From Apostichopus japonicus (taxonomy: Eukaryota; Echinodermata; Holothuroidea; Aspidochirotida; Stichopodidae), in the NCBI RefSeq assembly GCF_037975245.1, contig NC_092564.1, forward strand, positions 3,621,984 through 3,685,983: DNA of 64,000 nucleotides, given 5' to 3'. Both the position numbers and the translations under genes were made by a program. This document shows positions 1 through 64,000 of this stretch, piece by piece (the first letter of the stretch is position 1; every line of letters begins with the position of its first letter). Under the pieces are notes generated by a model, which worked only from the letters and a program-made list of their open reading frames with translations, made no database searches and was not told the DNA's origin.

Positions 1-971
1 CATTCCCGCGAATGCTACGTTCTTGTGAGTTGCATTTTGTCTTCATCCAATTAAGGAATCCACTGGGAATAAGGTTTAGAAACCCCACTTTATATCTTTC
101 AAATTCAAATAGCGATCATAACATATATAATAAAGCCGAGTTGAATGGAACAAATTACATCTTTCTACTCATGAAATATTTGCACTATTGCACGAATGGA
201 AACCATTCATTATTTGTTTTATACAACATTTTATATTAAGATGGGTAAAATGCACTCATGCAACAGATTGTTTTGAACAGACAGGTTTCTCTGCTCTCCT
301 ACAGTTGAAAAAAAGTGCTACCAAAAATGTATAACCCATGGTTCTATTTCATAGAGTGGAATAGAGCGGATTTTGCATGCAATCAACGAGCAATTGACCA
401 ATGAAATGACCAGAATACAATTAGGTGTTGTATAATATAGATTAAGCCACAAACAAAAACATATACTATGACTTTTCACGAAGAAGATCATCCAGTAAAT
501 ACTCCTCGCTCGAATAGATGAAAATGCAAAATCAATCGAAAAGAAATTGAAAAACAAACGAAAACATTACCGGGCAAGTAAATTACGCTAGGACATTTGC
601 AAAGGGTAAACTTGTCTTATATAAATCCAAGGCAAACCAGAGACCGCAAAACTATTAACTTCAAACAAAATAAGAAATAAATAAATAAACCGTCGTTACA
701 CGGTAACGCCTAAACCGCGCGTTAATTGATATATTTCTTAACATGTATTCTTCTTTCCAAAGCACTCTGGGGTATAGGATAATGCATTTTTGATGAGAAC
801 AGACTCCTTTTAATTACAAAGAAATTGATGATATAATTGCTAAAGTAGGTGATATGAAGTGTTCAAAAGATGGTGGGCTAAGATATTACGAATGTGGCAA
901 TCACGGAGAGTAAATATTAAAGTATATGTCATACTGTTGCTTACTAACATAGCCTATTATTCCTTCTATAG
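1..971. other. 5' flank or intron, no gene recognised
   Basis: No exon with a convincing acceptor, donor and coding pattern was found. The first LRR exon at 972 begins in phase 2, so coding sequence (signal peptide, LRR N-terminal cap) must lie upstream, either here unrecognised or outside the window. Confidence 0.5.
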
Positions 972-1043
972 ATATATTATCGAGACTGCAATAACAGAGA
1001 TTCCCGTTGAAGCGTTTTGGAATTTAACGCATTTGGAAGAGCT
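972..1043 (+). CDS. LRR receptor exon 1 in window (one LRR)
   Basis: 72 nt between acceptor ttctatag and donor gtaagta. It reads YIIETAITEIPVEAFWNLTH then LEEL, a standard LRR. An intact inverted copy lies at 8448-8519. Confidence 0.85.
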
Positions 1044-4000
1044 GTAAGTATATTGCATTGATTGCATTCAGTACGTTGCTACAGTACTTTAGATGTGTGA
1101 AATGTAAATTGTAACGTAAACAAGGCTCTCTTACATAAGAGCAAAAACAGTATCGTCCAATAGTCCAGCTGGAAGAGTGTGGCTTAGTATGTTATTACTT
1201 GAAATTTGTGCGTCTTAGTTTTAAGTATTTACCACTTAGACATACTTCCATGGACTGTCTTGCAAGCGTCGAGTTGGGGATAAGAAACAAAAACACATTA
1301 CATCCATTGACACGTATTTGAATAAAAACTGTCCTCGCCATTATAACGGCGTACTATTAAACCATTTTAATTTTTTTTGTAACAACGAAAATCATTTCAT
1401 TCTAATGCAAATATGGATGCCCTATCTACATGATGTCATTGTCTTTGAGAACACAACTCCCGACAACAATGGCATTGTATGATTGCAGTGTTTAAGATTT
1501 TACTCTGCAGTGTATACGATTTCACCCTGTATCATTATTAAATTATCCAAAATCTGCGGACATTGTCAACACAATCAGTCAAATTACGATACTATACATA
1601 CACAGGCTGATATACCAAATTTACGTTGATCTTAAAATTCAAATGAAAATATGGGTATACGATACGTAGTATTTATCTTTGCTTATGTGTAATTTATAAT
1701 TTTATTTTATTTCATTTATTTATTTGTTTTATCGAAACATTCACATGATATTATTAAGCACATATAAAGTAACAAAAATACAACGAGTTGTGAAGGTAGT
1801 GCTATAAAAACCCGTTATGGCATAACGAGTAGAGTTCTCCCTATACTTAACAATGAAAATATACATAAATATGTATCTAAAACCAATGAAAATATACATA
1901 AATATGTCTCTACACTAGAAAAAAAACCTGACCCTGTCTTTGACCCCACTCAAACCTCCCGACCCTTTTAACGACTTTCACACCTTTCCACACCCATAAC
2001 CCCAGATAAAACCCACCTATCCACCTACTCAAAACCTCCCGTCCCTATCCCATACATCTGTTGAAACCTTTGCCTGAAAAAGGTACATGACACTATAATA
2101 CAAACATCAATAGTTGTTTAGAAGGGTCTTAGTTTTTTTAAAGAGTGGAAGTGAGCTTATAGATTTCAGATCATCTGATATGGAGTTCCAAACAGTTATT
2201 GAACGGTTTCGTACATTTAATAGGCAATGTTTGTTTTGCAGGGATAACAATGTATGTTTTTGTTTTGTCTGGTTCTGTAGTTGTGCACCTGATTACTTTA
2301 TTCAAAGAAACTGTTGAATGAAAACGTTACGTGACAATGTGTTACTTTAAAAGCAAACGTTCCAAAATTCAAGTGGATTAGACCTGATAACTTAAGATTT
2401 ATTGAAGATAATAACGTACTGGTGTTCGCACGCTGAAGTGCGTTCCCAATATGTCGAATAGCTCGCTTTTGTAAGAATGTTAGTTTAGTTAGATCAGAAC
2501 GTTACATGGCTCTGTCTTGATATATCATCATGGAGAACTCCAGTTGAAGCTTCTGGAGGAATATTAAAATTTAGTGGTACAGAAAATATCTTTATTTATT
2601 TTTTACTTTATTCTTTTACTGTGCAGAAATTTGGAGAGGAATAAGATCACAAAAATTCCGGAACAGGCCTTTTTCAACCTAGCATTGTTGAAACTGTTGT
2701 AAGTATATACTAATTTAAAACGGGGATGAGCTGCACGAAATTTATTTTAACAAATGTACCGAAGTGATAAATAAATAAAATTAGTATACATTTTATAGAA
2801 TAATGTGAATAGTGTTATGTAAATAAAGTATTTATTCAGCATTACATTCATTGATTTAGTTTTCATGTAATAATATGAGAAAGTTTGTTCTTTAGAGTCT
2901 GAATGAATCTGAAGGTCATGTGACATATTTAGCAGCATTGATTCATTCTAAGATACCGTATAAGTTTTAAGTTCTAGATCAATCGTACGACACGGGAGAG
3001 GACTGCAGATTAGTGATGGCTTATAAGTTAACTATACTGTCAAATTATTACAGTGCTAAGTGTTACTTTCTATGTGTACTTAGTTCTCCGTGTTTATAGT
3101 TTAGATATATTAATGTACCGTATAAACTGCATAATAGTTCCCGAGGAAGTCAATATTAGTTTGCTATATAAACATCTACTTTCAGGGACCTAAAGCGGAA
3201 TATGATCAATGTGCTATCCCCAGAAGTCTTTTCAAGATTAACCAGTTTGACGAAATTGCAAGTTTTCTTTTTAAAACTATATAAGCGCTTTCATTCCTTT
3301 ATCTTTTAAAAGTTTGATAACTAGGAGAATGGCATGTCATGTTTGTGACCACGTCCGTTGCTGCTTTGTCTATTTGAATTATGACGCGATGGAGGGGAGG
3401 AGGTGGGGTGGGAGTGGAAGTAATAATATATCCATGGGGTTCAAATTCCAAAATATCATAATTATTTAAATATATATAACCGTTAACCTTAAATATACAT
3501 GTCAGAATTTGAATGAATAATGGGTAATTTGGTCGAAATGATCACGTAATATTTGTAACCTCAATCGTCTTTTAGCTTTATGCCGATAGTGATATATTGT
3601 TCGTTTTCTATACCAATGGTTGCTCCACAGTGTTTATCTATATCATTCTCATGCTTATGTTATCCGTGTTTAAACTCGTTGATTCGTTCGATTGGTTTTG
3701 TTGATAAAAATCATTAGCAAAATTGATTTCAATCATTACTTTTTCGGAACTTTGTTAGCTACGAAAACTTCATATATACATGGGGCATCAACATGCATCA
3801 GGTATACGGCCTTTAATACCTTATCTTATATCATTATGGTATAACGTTGCAAAATATCATGTAAATAACTGACTTCAAATTACCTTTTTTGATAAATTAT
3901 AAGTACTTTTATCAATATATTAATGAAGAGGACAACGTAATTGCAGCTGGCTGAATTCCGTAAATGATGGTATATATTTCATTTTGTCTTTTTTATTTCT

Positions 4001-7000
4001 TTTTTTACAGACGTCTTGAGGGCAACCAACTCAAGGCACTACATTGCAATCTCTTTAGTAAACTTACAAACTTAAAAAGTTTGTAAGTATTTATACAATA
4101 TTTTATATGATGTCTGGGCTGGACTTGGCTGGTATATATATATATATATATATATATTTATAAAGAAAACTCGTAATTGGCCATCGAACTATACTAGTGT
4201 GATAAATATGTACTTTACTGAACATCAGTTGATGCCCTTTACTTAAAGTGAATATCGTTTTAATTTAGTATCAAAAGTCTATGAAGACTGCGACACGTGA
4301 CTATTAGAACGAATACAGATATTCCAAATCTGCAATAAATGATGTTCTGAAACGTTCTTGCAATATTTTAACTTTGAGACCTATAACCTATTTATCAGTT
4401 TAGTGTACTACATATATAGTCAGAGAATAAAATGGCAACGCCAATCACAGAGGCCTCCTCATAGCTTTTTATAACTTCGCGGAATTTATTCAATTCGTTT
4501 TACAGTATGACAATTATAGAACCGTATGTTATTTGAAAATAACTGTCCATGTATAGCGGTTTCCTATCCAATCTAATATATCTATAATCCAATCAACGAC
4601 ATTGATTTATTTACGGAAAATTTTGCTAAAAAGTCCTTAACGCAAAATTTTGGCTATCGCACACAAAAAGCACACACGTTTCCTCCGCCTCGGCTACACA
4701 CTATCCAAATCTTATCCTCTATTTCTGACCCTCAACCCATATCGATGAGGGATGTCCTATCAAAGTATTATTTATGTTTCATCTTAACGGCAAATGCTGT
4801 TCTTTTCATTACTTTGCAGGAATAAATAACTTAATTTTAATGGACTGGATGCATGCAAATTTGTCACACATTCATTACATACCTTGGGGACGAGTATCAC
4901 TATTTCTTTGACTGTTCATTATTCTCAAGTGAAAGGATTAACTTCCCAAAGCATTATTACTATATGTACCATAATACTCTTAACATGGAAGAACTGTTTA
5001 ATACAAGTAATAACAATGTTTGTGAAAGCTTCACTCTTTTTAGTGCTAAAATATTAGGTCAGTGTTTAACTATTTTCTTGTGTGTTTTTATTTGATAAAT
5101 TATTGCGGCAACTTGTTGTCGTTTGTTATTGCTGTGTTCCTTTCCTTTCTCTTTTGTCTTCTTTAGTGTTCTTCTCTTTCTGTACTTTCTTTCCTATCTG
5201 GTATCACAATTGTCTTGTCGATGGCCTATTCAATATGTCGATGTTTATTTATGTTCATTTGTATTTACGTCTCTTTAAACTCTAATTCGAAGGGTAAAAA
5301 GAGATCAAGTCAACTATGTAGAGGCGCATACGGCTCCCGTTTTGATCAATTCTCGTATAGTTTGTTTCTTTTGGAATAATCACAAATGTCTTATATTCTA
5401 ATAACCAATGAAATCAGTTTGTGGAACACTCATGTTTTAAAAAACATTTGTTCACAGATATCTAAATGATAATATGATCGCTGCACTTCCTCACAACATA
5501 TTTTGGAATTTATATCAACTGGAAAGGCTGTGAGTAATATAAACAATTAATGTCTATATAAACGTGTGACGTATATTAGAAGTATAAGGATTAGATCAAC
5601 TTTCTTCTCTAGTTCTAGATTCAATCATTCGTTGCTATATTTCCAATATGGACATAAAGCAAACTGGACATGATATTGCTTTGTAGGTGGAGGCAAGAAT
5701 GACAGTTGTTCCGTCCTTCTCATTATTTTGTTATTTTTATTTTGGTTATTTTTATTAAAAAAACGTGCTATTTTAAATCTCTTGGGGGGCTCTCCACCCT
5801 GCGTTGTAAATATGTAACTCTTTCTTAGTCAACATACTGCTTGCTTCTTCTCCCCGCCCCAGTAAATACTTATATTAATATCAAGATAAAAGTCAGTATG
5901 TTATTTCTGGAAGTATTACAAAGATGGTCATGAATTCCCGCTATAATCACAGATATATCTTCAATAACTATTTGACGACGCTGCCAGGTGACTTGCTACG
6001 GAACTTGACAAGCTTGATATTGCTGTGAGTATGCTGTTTATATACTAATCGTTTACCCCATCACAACCGCTTATATAGAGTTTAACCAACGTGTTAATCC
6101 TCTAAATGGGGCGGGTGGGGGGGGGGGTGTATTGTTGGATGTTGCGACTTCTAACAAGAATTTCAATTGTAAAATTTATCAAACTTTTTATTATGAGTTA
6201 TTAAAGTTATTAAACTTAGTCATATAAGAGACAGAACTACAGCAGTGGCGTGCGCAAAGCGGGAGGGAGAGGAGGCAGGGCCACGGAGAAGAGGTCATGG
6301 GGAAGACCTAGAGCACTGTCATTCCTACTCCTTTTGTATGTGTGTATGTATGTATATATGTATGAATGTCTGTATTCAACTCCTTTTCAACCCCTTTTCA
6401 ACATAGGAAGACAAATCAAGGGAATTTGTTAGCAAAAACATTACTTTGTGTTTAGAGCCACTTACAGACCTAATTGTTCGACCAAATAAACATTATTAGC
6501 ATCAAAATACTAACGACTACTAGTTAATTTCACATACTTAATAACATGCGAACACCTGACGTCGATTAAAATGAATTTACTCTAATTGTTTAACTATTTG
6601 TGTATTTTTCTTTTTGCAGGGATGCAAGCTTCAACAAAGTCAATACATTACCTAGTAGTGTATTTTTCAATCTAGTTTGGCTGGATAATCTGTAAGTAAT
6701 AGGTTGAGGAATATCAATGTTAATATAAATCATATTCTAGAATATTGCAACATCAGGCATCAGTGATTTAATTTTCGATTATACATTACTGACAAACCGC
6801 CAAACTGACAAACCAGCAGATTCACGTCATATAGTCGCTTTTGAAGACAATTGTTAAGAAGCAGATTATCAGACATGGTATGGTTCAGCTGTAATCTAAT
6901 CCTACGTATGATGGCTATGTCTAACTTTCAGAGATTTGTCTGGTAACCAGCTCGAGATACTTCCGGAGAATATCTTTGCGGACTTAATACGGTTGAGCTA

Positions 7001-10000
7001 TCTGTAAGTATATGACTTTCTATCAGGATCCTGTTGGAATGCTGACATGAAAACGTTAAACGTTCATATGCTTTGTTTATGATACCCTTCGCAATCTGTT
7101 TAATGATAATAGGATTCTTTTGCAGGGATTTGTCCACCAACCAAATCACTATCCTCCCAGAGAAGCTACTGTGGAACTTATCTTCTCTGACACAGATGTA
7201 AGTAGAAGTTATATAAATGGGTCACACAATATTAACGTTGTTAACATATATATCTATCCTGCGTTTGATTGCATATCAATATACAATCAAGTTTGCATTT
7301 TGAATTCCCACGTTTTGGTATGATTAGTGTAGTAGTGGAAGAGGTGAAAGGAAGTGAATGAAAAACACGAGGCCACCTTCTCTGCCAAACACACACACAA
7401 ATACACATACACAATTTGGTATAACTACTTCTCAAGCACTATGTAATGTAATTAATATGTACCGACAAAGGTGATATAAACCAGCATTAAAGATAGTGTA
7501 CTTGACATCAAACTCCATTGTCCTTCTTACAGATGTGGGTTCGAAGTATGTTACCGAAGGTTCTATTAATCGGTCATATTATGTCATAAAATTAAAATAA
7601 AATTGAAATATGATATCATCGAAAAGTGATTGATGGAAATACATTCGATTGAACGAAGTATTTATTTTAATCGAGCAGAAGAGCCTATATTTCCTCCTTG
7701 ACCTCAGCAAAGGAATTTTTCAAAGGAAAATAGTAAAGATGGAGACTAATTTCTTGTTTACAGAGCACTTTATCACAACAACATCGAGATTATCCCTGAA
7801 AACCTGTTCTGCAACATAACTCAGCTGGACCAAGTGTAAGTTACCACATTCATAATAATTTCCAAACTTCTTTCTAGTTCTAACTCAGTGAATAGTCTAA
7901 TCCGAGACGCGGATCCAGGTATTCTGTGGGTATGTGCAGTGCCCCTCTCCCGGAAGATTAGCAAAAGATTAAGAACAGGCAGACTAGCAATGTATGTGAG
8001 CAGAGCAAGTGCAAAAAGAAGAAAAGCAAATCATTCTCAAATTGGATGAATTTACTGAAAAATAGATATACATTCAATGCATTAGAATGTAATGATTCTC
8101 GTTGTTACAAAAAAAAATTACAAATGGTTTAATAGTATGCCGTTATAATGGCGATGACAGTTTTTATTCAAATACGTGTCAATGGATGTAATGTGTTTGT
8201 GTTTCTTATCCCCAACTCGACGCTTGTAAGACAGTCCATGGAAGTATGTCTAAGTGGTAAATACTTATAACTAAGACGCACAAATTTCAAGTAATAGCAT
8301 ACTAAGCCACACTCTTCCAGCTGGACAAGTGGATACGATACTGTTTCTGCTCTTATGTAAGAGAGCCTTGTTTACGTTACAATTTACATTTCACACATCT
8401 AAAGTACTGTAGCAACGTACTGAATGCAATCAGTGCAATATACTTACAGCTCTTCCAAATGCGTTAAATTCCAAAACGCTTCAACGGGAATCTCTGTTAT
8501 TGCAGTCTTGATAATATATCTAAGGAATAATAGGCTATGTTAGTAAGCAACAGTTTGACATATACTTTACTGAAAGGCTGCCCGAGCATTTAAAATACCA
8601 TCCTCCCGGGAGTACTTAGCCATAAACAAATAATATACAGCTCGCCTTCCCGGTGGCTGGACTGTTCCCCGGAAGTAAACTTTACTTCCGGAGTTTGACT
8701 AACAAGGATGATGATGATAATGATGGGATCCCGAGACCGCACTTCTTCCGATATAAAATCCTGGATCCACCGCTGCTAATCAGATCCTAAGCTGCGATGA
8801 AGTTATAGTGTGAACAGTGTGGTATTATTATGATGAATTCGGTAAGCGATTTGGCATGTACATCAGCCCATTTTGCTTAATTAATAAGGATAACATTTAT
8901 AAATCATGTACCAACAAATATGATATACTAGACATTAATTAATAGGCTTTATAATGTAAAGGATGTACTAGACTAACGAATAAACGTTTAGTAGGCAACG
9001 ATTGTATTGTAAAATGGCGGAGGGAGTTTGAGCAACTGTGACTATTAGACCTCGGCGGTCATACAAGAACTAGCTTTGATAAAAGGTTTGAAAAAGCCCA
9101 AACATTGGCTGCTTTTCTTCCAACTATATTTCATGAAAATTATGTTTGTTATTTCATGGCCCCAATTGCAAGCATGGAATATTGTAGCGGACTGGTTATT
9201 AAAGTTTGTTGCCTATTGCTGTTACCATGGTAACGGTGTTTGGACGTAATGGTAGAACTAAATGTATTTAGTAGTACCCCCTAACGAGTTTCGGGGAGTC
9301 ACCATTCCAATGGTACTTTGACTAACTTACTTCGAAGAAATGTGCCCTGACATGAATACGTGTGTCTAGCTGACCCTTATAATAAGCTTCTTCAAAGGTC
9401 AAATGCCTAAGGTAATGTTAAGGAAAACGTTACTTTTTATATAACTCTATAAAGTGGACACTTTAAATTGACTTGCTATCTGTACATATAGCTAAGCAAG
9501 TCACTTTTAAGAGTAATAAGGAAAGTAAATGTCATCTAAGAACCAAACGACGGAAGGAACACCCATATTTAATAGCCTTCGGTTTTTGTTTCATTCGTCT
9601 TCACCTAAATGGCATAAAAGCAGCTAAGAATTCGTAAATATCTTACACGGTTGGTGAAAACGAATGCTAAGTAGCCTAATGTCTTATTTAAAGTTAATCA
9701 CTTCACGGAGAAAATGGAGAATAAAGAAAGTAAAAACGCCTCACCTGCAGTATAAGGAAGGTTATAAATATAAAGGCAACCAAGAATATCAGTTCACTAA
9801 AAAGAAGGACAAGAAATTGCGAACGCCCAGAACGGCAGATAAACACGTCCTTGCTACTACCAGCTGTACTGTACATGTGTCACGCACATATATTCCATGA
9901 GTGGCTCTCAGATTGCGTCAGGTGCCAATAATATTCCGACCGATAAGAGAGTGTTTCTCTATAATTGACCAAGAAAGAGTTGAGTTTCCCCTCTCCACAC

Positions 10001-13000
10001 CTCAACATGTAGGCTAATACGTATTTTATCGAATGTTTATTTTGTTTTTTTCTTGTGAATTTGTATTCTTTCTTGGTTTCAGTGTCTTCGATGAAAACGA
10101 GATTAAAGCAGTTCCTCGAGTATTGTTTCTTGGAATTACAGTTGGATCCCTGTAAGTAGAATTCATACCGTATTGAAGTCAGTTTGCTCCAAAAGTCCTT
10201 TTTGTATTCTTCTTTAACTGTTAAATCGCTACGGTGGTGTCGAAGTGGATTTCATCCTCTATAGAAACATGTCCGGTCAAGCAACGTTTACTAACGAAAC
10301 TATGTCCCTCCCTCATACTATTTAAAAACAAATATTAATTTATCATAAATTCAATTAATGCATATATGAAATTATACAGGACGGTTTGTCATGAATATTA
10401 AATATTCCAAGGGGGAGGGAGGGATTTCATGAGAAGGGGATTTTACTAACGTGAGAAATGAAGTTTGGTATTTTGTTTTCTAACCGATATATTTTGCTGT
10501 TATAAATATTGTCCGTCCAGACGCTATCTACATATTGACAACAATTACTGTTTACTGTTACATCGGCCTTAGATTCTAGTATTCCGGGACACCTTTCATG
10601 TGAAAATTGTAATATCACAAACTTTAATATATACTAACAAATATAATATACATATGATAAAAATCATTGTGTTCCTGTAATAACAAGAATATTATTGCTA
10701 CGAAAATTTCTCTCCACATTAATCCTAAATTTGTGATTACTCGGGATCGTGTAAAGTTGATCCATGCACCACCAAAACAAATGTATAATAACTGTTCTAC
10801 TTCTCTGTCTATGCCATGTACACATTTTATACTGTTTATAGTGTCAGGCAGAGGTTTTTCTATTTGGGGATTGTCTACTTGTAATATTCTCTGATAATTT
10901 TGTTCAAATTTAACGATATGTTTGACTTAGTAAAGTGAACCTTAACCAGCCTTTTAGATCAGGCTCAAAGCAGCTTCCGTGGTGTTGTGATGAGCCTGGG
11001 GCAAAGCGAAAGTATTTGTCCCCATTTCAAGAGTCAGAGAATTTCAGTTGAAATAACCTTCGTATTGATTTGACTTTTCATGACATCAGCTACCATCAAT
11101 TAAATTGGCATTTGACGGGGTGAGGACAAAACATCTGGCTGACATCCGATTTGGAAAGGTGACCTCAGGGAAGGACCCCTCCACTTTGAGCAACTTTTGT
11201 TTCGGTTACGGGGCTTGTAAACGCAAACCTGTGTTATCTCTTCAATCATTTTTAGCTATACATTGTCAGTGTATACGACTTTAAGTGCGTCTTTGACGTC
11301 ATCTCGTCGTATATGGCACATTGCGCCCCCCCCCCCCTCGCCACACAGGGGTTCAATACTGCAATGTTCTCACTTTCGCAAAAAGCACCTGAACTATCGG
11401 CCTAACGATTTATCTTTAAACTTGGAACAGGCGTCCATACTAAATCTTAAAAAGCCATCCATAAGCCGTCCATATAAAACCATGGAAGGTTGGGTGATAT
11501 ACCAGTGCTACAAAAGGCTTCCGTTTTATTTGATGAATACTGTAATCTAATTGTTGTCCTTTTGTCGTACTATTTCTTTCTTTCCAGGGATTTTTCTGGA
11601 AATAAAATAAGCAGTTTACCTCAAGACATCTTTGCAAACACTACAGTAACGGAAGCATTGTAAGGGTACTTTGAATTAACTATGTACATTTAGCTTCTTG
11701 TTGTCAACCCAATTTACCGAATATCTCTTGTGCACACTCTGTCAACGAATATGGTAAAATTGTGCCAAATCATATCTGTATTGATAGAAATAGACATTAT
11801 ATAGTAAGCATAACTCATGTAGGTTAACTGCTCACGGGATTATGAGTAATGAATTGTTAATACTACATACGAGTATATGGTATTAATCGCACGTAGAAGA
11901 CGTATATATCACTACGGTAATTTGACAGAGAAAAACGAGGTTCACAACACATTCCTTATGTCACAGATGACCCCCAATCACACTCGGACTTGTCCGTTAT
12001 AGATCAAAATTCTTTACGCGATTGCAGAAGCTTTAATCTGCTTATGGGTTCTGCAAATCCATATTTACCTTGGTGTATTAAGGATGAATTACCATCTTTT
12101 TCTTGGTGTAAAATGTTCTCACGCGATATTTTTCGAAAACAAATCATGATCTAGAACAACTATTCATTTTAAACTTTATCGGTCACTTTAGTTATCGCAA
12201 TAACTTCTCAACACTTGATCCTAAGAATTGATTTTACATGAGACATTTGATAAAGGAAAGCTTCATGCTTGTTGCAAGGAAACATTACGAATTTTTACTG
12301 ATATGCTTTTAAGGAAAAGTACCACATCGTCATCCTAGTGTCAGTGCTAACAACCATACGCTAAACCTTCTTTGTCTTGCAAATTTTCATTTTAGTGAGG
12401 CGGTTACCCACATATTATGCTGTAAATGTATGACATTCTTTAAAACACAAATTGCAAATCCTATGTTTTAATACGATACTAAATATAAGAAAGTAAGCTG
12501 ATGTACTCGAAAACATTATTTTAATTGTATCTTTTTGTTTTCATACTTTAGGGACTTTGCAGACAATCAGCTCACAGAGGTGCCAGCTGCAATCATTAAA
12601 CCAAATAGAAACAGGCTGACAATCACTATGCTCTTTCTGCAATCAAATCGTTTGACGGCAATCAACAGTGGCTCTTTTGACAAACTCATCAATTTAAAAG
12701 TCGTGTATGTTTATCTGTTCCCCTTAATTATTGTGCATTTATAGCTGCTCTTTGACTACAAATACGTATCGTTGTGTGCGTACGTCATGTATGTAGTATT
12801 CCTTTCCGATCTTATAACGTCTTTGCACTAGATACTCGACTTCGACTGAGAGCGGAAGTCATAATGAATCGTTTTCTTGCTGTACTTTAGAAACCGTGAA
12901 AATGGATTTTGTCCCTGTACAACAGAAAAGACCTTTTTCATTGCAAACATATTGGGGTACAGCATTCTTCCATTAACATCCATAGATCGTACTTTCCCAG

Positions 13001-16000
13001 CATTAACTCGGAATAAATGTCTAAATTTGTGTGTACAAAAACAGTCACATTGGCCGTCTTCCTCCTTAAACTACGGAACATAAACTACGGAACGGAACAT
13101 AAGCATAAACTACGGAACATAAATCAATTAAATCGAATAATATGACGAGTCGTATTATAATATGAGGACGTATGCATGGTTTTATCGTTTAATGTTTAAG
13201 CATGGTGCTATGTAATATCTTCGGTTCTCTCTTTCTAGCTTTTTGTAGGTAGTGTTGTGGTTAGATCTTACTCAAGATCGATTCCATTTGCGATATGTCA
13301 TAAGGAGTCTAACGATTAGGAAAGAACGGCATTTTCGAGACCACCAAACATTACCTCTATACGTTAAATGGAAAGTAACGATAGCTTGGGGCTTGTGAGG
13401 CTTGTTGCTTTCAAGCTGGTTACTCTCAACCCATTGTTATTATTTGTGGACTCGTCATATATACAAACTCATAGCAAGGAACACAAACGTTCGTGTTTGT
13501 GGACTTTTGGCTATGCAATATGATGATATTAACTCTTCATAAAATCATTGAAAGATTTGGAAATGACACCTTGCGTCATAATTACCGCTGTATTGGCTGT
13601 GACACAGTTATCTGCTCAAGAACATGAATAAACAGGATAAAACATTTGACCCTTGGCAAAGAGGAAAATACATGATCACATGGTCTAATACCTATCCTAT
13701 AACAACATGGTAGATTGATCGTCGCAAAATCTTGAACAAATATTCCTCCTTTTGTTGTTCATATTGTGCATATCTCTCACAATCGAAGCACATTTTTCAA
13801 TATTTAAATTGGTCTACCCCACATGTCCAGTAAACCTTCACGTGAGTCCGATATGGCATGATATGTTTTGTTTTCAGATTTTTGTCAAACAACTATATTC
13901 AAACCATGGATGAAGGGGTTTTTAATGGGCCAAACCTACAATGGATGTAAGCTCTATTTTCTTTTCTAGTATTTGATTGTATACGTTTTAATGTTTAATG
14001 TGAATTGTTGATTTCTGATTGAACATGGCGAATAACTTTTGGTATCAAAACTGTGAAAAATATTTAGGTGCCTATCTTCAATGATTGCAAGGTAATTACA
14101 AATGATAATTAGCAATATAGTTGTCACACATCTCCTTGCTGTATAGAACAGACGCAATATGGGGTGTCAAACCATCATTCATCATTCATGGTCATTAAAA
14201 TTGTTTCTCGAAATTGCTGACACACATATTTTTGAACATTTTATCTAGAAATTCAGACTATTTCTCAAACTTTCAACTTTCTATGTGGTTTTCGCAATCT
14301 CTTCATTTCCCTGCAATATTTCACAATAGCAAGACCAAAAAGTCAATTTAATTGTAACTTCAATGACATTAACTTTTGACTTTTCGCCACAGATTTTTGT
14401 TTTCAAACCGATTGACAGAAGTACTGCATAATCCGTTCACTGGAAGCATGATAAAAGAGGTGTAAGTATAATACATTTTGACTGTCGTGAAGACCAATCT
14501 ATCTATAAGCGTAACTTCATCTGGTTTCCTAATATTAAGCGAAGTTTCTTCACACTTCACAATTTTCAGTTTGGAAATTTTTCTAAATATATTCATTCTT
14601 TACATGGGTTCAAATATTTTCCTCCAACAACTTTATAGAGTCATCAACTCTAGAAGATATGGTCTTCAGTGTATGTTGCACTGCCTTCGTTCTATTAACA
14701 AAGGCCATTTATTCAAAGAACATTCTCTGCCTATAGGTAGCTTTGAGAGTTTGATCTTTCTTTTAAAATAAATTTACTTTTTATAAAAGTTTTACAAGAA
14801 ACAAGTTATTTAGATAATAGCAAAGACGGATTCATTTGTAAGAATGATACGATTAAAAATGTCAGAGTAAGGAAAGTAGGGTCGACAACTTGGTTGAATG
14901 GATTGAGAGGTAGAAACAAAATATCTAGAGTTTCGTGGAACAATGACCATACTGACTGACATGGAATATATTTCAAAAGCTCCGACTAGAATTAGGGCTT
15001 TGTTATAGCAGGAATACGTCGTCGAGATCTCGCATGAGATAAACAATTGCCAGTGATGCAGATTGGGGGATCAACTAACACATGCCTACATAGAATATGT
15101 AGCTTAAACATGTTGGGAGTGCAGAAAAGGCATGTCAGTTTACACAAAGGAACGTTATATGTAAGATACACTCCCTTTGGCATGTGACACTGCAAGCTTG
15201 ATTAAAACGACATAAATTATATGGTTCCCTTCGCTTTCCACTGTAAGTGTCACGTTATCGTTAGGACAAAGTTGACATTACTGCACGATAAAAGTGGACA
15301 ATGTATGATGCCGGGGCAACAGTAAACAGGTGAAATTTAGGGATATTACATGAGGATCCGTATGAGACAATAATAACCGGACGTCTGATAAGGGTTCAGA
15401 TTGTCCACAGACGAAACCTTCCTATAATGCAACGCTCAGTACCGTATCACATTAACAAAACAAAGCAAAAGGCTCTAAAGACAATAAGAAGGCAAGTAAA
15501 TCTCGGTTGCTTACGTTTCAGGCATATCTATGGTAACAACATCAAGAACTTATCGAAAGAATTCGTCAAAGGAGTTAGAAACGAATCGACGATGTAAGTA
15601 CAATTTACATTAAGAGACTATGTAAATTATAAAAACGATCTGCCCCTTTCTACATAATGCCACCACATATGATAACAATGACTCAACTACGAGTAAGATT
15701 CTCATATTCGTGTTTTGACTTAACAATTGAGAAACAAGTTGTCAACAGATATTGCCAGAAAAATGAAGAACTCGAATAATATTAGAGAAGCAGACGACTC
15801 CTCCCCTCCCCTCCCTCTCCCGCACCATCCCCAACCTACTCCAAAAAAGCCTACATGAGAGCATGTGGAATCCAGATAGGATATAAGACACATGGTTCAG
15901 TCCGAAAATACCGTTTATTAAAGATGCATAATTAACGGTAACAATTAATGAGTGCCGACAGACAACCATGAAACGATTTGCACATCGCGCTTCCGTCTGT

Positions 16001-19000
16001 GAACTTCAATATAGGGGTTTAGACATATTAAGTTTCTAATCAATTTAAATAATAGTTTCGTAGCCGCCGTCGGTGTTGGAACTATGCAATGGAAAATAAG
16101 AAAACTCTGATGATTCATGCATGGTGGATCTTGTACTAAATAATTAGAAAGCCTTAGCAAAGTTTACTCGTGTAAAATATGCAGGCATTTCCACATCGGT
16201 GAGTCCATACGTATTTTGCATTGATATAGAGTAACGACCGAAGCTGGTAACTAAGCAAGAGAGCCCCCGCGCACAAATATATATATATATATATACATGT
16301 ATCATATAAGAAAATTTATATAATTAAATATAATATTAAAATACAATGATATGATATATAATATTAATAAATAATAATCATAATAATATATTACATACTC
16401 GCTTCAAGGACCAACCATCAAGACCAGTATAAATGGTTTTGCTTCTTTTTACAGCTTCGTTAACTGTGCTTCGTTATCTCAATTACCACGATCCACTAAT
16501 AATGAAACAATGTAAGTTTCCAATCACAAAAAAAAAAAACAGAATGTGATATATTCAACCTGAGGGCAAAGTCTTTATATAGTGATTAGCTGCTAATACG
16601 CACACAATCAACATGAAAAGTCGGCGTCCGGAATATAAACTTATGGTATATAAGATTACGGCATTATTGATTTCTCATACTCCAAGAATAAAATAAAACA
16701 ATTATGTATTCTCTTCCTAACCATGAACATGTCTTTTGGTGAGTTATTTTTCTACAACTATAGTTAATAACAAGACCTAGCATATGTTTTCAATTTTGCG
16801 ACAAATATTTTCATAAAGGATTCTAATTACCGGTTTGTCTTGTAACCTATACCAATTTTAAATATTAGTCTGTGAAATATATGTTGATTGTGATGGTGAA
16901 ACGTAAACTCATGATTATATATGTGTAATTTTTTTAATGCAAATTAAATTGATAAACGCATTATGCTTGCAACAACAGCAAGTGTGTCGATCCACAATCG
17001 TTACCCAAGATACATCTCCTCGCGTGGGATATAATGGTTGCAGATTACTTTGACAGAAACGGGTTCGAATGCGAAGCTTTAACGGAAACATGTGTGCCCT
17101 GTCGACCCGGCACCTTTGCAGACCGAGTGACAGTTGGTTGTCAACCGTGTCCTCGTGGTAAATAACGAAGTGTTACTTTTATTTTGTTATTGGTTTGCAT
17201 TTGTTAGTTTGTTTTGTACTATGTACAATCGATGGCGATAGATAAATTCGGAACAGTCTAACATCCATGATGAAAGACTTTGTAATCGCTTCTCGACTAT
17301 AGTAGTAAAGAAGAAAGCTAGTTTTTTCTCAAAAACATTAAAGTTAAAAATAAATGTATATTTTAAATTAAACATGTAAACAACATGTGAAACATTAAAA
17401 ATACAAAGACAGCATGAAAATACGTTCCATTGTATTGTAAAGCTCTCTAAAGACTGACTTAAAATCGACCTGGACGGGCCCGTGTTGGTGATAACGTTTA
17501 GTAGAGATATTTTCCTCAACAAATTCAAATGTGTTTGGTTACTTGATCAATGATTCTTTGCGGTCACGGTGAGGTAACCTCAATTTTTGTTAAATGTTAT
17601 GGTTTAGAAATCTTGAGAAATGAGTAAGCATAAACCATTCCTCGTGGAGTTGCTAACGACCCTCTAGCAACTTCCAATATGTACATCTCGTAGAAAAGTA
17701 TATGTTGATGCGACTGACGATGTATGTCGCTGAACCACATATAACACAGGGTCTTCGTTGTAGACGCAATTACGATCCATGTCTGGTTTCTTCCTTAACT
17801 TCAGGTGGATTTTTCCAAGATGGGATCGGTCAGCTTGCCACCGTTCGTGGGGGTGTCGCATGCAAGCAATGTAACAAGGGTACCTATGTAAAGTCTGGAG
17901 GTGGTTCTTCAACTAAAGACTGTGAAGTCTGTCCAGGAGGGACCAATCAATCGACATTTGCCGGATATCGAGCCTGCTCTTGTAAGGAGAACTATGCACG
18001 TACAGACCGTTACGGTCCCTGCACACTCTGCCGAGAAGATGGTCTTAATTGTTCCGAGGATTATAGGACACTTCTTCCTGGCTATATGTGGAATTGGGAC
18101 TTTCCGGATGCAGACCTGAGTAATTACAAGCAGTTCATAGCAAATCTGAAGAAAGAGAACCGTTTGTTGGATTCTTACACCAGCTACAATGAAACGTTTC
18201 CTGTGATATTTGAATGTCCCCGACAGGAGAGTTGCATTAATGATGAAGAGAAGATTGAAGGAACATGTGCAGAAGGGTACCAAGGATGGCTTTGCTACAA
18301 CTGTCAACCTAGTTACTACTCAGTTCTCAATGTATGCGTACACTGTCCAAACATAGCAATACTCATACTAGAAACCAGTGCGTTCTTCATTGCGTGTGTG
18401 CTGATAATGGTGTTCATTTTATGGCAGATGAAGAAAGAAGATGGTTCTCATGAGACAAGAACAATCTTAGACGTAATTATTTCTAGAATCAAGCTGTTGC
18501 TCGGTTTTTATCAGGTCGTTGGAGAAATATTCACTTCATTTCATGACATTAACTGGACTGGACCTTTGGTCATCATTGGCAGTTTTATTTCATCTTTGGA
18601 GATGAATATCTTGAAGTTATTCGTGAGACCTCGATGCTATGATGATCGCTTGGTAATCAATCCAAAGATTGAATTTATCCTGGCAGTTTCCATCCCGGTG
18701 GCAGTCATTCTCTTTCCCTTCATTTCTTTTGTTATAAAGAAAGTCTACGTTATCTGCAGACGTAGATTTGTTACCACCAACCTCGAAGGGTCGTTTGAAG
18801 GATTGAAGTCCAAACTGTTTACCTGCGTCGTCGTGCTTCTCTTCATCATTTACCCAAGCGTATGTTCATCAATTTTCCAACTTTATCCACATGCATGTAA
18901 GACATTTTTCTTGGATGACAACAGTCGTTACTACATAAAACGGCTCCGATCAGACCTTGATGTCAGTTGCGATAACCTCGGTACATACAATGCTTTAGCC

Positions 19001-20824
19001 TACGTCTTCACTGTGGTATATGTTATTGGGTTTCCAGCCTCCCTTCTCTATGTCCTATGGATCAAATGGCGTCAGCGAAATGTTCATGATGAAAAGGGTC
19101 TGAGGCAACAAGGATTAGATGAAGTTGTTAGACATGATCAAGTTCATGAAGATAACGACGATGATGATGAAGATTCTCCTCTTCTCATCAACGACTCCAG
19201 GCCTACTAAGGCCGCAATGACTACGCCATGGCTTGAATTCCTTTGTGAAAATTACAAAGATGATTTCTGGTTTTGGGAAATCATTGAGCTAACCAGGAAG
19301 GTTTCTCAAACTCTCTTGATCACATTATATGGATGGGAGGACAGACTGACAGTACTCCTGACGACGTGCATATCTGTGATATTTTTGGTTCTGCATGCTC
19401 GTTACAGGCCTATGAAAAACCCATATGAACAACACCTGCAAGTAAGAATTTACTTTTATGTTCATACAAATACCATCGGTACTTTCAATAATTCAGTCTA
19501 CTCTCATAGTTAAAATAATTCTACTGAAGGGAGAATTCGATTCATACTCACCCCGAAGAAGAACATTCAAGAAACACAATATGATCGGATTTACATGGCG
19601 CAATTATATAACCGCATAAAACTTAGATAACCATTTAACTTCTCGCTGTAAATATAATGACTATTGGTACGACCTTGGTCCGATTAACAAGCTATAATGA
19701 TATCATTTTATCGTCCCATGAACAAGCTATAATGATATGGGTTTTATATACCTCGAACAAGCTACAATGATATGGTTTTATCGTCCCTTATGATATGGGT
19801 TTTATATCTCTCGAACAAGCTACAATGATATGGTTTTATCGTCCCACGAACAAGCTACAAATGATATGGTTTTATCGTTCCATGAACAAGCTATAATGAT
19901 ACGGTTTAATCGTCCCTTCTAGCAAGCTATACTGATATAGTTTTATCGTCCCATTAACAAGCTATAATGATATAGTTTGATCGTCCTATTAACAAGCTAT
20001 AATGATATGGTTTCATCGTCCCATGAACAAGCTTTATGGTTACAGTGATCTGGTTTTATCGTCCCATTAACAAGCTATTATGATATAGTTTTATCGTCCC
20101 ATGAACAAGCTATAATGATATTGTTTTATTATCCTATTAACAAGCTTTAATGATATGGTTTTATTGTCCCATTAGCAAGCTATAATGATATCAACATTTC
20201 AGCTCTTCCAATCAAAGTTGTTCAAAGGCACTTGTCTCATTGCTCCTAACAGATGCTCTCTTTGACAGTAATTTTTATCAACGTCCTTGTAGCTGCGAAT
20301 GGAATTCCTGATACTTACGAGGATCCAGTTTCAATCGTCCTAATTATTTTAAACGTGCTTGTGCTTATGATAATCTCAGGTAAGATTCCGGCGGGAAAAG
20401 TGGGTTTACAGCCCTGACAACCGCAAAGAAAAAAATCAAAGGTATTTTTTAACACGATCTTGCTTTAAGACCTAACCATGGAACTAATTAATAGTATAAT
20501 TCAAATTGCTATAGAATGTACCATTTTAAATTGATATTTGATATCTGGAGGATGGCCCAATAACCATTCATGGAAGCTTCAACAAAGCAAAGATCAGACC
20601 ATTCCTTTATAAAATCGTAGATATACTTCCCTGGTATATATAAGAAAAACCATTGATGTTTATCCCTGTATTACTTATGTTTCACAGGAGAGGTTTTGTG
20701 TACGGCTATCCTTCACGTAAAGCATGCTGGTGCCATGACATTTATTGCCCGTGTTCGAAAATCCTCTCCTGGTTTCTTGATTAAGAAAGAGACGTCAACA
20801 GGAAAGGATGATACACAGAGCTAA
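972..20824 (+). CDS. LRR receptor-like protein with Cys-rich GCC2/GCC3-like region and 8-9 transmembrane segments (21 exons, 5' partial)
   Basis: Twenty-one exons join without a stop into 1119 residues plus an upstream partial codon. Exons 1-17 (972-16511) encode an LRR ectodomain with the pattern LxxNxIxxLPxxxFxNLxxL. Most repeats are one 72-nt (or 69-nt) exon with phase-2 introns, as in LRR-containing glycoprotein-hormone/relaxin-type receptors. Exons 18-19 encode CxxCxxGT(F/Y)...CxxCPxG modules like those of the ephrin-receptor-like/GCC2-GCC3 family. They are followed by about 8-9 hydrophobic segments, from about 18345 in exon 19 through exon 20. A cytosolic acidic run (about 19155-19185) leads into an EDSPLL di-leucine motif. 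The membrane part is not a classical rhodopsin-like 7TM domain. From memory it resembles the large uncharacterised family of Cys-rich, TRP/Flc-like multipass proteins of protists and marine invertebrates. Role: a cell-surface receptor or channel-like protein is inferred; the ligand is unknown. Confidence 0.85.
2627..2698 (+). CDS. LRR receptor exon 2 (one LRR)
   Basis: 72 nt after tgtgcag and before gtaagt. It contains the core NKITKIPEQAFFNL. An intact inverted copy lies at 58637-58708. Confidence 0.88.
3186..3257 (+). CDS. LRR receptor exon 3 (one LRR) with GC donor
   Basis: 72 nt after ctttcag, with core NMINVLSPEVFSRLTSL. The length and phase fit only if the donor is gcaagt (a GC-AG intron) at 3258; no GT occurs at that point. 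Confidence 0.8.
4011..4082 (+). CDS. LRR receptor exon 4 (one LRR)
   Basis: 72 nt after ttttttacag and before gtaagt. The core is GNQLKALHCNLFSKLTNL. The intron upstream (about 3690-3960) has an inverted copy near 41.9-42.1 kb. Confidence 0.87.
5458..5529 (+). CDS. LRR receptor exon 5 (one LRR)
   Basis: 72 nt after gttcacag and before gtgagt. The core is DNMIAALPHNIFWNLYQL. Confidence 0.87.
5953..6024 (+). CDS. LRR receptor exon 6 (one LRR)
   Basis: 72 nt after aatcacag and before gtgagt. The core is NNYLTTLPGDLLRNLTSL. Confidence 0.87.
6620..6691 (+). CDS. LRR receptor exon 7 (one LRR)
   Basis: 72 nt after ctttttgcag and before gtaagt. The core is FNKVNTLPSSVFFNLVWL. Confidence 0.87.
6932..7003 (+). 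CDS. LRR receptor exon 8 (one LRR)
   Basis: 72 nt after taactttcag and before gtaagt. The core is SGNQLEILPENIFADLIRL. The intron to exon 9 is only 122 nt, suggesting a recent tandem exon duplication. Confidence 0.88.
7126..7197 (+). CDS. LRR receptor exon 9 (one LRR)
   Basis: 72 nt after ttcttttgcag and before gtaagt. The core is TNQITILPEKLLWNLSSL. It starts with the same DLS as exon 8. Confidence 0.88.
7764..7835 (+). CDS. LRR receptor exon 10 (one LRR)
   Basis: 72 nt after cttgtttacag and before gtaagt. The core is HNNIEIIPENLFCNITQL, with a potential N-glycosylation site NIT. Confidence 0.87.
7836..10082. other. Long intron 10-11 of the LRR receptor
   Basis: This 2.2-kb intron holds an inverted copy of the exon-1 region (about 8080-8570). 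The rest shows nothing recognisable; a short ORF near 9664-9900 is Lys-rich and not exon-like. Confidence 0.6.
8080..8570 (-). repeat. Inverted duplicate of the exon-1 region (about 920-1410), including an intact LRR exon
   Basis: Read on the minus strand, this stretch follows 920-1410 almost base for base, through exon 1 and the downstream intron. The 72-nt exon copy (8448-8519) keeps AG and gtaagta borders and an open frame with few substitutions. It lies antisense inside intron 10-11 of the same gene, about 7 kb from its source. Confidence 0.9.
10083..10151 (+). CDS. LRR receptor exon 11 (one LRR, 69 nt)
   Basis: After tggtttcag and before gtaagt. The core is DENEIKAVPRVLFLGITV. It is one codon shorter than the standard 72-nt module, and the phase is kept. 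Confidence 0.83.
11588..11659 (+). CDS. LRR receptor exon 12 (one LRR)
   Basis: 72 nt after ctttccag and before gtaagg. The core is SGNKISSLPQDIFANTTV. A degenerate inverted copy lies near 43.2 kb. Confidence 0.86.
12552..12704 (+). CDS. LRR receptor exon 13 (double LRR, 153 nt)
   Basis: After atactttag and before gtatgt. It encodes two repeats in one exon (DNQLTEVPAAIIKPN, then SNRLTAINSGSFDKLINL), as if one intron had been lost. The inverted copy at 42295-42446 carries a 1-nt deletion that brings a stop into frame. Confidence 0.88.
13878..13946 (+). CDS. LRR receptor exon 14 (one LRR, 69 nt)
   Basis: After gttttcag and before gtaagc. The core is SNNYIQTMDEGVFNGPNL. Confidence 0.85.
14393..14461 (+). 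CDS. LRR receptor exon 15 (one LRR, 69 nt)
   Basis: After tcgccacag and before gtaagt. The core is SNRLTEVLHNPFTGSMI. Confidence 0.85.
15522..15593 (+). CDS. LRR receptor exon 16 (one LRR)
   Basis: 72 nt after acgtttcag and before gtaagt. The core is GNNIKNLSKEFVKGVRN. The hydrophobic positions are weaker than in earlier repeats. Confidence 0.82.
16455..16511 (+). CDS. LRR receptor exon 17 (short, end of the LRR domain)
   Basis: 57 nt after tttttacag and before gtaagt, reading FVNCASLSQLPRSTNNETM. It is a shortened repeat with one Cys and fits the frame on both sides. Confidence 0.75.
16979..17157 (+). CDS. LRR receptor exon 18 (LRR C-terminal cap and first Cys-rich module)
   Basis: Acceptor aacaacag, donor gtaaat; phase changes from 2 to 1 here. 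It carries KCVDPQSLP, CEALTETCVPCRPGTF and CQPCPRG. The latter two match the CxxCxxGTF...CxxCPxG pattern of ephrin-receptor-like/GCC2-GCC3 modules. Confidence 0.82.
17805..19441 (+). CDS. LRR receptor exon 19 (Cys-rich region, membrane helices 1-7)
   Basis: Acceptor taacttcag and donor gtaaga, entered in phase 1. The exon starts GGFFQDGIGQ and continues a Cys-rich ectodomain (CKQCNKGTYV, CEVCPGGTNQ, CTLCREDG). Hydrophobic segments follow from about 18345. Notable stretches are RIKLLLGFYQVVGEIF (helix 2 region), LEMNILKLF and LTRKVSQTLLITLYGW. Between the fifth and sixth segments lies an acidic D/E run followed by EDSPLL. The open frame extends upstream to 17702, but that part is intron. Confidence 0.9.
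19685..20192. repeat. Minisatellite, about 35-37 bp unit, in intron 19-20
   Basis: About fourteen imperfect tandem copies of aacaagctataatgatatgg followed by ttttatcgtccc and a 3-6-nt variable tail. The array ends about 60 nt before the acceptor of exon 20. Confidence 0.93.
20253..20379 (+). CDS. LRR receptor exon 20 (last two hydrophobic helices)
   Basis: 127 nt after ctcctaacag and before gtaaga, phase 0 to 1. It reads MLSLTVIFINVLVAANGI, then PVSIVLIILNVLVLMIIS. An earlier AG at 20200 would give a stop, so this acceptor is preferred. A nonsense-mutated copy lies at 62418-62528. Confidence 0.82.
20688..20824 (+). CDS. LRR receptor exon 21 (C-terminal tail, stop)
   Basis: After gtttcacag. 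It reads GEVLCTAILHVKHAGAMTF, then a basic cytosolic tail ending GKDDTQS and TAA at 20822-20824. Confidence 0.85.
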
Positions 20825-22571
20825 ATGGAATGTAATACAACAAAAGGAAAAAAGGAAAGCTATATCGAGATAACAGCATGATGCATTTGGATGTTCGTGG
20901 TTCAATAATGACTGGAATTTTTCATCAATAATAGCTTTTAAGTTGTTATTTTTTTTTTAAATTTTACTGTGATTCTTCACAGCACGACCTTATACAGAAT
21001 ATGATTCTTTAAACAAAGTTAACATCATTTACATTAAAGTGAAAATTGTATCGTATTGTTTTTTCTTCCAATGTGTTTACTGATCCTCTTAATGATAATG
21101 TGTTATTTGATGATAAAGACAAATACTTTAGCTATTTTTGTGGCTGTTTGCAACAAAGGTTACATCTGTTCTGTTAAATACCAACGTAGCGTTTTTGATA
21201 CAACTAAGAATGTTCTTTTTATGCACATTTAGGGTCTATGGCAGTATGTTTAATTGCAAATTTGATTTATTTAATATCATTTAACGTGTTTCCTTTTATT
21301 TCTTGGATATCTTGAAGTGGGAGTCATCGCACTATAGTATAGACTGCATTTCGTTTTCTATTAAAGTAAAAGTAAGCACAATGCAGAACTAAGTCTTTTA
21401 CTGAACATTTGTATGGATATGTTTTTAGGTTCAGTGGTAGTTAATATGATCAAACTGTATCCATCGTTTTTCAATCAATATAAGAGTTGCAGAACGATAG
21501 ATTGACGATGAGAAGCTGTGGAAGTCATGTGCAAAGGTAGAGTTTTATATTACAGAAAGAAACTAAAACGAAAATAGGGATAATATCACCTAATTAACAC
21601 GCATTGCATGTACATTTAATGTTCTGTTTAAAAAATTTAACGTTTAAACGTGAAAGACAGAGTTGAAAGTAATAATCGTGTGGTTTATAAAAGCCATATA
21701 GAGCCAAATTAACCTTTTTGTTGTCAGAAATCAACTAAAAGTGTTAACTCCTCTAACGTGAATTTCATGATAAATATTTACAAATAGGCCTATGTGACAA
21801 TAACTTTTTATGAAATCTTTCCCTATCTCTGGTTAACGATGTGTAAATCTCTTTTAAGGATTTCATGTTCATGTAATTGTGTACCGTTCTTGCACATAGG
21901 TTACTAATTTCAGCAACTTTCTTAATGGTTATACTCAACGTCCATTCGGTCGACGTTATCTTTACTAATTTAGGTTGCTCTTTATAGACATGCATACAGA
22001 CAAACTACTGTGTATGCAATGAAAATTGACAAATTTATGGAGACAATAAAAAAGAAAATCGGATTGGAAACTTCGAGGAAATTCATTCATAAATCTCCTA
22101 ATGACAATAGTGAAGTGTCTTGCGAATCAACAATGCATAGAAATGTTACTAACATAAATCAGTCACCGACAGATGTATAACGTGAAGTTGCAGAACTGCA
22201 AGTACGCGTTTCGTTTTTCTGGAAAGAATGACTTTCGGCAAACTTTTAGTATTGATATATCCAAGAAAAAAAAACAGTTTGAGTGCTATAGTAATGTTTC
22301 AAAAGTGTGCCGATTTCCAATGTATACACCTTTAAATATGCTTCAATCTCTGGAGTGCTCCTTTAATGTTAATTGATGATAATGTCAGTTTTATATAAGT
22401 TTTATATAAATACATTGTTTTATGTTGTTAAATATGTTGATCTCATCCCCTACATCTAGTGTATAAGGAGATGAGATATTGTACTTCACCCACATTAGAA
22501 ATGTGAGGATACGTGTGTGTGTGTGAGTGTGAATGCTGTGGGCATGTCTAGGCCTCACACTGGTGACATAC
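20825..22571 (+). other. 3' untranslated and flanking sequence of the LRR receptor
   Basis: AT-rich, with no coding exon. ATTAAA hexamers near 21040 and 21360 could serve as poly(A) signals; the true 3' end cannot be decided from sequence alone. Confidence 0.45.
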
Positions 22572-23395
22572 AGTGACGTAGCCAGGAATTTGAAAGGGGG
22601 GGAGCACTTTTTGCGACTGATATGGATTTTCAAATTGTAGGCACGACTATCTGAGCAGAGCGCCACCATCGGTTGGCGCGGAGCGTACAAGAAAATTTTT
22701 GGTTTTACAAACCCCCCAGATGGCCGGAAACGGCCCTTCCCGAGTGTTCATTCTGGTTCCATGGCCTCTTGCTAACTTGAGACACCTCATTCAATATCAC
22801 TTTTAAACCAAAAAAACAAACGAGTTAAAATAGTACGTAATTCAATACTACATAATGTTCGGTATTTAAAATTAGCAAAGTTCATGTACAGAGTAGTCTT
22901 ACTTTTCAACTGCTGATACTTGTAGATACATATATAGATAGGCCAGAAATGTCTTTGATACAACTGTAGCCAGTAATTGTCTTTGATACAACTGTAAATG
23001 TTTAAGTTAGCCTAATATTAGAGAAGGCGAGAGCTATCCGACGATTGCCATCTGATGCAAATTTCTCAACTGTTTTCTCAACTGAAATATTATCTGCGTA
23101 AGCGGGTTCTTAACTAGATGTTAAAAAAACTGACAAGATCGGATTCTAGACTTTTTCGGCGGGTAGAGTGTTGAATGAAACGGCACGCGATAGAAATTAC
23201 AGCCTAAATTAGAAGACTAGGTCACCTAATTTAGCCATATTCTTGTTACATTCATTTCAATAGTTATTCCTGTCTGGACTCTTAAACTCATCCAGCAAGC
23301 TTATGGATTTGAAATATGGGTGTTTTTAAAAAAGATAACTTGGCCAAAAAAAGTGTAGGCCCGGGCCTACAGTGCTACATACTGGCTACGCCCCT
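22572..23395. mobile_element. Non-autonomous DNA element with CAGxGxCGTAGCCAG-type inverted ends
   Basis: It begins CAGTGACGTAGCCAG and ends CTGGCTACGCCCCTG, an imperfect terminal inverted repeat. Inside is a G-rich start and a segment (about 22610-22790) also found near 31890-31990 and 32570-32730. No transposase is encoded, so it depends on an unseen partner. Confidence 0.65.
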
Positions 23396-23399
23396 GATC

Positions 23400-24095
23400 A
23401 CGGATATCATATTATCAGCAGATTTTGTTTCCTGTTTGAATTCTTTTTCATGTTCTTTTACATAATATATCAGAAAGACAAACATAGTGCTCTTTTACAA
23501 TTTTTTCCAGTAGGATGATTCTTGTTTATTGTCCAATGTCTGGACTTTAATACATTTGACGAACTTAACTGATGGACAATATAAACTTTCATATTTTGTG
23601 ATATAGCCAGATATGCAGTGGCCTAAAAACAAATATCGTTATCGTTAGCAGTGTAATAATTATTTAAAGGAAGTGCGTATCACGTACGATTGCTATAGCT
23701 TAGCTTCATAACATGCTGTTCGTGCACAACTTAGGACGAATCATAGAAAGGATGAGAACGAACGTTGTCGACGTTGTTGTGCATACGGTTCGTGACATTC
23801 CATAGAGTGCGGTTAGGTAGGCAATATGTATTTTATTACGCAGTGGCCAACTGTAGGCTTGTAATAGGCTATAGGCTAAATTTAGCTAATTGCATCTGCC
23901 AAACTAAGTTAGTAGTTGAATCAGTAGGCGTGAATGTTACTACGATTATAATCGAGTTAACGGAGCTGACGAGTATTCAAGATCAAAAGAGCACTGACAA
24001 AATACCATGCTAAAAAACAACAGTTTAAAAAAAAAATCGACACTGAAAGGGGGGGAGCGGTCGCTCCCCCTGCTCCCCCCTGGCTACGTCCCTGG
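23400..24095. repeat. Dispersed repeat, copy 1 of 2
   Basis: Two blocks, about 23400-23545 and 23775-24095, recur in the same orientation at about 55725-55858 and 56180-56485. The intervening sequence differs. The end is CCCCCTGGCTACGTCCCTG, the same terminal motif as the element to its left. Confidence 0.8.
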
Positions 24096-27000
24096 TGACA
24101 TAGGACAAAAGGAATTCCTCTCACCAGTTGTCGAACAATAGTAAACAAATGTCAAAAGGAATTGTTATCGGTTGTAGATAATATGATAGAAAACAAGATT
24201 TTGTTGTGTGTAGTCATAGCTATCAATTAGAGGACTTGTGTTTTCTGGTATACACCTTCGCTTTGAGGAAATTTGTAGTGTGACCGTCAATTCGAGGAGG
24301 TCCTCAAATTGTCAAATTGGGGAATTGACTCAAAGTGACATCAGGAAGCTCCTGTATTGGTATGAGATGTTCTCAAATTGTCATCATCAGACATAAATTA
24401 GGCTGAATTGTGTGTATGGTAGAAAAACCTGTTACAAAGACCACCATCCTTCGTCTTCAAATTGTCTTCCTCGAATTGATGTCCTCAATTTGTTAATGTC
24501 GTTAAAATGTACATCCTTAAATGGTCACTTCATGAAACTCTGTATGCTTTGTCTTTTAATTGGCTGGTGTCTTTATCCTTAGTAATATTATCAAAGGAGC
24601 AGTACTTTAAAACTAGTAGCCGACATGTATTTTAATATTTCAAACGCATCTATATAGGATTTCAAGAACAAAAGAACTAACTTCTTTTTCACTTTCTGTA
24701 TTGTTTGAAAAGTGATTGCTTACTGAAAAACAAATTCAAAACCAGTTACCATGCATGTTTGTATCCCTACAACCATTATATTTGGTATTCCAGGATAATA
24801 TGTAGTCTGAGCTTCCTCAAACAGCCTAGAATATTGCTTCACGAAGTAACAGATGGCGTTTTCGATATCTTTCGTCGAGTTTTCACGATATGGCGTTTGT
24901 TTTCAGGGCTGCAGTTCAAAGTCATTGGTTTCTGTGTGAGATAACACAATACGTAACGATATGTCAAATATGAATCAATATTCTTAGATTGTTTGTTATA
25001 ACTAGTCTCTGTGAGACATATCATTATTAATTTTTGCGCAATACACTATCAGCCGCAAATAAGCACTATACAATAAATTAAGGATATTATTATTAATAAA
25101 CATTAAATAATGGGATGTTTCCCTGTTTCCCCTTTCTTCCCATTAAAATCATATGGGTAATTTGATTATCTTAAGGGACACCTGAATCTTAAACTGAGTA
25201 TTGTCCTGCTGGCCAGTTGCCAAAAAGTTAAGGGCAAACGCTAGAAATATCGATGTTTATTCAACTTTCTACCATAGAGACCTTCATCATGACTAGCGAT
25301 ATTATCTCCACGAATTTTGACGATTTATTAAGCCATATCTCTAGATCGAGATAGAATTATTGTAGTTGTATGGCTGATATGAGGATATGTGCTGTTGAGG
25401 AGGGGAGGTGCCGAGAGTTAAACCTGCAAATGGGACTGCACACATGATTTAGCAGGGTTAATAATCAAGCCTTATGTGATAATTCTCTAAACCATGAAAA
25501 TACCCATATAAGACCTGAAACTGTGAAGCAATTTCCACATGATAACTTTCTGACCATGTCTGGGTTTCGAAATTGCTGTTGTAATAGAAAGAGCGAAATG
25601 GTGACCCCATGACGTCATTGAAAGAAGATGACACGTGTTAAGTAGGACTATAGCTGTTAATGTTGTTATTAAAGGCTATAAGTGTCATAAACTGTCACAA
25701 AAATGTTATCAAACTGTACTAAAAAGGTTATAAAACTAAACTGCTTATTAGGAGAAAATGATCAGTACAATAATCCAAGTACAATCACAAACACCAAACG
25801 GGAAATTGTGTCAATCCAGAGTATTGAGACGACTCCCGAAGTGACACGACTCACTTGGTGAAGTGAGACAACTACCGACAAAATGGATCCATAATACCAA
25901 ATTCCAGCATTCCAATGTTTTCTCAACACAAAGCATTAGAGAATTAAATAACCTCTGACACAAGAGGTGCGTTTGCTAACTGGCACAAAGTTAATCCTGT
26001 CAAGTTTTAAAAGCAACCCATGGCAGGATGAAACACGCTTTTCATAAACTACCTTAAATTTTTACAACGTACCTTTCTCAGATTAAATTAATGTGGTAGA
26101 GAATTGAGGGTTGGGGTTAATCTATAAAGAACATTTTGATTTCCTTTAGGAGGCCATTTTGCAAGCAGCTGGGACAGCTGTATTTCACGTGGAGGGGGCA
26201 GCCGAACGAAGCCAGCTATGTCCCGCCAATATTTATGTAACTATATTTTCCACATCATCAACACGATAAAGAAAGAGATAGGTATACTGTTGTGGTTAAA
26301 TCCTTTTCAACAAGTACAAGGTGCAATGAGGTGATTTAATTGCGACAGGTAGGCCTATATGTGCCTGAGCAGGAAATCTTATAACAACAATTTTCTTAAA
26401 CTTTATTAAAAAAGCGGACAGGTATATGGTAGTTTACAATTTTTTATTCTTGTGAACTCAAAAGGGAACATCTTTCACAATAACTGCCATAAAATGCTAA
26501 ATATGAAGGATGCTTTCAAACTTTGATTATATGGGGGTGGGGGGTTACCCCACAAGTTATACGCGTTTTGAGCAGGGTAAAACAATAATATAATGAACAT
26601 ACTTTCAAAGCTTCTGCATGAATATGACGGGTAAGAAACTTATTCATTGCGGTTCTTTCCAGTTCAGTTAGGACCAGTAGTTTTGCATAGCATCTACGTT
26701 CAGTGCGCAGCAATAAACTTGTCAACATTTACATGCATTATGTAGAAAAAATTCCGAAAGAACGGAGTAAACTTCAAGGTGGTCAGTTTTCGACATTTTT
26801 AATTGATGTTCTGCTGTTAGGCCAGGGAGTTGTTATGGAACTCCCTGGTATAACTAGAAGCCTAATAGGTTTGCCAATGGCAGCGGCATATAAACGTGCA
26901 ATCAGACGCATTTAAATGTGTAAAGTTCAATGATCGTTGTAAAAACGTTTCTCCAAAAAAACGCTGAATATTATACGAAAGGGTGACATGAATAAACCAC

Positions 27001-28282
27001 TTTTTGCATAGCTGTTACACACCTACTTGTCCCAAAGGAAACCAATACTGGATTTTCGAAACATAACAATAACAGAAGAAAGTAAAAACTGTTTATGTCC
27101 TGCCTTGCTGTAGTTCCTATGTGTACTACTGTACGTAAGATACACATATACGGACACAGTGTGTTTATACACACAGCAATTCGAAGATTCCTCAAATTGA
27201 GGTAGTTGTGGGTGTGTGTGTGTGCGAGCCTGTATGCAACACGTTTGTTACAACTAAATTTAAAGCAATTCAGTGTTTTTTGTGTGTATGTCTGTGTGTT
27301 TAGCTTCTTCTGTAAAACTCCACTTCCACCCTGCCTACGCATAGATTGCAAATAATTTTGGAAATTAGTGCACACACTGTCTTCTGTGGAATCCATGCAC
27401 TCTCGGGTACTACTGAGCTTTTGACACTCAATAAAGGCTGATGAACCTCTACGCGTTTAACCCTCCTCAAGCTACCCCATCGCAAACATAGGCATACACC
27501 ATAGGCGTTGGAGGCGGGAGCTGAGCGGCTGCCTAACAGGATATTTCTGTGAAAATTCGAGCAATATGCTGATATTGTTTCGGGCTCTGCACAAAAACAA
27601 CAAAAAGCAAAAATCTGGTTTGATGAGAGTTAGTATAGTTCAGTAAACAACTCAGACTCATGTAATTGTGGCAATTTAATACAGAAATATATTTGTAGAC
27701 TACCCTAAAAAATAAATTCTTGGATATAAATTTACTTCCTATGGAATTTACTTCCTTAGGTTGGTCGAAAAACGTCTCGACTGTGAGAGATCTCACAAGT
27801 ACGCCCTTCCAAATTGGTTCCATTATTTGGGCTAATCGTTACTACCCCACCTCACACAGTCGAATTGGGGTCCTACGCCCATGAATATTATACTAACCCT
27901 CTTCGTGAACAAAATGTAACGAAGATTACGTAACGTTGATTAAGAATGGTACAGCTCTTGGTGAATGTACTTTGATGTGAATAACACCTTGTGCATATAG
28001 TTTCCTAGTAATGCGTATACTGACAAGAGATCTAAAAATAAACCGAGCATTTGCCACAATCATAAAAAGGAAAGGATTAGATTGTGGTTTAGTTGCATAA
28101 GTCAATTACGTGACTCCATGCAAATTCGAGTTCCTATCAGGAAATGTCATCGGACTTTCACACGTGAGAATAATGTATGATTCTTATTCCAAGTTTAGAA
28201 GCCGGTTTCGTCATCATTCTCGTTATATATTGACAGGTATATATATGTTATGCGAGTTCCATTTATATGAATCCTCTTTTCG
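24096..28282. other. No gene recognised (4.2 kb)
   Basis: Both strands were read. Open frames here are short, without paired splice signals or a family pattern. The only structured items are a fold-back at 26822-26848 and short TG/CA tracts near 27205 and 27275. Confidence 0.5.
26822..26848. repeat. Fold-back: 10-bp perfect inverted repeat CCAGGGAGTT / AACTCCCTGG
   Basis: The arms are separated by GTTATGG. The arm matches the first 10 bases of the larger palindrome at 52855-52887, so both are remnants of one element family. Confidence 0.85.
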
Positions 28283-28960
28283 CGTGTTGTCTTGTCTTGT
28301 TTAATTTTGTCTTGTCTTGTCTTGGTTTGGTTGGTTTTGGTTTGTCTTGTTTTGAATTGTCTATATGAATCCACTTCGCATAACTTTTTCTCCGTCTTGT
28401 CGTGTCTTTGTCTTGTTTTGTCTTTTATCTATTTATGTCTTGTTTAATTAAGTCTTGTTTCTTGTGTTTTGAGTGGAGATGACACGTATTGTCTTGCTTT
28501 GTCTTTTGTCTGCTTTTGTCTTGTTTTATGTCTTGTATTTTTATGTTGTTTTGAGTTGTGATGTCTTGTCTTGTATTCTCTTTCTTTGTCTTTTTGTCTT
28601 TTGTCTGCTTTTGTTTTGTTTTATTCTGTATTGTATTTCTGTGTTGTTTTGAGTTGTGATGTCTTGTCTTGTATTCTCTTTCTTTGTCTTTTTGTCTTTT
28701 GTCTGCTTTTGTTTTGTTTAATTCTGTATTGTATTTCTGTGTTGTTTTGAGTTGAGATATCTTGTCTTGTTTTGTCTTGCTTTGTCTTTTGTCTACTTTT
28801 GATTTGTTTTATTATGCCTGCTATTTTTGTGTTTTGAGTTGTGATGTTTTTTGTTAGCTTTGTCTTTTGTCTTGTTTTCCTATCTCTTATCTTTTTTTCT
28901 AATTGTGATGTCTTATTTTGTCTTGTCTTGTATTCCGTTTTTTTTTACACCAGCTTGTTC
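28283..28960. repeat. Low-complexity TGTCTTGTTTTG array with about 105-bp higher-order units
   Basis: One strand is almost only T and G with C. Around 28550-28800 a unit of roughly 105 bp (gagttgtgatgtcttgtctt ... ctgtattgtatttctgtg) repeats at least twice with small changes. Confidence 0.85.
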
Positions 28961-30803
28961 TCGATGACTATTTTTACCGTCAGAGCTGTTGAATATTACA
29001 ACCGGCGAACAGGGCCAACCGGATTTCTACGGGGGGTTGCCTGAAAATATTTCTTTTCATTTTTTGGGACACTTGAACGGATGTTCTTGAGACTTTTCCA
29101 GCTATAACTAATTCTTTTCACGACAAAGCAGAGCCGATAAGGTGACAAATCGGAAATAGTTCATAACAATAACTTATTAATGTAAATATATATAGTTCAA
29201 AGAAATACGGTATTGAACCTTAAAAAGATCGACAAGGAAGTCGTTAAAGATGCTCATTTCTAGCGGCTGAAGCGAAGCACCAGATGCATGAACGGATTGT
29301 AGGCTATAGGTTGTCAGCAACCATACGAAGTATAGTGCTAATTTCACACACACATCAGAGTGCAACATTACTAAATATGTGAGTATATAATTTGTTCAAA
29401 TTTGGTTTTTTTTTTAAAGAAATCATGGGCTAGAACGGGTTCTGAACCCGGGATATCATTCAGCTATGCATATATTGATCTGATCCGAATGTATGCTGAA
29501 TTTATTATATGTATAGGCTATATGTTACGTCTATACTTTATTCATATGATTCTTGTATAATGTTGAAATGACCAATATGTATGTTACATTCATCAAAATG
29601 TTAATTATGTTTATAACTTAGTATCCATGTTGATGATTTCACCAACATATAACAATGCATACCGACTTGATCAATGTGTGCATGCTGAATAAATATTTGG
29701 ATATAATCGAATAAATGTTAATTTTATAGATAATACGGATATTAGTTTTTAATCGACCAATATTTATGCTGAACTCGCCAATACATGTAATGTTGATGCT
29801 TAGTATTCGTTATGTGGATTTGAATGTACTTAAATGTTTTGAAATTAAACGGTTTTGCATCAGTTATCTCAGAAGTCAGGAAAACCTTTTAATAAAATTG
29901 GTTATTCTCAGATCACCTTAGTTCCTTTAAGCCAGCAATCATGGTGAAATAGTTGATTCTTCAATGACTTATGAGCAAAGAATTTCTAATGTTGTCCGGA
30001 ATTCTCATTCATATGATATAAGAAACCTCAACAGATTACGCAAGTAGATTTCTCACTGCAACTAGAAAATAGAGGCATGGATCCTTATGGAAGGGCCATG
30101 CAGAGCAGTCTCGTAGCAAGAGTATCTCGTTTGTGCAAGGGGGTGGTGATGGGGGGGGGGGGGTGGGGGTAAGCACAAAGTTTGGCTGCTGCCCGTCCTG
30201 TGGAAGGTTTTATGGGGACGGTGTCCCCCACTTTTGAGTAATTTTTTTTTGATGTGGGTAGGGGTAAAGGATTAATCACAGAATGATCCTATCATGTTAA
30301 TAAGTTTACTTACATCTGTGTAATACAAGCTTTCATTTTTAGCGTATGTGTTTAAATGTTAGTCAGAAAAGTCTAGAAAGTCTAGTTTTATATTGGGAGG
30401 AGAAGAATTATTCCCATGCCCCCCCCCTCCCCCTCACTTGTGGCTAAGGCTTGGTACAGAGGAAAATCGAGGATTTTGTAAAGGACATCGAAGGGTGTTG
30501 GTCCTTGAGTACTTGAAAAGATTAGAAGATCAAGCGGGGCGTTATGAGGTATATTTAGACTACTGATTATGTTGAAGCATAATATTGTGCTAGAAAATAC
30601 TCCCCTGACCCCCCCAATTGGCGATGGAGGTGGGTCCATGTCCTCCTCCCCTGTCACCCCCTCCCCTGCGCATGGCACTTGACAACCACATTCTAACTCT
30701 ATCAATAAATTGTTGAACTGACCAATACGTTTATCAATTGACTGATGTGTGTTGGTTTTTCATATACTGTAACATTTATTTTACACATAGTTTGTCATTT
30801 CAG
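28961..30803. other. Spacer or 5' region of the GRL gene, no gene recognised
   Basis: AT-rich with a poly-G tract (about 30150-30168) and poly-C tracts (about 30420, 30605). A non-coding first exon of the gene at 30811 may lie here but cannot be placed. Confidence 0.4.
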
Positions 30804-30810
30804 CCCAGTC

Positions 30811-31189
30811 ATGGAATTAGGATATTTAATTCCCGCATCTGAGGAGAGATATTTGATCGCAAATGATTCTACTAAAAGAGAGAAATGGCCCGTGTCGTTT
30901 TGGATTATTCTAAAGATTCTTGGAATGACTGACTCAAAAGTTGTGGACGACACATGGAAGTGCTTAAAATGCCGAGTGTGTGGATTACGTGCAAACAAGA
31001 GAGATACGTTTCACAATAGAACACAATTGGATAATTCAAACGTACGAAATAACTCTGTAACATGCAATGACAATGACGAAACTCAACCACTCTTAAATCA
31101 GCAAGATAAGAACGAAGAATGTGACGTTTGTGATACGCTCTGGTGGGATTTTCATCGCCAAACTGTTAAATACAACGAGAGAGATATTG
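30811..31189 (+). CDS. GRL exon 1 (cytosolic N-terminus)
   Basis: An acceptor-like tttcag ends at 30803, so the ATG at 30811 may sit in a second transcript exon. The exon ends GATATTG before gtaagt. The product is polar, with paired cysteines (CLKCRVCGLR, ECDVCD) and the acidic di-leucine motif ETQPLL. Confidence 0.72.
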
Positions 31190-34100
31190 GTAAGTTACAC
31201 ATGCATGTATTAGTATAGTCCCAGTAAATATATTTTACGGTCAGCGGCCACTAAGTATATTTTAAGGCCACGTGTCAGCAACGTTGTACAAAAAAGTGTA
31301 GTACCCCGTTTAATATATAAGTAATTAACGTCTTCGTTAATTAATTGTACCTTTTTCCATGTGTGTGATATTTAGCAGAATCCCTTTCTCGTAAATAAAA
31401 ACAAAACAAAGCTTATTCATGAAGGGCTATGGTTATTCTGCACAATTCTCTTTCAAATCGCTCTGCCCATCAAAATTCGCCTATAGGTGTGGTATGGTAT
31501 GAGCTATACAGTTTCGTTCTTAATAATTGAAGAAGAGGTAATTTGGAAGGAATCTTTAACACCTAAACATGTGTTTTCTAACTCGCTTTTTTCTCGCTCG
31601 GCGAAATTGCACAAGTAGAACCAAATAGGAAATCAATATCACATCGCGCGTATGTATGTATCTTCATATCGCGTGTTATGAGCGATCGTTTTAGCTTTAA
31701 TTCAGAGATAATAATATATGAATAACATAGATCACGCATGCGCATTAGGACCGATAGGACAGCGCCCTTTAAGAGCCCCTTTATATAATGTCATCCATTT
31801 TAGCAAACAAATTGAAGGGTTTTATTACGTGACCAGGGGCGTCAATCCGATTTGAAACGTGGGGGGGACGGAATCGATTCGAGTATTCCGGCCGTAAGTA
31901 CTATCTAAGCGGAGCGCCACCATCGGTTGGCGCGCAGCGTACAAGAAAATTTTTCTTCTGGCAGACCCCTCAGATTGTAGGAAACGGCATTTCCCGTGCA
32001 TTATGGCAGAAAGCACAACCCCTAAAATTGATAAAAATTTCCGGCAATTTTTTATTTTGGGAAATATTCTCGAAGGAAGTGATCGCCATTTATTCCTAAG
32101 TTTACCAATTCCTCGTCTTCCAGAAGCGCCCAACATTTAAGATATCGAAACATTTTCGTGTTGGCTGATCCATGATTACCGCCCATCAAGGGCGGCGGAA
32201 GCACTTTTAATCTGGGGGGGGGGGCACCGACATCAAAGGGCACTTTGCAGCCTTATATTTAGTACCCTTTACAACTCTTATTGTATTATCTTATTTGTGT
32301 ACACACATCACTCCATCAACGCCCCCCCCCCTCCCCTCTCAAGGAAAATATGCATACTAGCACTGCAATATCCAATGTGCAAATTGGGAAACAAGGAACA
32401 AGTTTTCTTTTGAGACAAAATGAGGCGAAATCATGCTAATTGCTAATGTAGGAATCTTCCGAATTAGAGTTTATTTCTTGTTAATATCTTAACAAATTTG
32501 TTTCATTCGAAATTGCTTTGAGTTTGACCCACAGAAATTCACTAAGAGTCAGAGGCGTAGCCAGGAGTTGCAAAGTTGTATGCACGACTATCTGAGCGGA
32601 GCGCACCATCGGTTGGCGCGGAGCGTAGTAGAAAATTTTTGGTTTTACAAACCCCTCAGATGGCCGGAAAAAGGCCCTTCCCGAGTGTTCATTCTGGTTC
32701 CCTGGCCTCTTGCTAACTTGAGACACCTCAATTTTTATGTAGAAAATGGGCACATTTTTAACCTGGGGAAAAGTGGGGGCACGTGCCCCCTGTGCCCCCC
32801 GGTTCCGCCGCCCTTACCGCCTATGCCCGTGAGAAGTGGTGACTGGTGAAGAAAAAGCCATGCCGTTTGAAAACATGGGCAGAAAAAGTGAAAGTAGCGA
32901 AACCTAAGGTAAAACGCGAGATAACGAAGTGATTATTTTCCAAATTAATTGAGACTGTATCAAACGCGAGCTTAGGACAAACATATTCAAAGGTAATGGC
33001 ATTACTAATCCCGATATGTCGTCTTTGAGGTGTGTGGAAAATCCGCAACGACCATCAAAGAGCAATTGAATATTTAGTCAACTTTTCCATTTCGAAAACA
33101 CTTTTTTTTTAAATTATGACAAAATTTTATGACACATTTGATTTTTTTTGGGGGGGGGGGCTGTCCCCCCGGGCCCCAATGGGCACGACGCCACTGACCC
33201 CAGGGCCTCAGATATAGGCCCATTACAGGGGTGGGCAACCTTTTGAATGAATGGGCCAGATTTTAGGAATAAAAGATTGACAGGGCCGCACCTAACCAAC
33301 GGCCTGCTGCTGATTTCAAACCTTTGATTCCGAGGACGTTCAAGCAATAGGTGTGTGTTCTTAATCTGTATTCACAAAACCATAATGTCAATACAGTCCT
33401 GTTGATAATTAATGGTGATAATAGACCAACCTGACAGCATCATAAGTGCAGATAAATTCTAAGCAGCTAGCTCGTTTTTGGTGATGATGCAAAATGATTG
33501 ATTTTTTTCCTTTTCTTGAGACATCTCACGGGCCGCAAAAAAATCACTGGCGGGCCGCATGTGGCCCGCAGGTCTATAGGAACGATGTCCCAAAATTTTC
33601 CGGGACATATAGGCGAAGGAAGCTATCCGCCGCGACTTTCTCGACTTTCTGTCCTGGGAGTCATACCACAAAATGGTGCATTTCCTCATACGCCATTATT
33701 AATAATTTAAATAACTAACTAATAAGGCACAGCCCATATCCGAGTTCGTATAGCGAACTTAGCGCAAATTTGGCGCCAGCATGTTAAACCAGGTTGCTAG
33801 GTCTACGAGAATACATTTACATGAAATTTGAAAACAAAGATAGCAAGACAAACAACTTTTATTATGTTTTCAGGACCTCACACATGCGCATGTATACTTA
33901 GAATATGTCCCATGTGAGTGGTGGCTAAAGTGATGAAGGCATGAAAATAAATCAGTGGTTGTTCGTTGGAGTCCTCAAGCAAGTTACCTCGGTTGCTAGG
34001 TGGATTTGCATCTGGTTATCTGGTGAATTCTGGTCGGAGCGTACTATGTAACCACCATGTACCCAGGGACGTAGGGGTGAAGTGGCTGAAAATCGGTTTT

Positions 34101-36314
34101 GAAGCCAGAAAATCCCAACTCCTGCTTTGTACCCCCCACCCTCCCGCTACTCGTCAACGATACGGTCAGTGTCAGTCAGAAAACCCAATCTTTCGCGACT
34201 GCACTTCTGTTACGAACTTGTTGTGATACATTTGTACCCACTGGCACTCATTTCAAAAACTTATTGCCCCCCCCCCCACCCCAACCAAATATTTTTATGA
34301 AATTCGGGCAATATGCTGATAGCTTTTTGGATAATTTGCAATGTGTTTTTTCAGTGGTTATACTGACATTATTATTACCCAACAATTATCACCAATACGG
34401 AAGGGTAATAAGACGAAAAATGATTGTATGCTATTTGCATGCGATGTAAAAACCGATGCATGCCTGTATGATATGCACATGATCATGTGTGATGCGCGCG
34501 AAAAATTCTGGTTATATTTTTCGGGCAAGTCGTTACAACCCCCCCCCCCCCACAAAAAAAATTGGGCTCCTACGCCTATGACGGTAGTTCTATTAGGCAT
34601 TTTTTGTAGTATTCAAAATCATAAGAAGTTTTGTACGGTGGAGTATAAGAATCGCGAGAAACAATTTCCCAAAGTGGCAAGGAAAACGTGGTAAATATGA
34701 CAGGTTAAAGGTCAATTTTGACCGAAATTTTTATAAAAATTTTAAGTCATGCACAATCACAGGGATACATGAAAAGGCCTAGATAGACTAGAGTGCGACA
34801 GTCGGAAATTCCGACTGTCGCACTCCAATTTTCCAACTAGCGTCAGTTTTACCATGGCTTGGGGGTGAGACACACCCACACCCCCTCTAACGACGTCCCT
34901 GCGCGGTGAATATGGAACACGATCACATGGTTCAGCCTCTGTTGAGCCATGGTGCTCCGTAGCCTTCTCTTCAAACGCCTCAAAGCACTAAAAGATCTCT
35001 CGGCTTCCGTCGAACTGGCGGAGGAGACGAGGAGCAACCGCAAGAGAGCTTCGACCTCACCAAACATAGCCCGTACCACTGGATTCATCAACTTGAATAT
35101 TTGTCTATACCCTTCAACCGACGACGAATGGAACTGGCCTCGAAATAAAGGCAGACTAAGCTTAAGATTGTTGGAGAGCTCAGGGTACCAACTCACGAGA
35201 TCTGGGTGGAATTCTCCATTCAGCAACATTGAGTGATATTCGAGGATATGAATCCTAAGATGTGTAAGCCCTCACCAAATAGAGCCACGACACTACTCTT
35301 TTTCCAAATGTGTGGGGGGGACATTTGATATTGTTTCCCCCATCCATCGAAATGTGGGGGGGACGTGTCCCCCCGTCCCCCCCTGGATTGACGCCCATGT
35401 ACGTGACCATTCACAGTGATTCGAAGAAAAAACGAACTACCAGAAAGCATGCAGATGGTATTACTTATGCAATTCCGGTTTTGACTTTTTCCCCATGCAG
35501 GTGCCAAGGTATGGTGTCACTACAGGAGCGGTGTCATGTCCTCGGTGATGTTGTCAATACTCCTTGCTATCAATGCATATTATCTTGGACTGACTTTGTA
35601 CACAACGTGGGCTGATTCCAAGCAACTTCTACATTTTATTAATCAATTTCCACTTATTGTGTGTCTGTCATTTTATCCTTTCGTGGTGCTCTGTTCCAAA
35701 CTGGACTATTATCCTTGTCTATTCTGGACTAGAACTTTCAACATTCGTTACATTGCTAAACGGGCACAATATGTGGACTGGAAGCATACAGGTAATCTGT
35801 TCCTCACTCGGGGTAAAGTCATCTCACATAAGACTGAAAGGGATCGCTATCAATTTACTCTCAGTGATACAAGAATCATTGGCTGAATAAAAGAGTAATG
35901 TAAATACATTAGCATTCAACAGTAACATTCATCAATAGATGGAGCGGTTCATATTATATTCATCTCCCAAAAGGGTAGTGCGTGCCCCTCGAGAAGACAT
36001 TGTGTAGAATCCTGGTCGAGGTTTACCTCTTGCCTCTTTTAACGGCGGCCTCCGTAGAGAACATGGTGGTAGCTAAACGCCCCCCTAAATGCATATATAA
36101 CTATATATAACTATATATATATATATATATCCATACTGATAATATAAAAGATAAACAAGCGAATATCTTTAACAACGACATACTGCTATATTTCGGAGTG
36201 GTCACCACTCCATCGTCAGGCAACTGTGACAGTTGCCTGACGATGGAGTGGCGACCACTCCGAAATATAGCAGTATGTCGTTGTTAAAGATATTCGCTTG
36301 TTTATCTTTTATAT

Positions 36315-36353
<39 letters not shown>

Positions 36354-37181
36354 AAAATTATTATTATTGTCATGTTCAATAAACGCAAACTTGAAAATAT
36401 TTACTTGTTTCGTATCTCTTTGATATAAAACTTTTTATTGTTTCGCTTTTCCTCCATAATAGGTCTTCCAGGGAAACCATTCCTCATTCTTTGCATCATC
36501 TGGCCCATCCTTGTAGCCACGTACCGAACTTACATCATGATGTTACACGACCAGTGTAAAACCCCAACCAAGGTCAACACCGTTTTCAGTTGTGTTTACT
36601 GTTTCGTTATGTTGATCACATGGTGTCTGTTCGCTTACATAATCTACTTCATCCGCCGTTCTTTTCATCGACAATTTCGCATTCTTCTGCTTTACATTAA
36701 CGATTATCAGGGGCAAATAGACCGCTGCCGAGATACCCTTCACAATGTACTGACTGAATTCAATTGCTTCCGAAGATTTTGTAATATATACGTTATGTGT
36801 ATGCTTCCCGTGCTTATTCTGGGCATAGTAACAAACATCACGTGGCAGTATACCCTCTTTGACGATTGGTCGAAAAAGAGTGACGCCACGAGTATACAAC
36901 TACACTTTGATTACTTGGGGTGGAACCTTATTTTGATGGGCTTCACTTTGGGAGTTATTGCGATAGGAGGATTCGATGTAAAGTACATTTGCGACGAATT
37001 CTACTCCAATATCTTGCAACTGCAATCGGAGCGGTATCCGAAATTCTGGAAGGAAATTATCCACCAGATAAGTATTGTGTCGAAAGAATCGAACGGAATT
37101 GTTATTTCTGTTTTATGTGCCGTTCTTGGTAGTTATATGACACTCCACTTGCAAGACCAGGATACAAGCTTTTTCTGTTGA
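30811..37181 (+). CDS. Seven-helix gustatory-receptor-like (GRL) candidate, three exons
   Basis: Three exons (30811-31189, 35501-35791, 36463-37181) joined by phase-1 introns give 462 residues, a normal length for the insect-type gustatory receptor superfamily. A polar N-terminus of about 140 residues precedes seven hydrophobic segments: two in exon 2, five in exon 3. The last segment ends GSYMTLHLQ, matching the TYxxxxxQ helix-7 signature with Ser for Thr. No rhodopsin-family DRY or NPxxY motif is seen. Gr-like genes are reported in echinoderms and hemichordates; insect members are ligand-gated cation channels. Function here is inferred. Confidence 0.72.
31834..32830. mobile_element. Cluster of nested non-autonomous elements in GRL intron 1
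   Basis: It starts at CAGGGGCGTCAATCC (31834) and contains two copies (about 31885-31995 and 32570-32735) of the segment seen at 22610-22790, recognisable by gcaccatcggttggcgcg. Poly-G and poly-C tracts mark the joints. No transposase frame is present. Confidence 0.65.
33226..33580. mobile_element. Probable hAT-type non-autonomous element fragment
   Basis: The left end CAGGGGTGGGCAACCTTTTG and the internal GGGCCGCATGTGGCCCGC palindrome are typical of hAT (Charlie-like) non-autonomous elements. The matching right-hand terminal repeat was not found, so it is truncated or disrupted. Confidence 0.55.
34791..34825. repeat. Perfect 17-bp inverted repeat with 1-nt centre
   Basis: GAGTGCGACAGTCGGAA is followed by A and its exact complement. 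It lies just downstream of the hAT transposase remnant, where an element end might be expected. Confidence 0.9.
34849..35229 (-). pseudogene. hAT transposase C-terminal fragment (dimerisation domain)
   Basis: A minus-strand open frame of about 126 codons carries the conserved hAT dimerisation signature SSASSTEAERSFSALRRLK, followed by LRSTMAQQRLNH. Only the C-terminal region is present; an in-frame TGA lies a little upstream and no RNase-H-like catalytic core or BED finger is visible. It lies antisense in GRL intron 1. Its frame is better preserved than the surrounding repeats, so the insertion may be fairly young. Confidence 0.88.
35310..35400. repeat. End of a dispersed element with GGATTGACGCCCATG terminus
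   Basis: G-rich then C-rich sequence ending CCTGGATTGACGCCCATG, the complement of the CAGGGGCGTCAATCC start at 31834 and near 37711. A related copy is at about 40035-40120. Confidence 0.65.
35501..35791 (+). CDS. GRL exon 2 (helices 1-2)
   Basis: 291 nt after ccccatgcag and before gtaatc, phase 1 to phase 1. Hydrophobic stretches are VMLSILLAINAYYLGLTLY and FPLIVCLSFYPFVVLC. Confidence 0.78.
36141..36315. repeat. Near-perfect palindrome, two 87-bp arms, in GRL intron 2
   Basis: The arms 36141-36227 and 36229-36315 are complementary around G36228 with a single mismatch (ggagtggtcacc versus its partner). (AT)n tracts flank both outer ends. Confidence 0.95.
36463..37181 (+). CDS. GRL exon 3 (helices 3-7, stop)
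   Basis: The acceptor is ccataatag. The exon adds five hydrophobic segments, among them FLILCIIWPILVATY, FVMLITWCLFAYIIYFI, MLPVLILGIV and LILMGFTLGVIAIGG. The last, VISVLCAVLGSYMTLHLQ, carries the signature motif; TGA follows DQDTSFFC. Confidence 0.82.
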
Positions 37182-37474
37182 TTGCCAGTTGTGAAACCCA
37201 GAAATGAAAGAAGAAACCCAATTGGCTTTGGCCGTTTCTTGCCAGATTGTACATGGAAACATTAAATCAACGTAACTGTTCAACTATACACAATATTAGT
37301 AAGCCGTGTTTGACCATTGTATTGAACTCAGTGATAAGTAAGATTCTTAAACTAATGTGGGCCTACTTAATATCAAGTAAATACAAGTTATACTTTTAGG
37401 AGTTTTTATTTTATTTTTACAAGGTACTTTCTACGACTTCTGTTGTCCTCCAATGACCATTGACCAAATGACCA

Positions 37475-37480
37475 AATAAA
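37475..37480 (+). terminator. Poly(A) signal AATAAA of the GRL gene
   Basis: First AATAAA downstream of the GRL stop codon, about 295 nt away. The distance and context are typical. Confidence 0.55.
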
Positions 37481-37481
37481 G

Positions 37482-40015
37482 CGATAGATCTACAAAGCCT
37501 TACTTTTGCAGTTATTGCGTTTACCAGGTTTTTAGACTTGGACTTATGTTGACCTCATTGACCTTAAAACTCCACCAATGTCGATATAATTATTGTAAGC
37601 ACCCAAGGGGAATCTACATAATGAGCCTATTCCATGTAGTATGAATTTCAACCAAGATTGACAGGCAGAGTAGATACATCCATACATACATAAATACACA
37701 GGCGACATACCCAGGGGCGTCAATCCGTCGTCACAGGTAGGGGGACGGAAATAATACAAACAAACAACATACATACAGCCATACGCACATACATATACCA
37801 TACAAACACACAAAAATACATATAATATATGCATGACTTAGAGCTCCCTTATAAAATCTGGTGCAGAAAGATGCTACTGGTATTAAATTAACTTAGTTGC
37901 TTTCTTCCCACGATGTTTTATTCTCTATTCCACCTCACTAATATATATAAATATTATACAAGAAATATATATATATACATATACAAGGCACAAGTTCTGA
38001 ATATGATACAAGATTGTCACAATTATTTTTTCAGTGTTGACCCTGAGATTACAGAGTATCTGCATGCACTTCATCTATCGAGCAACATATTCAACCTAAG
38101 ATGAGACTGTTATACTGATCTGAATAATAATTAAGTAAATTTTCTATGTTGTGTGTATCTCATACGGCCTTATAGTCTTACTGATAATACTGGGGAAATA
38201 TTGAATAAAATAGCCGCTTAAAACATTTCTCGGGCCACATATTCAAGAAACTGATCTAGGCTTGTATAAGTGTTGTATATGATCAAATCACATTGTAGCA
38301 TTTGTAAACAGTTTCGTACTTAATGCTATCTGCTAATCGAGCACTTTGTCATTGAAATATTATATATTATCCGTTCACTTGGCATATTTTCATGTATCAT
38401 TATGTAGATAAATGAAATACATTATGTACAACCCATGGTCCTTCTTTTACCAAGAGATTCGGATCGATGCCTCCCATCTGCTCGAAAATGATTGAATGCA
38501 ACATAAAAACTTCCGCTCATACACTTCTGTTATAAAACATCAAGCCAAAGAGCTCTTATATGACCTTTATATTTTTGAAGTCAAGTAGAACATTACTAGA
38601 TCCCATTGATGTCACTTATAGACTTATTAGTAGGGTAGAGGTCTATATGCACACAAACAATGAATTAAATAGAAAAAAATGGTTGCAGTACATATCAAAA
38701 AAATGTATAAATTAGAATGTTCACCAAAGCTGTTCTGGTCAGCTTAGCTTAATTTATTGTGTAAAATGAACTGAATTATTTTCCTATGTGCCGTTGGCCA
38801 AAAACGCTATACTCCGATTCTGATTAGCTAATTATCGAGGGTTCGGAAATAACAGTTTCAAGCTCCTAAAACATGCTTTCTGATCCTCAAGCCATATCTA
38901 TTCGAATTTGAAATTAGACGGTCGTGATGATTTTCTGTAATATTTACAGATTAAAAGACGCAATTTAAAACAAAAGATTAACTGTGATGTGACCCCAAAG
39001 CTAATAAGTAAACTTTTCAGCATTTCGGCCCATACAGCCCCAATAAGAAACCCGTATCGGTGCTCTGATTAGCAAATTAAAGGAGGAATGTAAATAATTT
39101 CTTTTTTAACGTCTGAAGCGATGCAGAAAATATGACAGCAATCTGATTTTATTTTTCCATGTATTAGGAATCAATCTTTGAAACAGGTGGAATTGTACGG
39201 TGTCTTAATAGGGATATACGTAGAAAAAAGTGTCCTCAATTCTCAAATTGTTTACTTCTTATCTCAAAATGTTGACTTTTAAAGTCCAAATTTTGAGATA
39301 AAAATTCCACATTTTGAGATTTAAGGACCCCCTTTATTCCCGATGTCCCTAATAAGCCACCGTAGAATGGAATACCTTTGAATTTTATAAATTCTTTCTC
39401 GCTGTGACCACGTATCGCTCCCACCCCCCCCCCCCACTAAGTTCATGTCGGGTAGCCCATTATTTCGTGCCTTGGATGTTGCGTTACGTTTCGGAAAATA
39501 ACCGTTTGCACATGGTTGACCCGTGACAATGGAAGCTGGTCAGTGATTCAGGCCTAATTATCAATAGCTATCCAGATGGTCGGGGCCGGGCGATCCCAAG
39601 CGCACCTTATTGGGCCAGTATCTATTGGCTCCCCGTTCGCCAGCAGGCTCACTACATACTACATCTAAGCTCTACCACCCAAATAAGCCTTGAAATAAAA
39701 GTAAAAAGGTTCAAACTTACCATTTTCTGCCAATGCTACAGCTATGCAACAGAATACATATGAACGTGTTGTATAGGTCTATCACTCAGACACTCTGTGC
39801 ATATTGTGTGTGTTAGATGGCACTCATATCGCGTGCTTGTGGCATAGCCAAATGAGCCATTTTGAATAGCGCATGCGGTACAAATCCAGCATTCAGGTAC
39901 AGAAATCTCAAACTTCATGTCAATTAACTGACTGAACTCACGATCTTTAAGGATTTTATATAGGGAGGAATATAAGAGTTGTAACAAATTATGACCCAGT
40001 ACAGGTAAGTGGTTT
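37482..40015. other. Intergenic, no firm gene
   Basis: A fragment at about 37711 begins with the CAGGGGCGTCAATCC terminus. At 38033-38104, after tttttcag, a short open stretch (ITEYLHALHLSSNIFNL, stop) could be a stray terminal exon or chance. Nothing else was recognised. Confidence 0.4.
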
Positions 40016-40019
40016 AATA

Positions 40020-40330
40020 ATTTGCACAAGTAGGGGGACATTTGATATTGTGTCCTCCCATCTCAAAGAGTGGGGGGGGGGGGAACACGTCCCCCTGGTC
40101 CTCCAGGATTGGAGCCCATGGTGTGCGTGTGTGTATGTGAGTAAAACAAAACATGTGTCGTGAACTCCTCCTAGACCGTAAGTCCGATCAAACTTGGTGG
40201 GTAGGTGCCTGACCATGTAAACTCATGAGTGTGATCGATGACGTCAAACGTCAAAATATCTACTAATTGGTTTTTACTTACTTCTGCTTTTCAACATGTA
40301 GGGAAGGCATTAAACCACACGATATGTAGA
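40020..40330. repeat. Dispersed repeats: GGATTG-type element end, then a copy of the 60.8/61.1-kb repeat
   Basis: About 40035-40120 is a G/C-tract element end. About 40152-40330 (gaactcctcctagaccgtaa ... gggtaggtgcctgaccatgt) matches 60815-60990 and 61085-61270. Confidence 0.75.
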
Positions 40331-40354
40331 GAATGATGAGACAATGTTATTATT

Positions 40355-40418
40355 CTCATCATCATCATCATCGTCGCCGTCGTCGTCGTCGTCATCGTCA
40401 TCGTCATCATCATCATGG
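40355..40418. repeat. Trinucleotide (CAT/CGT)n microsatellite
   Basis: An uninterrupted run of CAT and CGT units. A similar, less regular run lies at about 49685-49790. Confidence 0.9.
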
Positions 40419-41621
40419 TTTAGTAGCCCTAGTTTAATGGCCAGCTCCGAAGAGTGAAATATCACTCAAGTTGGCCAGAATCGGAATGTTATTACGAATG
40501 GAACTTGTGACTGATAATCGGACCCAAACTGAGTGCTTATATCAACTAGTACGGTACTGTACTTGTTTGAAACAGTGAAGACAGTGGCATGTCTTTTTTT
40601 CAAAGTTTTTACATTTCTAATACTTTTTTGTTAAACAAAGAGAAGAAAAGAGTAATGATACAGTATAGTGTTTGTCAGTGGCGGTCTGTCAGTTATATTT
40701 AGTCAAAGATTTAGAATTGTAGCTAGGCTTGGACAAGACGTTTGTAATACTCTTTTTCTCACGTGCAACTGTACATGCCTCAGAGTCCGTTTCTGCCTAC
40801 AACGAAGTACTTGCCCAAATGTATTTTACATGCCCGAGGATCTGTCTGATACAAACATCTTGGACATTTCTCCAAAGAGAGGCATGAACTTATGCAAACC
40901 ACAAATCTTTATTCATACTAACCATGCATGTAACACCCGAAGGCTGGCTAAGATGGATCCCAATAACTATAGTTTTGGAAATTAATGTCAATGTGAACTG
41001 TTATTATATCGAAGAAAAATGGCGGCTTCGATAAACTGAGGAAAGCCACCAAAAAATGCAGTAGTAAATTTACAAATAATATTGAATAAAATGAATAATA
41101 TCGAATAGAATTGAATTGAATTAAACAGTTCACATTGTGCCACAAATAATTGCAACTGCTTAAAAGCAACCAGCTTGAACGCAACAAGCTCCACACCGAA
41201 AGCTATCGTTCATAAACTTATTGGTAATGTTCTTGATGGTCTCGAAAATGCCTTTCTTCTAATCGTTGAACTCCATATGACGTATAGCGAAAGGAATCGA
41301 TCTGGAGTAAAATCTAACCACAACAATACATACAAAACGCTGGAAAATACGATCTATGAATGTAAATGGAAGATTGCTTTACCCCAATATGTTTGCAATG
41401 AAAATGGTATTTTCTGTTATACAGGAAAAAATACATTTCACGGTTTCTAAAGTGCAGCAAGAAACGATACATTATGACTTCCGCTCTCAGTCGAAGTCGT
41501 GTATCTAGTGCAAAGATTTCATAGCAGATCGGAACGAAATACTAAACACACATATACGTACACGTGCACGCACAAAACCTTTGCATCTAGTGAAACGATA
41601 CGTAATCGTAGTCAAGTGCAG

Positions 41622-41795
<174 letters not shown>

Positions 41796-42218
41796 GTTGA
41801 GTTGGTTGCCCTCAAGAGATCTGTAGAAAAAGAAATAAAAAGAGATAATGAAATGTATACCACCATTTACGGAATTCAGCCAGCTGCAATTATGTTGTCC
41901 TCTTCATTAATATATTGATAAAAGTACTTATAATTTATCAAAAAAGGTAATTTGAAGTCAGTTATTTACATGATATTTTGCAACGTTATATCTTAATGAT
42001 ATAAGATAAGGTATTAAGGGCCGTATACCTGATGCATGTTGATGCCCCATGTATATATGAAGTTTTCGTAGCTACCAAAATTCCGAAAAAGTAATGATTT
42101 TTATCAACAAAACCAATCTAACGAATCAACTATACACTATACACACATACGTACACGTGCACGCACAAAACCTTTGCATCTAGTGAAACGATACGTAATC
42201 GTAGTCAAGTGCAGCCTT

Positions 42219-42251
<33 letters not shown>

Positions 42252-42294
42252 ATAAATATAATGCACAGTAATTAAGGGGAACTGATAAACATAC

Positions 42295-42446
42295 ACGATT
42301 TTTAAATGATGAGTTTGTCAAAAGAGCCACTGTTGATTGCGGTAAAACGATTTGATTGCAGAAAAAGCATAGTGATTGTCAGCCTGGTTCTATTTGGTTT
42401 AATGATTGCAGCTGGCACCTCTGTGAGCTGATTGTCTGCAAAGTCC
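42295..42446 (-). pseudogene. Broken inverted copy of LRR receptor exon 13
   Basis: It matches 12552-12704 with few substitutions but is 152 nt: one base is missing near the 3' end, turning the final INLK into II-stop. The acceptor-side AG and the gtatgt donor remain. Confidence 0.88.
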
Positions 42447-43184
42447 CTTAAGTATGAAAACAAAAAGTTACAATTAAAATACAGTTCTAGAGTACATCTG
42501 CATACTTGTTTTATAATATTGTACAAAGCATAGGATTTGCAATTTGTTTTTAAAGAATGTCATACTTTTCCAGCCTGCATAATATATGGGTAACCGCCTC
42601 ACTAAAGTAAAGGTTTGAAAGAAATAATTGTTAGCCCATGGTTGGCATTCACCCTATAGGACGACGAGAGGTACATTTCCTTAAAAGCATATCAGTAAAA
42701 AATCGTAACGCTCCTATTTGTATTGCAACATAGCATGAAGCTCCTTCTGCTGTTTAAGAGATGCGGAAAGGGTAATTTGAGCTATAATGTAGGAAGTGAT
42801 TCGAAAAAGGTGACCAATAAAGTTGAAAATGAACAGCTGTGATCGATCATGATCTATAAGAAGGGATTAAGAAATGTTTAGGCTAACGTGTAACCGTGGC
42901 CGCAAATCTGTGACGTAATGTGTTGTGAATCTCATTTTCCTCCGATAAATCAGAGATACCTATACATCTTCCACGTGCGAATTAATACCACGCTTTGTGT
43001 TTTCATCAATTCATTACTCATAATTCCGTGGACATTTAACCTATATGAGTTATGCTTACTAGATACTGTTTATTTCTATCAGAGCTGATATGATTTTGGC
43101 ACAATTTTACCATTGGCATTAATAGAGTTTGCACAAGAGAAAATTTGGTTGACAACAAGAAGCTAAATGTACATAGTTAATTCA

Positions 43185-43260
43185 AAGTACCCTTACAATG
43201 CTTCCGTTACTGGAGTGTTTGCAAAGATGTCTTGAGGTTAGCTGGGTAATTTATTTCCAG
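43185..43260 (-). pseudogene. Degenerate inverted copy of LRR receptor exon 12
   Basis: The downstream half and gtaagg donor match exon 12. The region around the acceptor and first codons has diverged and the acceptor AG is lost. Confidence 0.75.
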
Positions 43261-43892
43261 ATAAACCATTAGAAATAAATGAATAAATAGTGATACATAA
43301 GGTATACAATTAGATTAAAGTATTCATCAAATAAAGTGAACGTAACAATTAATGGTATATCACCCAACCTTCCATGGTGTTATATGGACGGCTTGTGGAT
43401 GGCTTTTTTAAGATTTAATATAGACGCCTGTTCCAATTTTAAAGATAAACAGTTGGTTGATAGATTAGGTGTATTTTTCGAAAGTGAAAATTAAAAAAAG
43501 AAAAACAAAAATAAATCCAGATCGAATCGAAATTATGTTATTAGTGTTGTTCATATCAACAGGGTTTGTCGAATTATATACTTGCGGTTGATATACAGCT
43601 ACAGCTGCAGGTTTAGCTGGTTTTTCGTATATATAGAGTTCTGCCTAACCATTTCCAGTAGGTTTCAACTGGTTACCTCATGAGCTGACCTAGGTCAATG
43701 TGGGGAGGAGCATTTTGGGGGTCTACTGGCAGGGATACCCCAACAATAAAAATTACTGGAAATGCCCATCCCTTGTATCCGAAGTCCTAACCATCATTTT
43801 CCAGTAGGTTTCAAGTGATTACCTCATGAGCTGAACTAGGCCATCCGTGAGGGGACAATCATTGATGACTGGCGAAGCTACCACACCACCAA

Positions 43893-44155
43893 TAACCACT
43901 GGCGATGGCCATTTGTTGCTCTTGGGGCCATACCTGACACATTGTACTTACTTTGATGGGGTTATCAATGAAAGCTGTTCTAGTTTAGCTTTTAGGTGAA
44001 TTTAAAATTGCCCTCCCAGCCAAACCCACCACAACAGGTTTGCCAGTCGTCTAGTCTCATATACAGGAATGCACTGTGAACATTGTGATGTACAAGGCAA
44101 TTGGTTACCTTCCCAGCTAACCAAACCATCTGGGCTCCTGCTCTATTAGACCGTG
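43893..44155. repeat. Dispersed repeat, direct copy also at about 57997-58258
   Basis: Both copies run from ccaataaccactggcgatgg or its variant to ctaaccaaaccatctgggct with minor differences. No coding capacity is seen. Confidence 0.85.
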
Positions 44156-44433
44156 GGCCGAAGTCCAAAATCGTTTAAGTTCGTTGCAACTCAGAGAGGA
44201 CTACCAACAAATGCCATTATAATTATGAAAATAATATGAAATCACCATTATCGATTGTTCCCAGTTGTCTAACGTGCACATTTTTACAGTTGTTATTAAT
44301 AACCGTTACCATTTTAATCAAATTTGGAGAGAGTTTATAAGGCGAAAATACAGCGTATGATGTCACGAGTAACCAATCACAATCGCGTCTACAGGCTTGC
44401 GCAATACTTTTTAACATCTGGCAACATTTGAAC

Positions 44434-46040
44434 ATGGCGACAACTGGTGATAAGGCGGCCTGCCGAACGAAAATGAAATTATAATGCATTATCCATGTTT
44501 CAAAGACAGCCTCAGAGAAAATGACTGCATTTACCAATGTCTCCAAAGCTTAAGTAATCAGATGTGCTAAGGAATGGAAGGCTTTAGGTGGAGAATTAGG
44601 GGATATTGCCAATACTATTTTGTCTGACAATGCAGAACTCAACTTGACGTTGGACACAACAACGTGCGGGTATCATCGCAATGTTATATGAAGTTTACCG
44701 ACGTTTCCAAAATCTCCAGGGCTATATCTAAACTTACACAATCAGTTGGTGAGTTGTATTTAAGTATTCTTGAAATATTACATTGAAAATGAATGCTCTA
44801 ATCGACTGGAAACTGTGTCAATCGAGTTCTTACAGTTACAGTAACCACAGTCCTTCTCAACTAGCCTAGGCCTACGCGGCAAAAAATGTACACAGCTCTA
44901 GCTAAGTTATAACGTTGACTAAAGCAGTGTTATTCAATAGACCAGACTATGCTGAAACAAAAGGTTGGCTGGATGTACGTTCTGTGTACAATTTGTCACA
45001 GGAACGAAGAGGGTTGCTGGTTCAGGTAAAACTTGCAATGAGTTCAAAGTTTCTTTCCCCTTGGTATGGTCTTTAAAATATGCTGTATTTCTTGTTGAAG
45101 ATGCCTTGTTTATATATTTTTTGAACTAATTCGAGTTTAACCAACTGAACAGTTACAACCCGTCTCTTAAATACAGGCCTTGAAGTAAATCATAATCACA
45201 AAGTAAATTTATGATCGTCATCCTAGGCTCAATTCAACAAAACTGTTGTTGAAATCTCTTTCTTTATTTTCTGTCTTGCAGAGGATTTACCAGCTAAAAC
45301 TGATACTGCACAGATTTTGGAGACTTCACACACAATGATCAATCAGGTAAGATTTCCGTCTGTTGCCTTCAAATAGAGTGCAAATATGTACGTGTTGGAA
45401 TATAGGCCTATACAAATACTTATGATACTGTAATGATGCAAAACATAGCTCTTTTAACATACATAACTGCTTGCAGTCCCGTTCCGTGTGTGAACATATC
45501 ATTGAAAAAAACGACAACATGGTTCGGTAAGTAAACAGACATGCATACTGTCTTGCTTATTAAATGTATTTCAATGGAAATTCAGGTCCATGTACTGTTT
45601 AAAAGTAAATAAGGGAGGGAGGAGGAGGGAGGAAATAATTGAATTGTAAAGTAAAAAATTAATGTAGAATAATCAATTTTGCAAAACTCATGGTATGCAG
45701 CATAAGTTAATAAGCATATTTTATTTGAGCTTTATCAGTCACTGTTTTTATTAATGTGGACATTTATTGCAATGTTGCATATCTCTTTTTAAACTATCTA
45801 TCAGCTATGCCATATTGAAGTGATTGAAAGCAACTTTAAGTTACTTGAGGTGAAGTAAAGAAGCCCATTTGTGTATCACAAATACATATTAAATAAATCT
45901 TCATCTGCTCTGTCAACAGAATCAATGGATCAAGGACCTGCCCCAAAGCTGCTGAGATCAGTCCACACACTACACAGTGGCCACATTCTGTCTCCAGTAG
46001 TTATAGTATTCAAGACCTTCAAATTAGCAATTCTGCATGA
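44434..46040 (+). pseudogene. Decayed four-exon gene, transposon-associated HxxCYxxFT-type domain
   Basis: From ATG 44434 (context aacATGGCG) one frame reads MATTGDKAACRTKMKL, CIIHVSKTASEKMTAFTNVS and CAKEWKALGGELGDIANTI. Two TAA stops interrupt it (44482, 44551), and a one-base frameshift near 44680-44685 hides CYMKFTDVSKISRAI. Later exons 45282-45346, 45477-45526 and 45920-46040 have good splice sites and matching phases (1, 0, 2) to TGA 46038. By recall the first exon resembles an uncharacterised Cys/His domain abundant in invertebrate transposon-related genes. A CCAAT-like box lies about 60 nt upstream of the ATG. Confidence 0.6.
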
Positions 46041-47221
46041 GAGACGACATGATGGAAAGTTGCCATGTCTAAATTCCTGCAAATTTTCATGAAAATGTAC
46101 AATGTACTTCATAGGTCCTGTAACAGTTGATTCACAATTTCTATACGTAAAATCTATTCATTGTTATTTAAACATGTTCGTATTCATAATTTGTGATCTC
46201 GGCAGCAATCCCGTGCTGTCCTGTATGGCAAATATTCCCAGATGTGGAATTCTTCACATTACAGTACCGCACAATGGTTACTTTAAATTGTTTTGTGTAC
46301 GAGGCCGAGATGTCTCTCACTCGGCATTTTTTGAGAGAGGGTGCACAGCCTTGTACAGATAGGCCGACCATGCATGTTGTTAAGACACAATTTATCTTTG
46401 CCACACCTATCAGAGTGCTTAACTGAGCCGACAATTGTAAAGAGTCCAAAGAGGTACGTTATTTTATGTTATGGTTTAGATCCAAATTTACCCCGGACCT
46501 AAAGGCTTCTTCCTGTCCAATTGTAATATGTATATCCATCAATTACAGAGATAGTAAATATTCTTTTTGTAAGAACTTAGCGACAGTTTTGATGGGACTA
46601 TATCACTGAATGGACTAGCCTTACTACCATAGATGATATATTCACTTGTTATTGTATATGTATTCGATAGAATGTGCATATTGTAGTTGTTTGTGTAATT
46701 ATTATTTTTATTTGTAGTTTTCACGAAGGTAAACAAAGAAAACCAGATGAATAAGTAAAGAGCAACCTTCCGTGGAAGACTCGGTCCTAATTTTTGACGG
46801 CTACAGTTACAGGTCCTGTTCTATGAAAATGTATACATACTGTAGCTATTAGATATAGTAAATGTTTTCAATTGTTACTTCAGTTTAACAATATTTGTAA
46901 AAAGGAATTTATGCACCGGTGATGGTGTGTGCCTGTGATGTCTTGGATTGTACACATAATATTTTAAGTACATTTTCAAACTTGCATGTAGGCACACCAA
47001 CTACATCTCTTTTGGTCAAAAGTGGTGTGAGCTTTGAAAATCTTGTATTCCAAGGAATCTCCAACTCAGTTGACTCTCTGAATGGTGTTACGAGGGCCCA
47101 TTGTAGCCTAACGCTAGTCACTGCTAGTGAGAAACCTAATGTTATAATGTGGAGAGTAATTGAAATTGCCTACTGTGATAAATCAGTGTTTGAGAAATTA
47201 GGTCGGGTTACCGTGTCAGAA
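46041..47221. other. No gene recognised
   Basis: Short open frames at 46.1-46.4 and 46.9-47.2 kb lack splice signals or family resemblance. Confidence 0.45.
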
Positions 47222-48184
47222 TGTTATAATACACGATTGTTCTAGTGTATTCCTCATGATGACGCGCTGGTCTCGGATTGACGTCGGTTTACGTGAGATC
47301 GCGTGTAAGCTGTACACATCATCGTGGATTCTCTGGAATGTTCGCGAGAGATGCAAAGGACTTCCAAGAAAAGAGAAACCGGGTCGCGTTGCTACTCAGG
47401 TGTATCGAGAAAGATCTAGATGATTCTTGATATGGCGAATCGTATATAAACCCGCCCAGATCGGAGAGTTTCTCAGTTTCTGTACGAATACAAGCGACGA
47501 CACATATTATATCATTCTACTATATATCGTCAGTGCTCAACTACCAGTATTTTCTGAAGGATTGAGATATCGATACCAAGATTGATTCTACACTTCCATT
47601 CAGAAGTTTGAAGAGGACTTTGCTGTGAAAGTACAGTTTTTCAGTCATTATTGCGGAGAAGGTGAAGAATTTCTGTCTCCGTTGAGGAAGTTCGTTACGC
47701 CAGGAGTTGGTGGCTATAAAGCTGATTTTGGACTGACTCTGGTAATATTTAGTCGGCGAGAAGTTCGACTTGTGCTTCACTCTATTGTGGCTGGAAGTCC
47801 GTCTTCTATTTTGGAGCATCGCCGGAAAGAAGGTGACTGCTGTTTCTGGGATCGCGAGAAACTTCGTCGAGGACCAGTGAATTTCGCGGTACAACGGACC
47901 GAGAATCGTCGTCATCAAGGTCGTGGCCGCTGAGGGATATCGCCGTTGGAAGAGACCAGCGTGTTTTAAAGTGTATCCTATCTTGTTAAGTTTGTGAGTA
48001 ATTTTCTATATATTTGTAATTACCACTTGTTGTTGTTGGTTCGAAATCCATTGTTCAATATAGTTTACGTTCTCGTTTAAAATCTCTAGACTTGTCAATT
48101 TGTCTGTGTTCCTTACGGAAACGAACCCAGGCTTGTGTCTCGTTAAAAATTAATTATCGAGACCTCTCGCATTCCAACGTAACA
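47222..48184 (+). mobile_element. Probable solo LTR of a retrotransposon (963 bp)
   Basis: It has TGTTA...TAACA ends, a GC content above the surroundings and a TATATAAA box at 47443-47450 followed by a GC-rich stretch as in an LTR promoter. A compact block precedes the 3' end. No gag or pol sequence adjoins it. No clear target-site duplication was found, so the exact edges are uncertain. The plus orientation follows the TATA box. Confidence 0.5.
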
Positions 48185-50989
48185 ATGGTTATATAAAAGT
48201 AATTATCATTGTACCACATAATGTCCTCACTCAGTGCATGTTGAATGTCTTGTTCAAAAGGTGTAACAATAACTAGAATACTGTCACTGTTCATATATGC
48301 CGTTGACCAAATATGCTAAATGCTTGTTTTTAGTTACACTTCTTATTCATAATGTTTTGGCCCTTTATAAAGTACCTTTAAAAAAAGAAATGCTTCAAAA
48401 AAAATTATGAAAAATATCTTTTGCAATAATAATATAATACAGAACTGAAACTAACACACCTTTCTCGCCTTCTTTACATAACACTTTATGGTTTTCATTG
48501 GAGCTTCACTCCCATATGCATTCCTCATTTATAAACTAGATTTATACATATCCCCTCCTTACACCACCTCACCCTTCCCCATACCTTCCCAATCCCTTAA
48601 CTTTGCCCCAATATTTTCAATTCAAGAGGGTCTTCAATCTCTGAAATTTTGGAGAGGGGTAGGATTTTAAGCACCATTTAATATATCCATGTCCAGCTAC
48701 CAAACATAGGTATGGGAATTGCAGTGCATATAATTGGGCTAGGCAGAATGATGTTTGGCACATGATCAAAATAAGACAGATTTTCCATGTAATTACAATG
48801 AAAAGCATCGCGAAGTAATTTTAGTTAGAATTTTTCGCATAGCAGTATGCAATGCTCCGATATACTGAAATGGACAGCGCCCTCTATTTCTGTTTTTAGC
48901 GCTTTGTGACCTTTTAGTAGACCCCCCTCCCCCCACTAAACAAATTATCATTCCACATATGTTCAAAATAACCGGCGGGACCTCAACATGAAGGTAGATT
49001 CTCCTTCTGATCAATTTTATGGTATTTGTGGTCTATTCTATTTTGTGCAGGATATGTATGGGGAAATTGCCGCCATTTTGGCCTAAAAAACATTAATGTG
49101 CAACATTGACACTTGGGAACAACTGATTTTGGAAAATAATACATATTGCTAATAAAATGTAATGGGTTTCATGTAGACCCCGTGACTTTGCAACGAAAAT
49201 TAATTTTTAGATCACTTTTCCTACTTCGGCCTACGGCCTATATTGGCTGTTGGCTGTAGGCCGTTGGAGTGGTTTTCCTTTCGAATACATTGGTCAAGTT
49301 GCAGTAAAGGCCAACCGCAGGAGGAGGGGGTTGCTGGGGGGGGGAGATTGCGGATGGAGAGGTGGGTGGAGAGAGAGGTGGAGAGAGAGAGGGGGGTGTT
49401 TTTAAACTTAAATTACAGTTAGCCTATGTATAGGATCGAAGTACGTCCCTTCCCAGATGATGCGCAGTAAATATTTTATGAACTAACATTAATAATCATA
49501 CTAATAATAACAATCAAAATGATAATAAACTGATATATACTCATTCCTGTATTTAATTACCACATATTCTTAATTTATTTGCAACCTTGAAAACTGAATA
49601 CAGCCGTTTATGGCTTAAGAAAAAGTTACACCCATGGTAGCACCCATGGTTGTAATAAGGTATATCATCACCATCTGCAACATCGATCATCATCATCGTC
49701 GTCATCCACATTGTCGTCATCATCATCAGAATCAATTTAATCGTCATCGACTTCATCTCCCTCATCATTCTCGTCATCATCAACCTTATAGTTTATATAT
49801 GTTATATATCTAATGATGACTGGATAATTTCACCCCAAAAAATGGATAATTAAAAAAATTAAGTCGGAAGGAAAAGAACATATGATAACAATATATTTGC
49901 GTGTGGTGGGGAAAGTGGAACTAAAGAAGTGGAAAAGTCTTGAATATAATATTCAACGCCATTTTTCAATTAAACACCCTTTCAAATAACAGTTTCCATA
50001 CATATTTATAGGACATACCGGTACATCAAGTGTGATAACATATCAATGCCCATACAATCATTTCTCTGTTCTTAAACTGACAGTTTACAAACCAGTTTAA
50101 CATTACATTAAAATTGTATCCGTTTTTTGTTGACAAATTTAATATGACGCATGCCCGGGTCTTTAATTTGGTTTCTTCAGAGGTAACCCTTTCATGTATA
50201 TTTCTGTCATTATTTCTGATATGGGCGATTTTAAAGGACTTCCTTCATCAGATTATATACATTAAGTACATTAACAATGGAAAACTGATATGGGAAATTA
50301 TAATTCAAAAAAATTAGAAAAAGGAATAGACAAAATTGGGCTACAGTTAAAGTGATTCGAGCCAGTGATACATTAATTTTACAACAATGCGGGGCTTTCA
50401 ACCATATCTTTAGAAACAAAAAATTATATTACAATATAATTACATTAACGTTGTTTTAAGGCACCTCATATTTAACGTAAAATCACGTTCGGTATAAATT
50501 ACGAATTCAGTAGACTGTGACAGTGGCAGATTTTAAAAGTTAAAGAATTTTGAAGAGAGTCCTCTATTCTTATTCAAAGGGAACATCATGGCTGCGTACA
50601 TATAGCAGCTTATGATAAATAATAGATACAATAAACTGAAATATCAGGGTAACGTTTATATACCGTCTTACAATTTCGACCTTTCTGATTTCGACCGTTT
50701 TCTCGAAATTTCGTCAATTTAGTAGGAACAATTTGGAACTTGTGACAGGTTTGTCTAAAAATGAATTTTCCACTACATATAAGTGCACAACTACGATATG
50801 TAATTTTTTTTTTGTCCCGGGGAGGGGACTTGAAGGGGGTAAACATTTGACAACCGTATAGTCGTCCCTCTGGAAGTTAGTGTAAGTCATTTTAAAAGTA
50901 TCCCCCCCCCCCCCGACTCCACTAGTGAATTATTATATATTTGTTAAGGTAAAAAAAGGCCCTGCGATAAGTCATGTGTCACGTTAGGT
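48185..50989. other. Intergenic with repeat fragments
   Basis: About 49265-49320 matches about 57300-57355 (ttttcctttcgaatacattg). About 49685-49790 is a CAT/CGT run. About 49920-50310 matches two stretches within 57410-58000. No gene is recognised. Confidence 0.6.
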
Positions 50990-51154
50990 TTAGGCAACAC
51001 ACGTACAATGCTTTATGTTCGCTAACGTGTACTTAAACGTAGATGTACCGTTAACCAAAATGACTCCTATTAGCCAAACGTAAAAGTCATCTAAGCAACA
51101 CGTTCCATTAGTTCCACAAGTTCCTGTGCAATCTTTCACAGAAGGCGTGTTGAC
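50990..51154 (-). CDS. Cystine-knot ligand exon 3 (C-terminal)
   Basis: It follows tttcaatgcag on the minus strand and encodes 54 residues, then TAA. It begins VNTPSVKDCTGTCG and ends KHCTCVA. Confidence 0.75.
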   Translation of the reverse strand, partial: VNTPSVKDCTGTCGTNGTCCLDDFYVWLIGVILVNGTSTFKYTLANIKHCTCVA

Positions 51155-52407
51155 CTGCATTGAAACAAATTAGAAACATGTGAAAATAAACTCCTCAATG
51201 CAACCATGACATGAGGATCCTTAGCAAACTGGCACTAAAAAAGCAACGGAGCAGACTTTACAGAATTCAAATCTAATTTGAACAGAAAACTTTGTAGAAA
51301 CTCGGATCGGGGTCTTCTGCGGGTTTTAGTGATTTTAATCCAGAATACAGTCACTAATAACATTTAAAAGTAATATTATGTATGATACAATATATATGTT
51401 TTACTGCAGACCTAGCTCACTTAAACTAAAAACGATTCTTTCAACGAAAAATAAAATTAAGGATGTATTGTTTACATTTAGTCTTTTCGCGCTACGATAA
51501 TTGAGTTAAATAATTACTAGCCAGTTTATCTGTTTTATTTTTCTCGATCGTTAATACATGCATCCCTACAAACTGACGTTTCCAACATTTTACTCAATTG
51601 TCTTCTTTACTGCTGTTGTTTGGTTTGTATAGGATTATCAGTACGGAATGCCATCTTTTTTGTTATTTGTTCATCATGAATATGATGCAACAATGGTAAA
51701 TACTGAATTTGCTATAGATCGTTAACATACCACAACCATAACTGGATCGCCATCATCGTTTAGGACGTACCGCACCGAACCAACGACCCCGGGACACGCC
51801 AGATTCGCATTTGTACCAGGAGGGGCTCTCTTCTTACGTGTTATTTGAGTTGACCCACCGCTTGTAAACCTCGGGCTGTAAATTAAAACATAACAACAAC
51901 AAAAATCACTAGAAAAGAAAAACGTTCTTTCTTTCTTTCTTCTTTTAAATTCATTCAAACAACAGAGCGTCCTTGGATGACTTCCAGCAACCCATTTGTC
52001 CTTGATAGATTTATAACACATTATAAACATGTCATTAGAGACCATAAAATTAATATTTCCCATTGGGTTTACGTATTAGACTAGATAGTCCAGTCACTTC
52101 AGTTGATGAAACTGACTTGTTTAAATTGTCGTTCCTCACAAGTTCAGTGTTATATAGAGATACAACTTGGACTAACAGCGGAAATATATCATATTCATTT
52201 TTAATGTGTATGAATTGAATAGGGAAATGGAAAAAAAAGAAGAAAATACCTGTAACATCGATCAAGGATAGCACGTTGAGCCGGTGTTAGCGTGAAAATA
52301 GGTTCGAAGTTAGGGTTATCTTGAAAAATCGGGCCGTCGCCTTGGCTTAACTCATTCTTTATGCTTGTCACAGTGCCATTACGTACGGCTATGTGGAGGG
52401 CCCTCAT
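50990..52407 (-). CDS. Secreted cystine-knot ligand candidate (neurotrophin/Spaetzle-like), three exons
   Basis: Exons 52407-52250, 51875-51731 and 51154-50990 (minus) join in phase to 155 residues from the ATG used. ITRKKR at residues 64-69 is a furin-type site, giving an 86-residue mature chain with seven cysteines at about 80, 110, 114, 120, 121, 151 and 153. The chain ends FKYTLANIKHCTCVA. The final CxC, its spacing of 29 residues from the preceding Cys and a YV-hydrophobic strand recall the C-terminus of neurotrophins (...RFIRIDTxCVC). Seven cysteines also suits Spaetzle. There are two NGT glycosylation sites. The true N-terminus is unsettled (see 52419-52511). Extracellular signalling is inferred. 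Confidence 0.68.
51731..51875 (-). CDS. Cystine-knot ligand exon 2 (processing site and first Cys)
   Basis: 145 nt between atttacag and gtatgt, phase 2 in and phase 0 out. It contains TQITRKKRAPPG and CPGVVGSVRYVLNDDGDPV. Confidence 0.78.
52250..52407 (-). CDS. Cystine-knot ligand pro-region exon
   Basis: It ends AG before gtatttt and encodes MRALHIAVRNGTVTSIKNEL through QRAILDRCY. The frame stays open further upstream without another ATG, and CTACAG lies directly before this ATG, so it may instead be an internal exon. Confidence 0.6.
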
Positions 52408-52418
52408 CTGTAGTGGGG

Positions 52419-52511
52419 TTAACCGAGGTAGCAAAATGCCACCGTAACGAAGCTTATGCTTATGATAGACAGGATACTAACCGATCTTGAAAACACAGCA
52501 ACAAAATACAT
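52419..52511 (-). other. Signal-peptide-like 30-codon ORF, one base out of frame with the ligand exon
   Basis: The ATG at 52511 has A at -3 and opens a hydrophobic leader (MYFVAVFSRSVSILSIISIS then FVTVAFC). It runs directly into the ligand exon in a frame shifted by one base and hits TAA. A one-base sequence error or mutation, or coincidence, would explain it. Confidence 0.45.
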
Positions 52512-52854
52512 TGTTCTGTAGGATAATAAAATTAAAATAGTTAAAACAGGCAATTTTATCTGATAGAAAACGTTCTTTTATCATTTACAATGCTGTATGC
52601 TTACTTTATTCAAGCTATATTCACTTGATTTTGATGAACGCATTGAACAATACTATGTGACGTCAGTCCCTGACGTAACGTTTTTTTTTTTCTAAATTGA
52701 AATACTGTAAATATTTGAAAAAAAAATTAAGTCAACTGTGCTCAAAAGGACGTTACGGTATAATTTATTTTCATACGGTATAACCGAATGAAGTCATAAA
52801 TCAGAACAGTGCATGAAGTTTCAGTGAACACGTGATCAGTATATAACTTTATAT

Positions 52855-52887
52855 CCAGGGAGTTGTTATTCCATAACAACTCCCTGG
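52855..52887. repeat. Perfect 15-bp fold-back (CCAGGGAGTTGTTAT / complement, 3-nt centre)
   Basis: It shares its arm with 26822-26848. It looks like two terminal inverted repeats lying head to head with almost nothing between. Confidence 0.92.
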
Positions 52888-53318
52888 TATATCGAGATAG
52901 AAGTTAGACCGTGTAATTTGAGTAAACAAATCCCAGGTATGAACTCACTTACGTCTGATATTTTAAACTTCGTTAACCCTTTAAATATGAAATTACCTGA
53001 ACTGATACTGAAAAGCTTCTAAAAAGATATATACCCTTCGAGGAAATGTCTGAATATTAAATCGACAGAAGCGTTAAGTTAGACAATACAAACTCTCCGA
53101 CTGAGAAAAAAGGTTTTCAAGAGTATAACGGTCGAATACTTGTTGAAATAGAGAGACCATTATACTTGCGTTTCTATCATATTCTTTTTTTTGGGAGGGG
53201 GGGGGGGGGGATGCATAATTGTATACTGTACCTTTAAGGGTATATTAATAACCCACCTCACTGCACGTTGTTTTTCTTTGCATATAACCTTTGACCTTTT
53301 ATTTATTTTCTTCTACAG

Positions 53319-54231
53319 TGGCAAGTGACATCAGCTAACTTTAATCACATTGGTCTTCTATATTCGTTGCCACTCAGTGGCAAGAGAGAAGTTCTTATGC
53401 TATACGTGGTGAGGTATGAGAACTTGTTTTTCCCGCTTTGGGACAAGTTTTTTTCATGCAAAATTGATTACTTTGGGAGTTCGTCGTTTTTCATTGGTCA
53501 GAGGAAGATTAAAAGGTCTAAAAAAATATATATTTATATATTTTGGCGTAATTTTGTTTGGCGTTTTCTTTATAATGGTTGATTGAATACTGATTGAAGA
53601 GATATTCGTATTTTGTGTTTGTTTCTTTCTTTCTTTCCACCCGATTTGGCAGACAATCTTAAATGGCCGTTTACGTGACATGAAAACCGGCAACCCTGAT
53701 TTGAGCAACGTATTGTTTTATCACCGAAGAATACAGTCTTAATCCCGTTTCAGGCAACGTTGACCAAGAACAACGAAGGAGGGTGCGAGGGTCACTATAC
53801 AGGTACCGTACCCCTTTCAGACAGTCTATAGCATTGTGAAGGCTATCCGTTTATCACTGTGTACGCGCCATATTTTAAAAGAGTACTGCTTTAGATGTGG
53901 ATGTATTGAGCTGTATTGAGCCTGTAATTTTAATTTTTTGTATTTTCAGTTGTATATTAATATAGTGTATACGCCATAGAACTATTATCAAGTATAATTG
54001 GCTCCATTTGTGTGTTATGTGTCATAAACGTGAAATGGCAAGGTATATATGAAATATATGAAATTTACAATAAAATAAACCACGAAAGAGGACTAGTAGA
54101 ATCGTTGAATGTCACTGACCCTGATACCGTTTTAGGTTGAGAAGAAGCACAGACGAAATGAGGTTACACATCTATTTTGCCGAAAACAGTTATGCTGTGA
54201 GTTCGGCTTCGTCGGTGCAAAAATGATGTAA
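53319..54231 (+). pseudogene. Four candidate exons, possibly a C-terminal vanin/biotinidase-like fragment
   Basis: Exon-like blocks are 53319-53408 (WQVTSANFNHIGLLYSLPLS ...), 53653-53709 (TILNGRLRDMKTGNPDLSN), 53754-53802 (ATLTKNNEGGCEGHYTG) and 54136-54231 (ends FCRKQLCCEFGFVG, then stop). The first three join in consistent phase, although one intron would be only 44 nt. The fourth fits only by changing phase, so the set is likely a relic or needs another donor. DMKT and the CxxxLCC motif recall the C-terminal domain of pantetheinase/biotinidase; the catalytic nitrilase domain is not seen. Confidence 0.4.
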
Positions 54232-55580
54232 TTTTCTAAGACATAACCCGTGATGAAAGGATCAGGACGATATCGTACGATGCTGTGGTACCACTTTTTT
54301 CTTATACCCAAAATGTTGAGAGTTAATTAACATATATTAACATGATGATGACAATGCCATATATTAATGAGATAATTAAGGTAAATAAACCTATACACGA
54401 TTGTGCTCACAGTTTTTGTACATGGGCTTCAAACCCGTACTAGCAGTGAAAAGTATTGGTATAAAGACCCTTAAGGCTATTACTGATACACATTATAACA
54501 TCCGGTCTCATCAGTCCGTCCTTAAACTCTTGCAGGGCATCTCAGGTTAATGAGCCGCTTCAGTCAATTTGACTAGCCTCAATCTCTGTCCATTTGGTGT
54601 GCACATGATTCAATGGTAATGGCATCAAGTTCAAAATCCCCTCCCCTACCCCTCCCCCCTCGACTGATCTATGTAGGGACTGAACTTTTATGGAAGGGCC
54701 AGAGCTAGGCCAGGTTAGGGAGGGTTGATTAAATGGCGAGGGGGTAGGGAGAGAAGATAAGATAAAACAAAATAGCCAAACATAGTGCATTTTGGGGATT
54801 TTTAGACCATAAATTAGGTCTATAATCAGCTCCAAACGAAATGTTGTGCTTATAAATACTCTTGATCTTTTGTTAAAGTCGAAAAGAGGGCGAGGGTGTA
54901 CATCCTTATCAGTGGTCATGAGATGTTCACAGGCTGAATGTAAAAATAAAAAAAGCTAACACTACTGAACCCGCACCCCCCCCCCCGACTGACGATGGGA
55001 GGTGGGGCGTATCGTTGCCTGCATGTATATAGTGGATCAAGTAGAGTAATTGTTCTTAAAACGAACTGGTATGCCTATCGTTGAATAGGAACAGCCAATA
55101 TGGGGGATGTTGGCACTTGGAGCTCGTAGTTTTGTTGAAGGGCGAAATTTATATTGTAAATATGACCTGATTTGAGCTGAGCAGATAAAACTCAAAGCCA
55201 TGTTAAAGCTCTAAAATAACATTGCGTATAGTTTAAGTAGAAGTTGTACGTACCTGAAGACGAAATCCGTAACCAGTTATTTAATGATTTATTCAGTTTC
55301 TACAGCGGTACCGCTAGTACACGCACACACCCATACACTATGACTACAACTACAAACACACTGGTTATAACTCGTTTGTAGGCACAGGAAATAACAATTG
55401 AATCCGCATTGAACGCATTCACATTGGATTTCAGAAAAGATTGCAATCGTAAAACTAAATTAATAAAGGAAAACTGACTAAACAATGTAAAAGAGCAAAT
55501 CAATTTATGGCTATAGAGCGGGGTTCGAATTCCATAAATATCTTTGCTTTTTTCCAAGATTGTAACCAGTTAGGTACCGT
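54232..55580. other. No gene recognised
   Basis: AT-rich sequence with poly-C tracts near 54650 and 54978. Open frames are short and unsupported. Confidence 0.45.
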
Positions 55581-56485
55581 ATCACCACAATCACAAGGGG
55601 TGGGGTGCACTTTTTGCGATTGATATGGGGGAGGGGTTTAGGGGAGGGGGGTTATTTTTAAACAACTGAGGTCCTTAGATGCGATCTGGTGCAAAGTTTT
55701 GCCAGTTTCATCATTATAATATGATATCATATTATCAGCAGATTTTGTTTCCTGTTTGAATTCTTTTACATGTTCTTTTACATAGTATATCAGAAAGACA
55801 ACTATAGTGCTCTTTTACAATTTTTTTTCAGTAGGATGATTCTTGTTTATTGTCCAACAGTGGCGTAGACGGTACTATTGACTGTATGGACGCTCCGCCA
55901 CTGGTAGGTGCCCGCAAAATTCTCAGCATATTGCCCAAATTTTCACCCAAAAAATTGAAAAACACATTGCAAATTATTATTCTTTCAGGAGATGCCCGAA
56001 TAATTCTCAGCATATTGCCGAATTTTCACCAAAAAAGAAAAGAAAAACACATTGCAAATTATTATTCTTCCAGTAGGTGCCCGAAAAATTCTCAGCATAT
56101 TGCCCGAATTTTCACCCAAAAAATTGGTTGGGGGGGCTGCAGCCCCCCAGCCCCCCCCCCCGCCTCCTACGCCTATGGTTGTGCATACGGTTCGTGACAC
56201 TCCATCTAGTGCGGTTATGTAGGCAGTGGCCAACTATAGGCTTGTAAAAGGCTATAGGCTAAATTTAGCTAATTGCAGCTGCCAAACTAATTGAGTAGTT
56301 GAATCAGTAGGCCTGAATGTTACTACGATCATAATCGCGTTAACGGAGCTGACGAGTATTCAAGATCAAAGGAGCACTGACAAAATACCATGCTAATAAA
56401 ACAACAGCTTTTAAACACTTTTATCGACACTGAAAGGGGGAGCAATCGCCCCTCCCCCTGCTCCCCCTGGCTACGTCACTGATAA
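55581..56485. repeat. Dispersed repeat, copy 2, with an internal about 70-bp tandem
   Basis: About 55725-55858 and 56180-56485 match 23400-24095. Between them, about 55905-56130 holds three copies of a unit containing ttctcagcatattgcc and aattttcac, ending in a poly-G/poly-C palindromic stretch. The right end is CCCCCTGGCTACGTCACTG. Confidence 0.8.
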
Positions 56486-57176
56486 TAATAAACTAATGAA
56501 ATGCCTGGATGTTGAAGAGGATGAAATCAACTATAGGGTTGGTGTATTAGGTGGATTGAGGGGAATTGAGGTGTTTTCGGTATCCGTTGGTGCAATTGAA
56601 AGACTACGCAACGAGAGTTGACACATGAGACAGAAAGAACCATGCTAAACTATCCATGTCATTCGAAAATTGTTACTCTAGCCACCTTGAAGTGACGACT
56701 TTAGTTAGTAAGGCAATAAAGGAGCAAATAATTTCACTTTGAGTCAGCGTCATGGAAAGGTAACACAAACTATAAGGCAGATAATACTATATCAGTGGTC
56801 CAAATTCCTGTAACGTGCACAGTAAGGTGTGGGTGGTGAGGGGCATCCAAACTTCAGCCCCATGAAGGTAGGGGCATGAACATTTATGTTCGGGCGTTCT
56901 GGGCCGTGAGAAGTGATAAGATCATGTTCCATTTCATAACGGATATTGTACTCCAATGTGTCATGATCCCGGTCGTGGCCTGGAGACAGTAATACCACCG
57001 GTCCCCTTTTGAGCTATTCATGCTTCCTTATGTAGATTATGCCAGTGCCATATTGTGCCTCCCCCCCCCCCCCTCTTTACATCGACAAAAGCCGACGAAA
57101 CAATTCTCTCGGGAACCTTGTTGACTCCGGACTCCGGGGCAGAAACTCTCTGATCCAATCTTCCCAGGCCAGCTAA

Positions 57177-57413
57177 TTGTACTATTTTCACAATGGATCT
57201 AAAACATGTCACAAACTGGATAATTTACAGTCCAAGAAGACAGCAATTACCGCTCATGCTTTTCACGACACAGCTTATATTACACTGAAATTTCAAAAAT
57301 GGAATGTTTTTCCTTTCGAATACATTGGTCAAGTTGCATTCAAGACCAACCGCGCAGGAGAAAATTGTTGCTGGTGGGTGGATTGCATCGAACATCCATC
57401 ATGGGGAAACTAA
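57177..57413 (+). pseudogene. Protein-like ORF, family not recognised
   Basis: It contains AHAFHDTAYITLKFQKWNVF and GENCCWWVDCIEHPSWGN, of more protein-like composition than the neighbouring ORFs. A shorter, altered piece of the same sequence lies at about 49265-49320. It may be a decayed exon carried by a dispersed repeat; no splice acceptor was fixed. Confidence 0.3.
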
Positions 57414-58258
57414 AGAAGTGGAAAATCTTGAATATAATTTGCTTTTAAAAAAATATTGGAAAATTCAACGCCATTTAAAAAAAAATAAGCACCCTTTCAA
57501 TAACAGTTTCTCGAAGGGAGCGGGGATATCTAGCTCCTCAACAATATCCCCCACTGGAGGGTCACCAAAATGACGAAGGTGAAAATTGGGGTCGCTATTG
57601 CCAAAAAATCATTTTTTGGACATCTTACATTGTATTGACTTTGTCCAAAAACGGACGTTAGGTTTTAACTTGTCGATTTCAGACCGAACTTAAAAATATC
57701 CACACATATTTATTGGACATACGGGTACATCAAATGTGATAACATATCTATGCCTTTACAACAATTTCTCTGTTCTTAAACTGACAGTTTACAAACCAGT
57801 GTAACATATCATAAAAATGTATTCGTTCTTTCCCCACAAATTTATTATAACGGCATGGGTCTTTAATTTTGGTTATTCAAATGTAACCCTTTGATGTACG
57901 TTTCTGTCATTATTTCTGATTGGGCGATTTTGAAGGACTTCCTTCATCAGATTATATACAAGTATATTAATAATGGAAAACTGATATGGGAAATTATCGC
58001 CAATAATCACTGGCGATGGCCATTTGTAACTCTTGGGGCCATACCTGACACATTGTACTTACTTTGATGGGTTTACCTATGAAAGCTGTTCTAGTTTAGC
58101 TTTTAGGTGAATTTAAAATTGCCCTCCCAGCCACACCCACCACAGCAGGTTTGCCAGTCGTCTGGTTTCATATACAGGAATGCACTGTGAACTTGTGATG
58201 TACAAGGCAATTGGTTACCTTCCCAGCTAACCAAACCCTCTGGGCTCCCGGTCTACTA
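57410..58258. repeat. Composite dispersed repeat shared with 49.9-50.3 kb and 43.9-44.2 kb
   Basis: 57700-57995 follows 49995-50310 and 57997-58258 follows 43893-44155, joined directly. Elsewhere in the window the two halves are about 6 kb apart and in the opposite order. Confidence 0.8.
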
Positions 58259-58364
58259 GTTCACATTGAAAGTGACATCACTTAGCATGTCAATATGTTG
58301 ACAATAGTTAACGTATACGTCATCACTTCTCTGCAGTCCTCTTCCGTGTCGTACGTTTGATCTA

Positions 58365-58890
58365 GAACTTAAAACTTGTACGGTATCTCAGAATGAATCA
58401 ATGCTGCTAAATATGTCACATGACCTTCAGATTCATTCAGACTCTAAAGAACAAACTTTCTCATATTATTACATGAAAACTAAATCAATGAATGTAATGC
58501 TGAATACATATTATATTTTACATTCTGTTCACATAATGCTATAAAATGTATACTAATTATCTTTATTTATTATTTCGGTATACATTTGTAAAAATAAATT
58601 TCGTGCAGCTCATCCCCGTTTTAAGTATGTACTTACAACAGTTTCAACAATGTTAGGTTGAAAAAGGCCTGTTTCGGAATTTTTGTGATCTTATTCTTCT
58701 CCAAATTTCTGCACAGTATAAGAATAAAGTAAAAAATAAATAAAGAGATTTTCTCTACCACTAAATTTTAATATTCCTCGAGAAGCTTCAGCTAGAGTTC
58801 TCCATGATGATATAGCAAGACAGAACCATGTAACGTTCTGATCTGACTAAACTAACAGTCTTACAAAAGCGAGCTGTTCGACATATTGGG
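58365..58890 (-). repeat. Inverted duplicate of the LRR exon-2 region (about 2450-3010)
   Basis: The minus strand follows the + strand at 2450-3010, including exon 2 at 58637-58708. That copy keeps a 72-nt open exon, a gtaagt donor and a tgcag acceptor. It abuts the first unit of the tRNA array. Confidence 0.9.
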
Positions 58891-58983
58891 AACGCAGCCG
58901 CCGGGCACTTATGGTAAGGAATTTCCCCAAAAATGTTGTCCTTAGGACCTATAAAAGATTTGCCTTAAAAGCGAAAAAAATTA

Positions 58984-59055
58984 TGCCGTGACCAGGATTC
59001 GAACCTGGGTTATTACGGCCACAACGTAATGTCCTAACCTCTAGACGATCACGGC
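58984..59055 (-). tRNA. tRNA-His (anticodon GTG), copy 1
   Basis: 72 nt with discriminator A. The acceptor stem is GCCGTGA/TCACGGC, the anticodon loop TTGTGGC, and the T arm contains GGTTCGAATCC. A T7 run for Pol III termination follows on the minus strand. Spelled on + it is the complement. CCA is not encoded. Confidence 0.95.
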
Positions 59056-59093
59056 GAGCCACGTGTTGGATCTATGGCAAAAGGTATCTCAAG

Positions 59094-59153
<60 letters not shown>

Positions 59154-59320
59154 GCCTATCATTGAATGGTATGACAAGAAGTAATTGTAAACAGAATAAA
59201 ATTTTAGGGCAAGAAATAAAAATAAACACGCAGCCGCCGGGCCCTTATGGTAAGGAATTCCCCCCAAAATGTTGTCCTTAGGACCTATAAAAGATTTGCC
59301 TTAAAAAGCGAAAAAAATTA

Positions 59321-59392
59321 TGCCGTGACCAGGATTCGAACCTGGGTTATTACGGCCACAACGTAATGTCCTAACCTCTAGACGATCACGGC
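59321..59392 (-). tRNA. tRNA-His (GTG), copy 2
   Basis: Sequence identical to copy 1, with the same downstream T-run terminator. Confidence 0.95.
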
Positions 59393-59430
59393 GAGCCACG
59401 TGGTGGATCTATGGCAAACGGTATCTCAAG

Positions 59431-59520
<90 letters not shown>

Positions 59521-59685
59521 CCTATCATTGAATGGTATGACAAGAAGTAATTGTAAACAGAATAACATTTTAGGGCAAGAAATAAAAAATAAACACGCAG
59601 CCGCCGGGCCCTTATGGTAAGGAATTTCCCAAAAAATGTTGTCCTTAGGACCTATAAAAGATTTGCCTTAGAGCGAAAAAAATTA

Positions 59686-59757
59686 TGCCGTGACCAGGAT
59701 TCGAACCTGGGTTATTACGGCCACAACGTAATGTCCTAACCTCTAGACGATCACGGC
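59686..59757 (-). tRNA. tRNA-His (GTG), copy 3
   Basis: Sequence identical to copy 1, with the same T-run terminator. Confidence 0.95.
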
Positions 59758-59975
59758 GAGCCACGTGGTGGACCTATGGCAAACGGTATCTTAAGAAATA
59801 TATATATCTGCCTATCATTGAATGATATGACAAGCACAAAATTGTAAACAGAATATACTTTTAGGGCAAGAAATAGAAATGAACACGCAGCTGCAGGGGC
59901 ACTTATGGTAAGGAATTTCCCCAAAATGTTGTCCTTAGGACGTATTAAGATTTGCCTTAAAAGCGAAAAAAATTA

Positions 59976-60047
59976 TGCCGTGACCAGGATTCGAACCTGG
60001 GTTATTACGGCCACAACGTAATGTCCTAACCTCTAGACGATCACGGC
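59976..60047 (-). tRNA. tRNA-His (GTG), copy 4
   Basis: Sequence identical to copy 1. This unit has no long AT tract. Confidence 0.95.
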
Positions 60048-60265
60048 GAGCCACGTGGTGGATCTATGGCAAACGGTATCTCAAGAAATATATATATCTG
60101 CCTATCATTGAATGGTATGACAAGAGAGTAATTGTAAACAGAATACAATTTTAGGGCAAGAAATAAAAAATAAACACGCAGCCGCCGGGCCCTTATGGTA
60201 AGGAATTTCCCCAAAATGTTGTCCTTAGGACGTATTAAGATTTGCCTTAAAAGCGAAAAAAATTA

Positions 60266-60337
60266 TGCCGTGACCAGGATTCGAACCTGGGTTATTACGG
60301 CCACAACGTAATGTCCTAACCTCTAGACGATCACGGC
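60266..60337 (-). tRNA. tRNA-His (GTG), copy 5
   Basis: Sequence identical to copy 1. Its unit is nearly the same as that of copy 4. Confidence 0.95.
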
Positions 60338-60575
60338 GAGCCACGTGGTGGATCTATGGCAAACGGTATCTCAAGAAATATATATATCTGCCTATCATTG
60401 AATGGTATGACAAGAGAGTAATTGTAAACAGAATACAATTTTAGGGCAACAAATAAAAATAAACACGCAGCCGCCGGGCACTTATGGTAAGGAATTCCCC
60501 CCCCCACCCCCCCCCCCCAAAAAAAAGGTTGTCCTTAGGACGTATTAAGATTTGCCTTAAAAGCGAAAAAAATTA

Positions 60576-60647
60576 TGCCGTGACCAGGATTCGAACCTGG
60601 GTTATTACGGCCACAACGTAATGTCCTAACCTCTAGACGATCACGGC
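60576..60647 (-). tRNA. tRNA-His (GTG), copy 6
   Basis: Sequence identical to copy 1. The 5' flank (agccatgtgg instead of agccacgtgg on +) starts to diverge, marking the array edge. Confidence 0.95.
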
Positions 60648-60722
60648 GAGCCATGTGGTGGATCTATGGCAAACGGTATTTCAAGTCATATATATGTGTA
60701 TGCCTAAAAATGTCTTAAATCA

Positions 60723-61290
60723 TGCGTGCGTGCGTGCGTGTGTGTGTGTGTTGGTGTGTTTGAGTGAGTGTAGTCGGTAAACTTGAGTATGTATGTGTGG
60801 GCAAAGGTGTGCGTCTAGAACTCCTAGACCCTAAGTCTGATCAAGTTCGAACTTGTTGGGTAGCCGCCGGACAATGTAAACTCGTTCCTGAGTGATTTAT
60901 GTCAAAAGTCATAGATTAAAGGTCAAGAAATCTAAAAATTGGTTTTTAGCCATTTCCTACATCCCATCATGTTGGAAAAGGGGCATTAAAACACGATTGA
61001 AGACAAAATTTTAATATAAGACAGATTGAGGTGTTTAACGTTGGAATCAAGGGTAAATGAGATTTGCCTAAATTGTGCGGAAAAGTGAGTCGCGAACTCC
61101 TCCTAGACCTTAAGTCCAATAAAGCTCAAACTTGGTGGGTAGGTGTCTGACCATGTAAACTCGTTCCTGCGTGATTGATGACGTCATAGGTCAAAGCCCA
61201 AATACACTAAAACTGTTTTAGCCATTTCTGCAGTATTTTGGAAGAAGTCATTACACAACAAAATATGTAGATAATAATAAGCCAAATATT
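60723..61290. repeat. TG-rich microsatellite and two copies of a dispersed repeat
   Basis: 60723-60752 is CGTG/TG. Copies at about 60815-60990 and 61085-61270 share aactcctcctagacc...taagtc, ggtgggtaggtgtctgacca and aaactcgttcctg. A third copy is at 40152-40330. Confidence 0.8.
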
Positions 61291-62417
61291 AAAAAAAAGT
61301 GCTTATGCTCGATATGAAAGGTCAATGTAGATCCGTCATAGAGGAGATGAGATCTGGAACTCCATGGATTGCTATCTTGTTTAACACTGTTATATGGGGA
61401 TCTTCAATAATGATATTCACATGATATGAGTTAAGTCATCTTTAACAAAATCAAACATACTTTTGTCAGATATGATTTCATCTTTGAAACATAATTATAT
61501 GACACGTAAACAGATATTACAAGTACACTTAATAGAAAAATTGAATTAAATACAAACATTTGAAAATATTCCTTACTTGCTTCATAAATACATCAGTTCT
61601 TTATGTTTAGTTTTCTTATCTATTTTATCGAGTTGATATGCACAATTACATTTGACATAATTTGATCTAGAGATCGTTATCTGTTTCGATCACTACAATA
61701 TACATTAGACTAAATGCCGTCAATTCATATCCATGGCCATATCAGCATATCAGCCTGTAAATTATATAGTTACCTTTTCTACACTTCAGAACAGAACCCA
61801 TGAATATATTAAAGTTACAATTGTTTCCTCATTTTACAAAAACAGTCATATCTGCAGTGAGGACGTGCTGTATTTTCTTTAACCGCAGAACACTTCTAAA
61901 ACTTTCAGTTTCTCAAAATCTTTGTGAATTTTGTCTGCATGTAGTGAAGGTTCAGGAAGAAAAATTAACAGGAAAATTAGCATTGACAGGCAACATCCAA
62001 CGTGAACAGGAAAACAACTGGAGGGAGATCTGAGTCGAAGGTAATATAACGTTAAACATTTATTTTTAAAACGAATTAGAAAAACTAGGTATATATGTAC
62101 CGAGTCAGTGTTCGTAATAGATGTGTTGGGTTATTACAGTGTTATCAAACATATCAATATAAGATTTTGCTCCAAACTGAAGCTTGCTGGGTTAAAATGG
62201 ACATGGCTTTGTTGTATTACATAACGTTATCTTAACATCTATGTTATATCTGTTTTTTACGGGGTGGGGTGGGGTGGGGTGGGGGGTGGCGGAGGTGGGA
62301 GGGTAAACAAAACTTAAGATACATCGATATAATAAAACCTCATATGGCATCATTCTTAGATTGTAATGACATTGTATCGTTATTCACATCGTATTCATAA
62401 TCAGCTGTCTTTTACAG
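61291..62417. other. No gene recognised
   Basis: AT-rich, with a short GGGGT run at about 62259-62288. The 77-codon frame at 61800 lacks support. Confidence 0.45.
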
Positions 62418-63284
62418 TGATTTTCATCAACGTCCTTGTAGCTGCGAATGAGATTCCTAGTTCTTAAAAGGATCCAGTTTCAATTGTCTTGATTATTTGG
62501 AACGTCCTGGTGCTGGTAATAACCTTAGGTAAGATAAAAAGGGAGCTTTCACAAACCCATAACTGGAATTGTGATACAGAATGAATGTAGGATCCATTTT
62601 GATGGAACCTTTTGATCGAGGTAACTTTGTGGTTGGCCACTGAAAGTCGCAGGTCACACTGCCACACGTCGTTAATACCCCCCCCCCCCACCCTATGTTT
62701 ATCCCCGCTCCACCGCCCCTTCAGTTACTAAGACAAATACCCACGAAGGGAGTCTCCGATGGGACATGGTGTATATTTCATAAATTTCACTTTGTTTTGC
62801 AGAGAATTCATAATAACAACGAGGTCGAAATCCCTACCTGAGAAGCTGTTGTTGTGATAAGTTTTAATTGGTCATGCATGTCAGTTAGGGGTTGAACATA
62901 ACTATACAAAGAAAATTAAGAACTCCAAGTCAACTCTTTGCCTTCATATTTCTTCTTGGGGGACGGGATCAATATGTAACTGTGGGTTGCTTCGTTTGCA
63001 TTTCTCGTGTTATCTTATCTTCACTTACTATTGTTCTTCAGGGAATGTCATGCCAAACATGCCAGGGTTTTTCAGCATACATCCTCTTCATAACATTACA
63101 ACTATTTTAATGTTTAAACTGTATGTTCTCTACTTTGTATTCCTGTTGCGAGAAAGCAATAACGAATGAACAAACGAAAATGCTGCATGAGTTAATACTT
63201 TGCATTATCTGTGTTTCAGGAGAAATCTTGGTTATAGCTATACATGTAAAGCTTGCTGGTCTGATCAAATATTTGTGCTGCTAG
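62418..63284 (+). pseudogene. Broken copy of LRR receptor exons 20-21
   Basis: 62418-62528 matches exon 20 (VIFINVLVAANEIP ... DPVSIVLIIWNVLVL) with the Tyr codon TAC changed to TAA, and ends at gtaaga. 63220-63284 matches exon 21 (GEILVIAIHVKLAGL) and ends early in TAG. Order and orientation are those of the parent gene, with a slightly longer intron, so it is the tail of a former paralogue. No exon 19 copy is in the window. Confidence 0.88.
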
Positions 63285-64000
63285 AAGATCAATGGATGGT
63301 GACGTACCAAGACTGGAGACATCGGAAGAAATTGAGGACAATTAAAGCTACTCCAACTTAATTTACCAAACACGAAACGCTTTAAGATAACACAACATAA
63401 TTGTTTATGGATGCCCATGTTCCAAAGGCTCTCTTTTATCTTTTTTTACTAAAAGGACTTAAAACATTATACATTGATCATCAGTTTTTCATTTCATATT
63501 TTCAAGGTGAAATGCTAACAGTGTTGAAACTGATACCCATGCCAACATTAAGTCAACAAGAGGGTCAATTACAATTCTGAGTAGAAGAAATGAACACAGC
63601 GTTTCCTGGTTTAAGATTATTGCAAAGTCTGTTATTGTAGACGCCCAAAAATGTGCTGAACGGTGGTCAAGACACACGATGAAGTTCAGCGAAGGAAAAT
63701 GAAAGTGCCGACTTGACTCTGCAAACGGTAACAATTGTCGGGAATGGTAAGCGCACAAGTACCTATATTTTGAAGGAAACATATAAGGTTGTATTTTCCA
63801 GAGCAGGAAGGTTTGACTTCCTTCCAACCAACTATAAAGTTATAGGCTAATTACTCTCTAGGAACATATCAAAAATAACTGCCATTAAAGCATAATCTTA
63901 TAACCGCATGATGCTACCATTTCAGAGCCTTCAATGGATCTTCACATTCTTCTGCTGAAGTCCAGTTAAGAATTGCAGATTTGAAAATTGTTGGTAGAAC
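63285..64000. other. No gene recognised
   Basis: AT-rich flank. Open frames are short and have no splice signals. Confidence 0.45.

What the first reader, a model, noticed from the sequence alone, without database searches (positions are those of the whole stretch)
972..20824. LRR ectodomain fused to a Cys-rich, non-rhodopsin multipass membrane region
Seen: 21 exons splice into one 1119-residue open frame, with single-repeat 72-nt exons, then CxxCxxGT modules, then 8-9 hydrophobic segments unlike the rhodopsin-type 7TM core that normally follows LRRs in LGR receptors. Known: GCC2/GCC3-like modules next to a TRP/Flc-like multipass domain occur in uncharacterised protist and marine invertebrate proteins. 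Inferred: a receptor- or channel-like surface protein, perhaps a lineage-specific sensor. This is the main candidate for an undescribed system here.
Basis: partly seen in the sequence, partly recalled or inferred. Interest (0 to 1): 0.8.

Follow-up and report, generated by a model that had tools for sequence, protein, structure and literature searches.

The report
Large family of leucine-rich-repeat membrane receptors
This is a real gene for a cell-surface protein that joins a protein-binding repeat domain to a many-times membrane-crossing domain of no recognised type, and the same animal genome carries a large family of some eighty or more such genes or gene pieces, which makes it look like a sensing or defence receptor repertoire.

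Summary
The 21 exons splice to 1119 stop-free residues, but the model lacks its start: an LRRNT-like exon ends at window 1-24, and an ATG/signal-peptide-like exon lies 1.25 kb upstream of the window, giving 23 exons and 1194 residues. The protein has a signal-like start, Cys cap, 17 LRRs, a Cys-rich stalk ending in DUF7630 (Pfam, at or above cut-off), about nine membrane spans and a basic tail.

The own genome, searchable only late, holds 80 scored places encoding the stalk-plus-membrane exon, 76 of 80 without stops. Of 29 paralogs fetched, 28 have LRR-exon candidates upstream (124 in all; 0 on the reverse strand), so LRR and membrane parts belong together. Purifying selection (dN/dS 0.13-0.20 between diverged copies) and a mosaic signal suggest a living family that duplicates and exchanges sequence.

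No rhodopsin 7TM hit. The TRP/Flc idea is not supported: below cut-off and in 2 of 7 members scanned. GCC2/GCC3-like modules stay sub-threshold. Ligand, mechanism and species are unknown; most likely a lineage-expanded recognition-receptor family.

The parts
1..24 (+). 3' end of the LRRNT-like exon (IPANATFL across the splice); rest of the exon is L008:9898-10000, upstream of the window
   Evidence: translation; searches give the rest of the exon with CX5CXCX10C; some PDB chains (LRRC15 from residue 30, LRRC4B from 33, a VLR from 38) align from its first residue, while the top-scoring LGR4/5 chains match internal repeats
972..1043 (+). LRR exon 1 (one 24-residue repeat)
   Evidence: AG..GTAAGT
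2627..2698 (+). LRR exon 2
3186..3257 (+). LRR exon 3 (GC donor)
4011..4082 (+). LRR exon 4
5458..5529 (+). LRR exon 5
5953..6024 (+). LRR exon 6
6620..6691 (+). LRR exon 7
6932..7003 (+). LRR exon 8
7126..7197 (+). LRR exon 9
7764..7835 (+). LRR exon 10
10083..10151 (+). LRR exon 11 (69 nt)
11588..11659 (+). LRR exon 12
12552..12704 (+). LRR exon 13 (two repeats)
   Evidence: differs from a fragment copy less than its flanks do, 5/153 vs 71/464 mismatch columns, Fisher p 5e-6
13878..13946 (+). LRR exon 14 (69 nt)
14393..14461 (+). LRR exon 15 (69 nt)
   Evidence: aligned exon-only to paralogs
15522..15593 (+). LRR exon 16
16455..16511 (+). exon 17, end of the LRR domain
16979..17157 (+). exon 18, start of the Cys-rich stalk; no in-frame ATG upstream before a stop
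   Evidence: counterpart in 28 of 29 paralogs
17805..19441 (+). exon 19: rest of the Cys-rich stalk, DUF7630 and about seven membrane spans
   Evidence: DUF7630; 13-row alignment, 57% mean column identity
20253..20379 (+). exon 20: last two membrane spans
   Evidence: counterpart in 26 of 29 paralogs, splice contexts printed for 10 of them
20688..20824 (+). exon 21: basic C-terminal tail and stop
   Evidence: counterpart found in 6 of 29 paralogs
8078..8569 (-). inverted copy of 918-1409 with LRR exon 1, inside intron 10
   Evidence: 95.6% identity
41140..43490 (-). rearranged fragment copies of intron and exon 4, 12 and 13 sequence, decayed
   Evidence: exon 4 cut after 24 nt, exon 12 without acceptor and with an in-frame stop (stop), exon 13 with a one-base gap
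58255..58896 (-). fragment copy of the exon 2 region
   Evidence: 91% identity
62404..63285 (+). remnant of an exon 20-21 pair with an in-frame stop in the exon 20 copy

Best explanation
A functional animal gene (species not established) for a plasma-membrane receptor of a large, locally duplicating family. Shown by sequence: signal-peptide-like start, LRRNT-like cap, 17 LRRs, Cys-rich stalk with DUF7630, membrane domain, basic tail; LRR exons next to the same stalk-and-membrane exon in the paralogs examined. Inferred: the LRR face binds a protein or microbial/environmental ligand outside the cell, the disulphide-rich stalk couples it to a 9-span domain (N-terminus out, C-terminus in), and binding changes the conformation of that domain to pass a signal (ion flux, or recruitment of an intracellular partner to the acidic loop and basic tail). 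Inferred: the repertoire is widened by tandem duplication and by sequence exchange between neighbours, as in expanded chemosensory or innate recognition receptor families.
For: Open 23-exon model with signal-like start. 80 places with the stalk-plus-membrane exon at 35% identity or more, the window's own included (115 candidates, 80 scored, so a lower bound), 76 of 80 without stops in the match; one more place (C13) appears only in the DUF7630 search. 28 of 29 fetched paralogs with LRR-exon candidates upstream: 124 candidates against 0 on the reverse strand and 2 in 290 Markov sequences. Exon 18 counterpart in 28 of 29, exon 20 in 26 of 29. Purifying selection: membrane part dN/dS 0.13-0.20 in the six diverged pairs of the 16 computed. 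Clustering on C16 (50), C4 (9), C2 (8), C14 (7) (my count); the sampled C4 and C16 copies form clades supported 100/99. Mosaic exon 19: maximum chi-square 58, 0 of 1000 permutations as high. Topology: two invariant Cys (P0001 C364, C388) in the loop between the fifth and sixth segments, a basic loop after segment 4 and a basic tail fit 9 spans if segments 2 and 3 make only one crossing.
Against: No expression, ligand or localisation data. No significant Pfam, NCBIfam or PDB assignment for the membrane domain, so 'receptor that signals' rests on architecture. Diversifying selection on the binding face is not shown: in six C16 pairs with a defined value, LRR exons lie at 0.39-0.64 and the membrane part at 0.29-0.59, LRR higher in 4 of 6; in five diverged pairs with a value, LRR exons lie at 0.08-0.26, higher than the membrane part in 2 of 5; the LRR exons were matched by best identity of at least 50%, which favours low values. 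The mosaic test treats sites as exchangeable; uneven constraint along the exon could add to it. Both structure predictions were single-sequence and useless (pLDDT 38.8 and 42.7). The ectodomains of the places that were not fetched were not looked at.
Confidence: 0.6

Rival explanations
1. LRR-gated ion channel: the membrane domain is a distant TRP/Flc (PF06011) relative and the LRR ectodomain gates calcium entry.
For: PF06011 hit on residues 965-1083 in profile order (E 0.0012; 0.0005 on the C-terminal 219 residues), better than the best of four decoys (0.0046, another family); the hit includes most of the strongly conserved block around P0001 W475-E491.
Against: Below cut-off (18.2-19.4 of 28.5 bits); found in the window gene and nearest paralog only, none of 5 other spliced paralogs (six of the ten spliced were scanned); none of 13 exon-19 rows, which lack exon 20; no PDB hit for the membrane part with the exon-19 profile.
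Confidence: 0.2
2. Non-channel adhesion or scaffold protein: the LRR part binds a partner and the multipass part is only an anchor.
For: LRR plus GCC2_GCC3 ectodomains exist on single-span proteins such as ApLRRTK of Aplysia (PMC4200351, passages seen).
Against: The membrane domain has many invariant polar, charged and aromatic residues and is under purifying selection, more than an anchor seems to need.
Confidence: 0.2
3. Gene-model artefact: LRR gene and multipass gene are neighbours wrongly joined.
For: No transcript data were available.
Against: Exon 18 has no in-frame ATG before an upstream stop; LRR-exon candidates upstream of the membrane exon in 28 of 29 paralogs on seven contigs; compatible phases throughout.
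Confidence: 0.03
4. A lone or dying pseudogene.
For: Decayed partial copies lie nearby; 4 of 80 family places carry stops.
Against: Window gene fully open with a start and dN/dS 0.155-0.197 against its nearest paralog.
Confidence: 0.04

Closest known systems
LGR receptors (LGR4/5, glycoprotein-hormone receptors)
   Same: LRR ectodomain on a multipass membrane domain; the best PDB matches of the LRR part include LGR4 and LGR5; single-repeat LRR exons (recalled for LGR genes)
   Different: No 7tm_1 hit; Cys-rich stalk with DUF7630; about 9 spans; LRR matches are generic (ALS scores highest)
ApLRRTK of Aplysia (PMC4200351, passages seen)
   Same: Signal peptide, LRRs and a GCC2_GCC3 region
   Different: One membrane span and an FGFR-type kinase; here multipass and no kinase; GCC2_GCC3 only sub-threshold here
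Fungal Flc/TRP proteins (PF06011; PMC9600462, passages seen)
   Same: PF06011 gives a weak local match to the last third of the membrane region
   Different: Flc ectodomain is ML-like, not LRR; the match is sub-threshold and not family-wide
DUF7630 proteins (PF24633)
   Same: Domain at or above cut-off in the window gene and matched at E up to 1 in 13 of 13 rows
   Different: A domain label without known function; the name occurs in no paper of the library searched
Lamprey VLR
   Same: LRR architecture and a cap; VLR chains are among PDB matches
   Different: Here a germline gene that is already complete; of the nearby LRR-exon pieces those of exons 4, 12 and 13 are cut or decayed, and cassette use was not tested

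Membership tests
LGR / rhodopsin-type LRR GPCR | 7tm_1 domain after the LRRs | tested here: not met
   No 7tm hit
LGR / rhodopsin-type LRR GPCR | Extracellular LRR domain with N-terminal Cys cap | tested here: met
   LRR_8 4.4e-57; Cys cap by pattern only; the Pfam LRRNT model gave no hit
TRP/Flc (PF06011) | Profile score above the curated cut-off | tested here: not met
   18.2-19.4 vs 28.5 bits; 2 of 7 family members scanned with exon 20 at any level
TRP/Flc (PF06011) | TRP-like fold of the membrane domain | tested here: inconclusive
   Models too poor, pLDDT 38.8 and 42.7; no fold search run
GCC2_GCC3 / Ephrin_rec_like (PF07699) | Profile score above the curated cut-off | tested here: not met
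   16.7 vs 23.1 bits; 7 of 13 rows at E up to 1, best 0.0025
DUF7630 (PF24633) | Profile score above the curated cut-off | tested here: met
   27.0-29.8 bits vs 27; 30 matches in the own genome over cut-off (150 of 166 candidates scored), 0 of 14 control genomes
Expanded receptor multigene family | Many clustered paralogs, mostly intact, with purifying selection | tested here: met
   intactness judged on the exon-19 frame only
Expanded receptor multigene family | Ligand recognition and signalling | not testable with these tools
   No expression or binding data

The most novel reading that the evidence does not exclude
An undescribed class of animal recognition receptors: some 80 or more LRR ectodomains wired straight to a new type of 9-span signalling domain, diversified by tandem duplication and gene conversion, and serving as this lineage's main environmental or immune sensing repertoire.
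Probability: 0.25. Interest if true: 0.85.

Novelty: new variant of a known kind. Interest (0 to 1): 0.6.

Why it matters
LRR ectodomains are the common recognition module of Toll-like receptors, LGRs and VLRs. A family of this size that joins them to a membrane domain outside the receptor and channel families tested here would add a receptor type to animal sensing or innate immunity, and it gives a clear target (a conserved multipass domain with an invariant aromatic-acidic block) for structure and function work.

Tried and rejected
Viral, GTDB genome and phage collections: no relative of the exon-19 protein (the first two reach close relatives only). A motif scan of viral contigs with a pattern recalled from memory gave 6 loci, none with a tblastn match to the protein better than E 0.04. 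NCBIfam: nothing for the exon-19 protein. PDB: for the membrane part one chance hit at E 0.6 by single sequence; the exon-19 family profile gave only two TNFRSF21 sequences at E 0.18-0.27 on the stalk. A VLR-like cassette reservoir was considered because LRR-exon pieces lie in inverted orientation in the window; I set it aside because the copy of exon 12 has lost its acceptor and has a stop, that of exon 13 has a one-base gap and that of exon 4 is cut, although the exon 1 and exon 2 copies look intact. Papers: of ten answered searches, bear on this architecture and their listings showed no description of LRR plus GCC2_GCC3/DUF7630 plus multipass proteins (one search was about gustatory-receptor-like proteins, about Flc); long lists were cut at 15-20 rows and the library holds open-licence papers only. 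Passages of PMC6019070 and PMC3251606 were seen and did not help. The first splice scripts failed on exon edges, put right.
Full report
CHECK OF THE OBSERVATION. The exons between 972 and 20824 splice to 1119 residues with a single final stop. Introns end in AG; 19 of 20 donors are GT (11 of them GTAAGT) and one is GC. The 17 introns after exons 1-17 are phase 2, so the LRR exons are symmetric; most are 72 nt and carry one 24-residue repeat, and exon 13 carries two. Chance control: 10 LRR-pattern exons of 72 nt on the + strand of the window against 3 in total over 100 second-order Markov sequences. The pattern was set after seeing the exons, and a first mis-indexed version found none anywhere. 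Pfam finds LRR_8 at 4.4e-57.

THE MISSING START. Window 1-24 ends in a donor and reads IPANATFL into exon 1. In a PDB search this stretch aligns from its first residue with LRRC15 (from residue 30), LRRC4B (33) and a VLR (38), where I recall their N-terminal caps to end; the top-scoring LGR4/5 chains match internal repeats instead. The 10 kb upstream, taken from the own genome (L008), holds the rest of that exon with a CX5CXCX10C pattern and, before it, an exon with ATG and a signal-peptide-like start. The full model has 23 exons and 1194 residues, from G000:C4:3620734. The Pfam LRRNT model gave no hit, so the cap is called by pattern, and no signal-peptide predictor was run.

DOMAINS. After the LRRs come exon 17, a Cys-rich stalk with four CxxCxxGx motifs and DUF7630 (27.0-29.8 bits, cut-off 27). 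PF07699 (Ephrin_rec_like, the Pfam name for GCC2_GCC3 as I recall) is sub-threshold. Nine segments reach a mean hydropathy of 1.4; a tenth weak one was added by eye. In the 13-row alignment two cysteines, C364 and C388 of P0001, are invariant in the loop between segments 5 and 6, and the loop after segment 4 is basic. With an outside N-terminus this fits nine crossings if segments 2 and 3 make one crossing between them and the tenth segment counts; this topology is inference.

A LARGE FAMILY. After many unanswered calls the own genome became searchable: 671.6 Mb in 35 contigs, window at C4:3621984-3685983. DUF7630 gives 30 matches over cut-off (150 of 166 candidates scored), in open frames of 443-618 residues, and none in 14 control genomes. 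The exon-19 protein gives 90 matches at 80 places, the window's own included (115 candidates, 80 scored, so a lower bound): 50 on C16, 9 on C4, 8 on C2, 7 on C14, 2 on C23, and one each on C8, C9, C12 and C18 by my count; 76 of 80 have no stop inside the match. A further place on C13 appears only. I fetched the 29 DUF7630 places other than the window's, not the remaining places. Of these 29, 28 show LRR-exon candidates upstream by a simple pattern (L011 none; 1 to 8 each in the others): 124 in all, against 0 on the reverse strand of the same stretches and 2 in 290 Markov sequences. Counterparts of exon 18 were found in 28 of 29 (not L015), exon 20 in 26 of 29 (not L009, L010, L021), exon 21 in 6 of 29. 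L022 and L025 have a truncated exon-19 frame. Identity of exon 19 to the window protein runs from 31% to 87%.

SELECTION AND EXCHANGE. For 16 pairs that I chose, the membrane part has dN/dS of 0.13-0.20 in the six diverged pairs and 0.10-0.59 in ten recent pairs; the Cys-rich part 0.12-0.17 and 0.18-0.87. LRR exons of six recent C16 pairs lie at 0.39-0.64 (a seventh has no synonymous change), higher than the membrane part in 4 of 6; in five diverged pairs with a value they lie at 0.08-0.26, higher in 2 of 5. None exceeds 1, so diversifying selection on the binding face is not shown. Window gene and seven paralogs compared align only over exons. Along exon 19 the window gene resembles L009 in patches of its first part and L012 in the last part (maximum chi-square 58, 0 of 1000 permutations as high; 39% L009-like sites on the left, 8% on the right). 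Its exon 16 is nearer to L009 (77%) than to L012 (33%), while exon 15 is nearer to L012 (74% against 57%). This suggests gene conversion or unequal exchange among neighbours, though uneven constraint could contribute. The tree of 30 exon-19 proteins supports the C4 and C16 groups at 100/99, with L015 and L021 on long branches of unsure place.

DECAYED PIECES. The window also holds an inverted copy of the exon 1 region (95.6%), a minus-strand copy of the exon 2 region (91%), rearranged pieces with exons 4, 12 and 13, and an exon 20-21 remnant with a stop. All but the exon 20-21 remnant share introns with the window gene, unlike the paralogs, so they derive from it or a close copy. Exon 13 differs from its fragment copy at 5 of 153 columns against 71 of 464 in flanking intron, Fisher p 5e-6 (gap columns were set aside unevenly there, so take it as approximate); exons 2 and 12 show no clear contrast, 3 of 72 against 38 of 577 and 9 of 72 against 70 of 543.

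WHAT IT IS NOT. No 7tm hit. TRP: sub-threshold, 2 of 7 family members scanned with exon 20, and only 4-9 times better in E-value than the best of four decoys. A wrong join of two genes is very unlikely: exon 18 has no in-frame ATG before an upstream stop and the arrangement recurs in paralogs.

HOW IT MOST LIKELY WORKS. Shown: signal-like start, LRRs, Cys-rich stalk, multipass domain, large and mostly open family. Inferred: extracellular ligand binding by the LRR face, transfer through the stalk, conformational signalling by the membrane domain. The size and clustering resemble chemosensory or innate immune receptor families (general knowledge). Ligand, partner and tissue are unknown. The species is not established; an echinoderm-like animal is my guess and no call tested it.

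RELATION TO KNOWN THINGS. ApLRRTK of Aplysia combines LRRs and a GCC2_GCC3 region with one span and a kinase (PMC4200351, passages seen). Fungal Flc proteins pair PF06011 with an ML-like domain (PMC9600462, passages seen). PMC6993872 (passages) mentions leucine-rich repeats on a Capsaspora TKL kinase discussed with Eph-like sequences. I found no paper that describes the present combination in the searches listed in Tried and rejected.

Noticed in passing
58984-60647, - strand: Six tandem tRNA-His (GTG) genes, starts 290-365 bp apart, all with the same Rfam score.
   Followed up: partly
30811-37180, + strand: A three-exon gene for a 462-residue multipass-like protein with no Pfam hit (the splice was one base off at exon 2 and the protein was then typed with that edge put right); it reminds me of gustatory-receptor-like proteins, recalled and not tested. 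The genome search for copies did not complete.
   Followed up: partly
34849-35271, - strand: Remnant of a hAT-type transposase (PF05699, E 4.5e-4, 20.4 bits, just below the cut-off of 21.4).
   Followed up: no
19678-20191, + strand: Tandem array with a unit of about 35 bp in intron 19, in front of exon 20.
   Followed up: no
918-1409 and 8078-8569: Inverted duplication of nearly 500 bp carrying LRR exon 1, 95.6% identical, the second copy antisense inside intron 10; it could form a long hairpin in the primary transcript.
   Followed up: partly
L028/L029, L030/L033, L031/L032/L034/L035 (C16): Paralogs with identical membrane-exon proteins at places tens to hundreds of kb apart: very recent duplication, conversion, or an assembly effect.
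   Followed up: no
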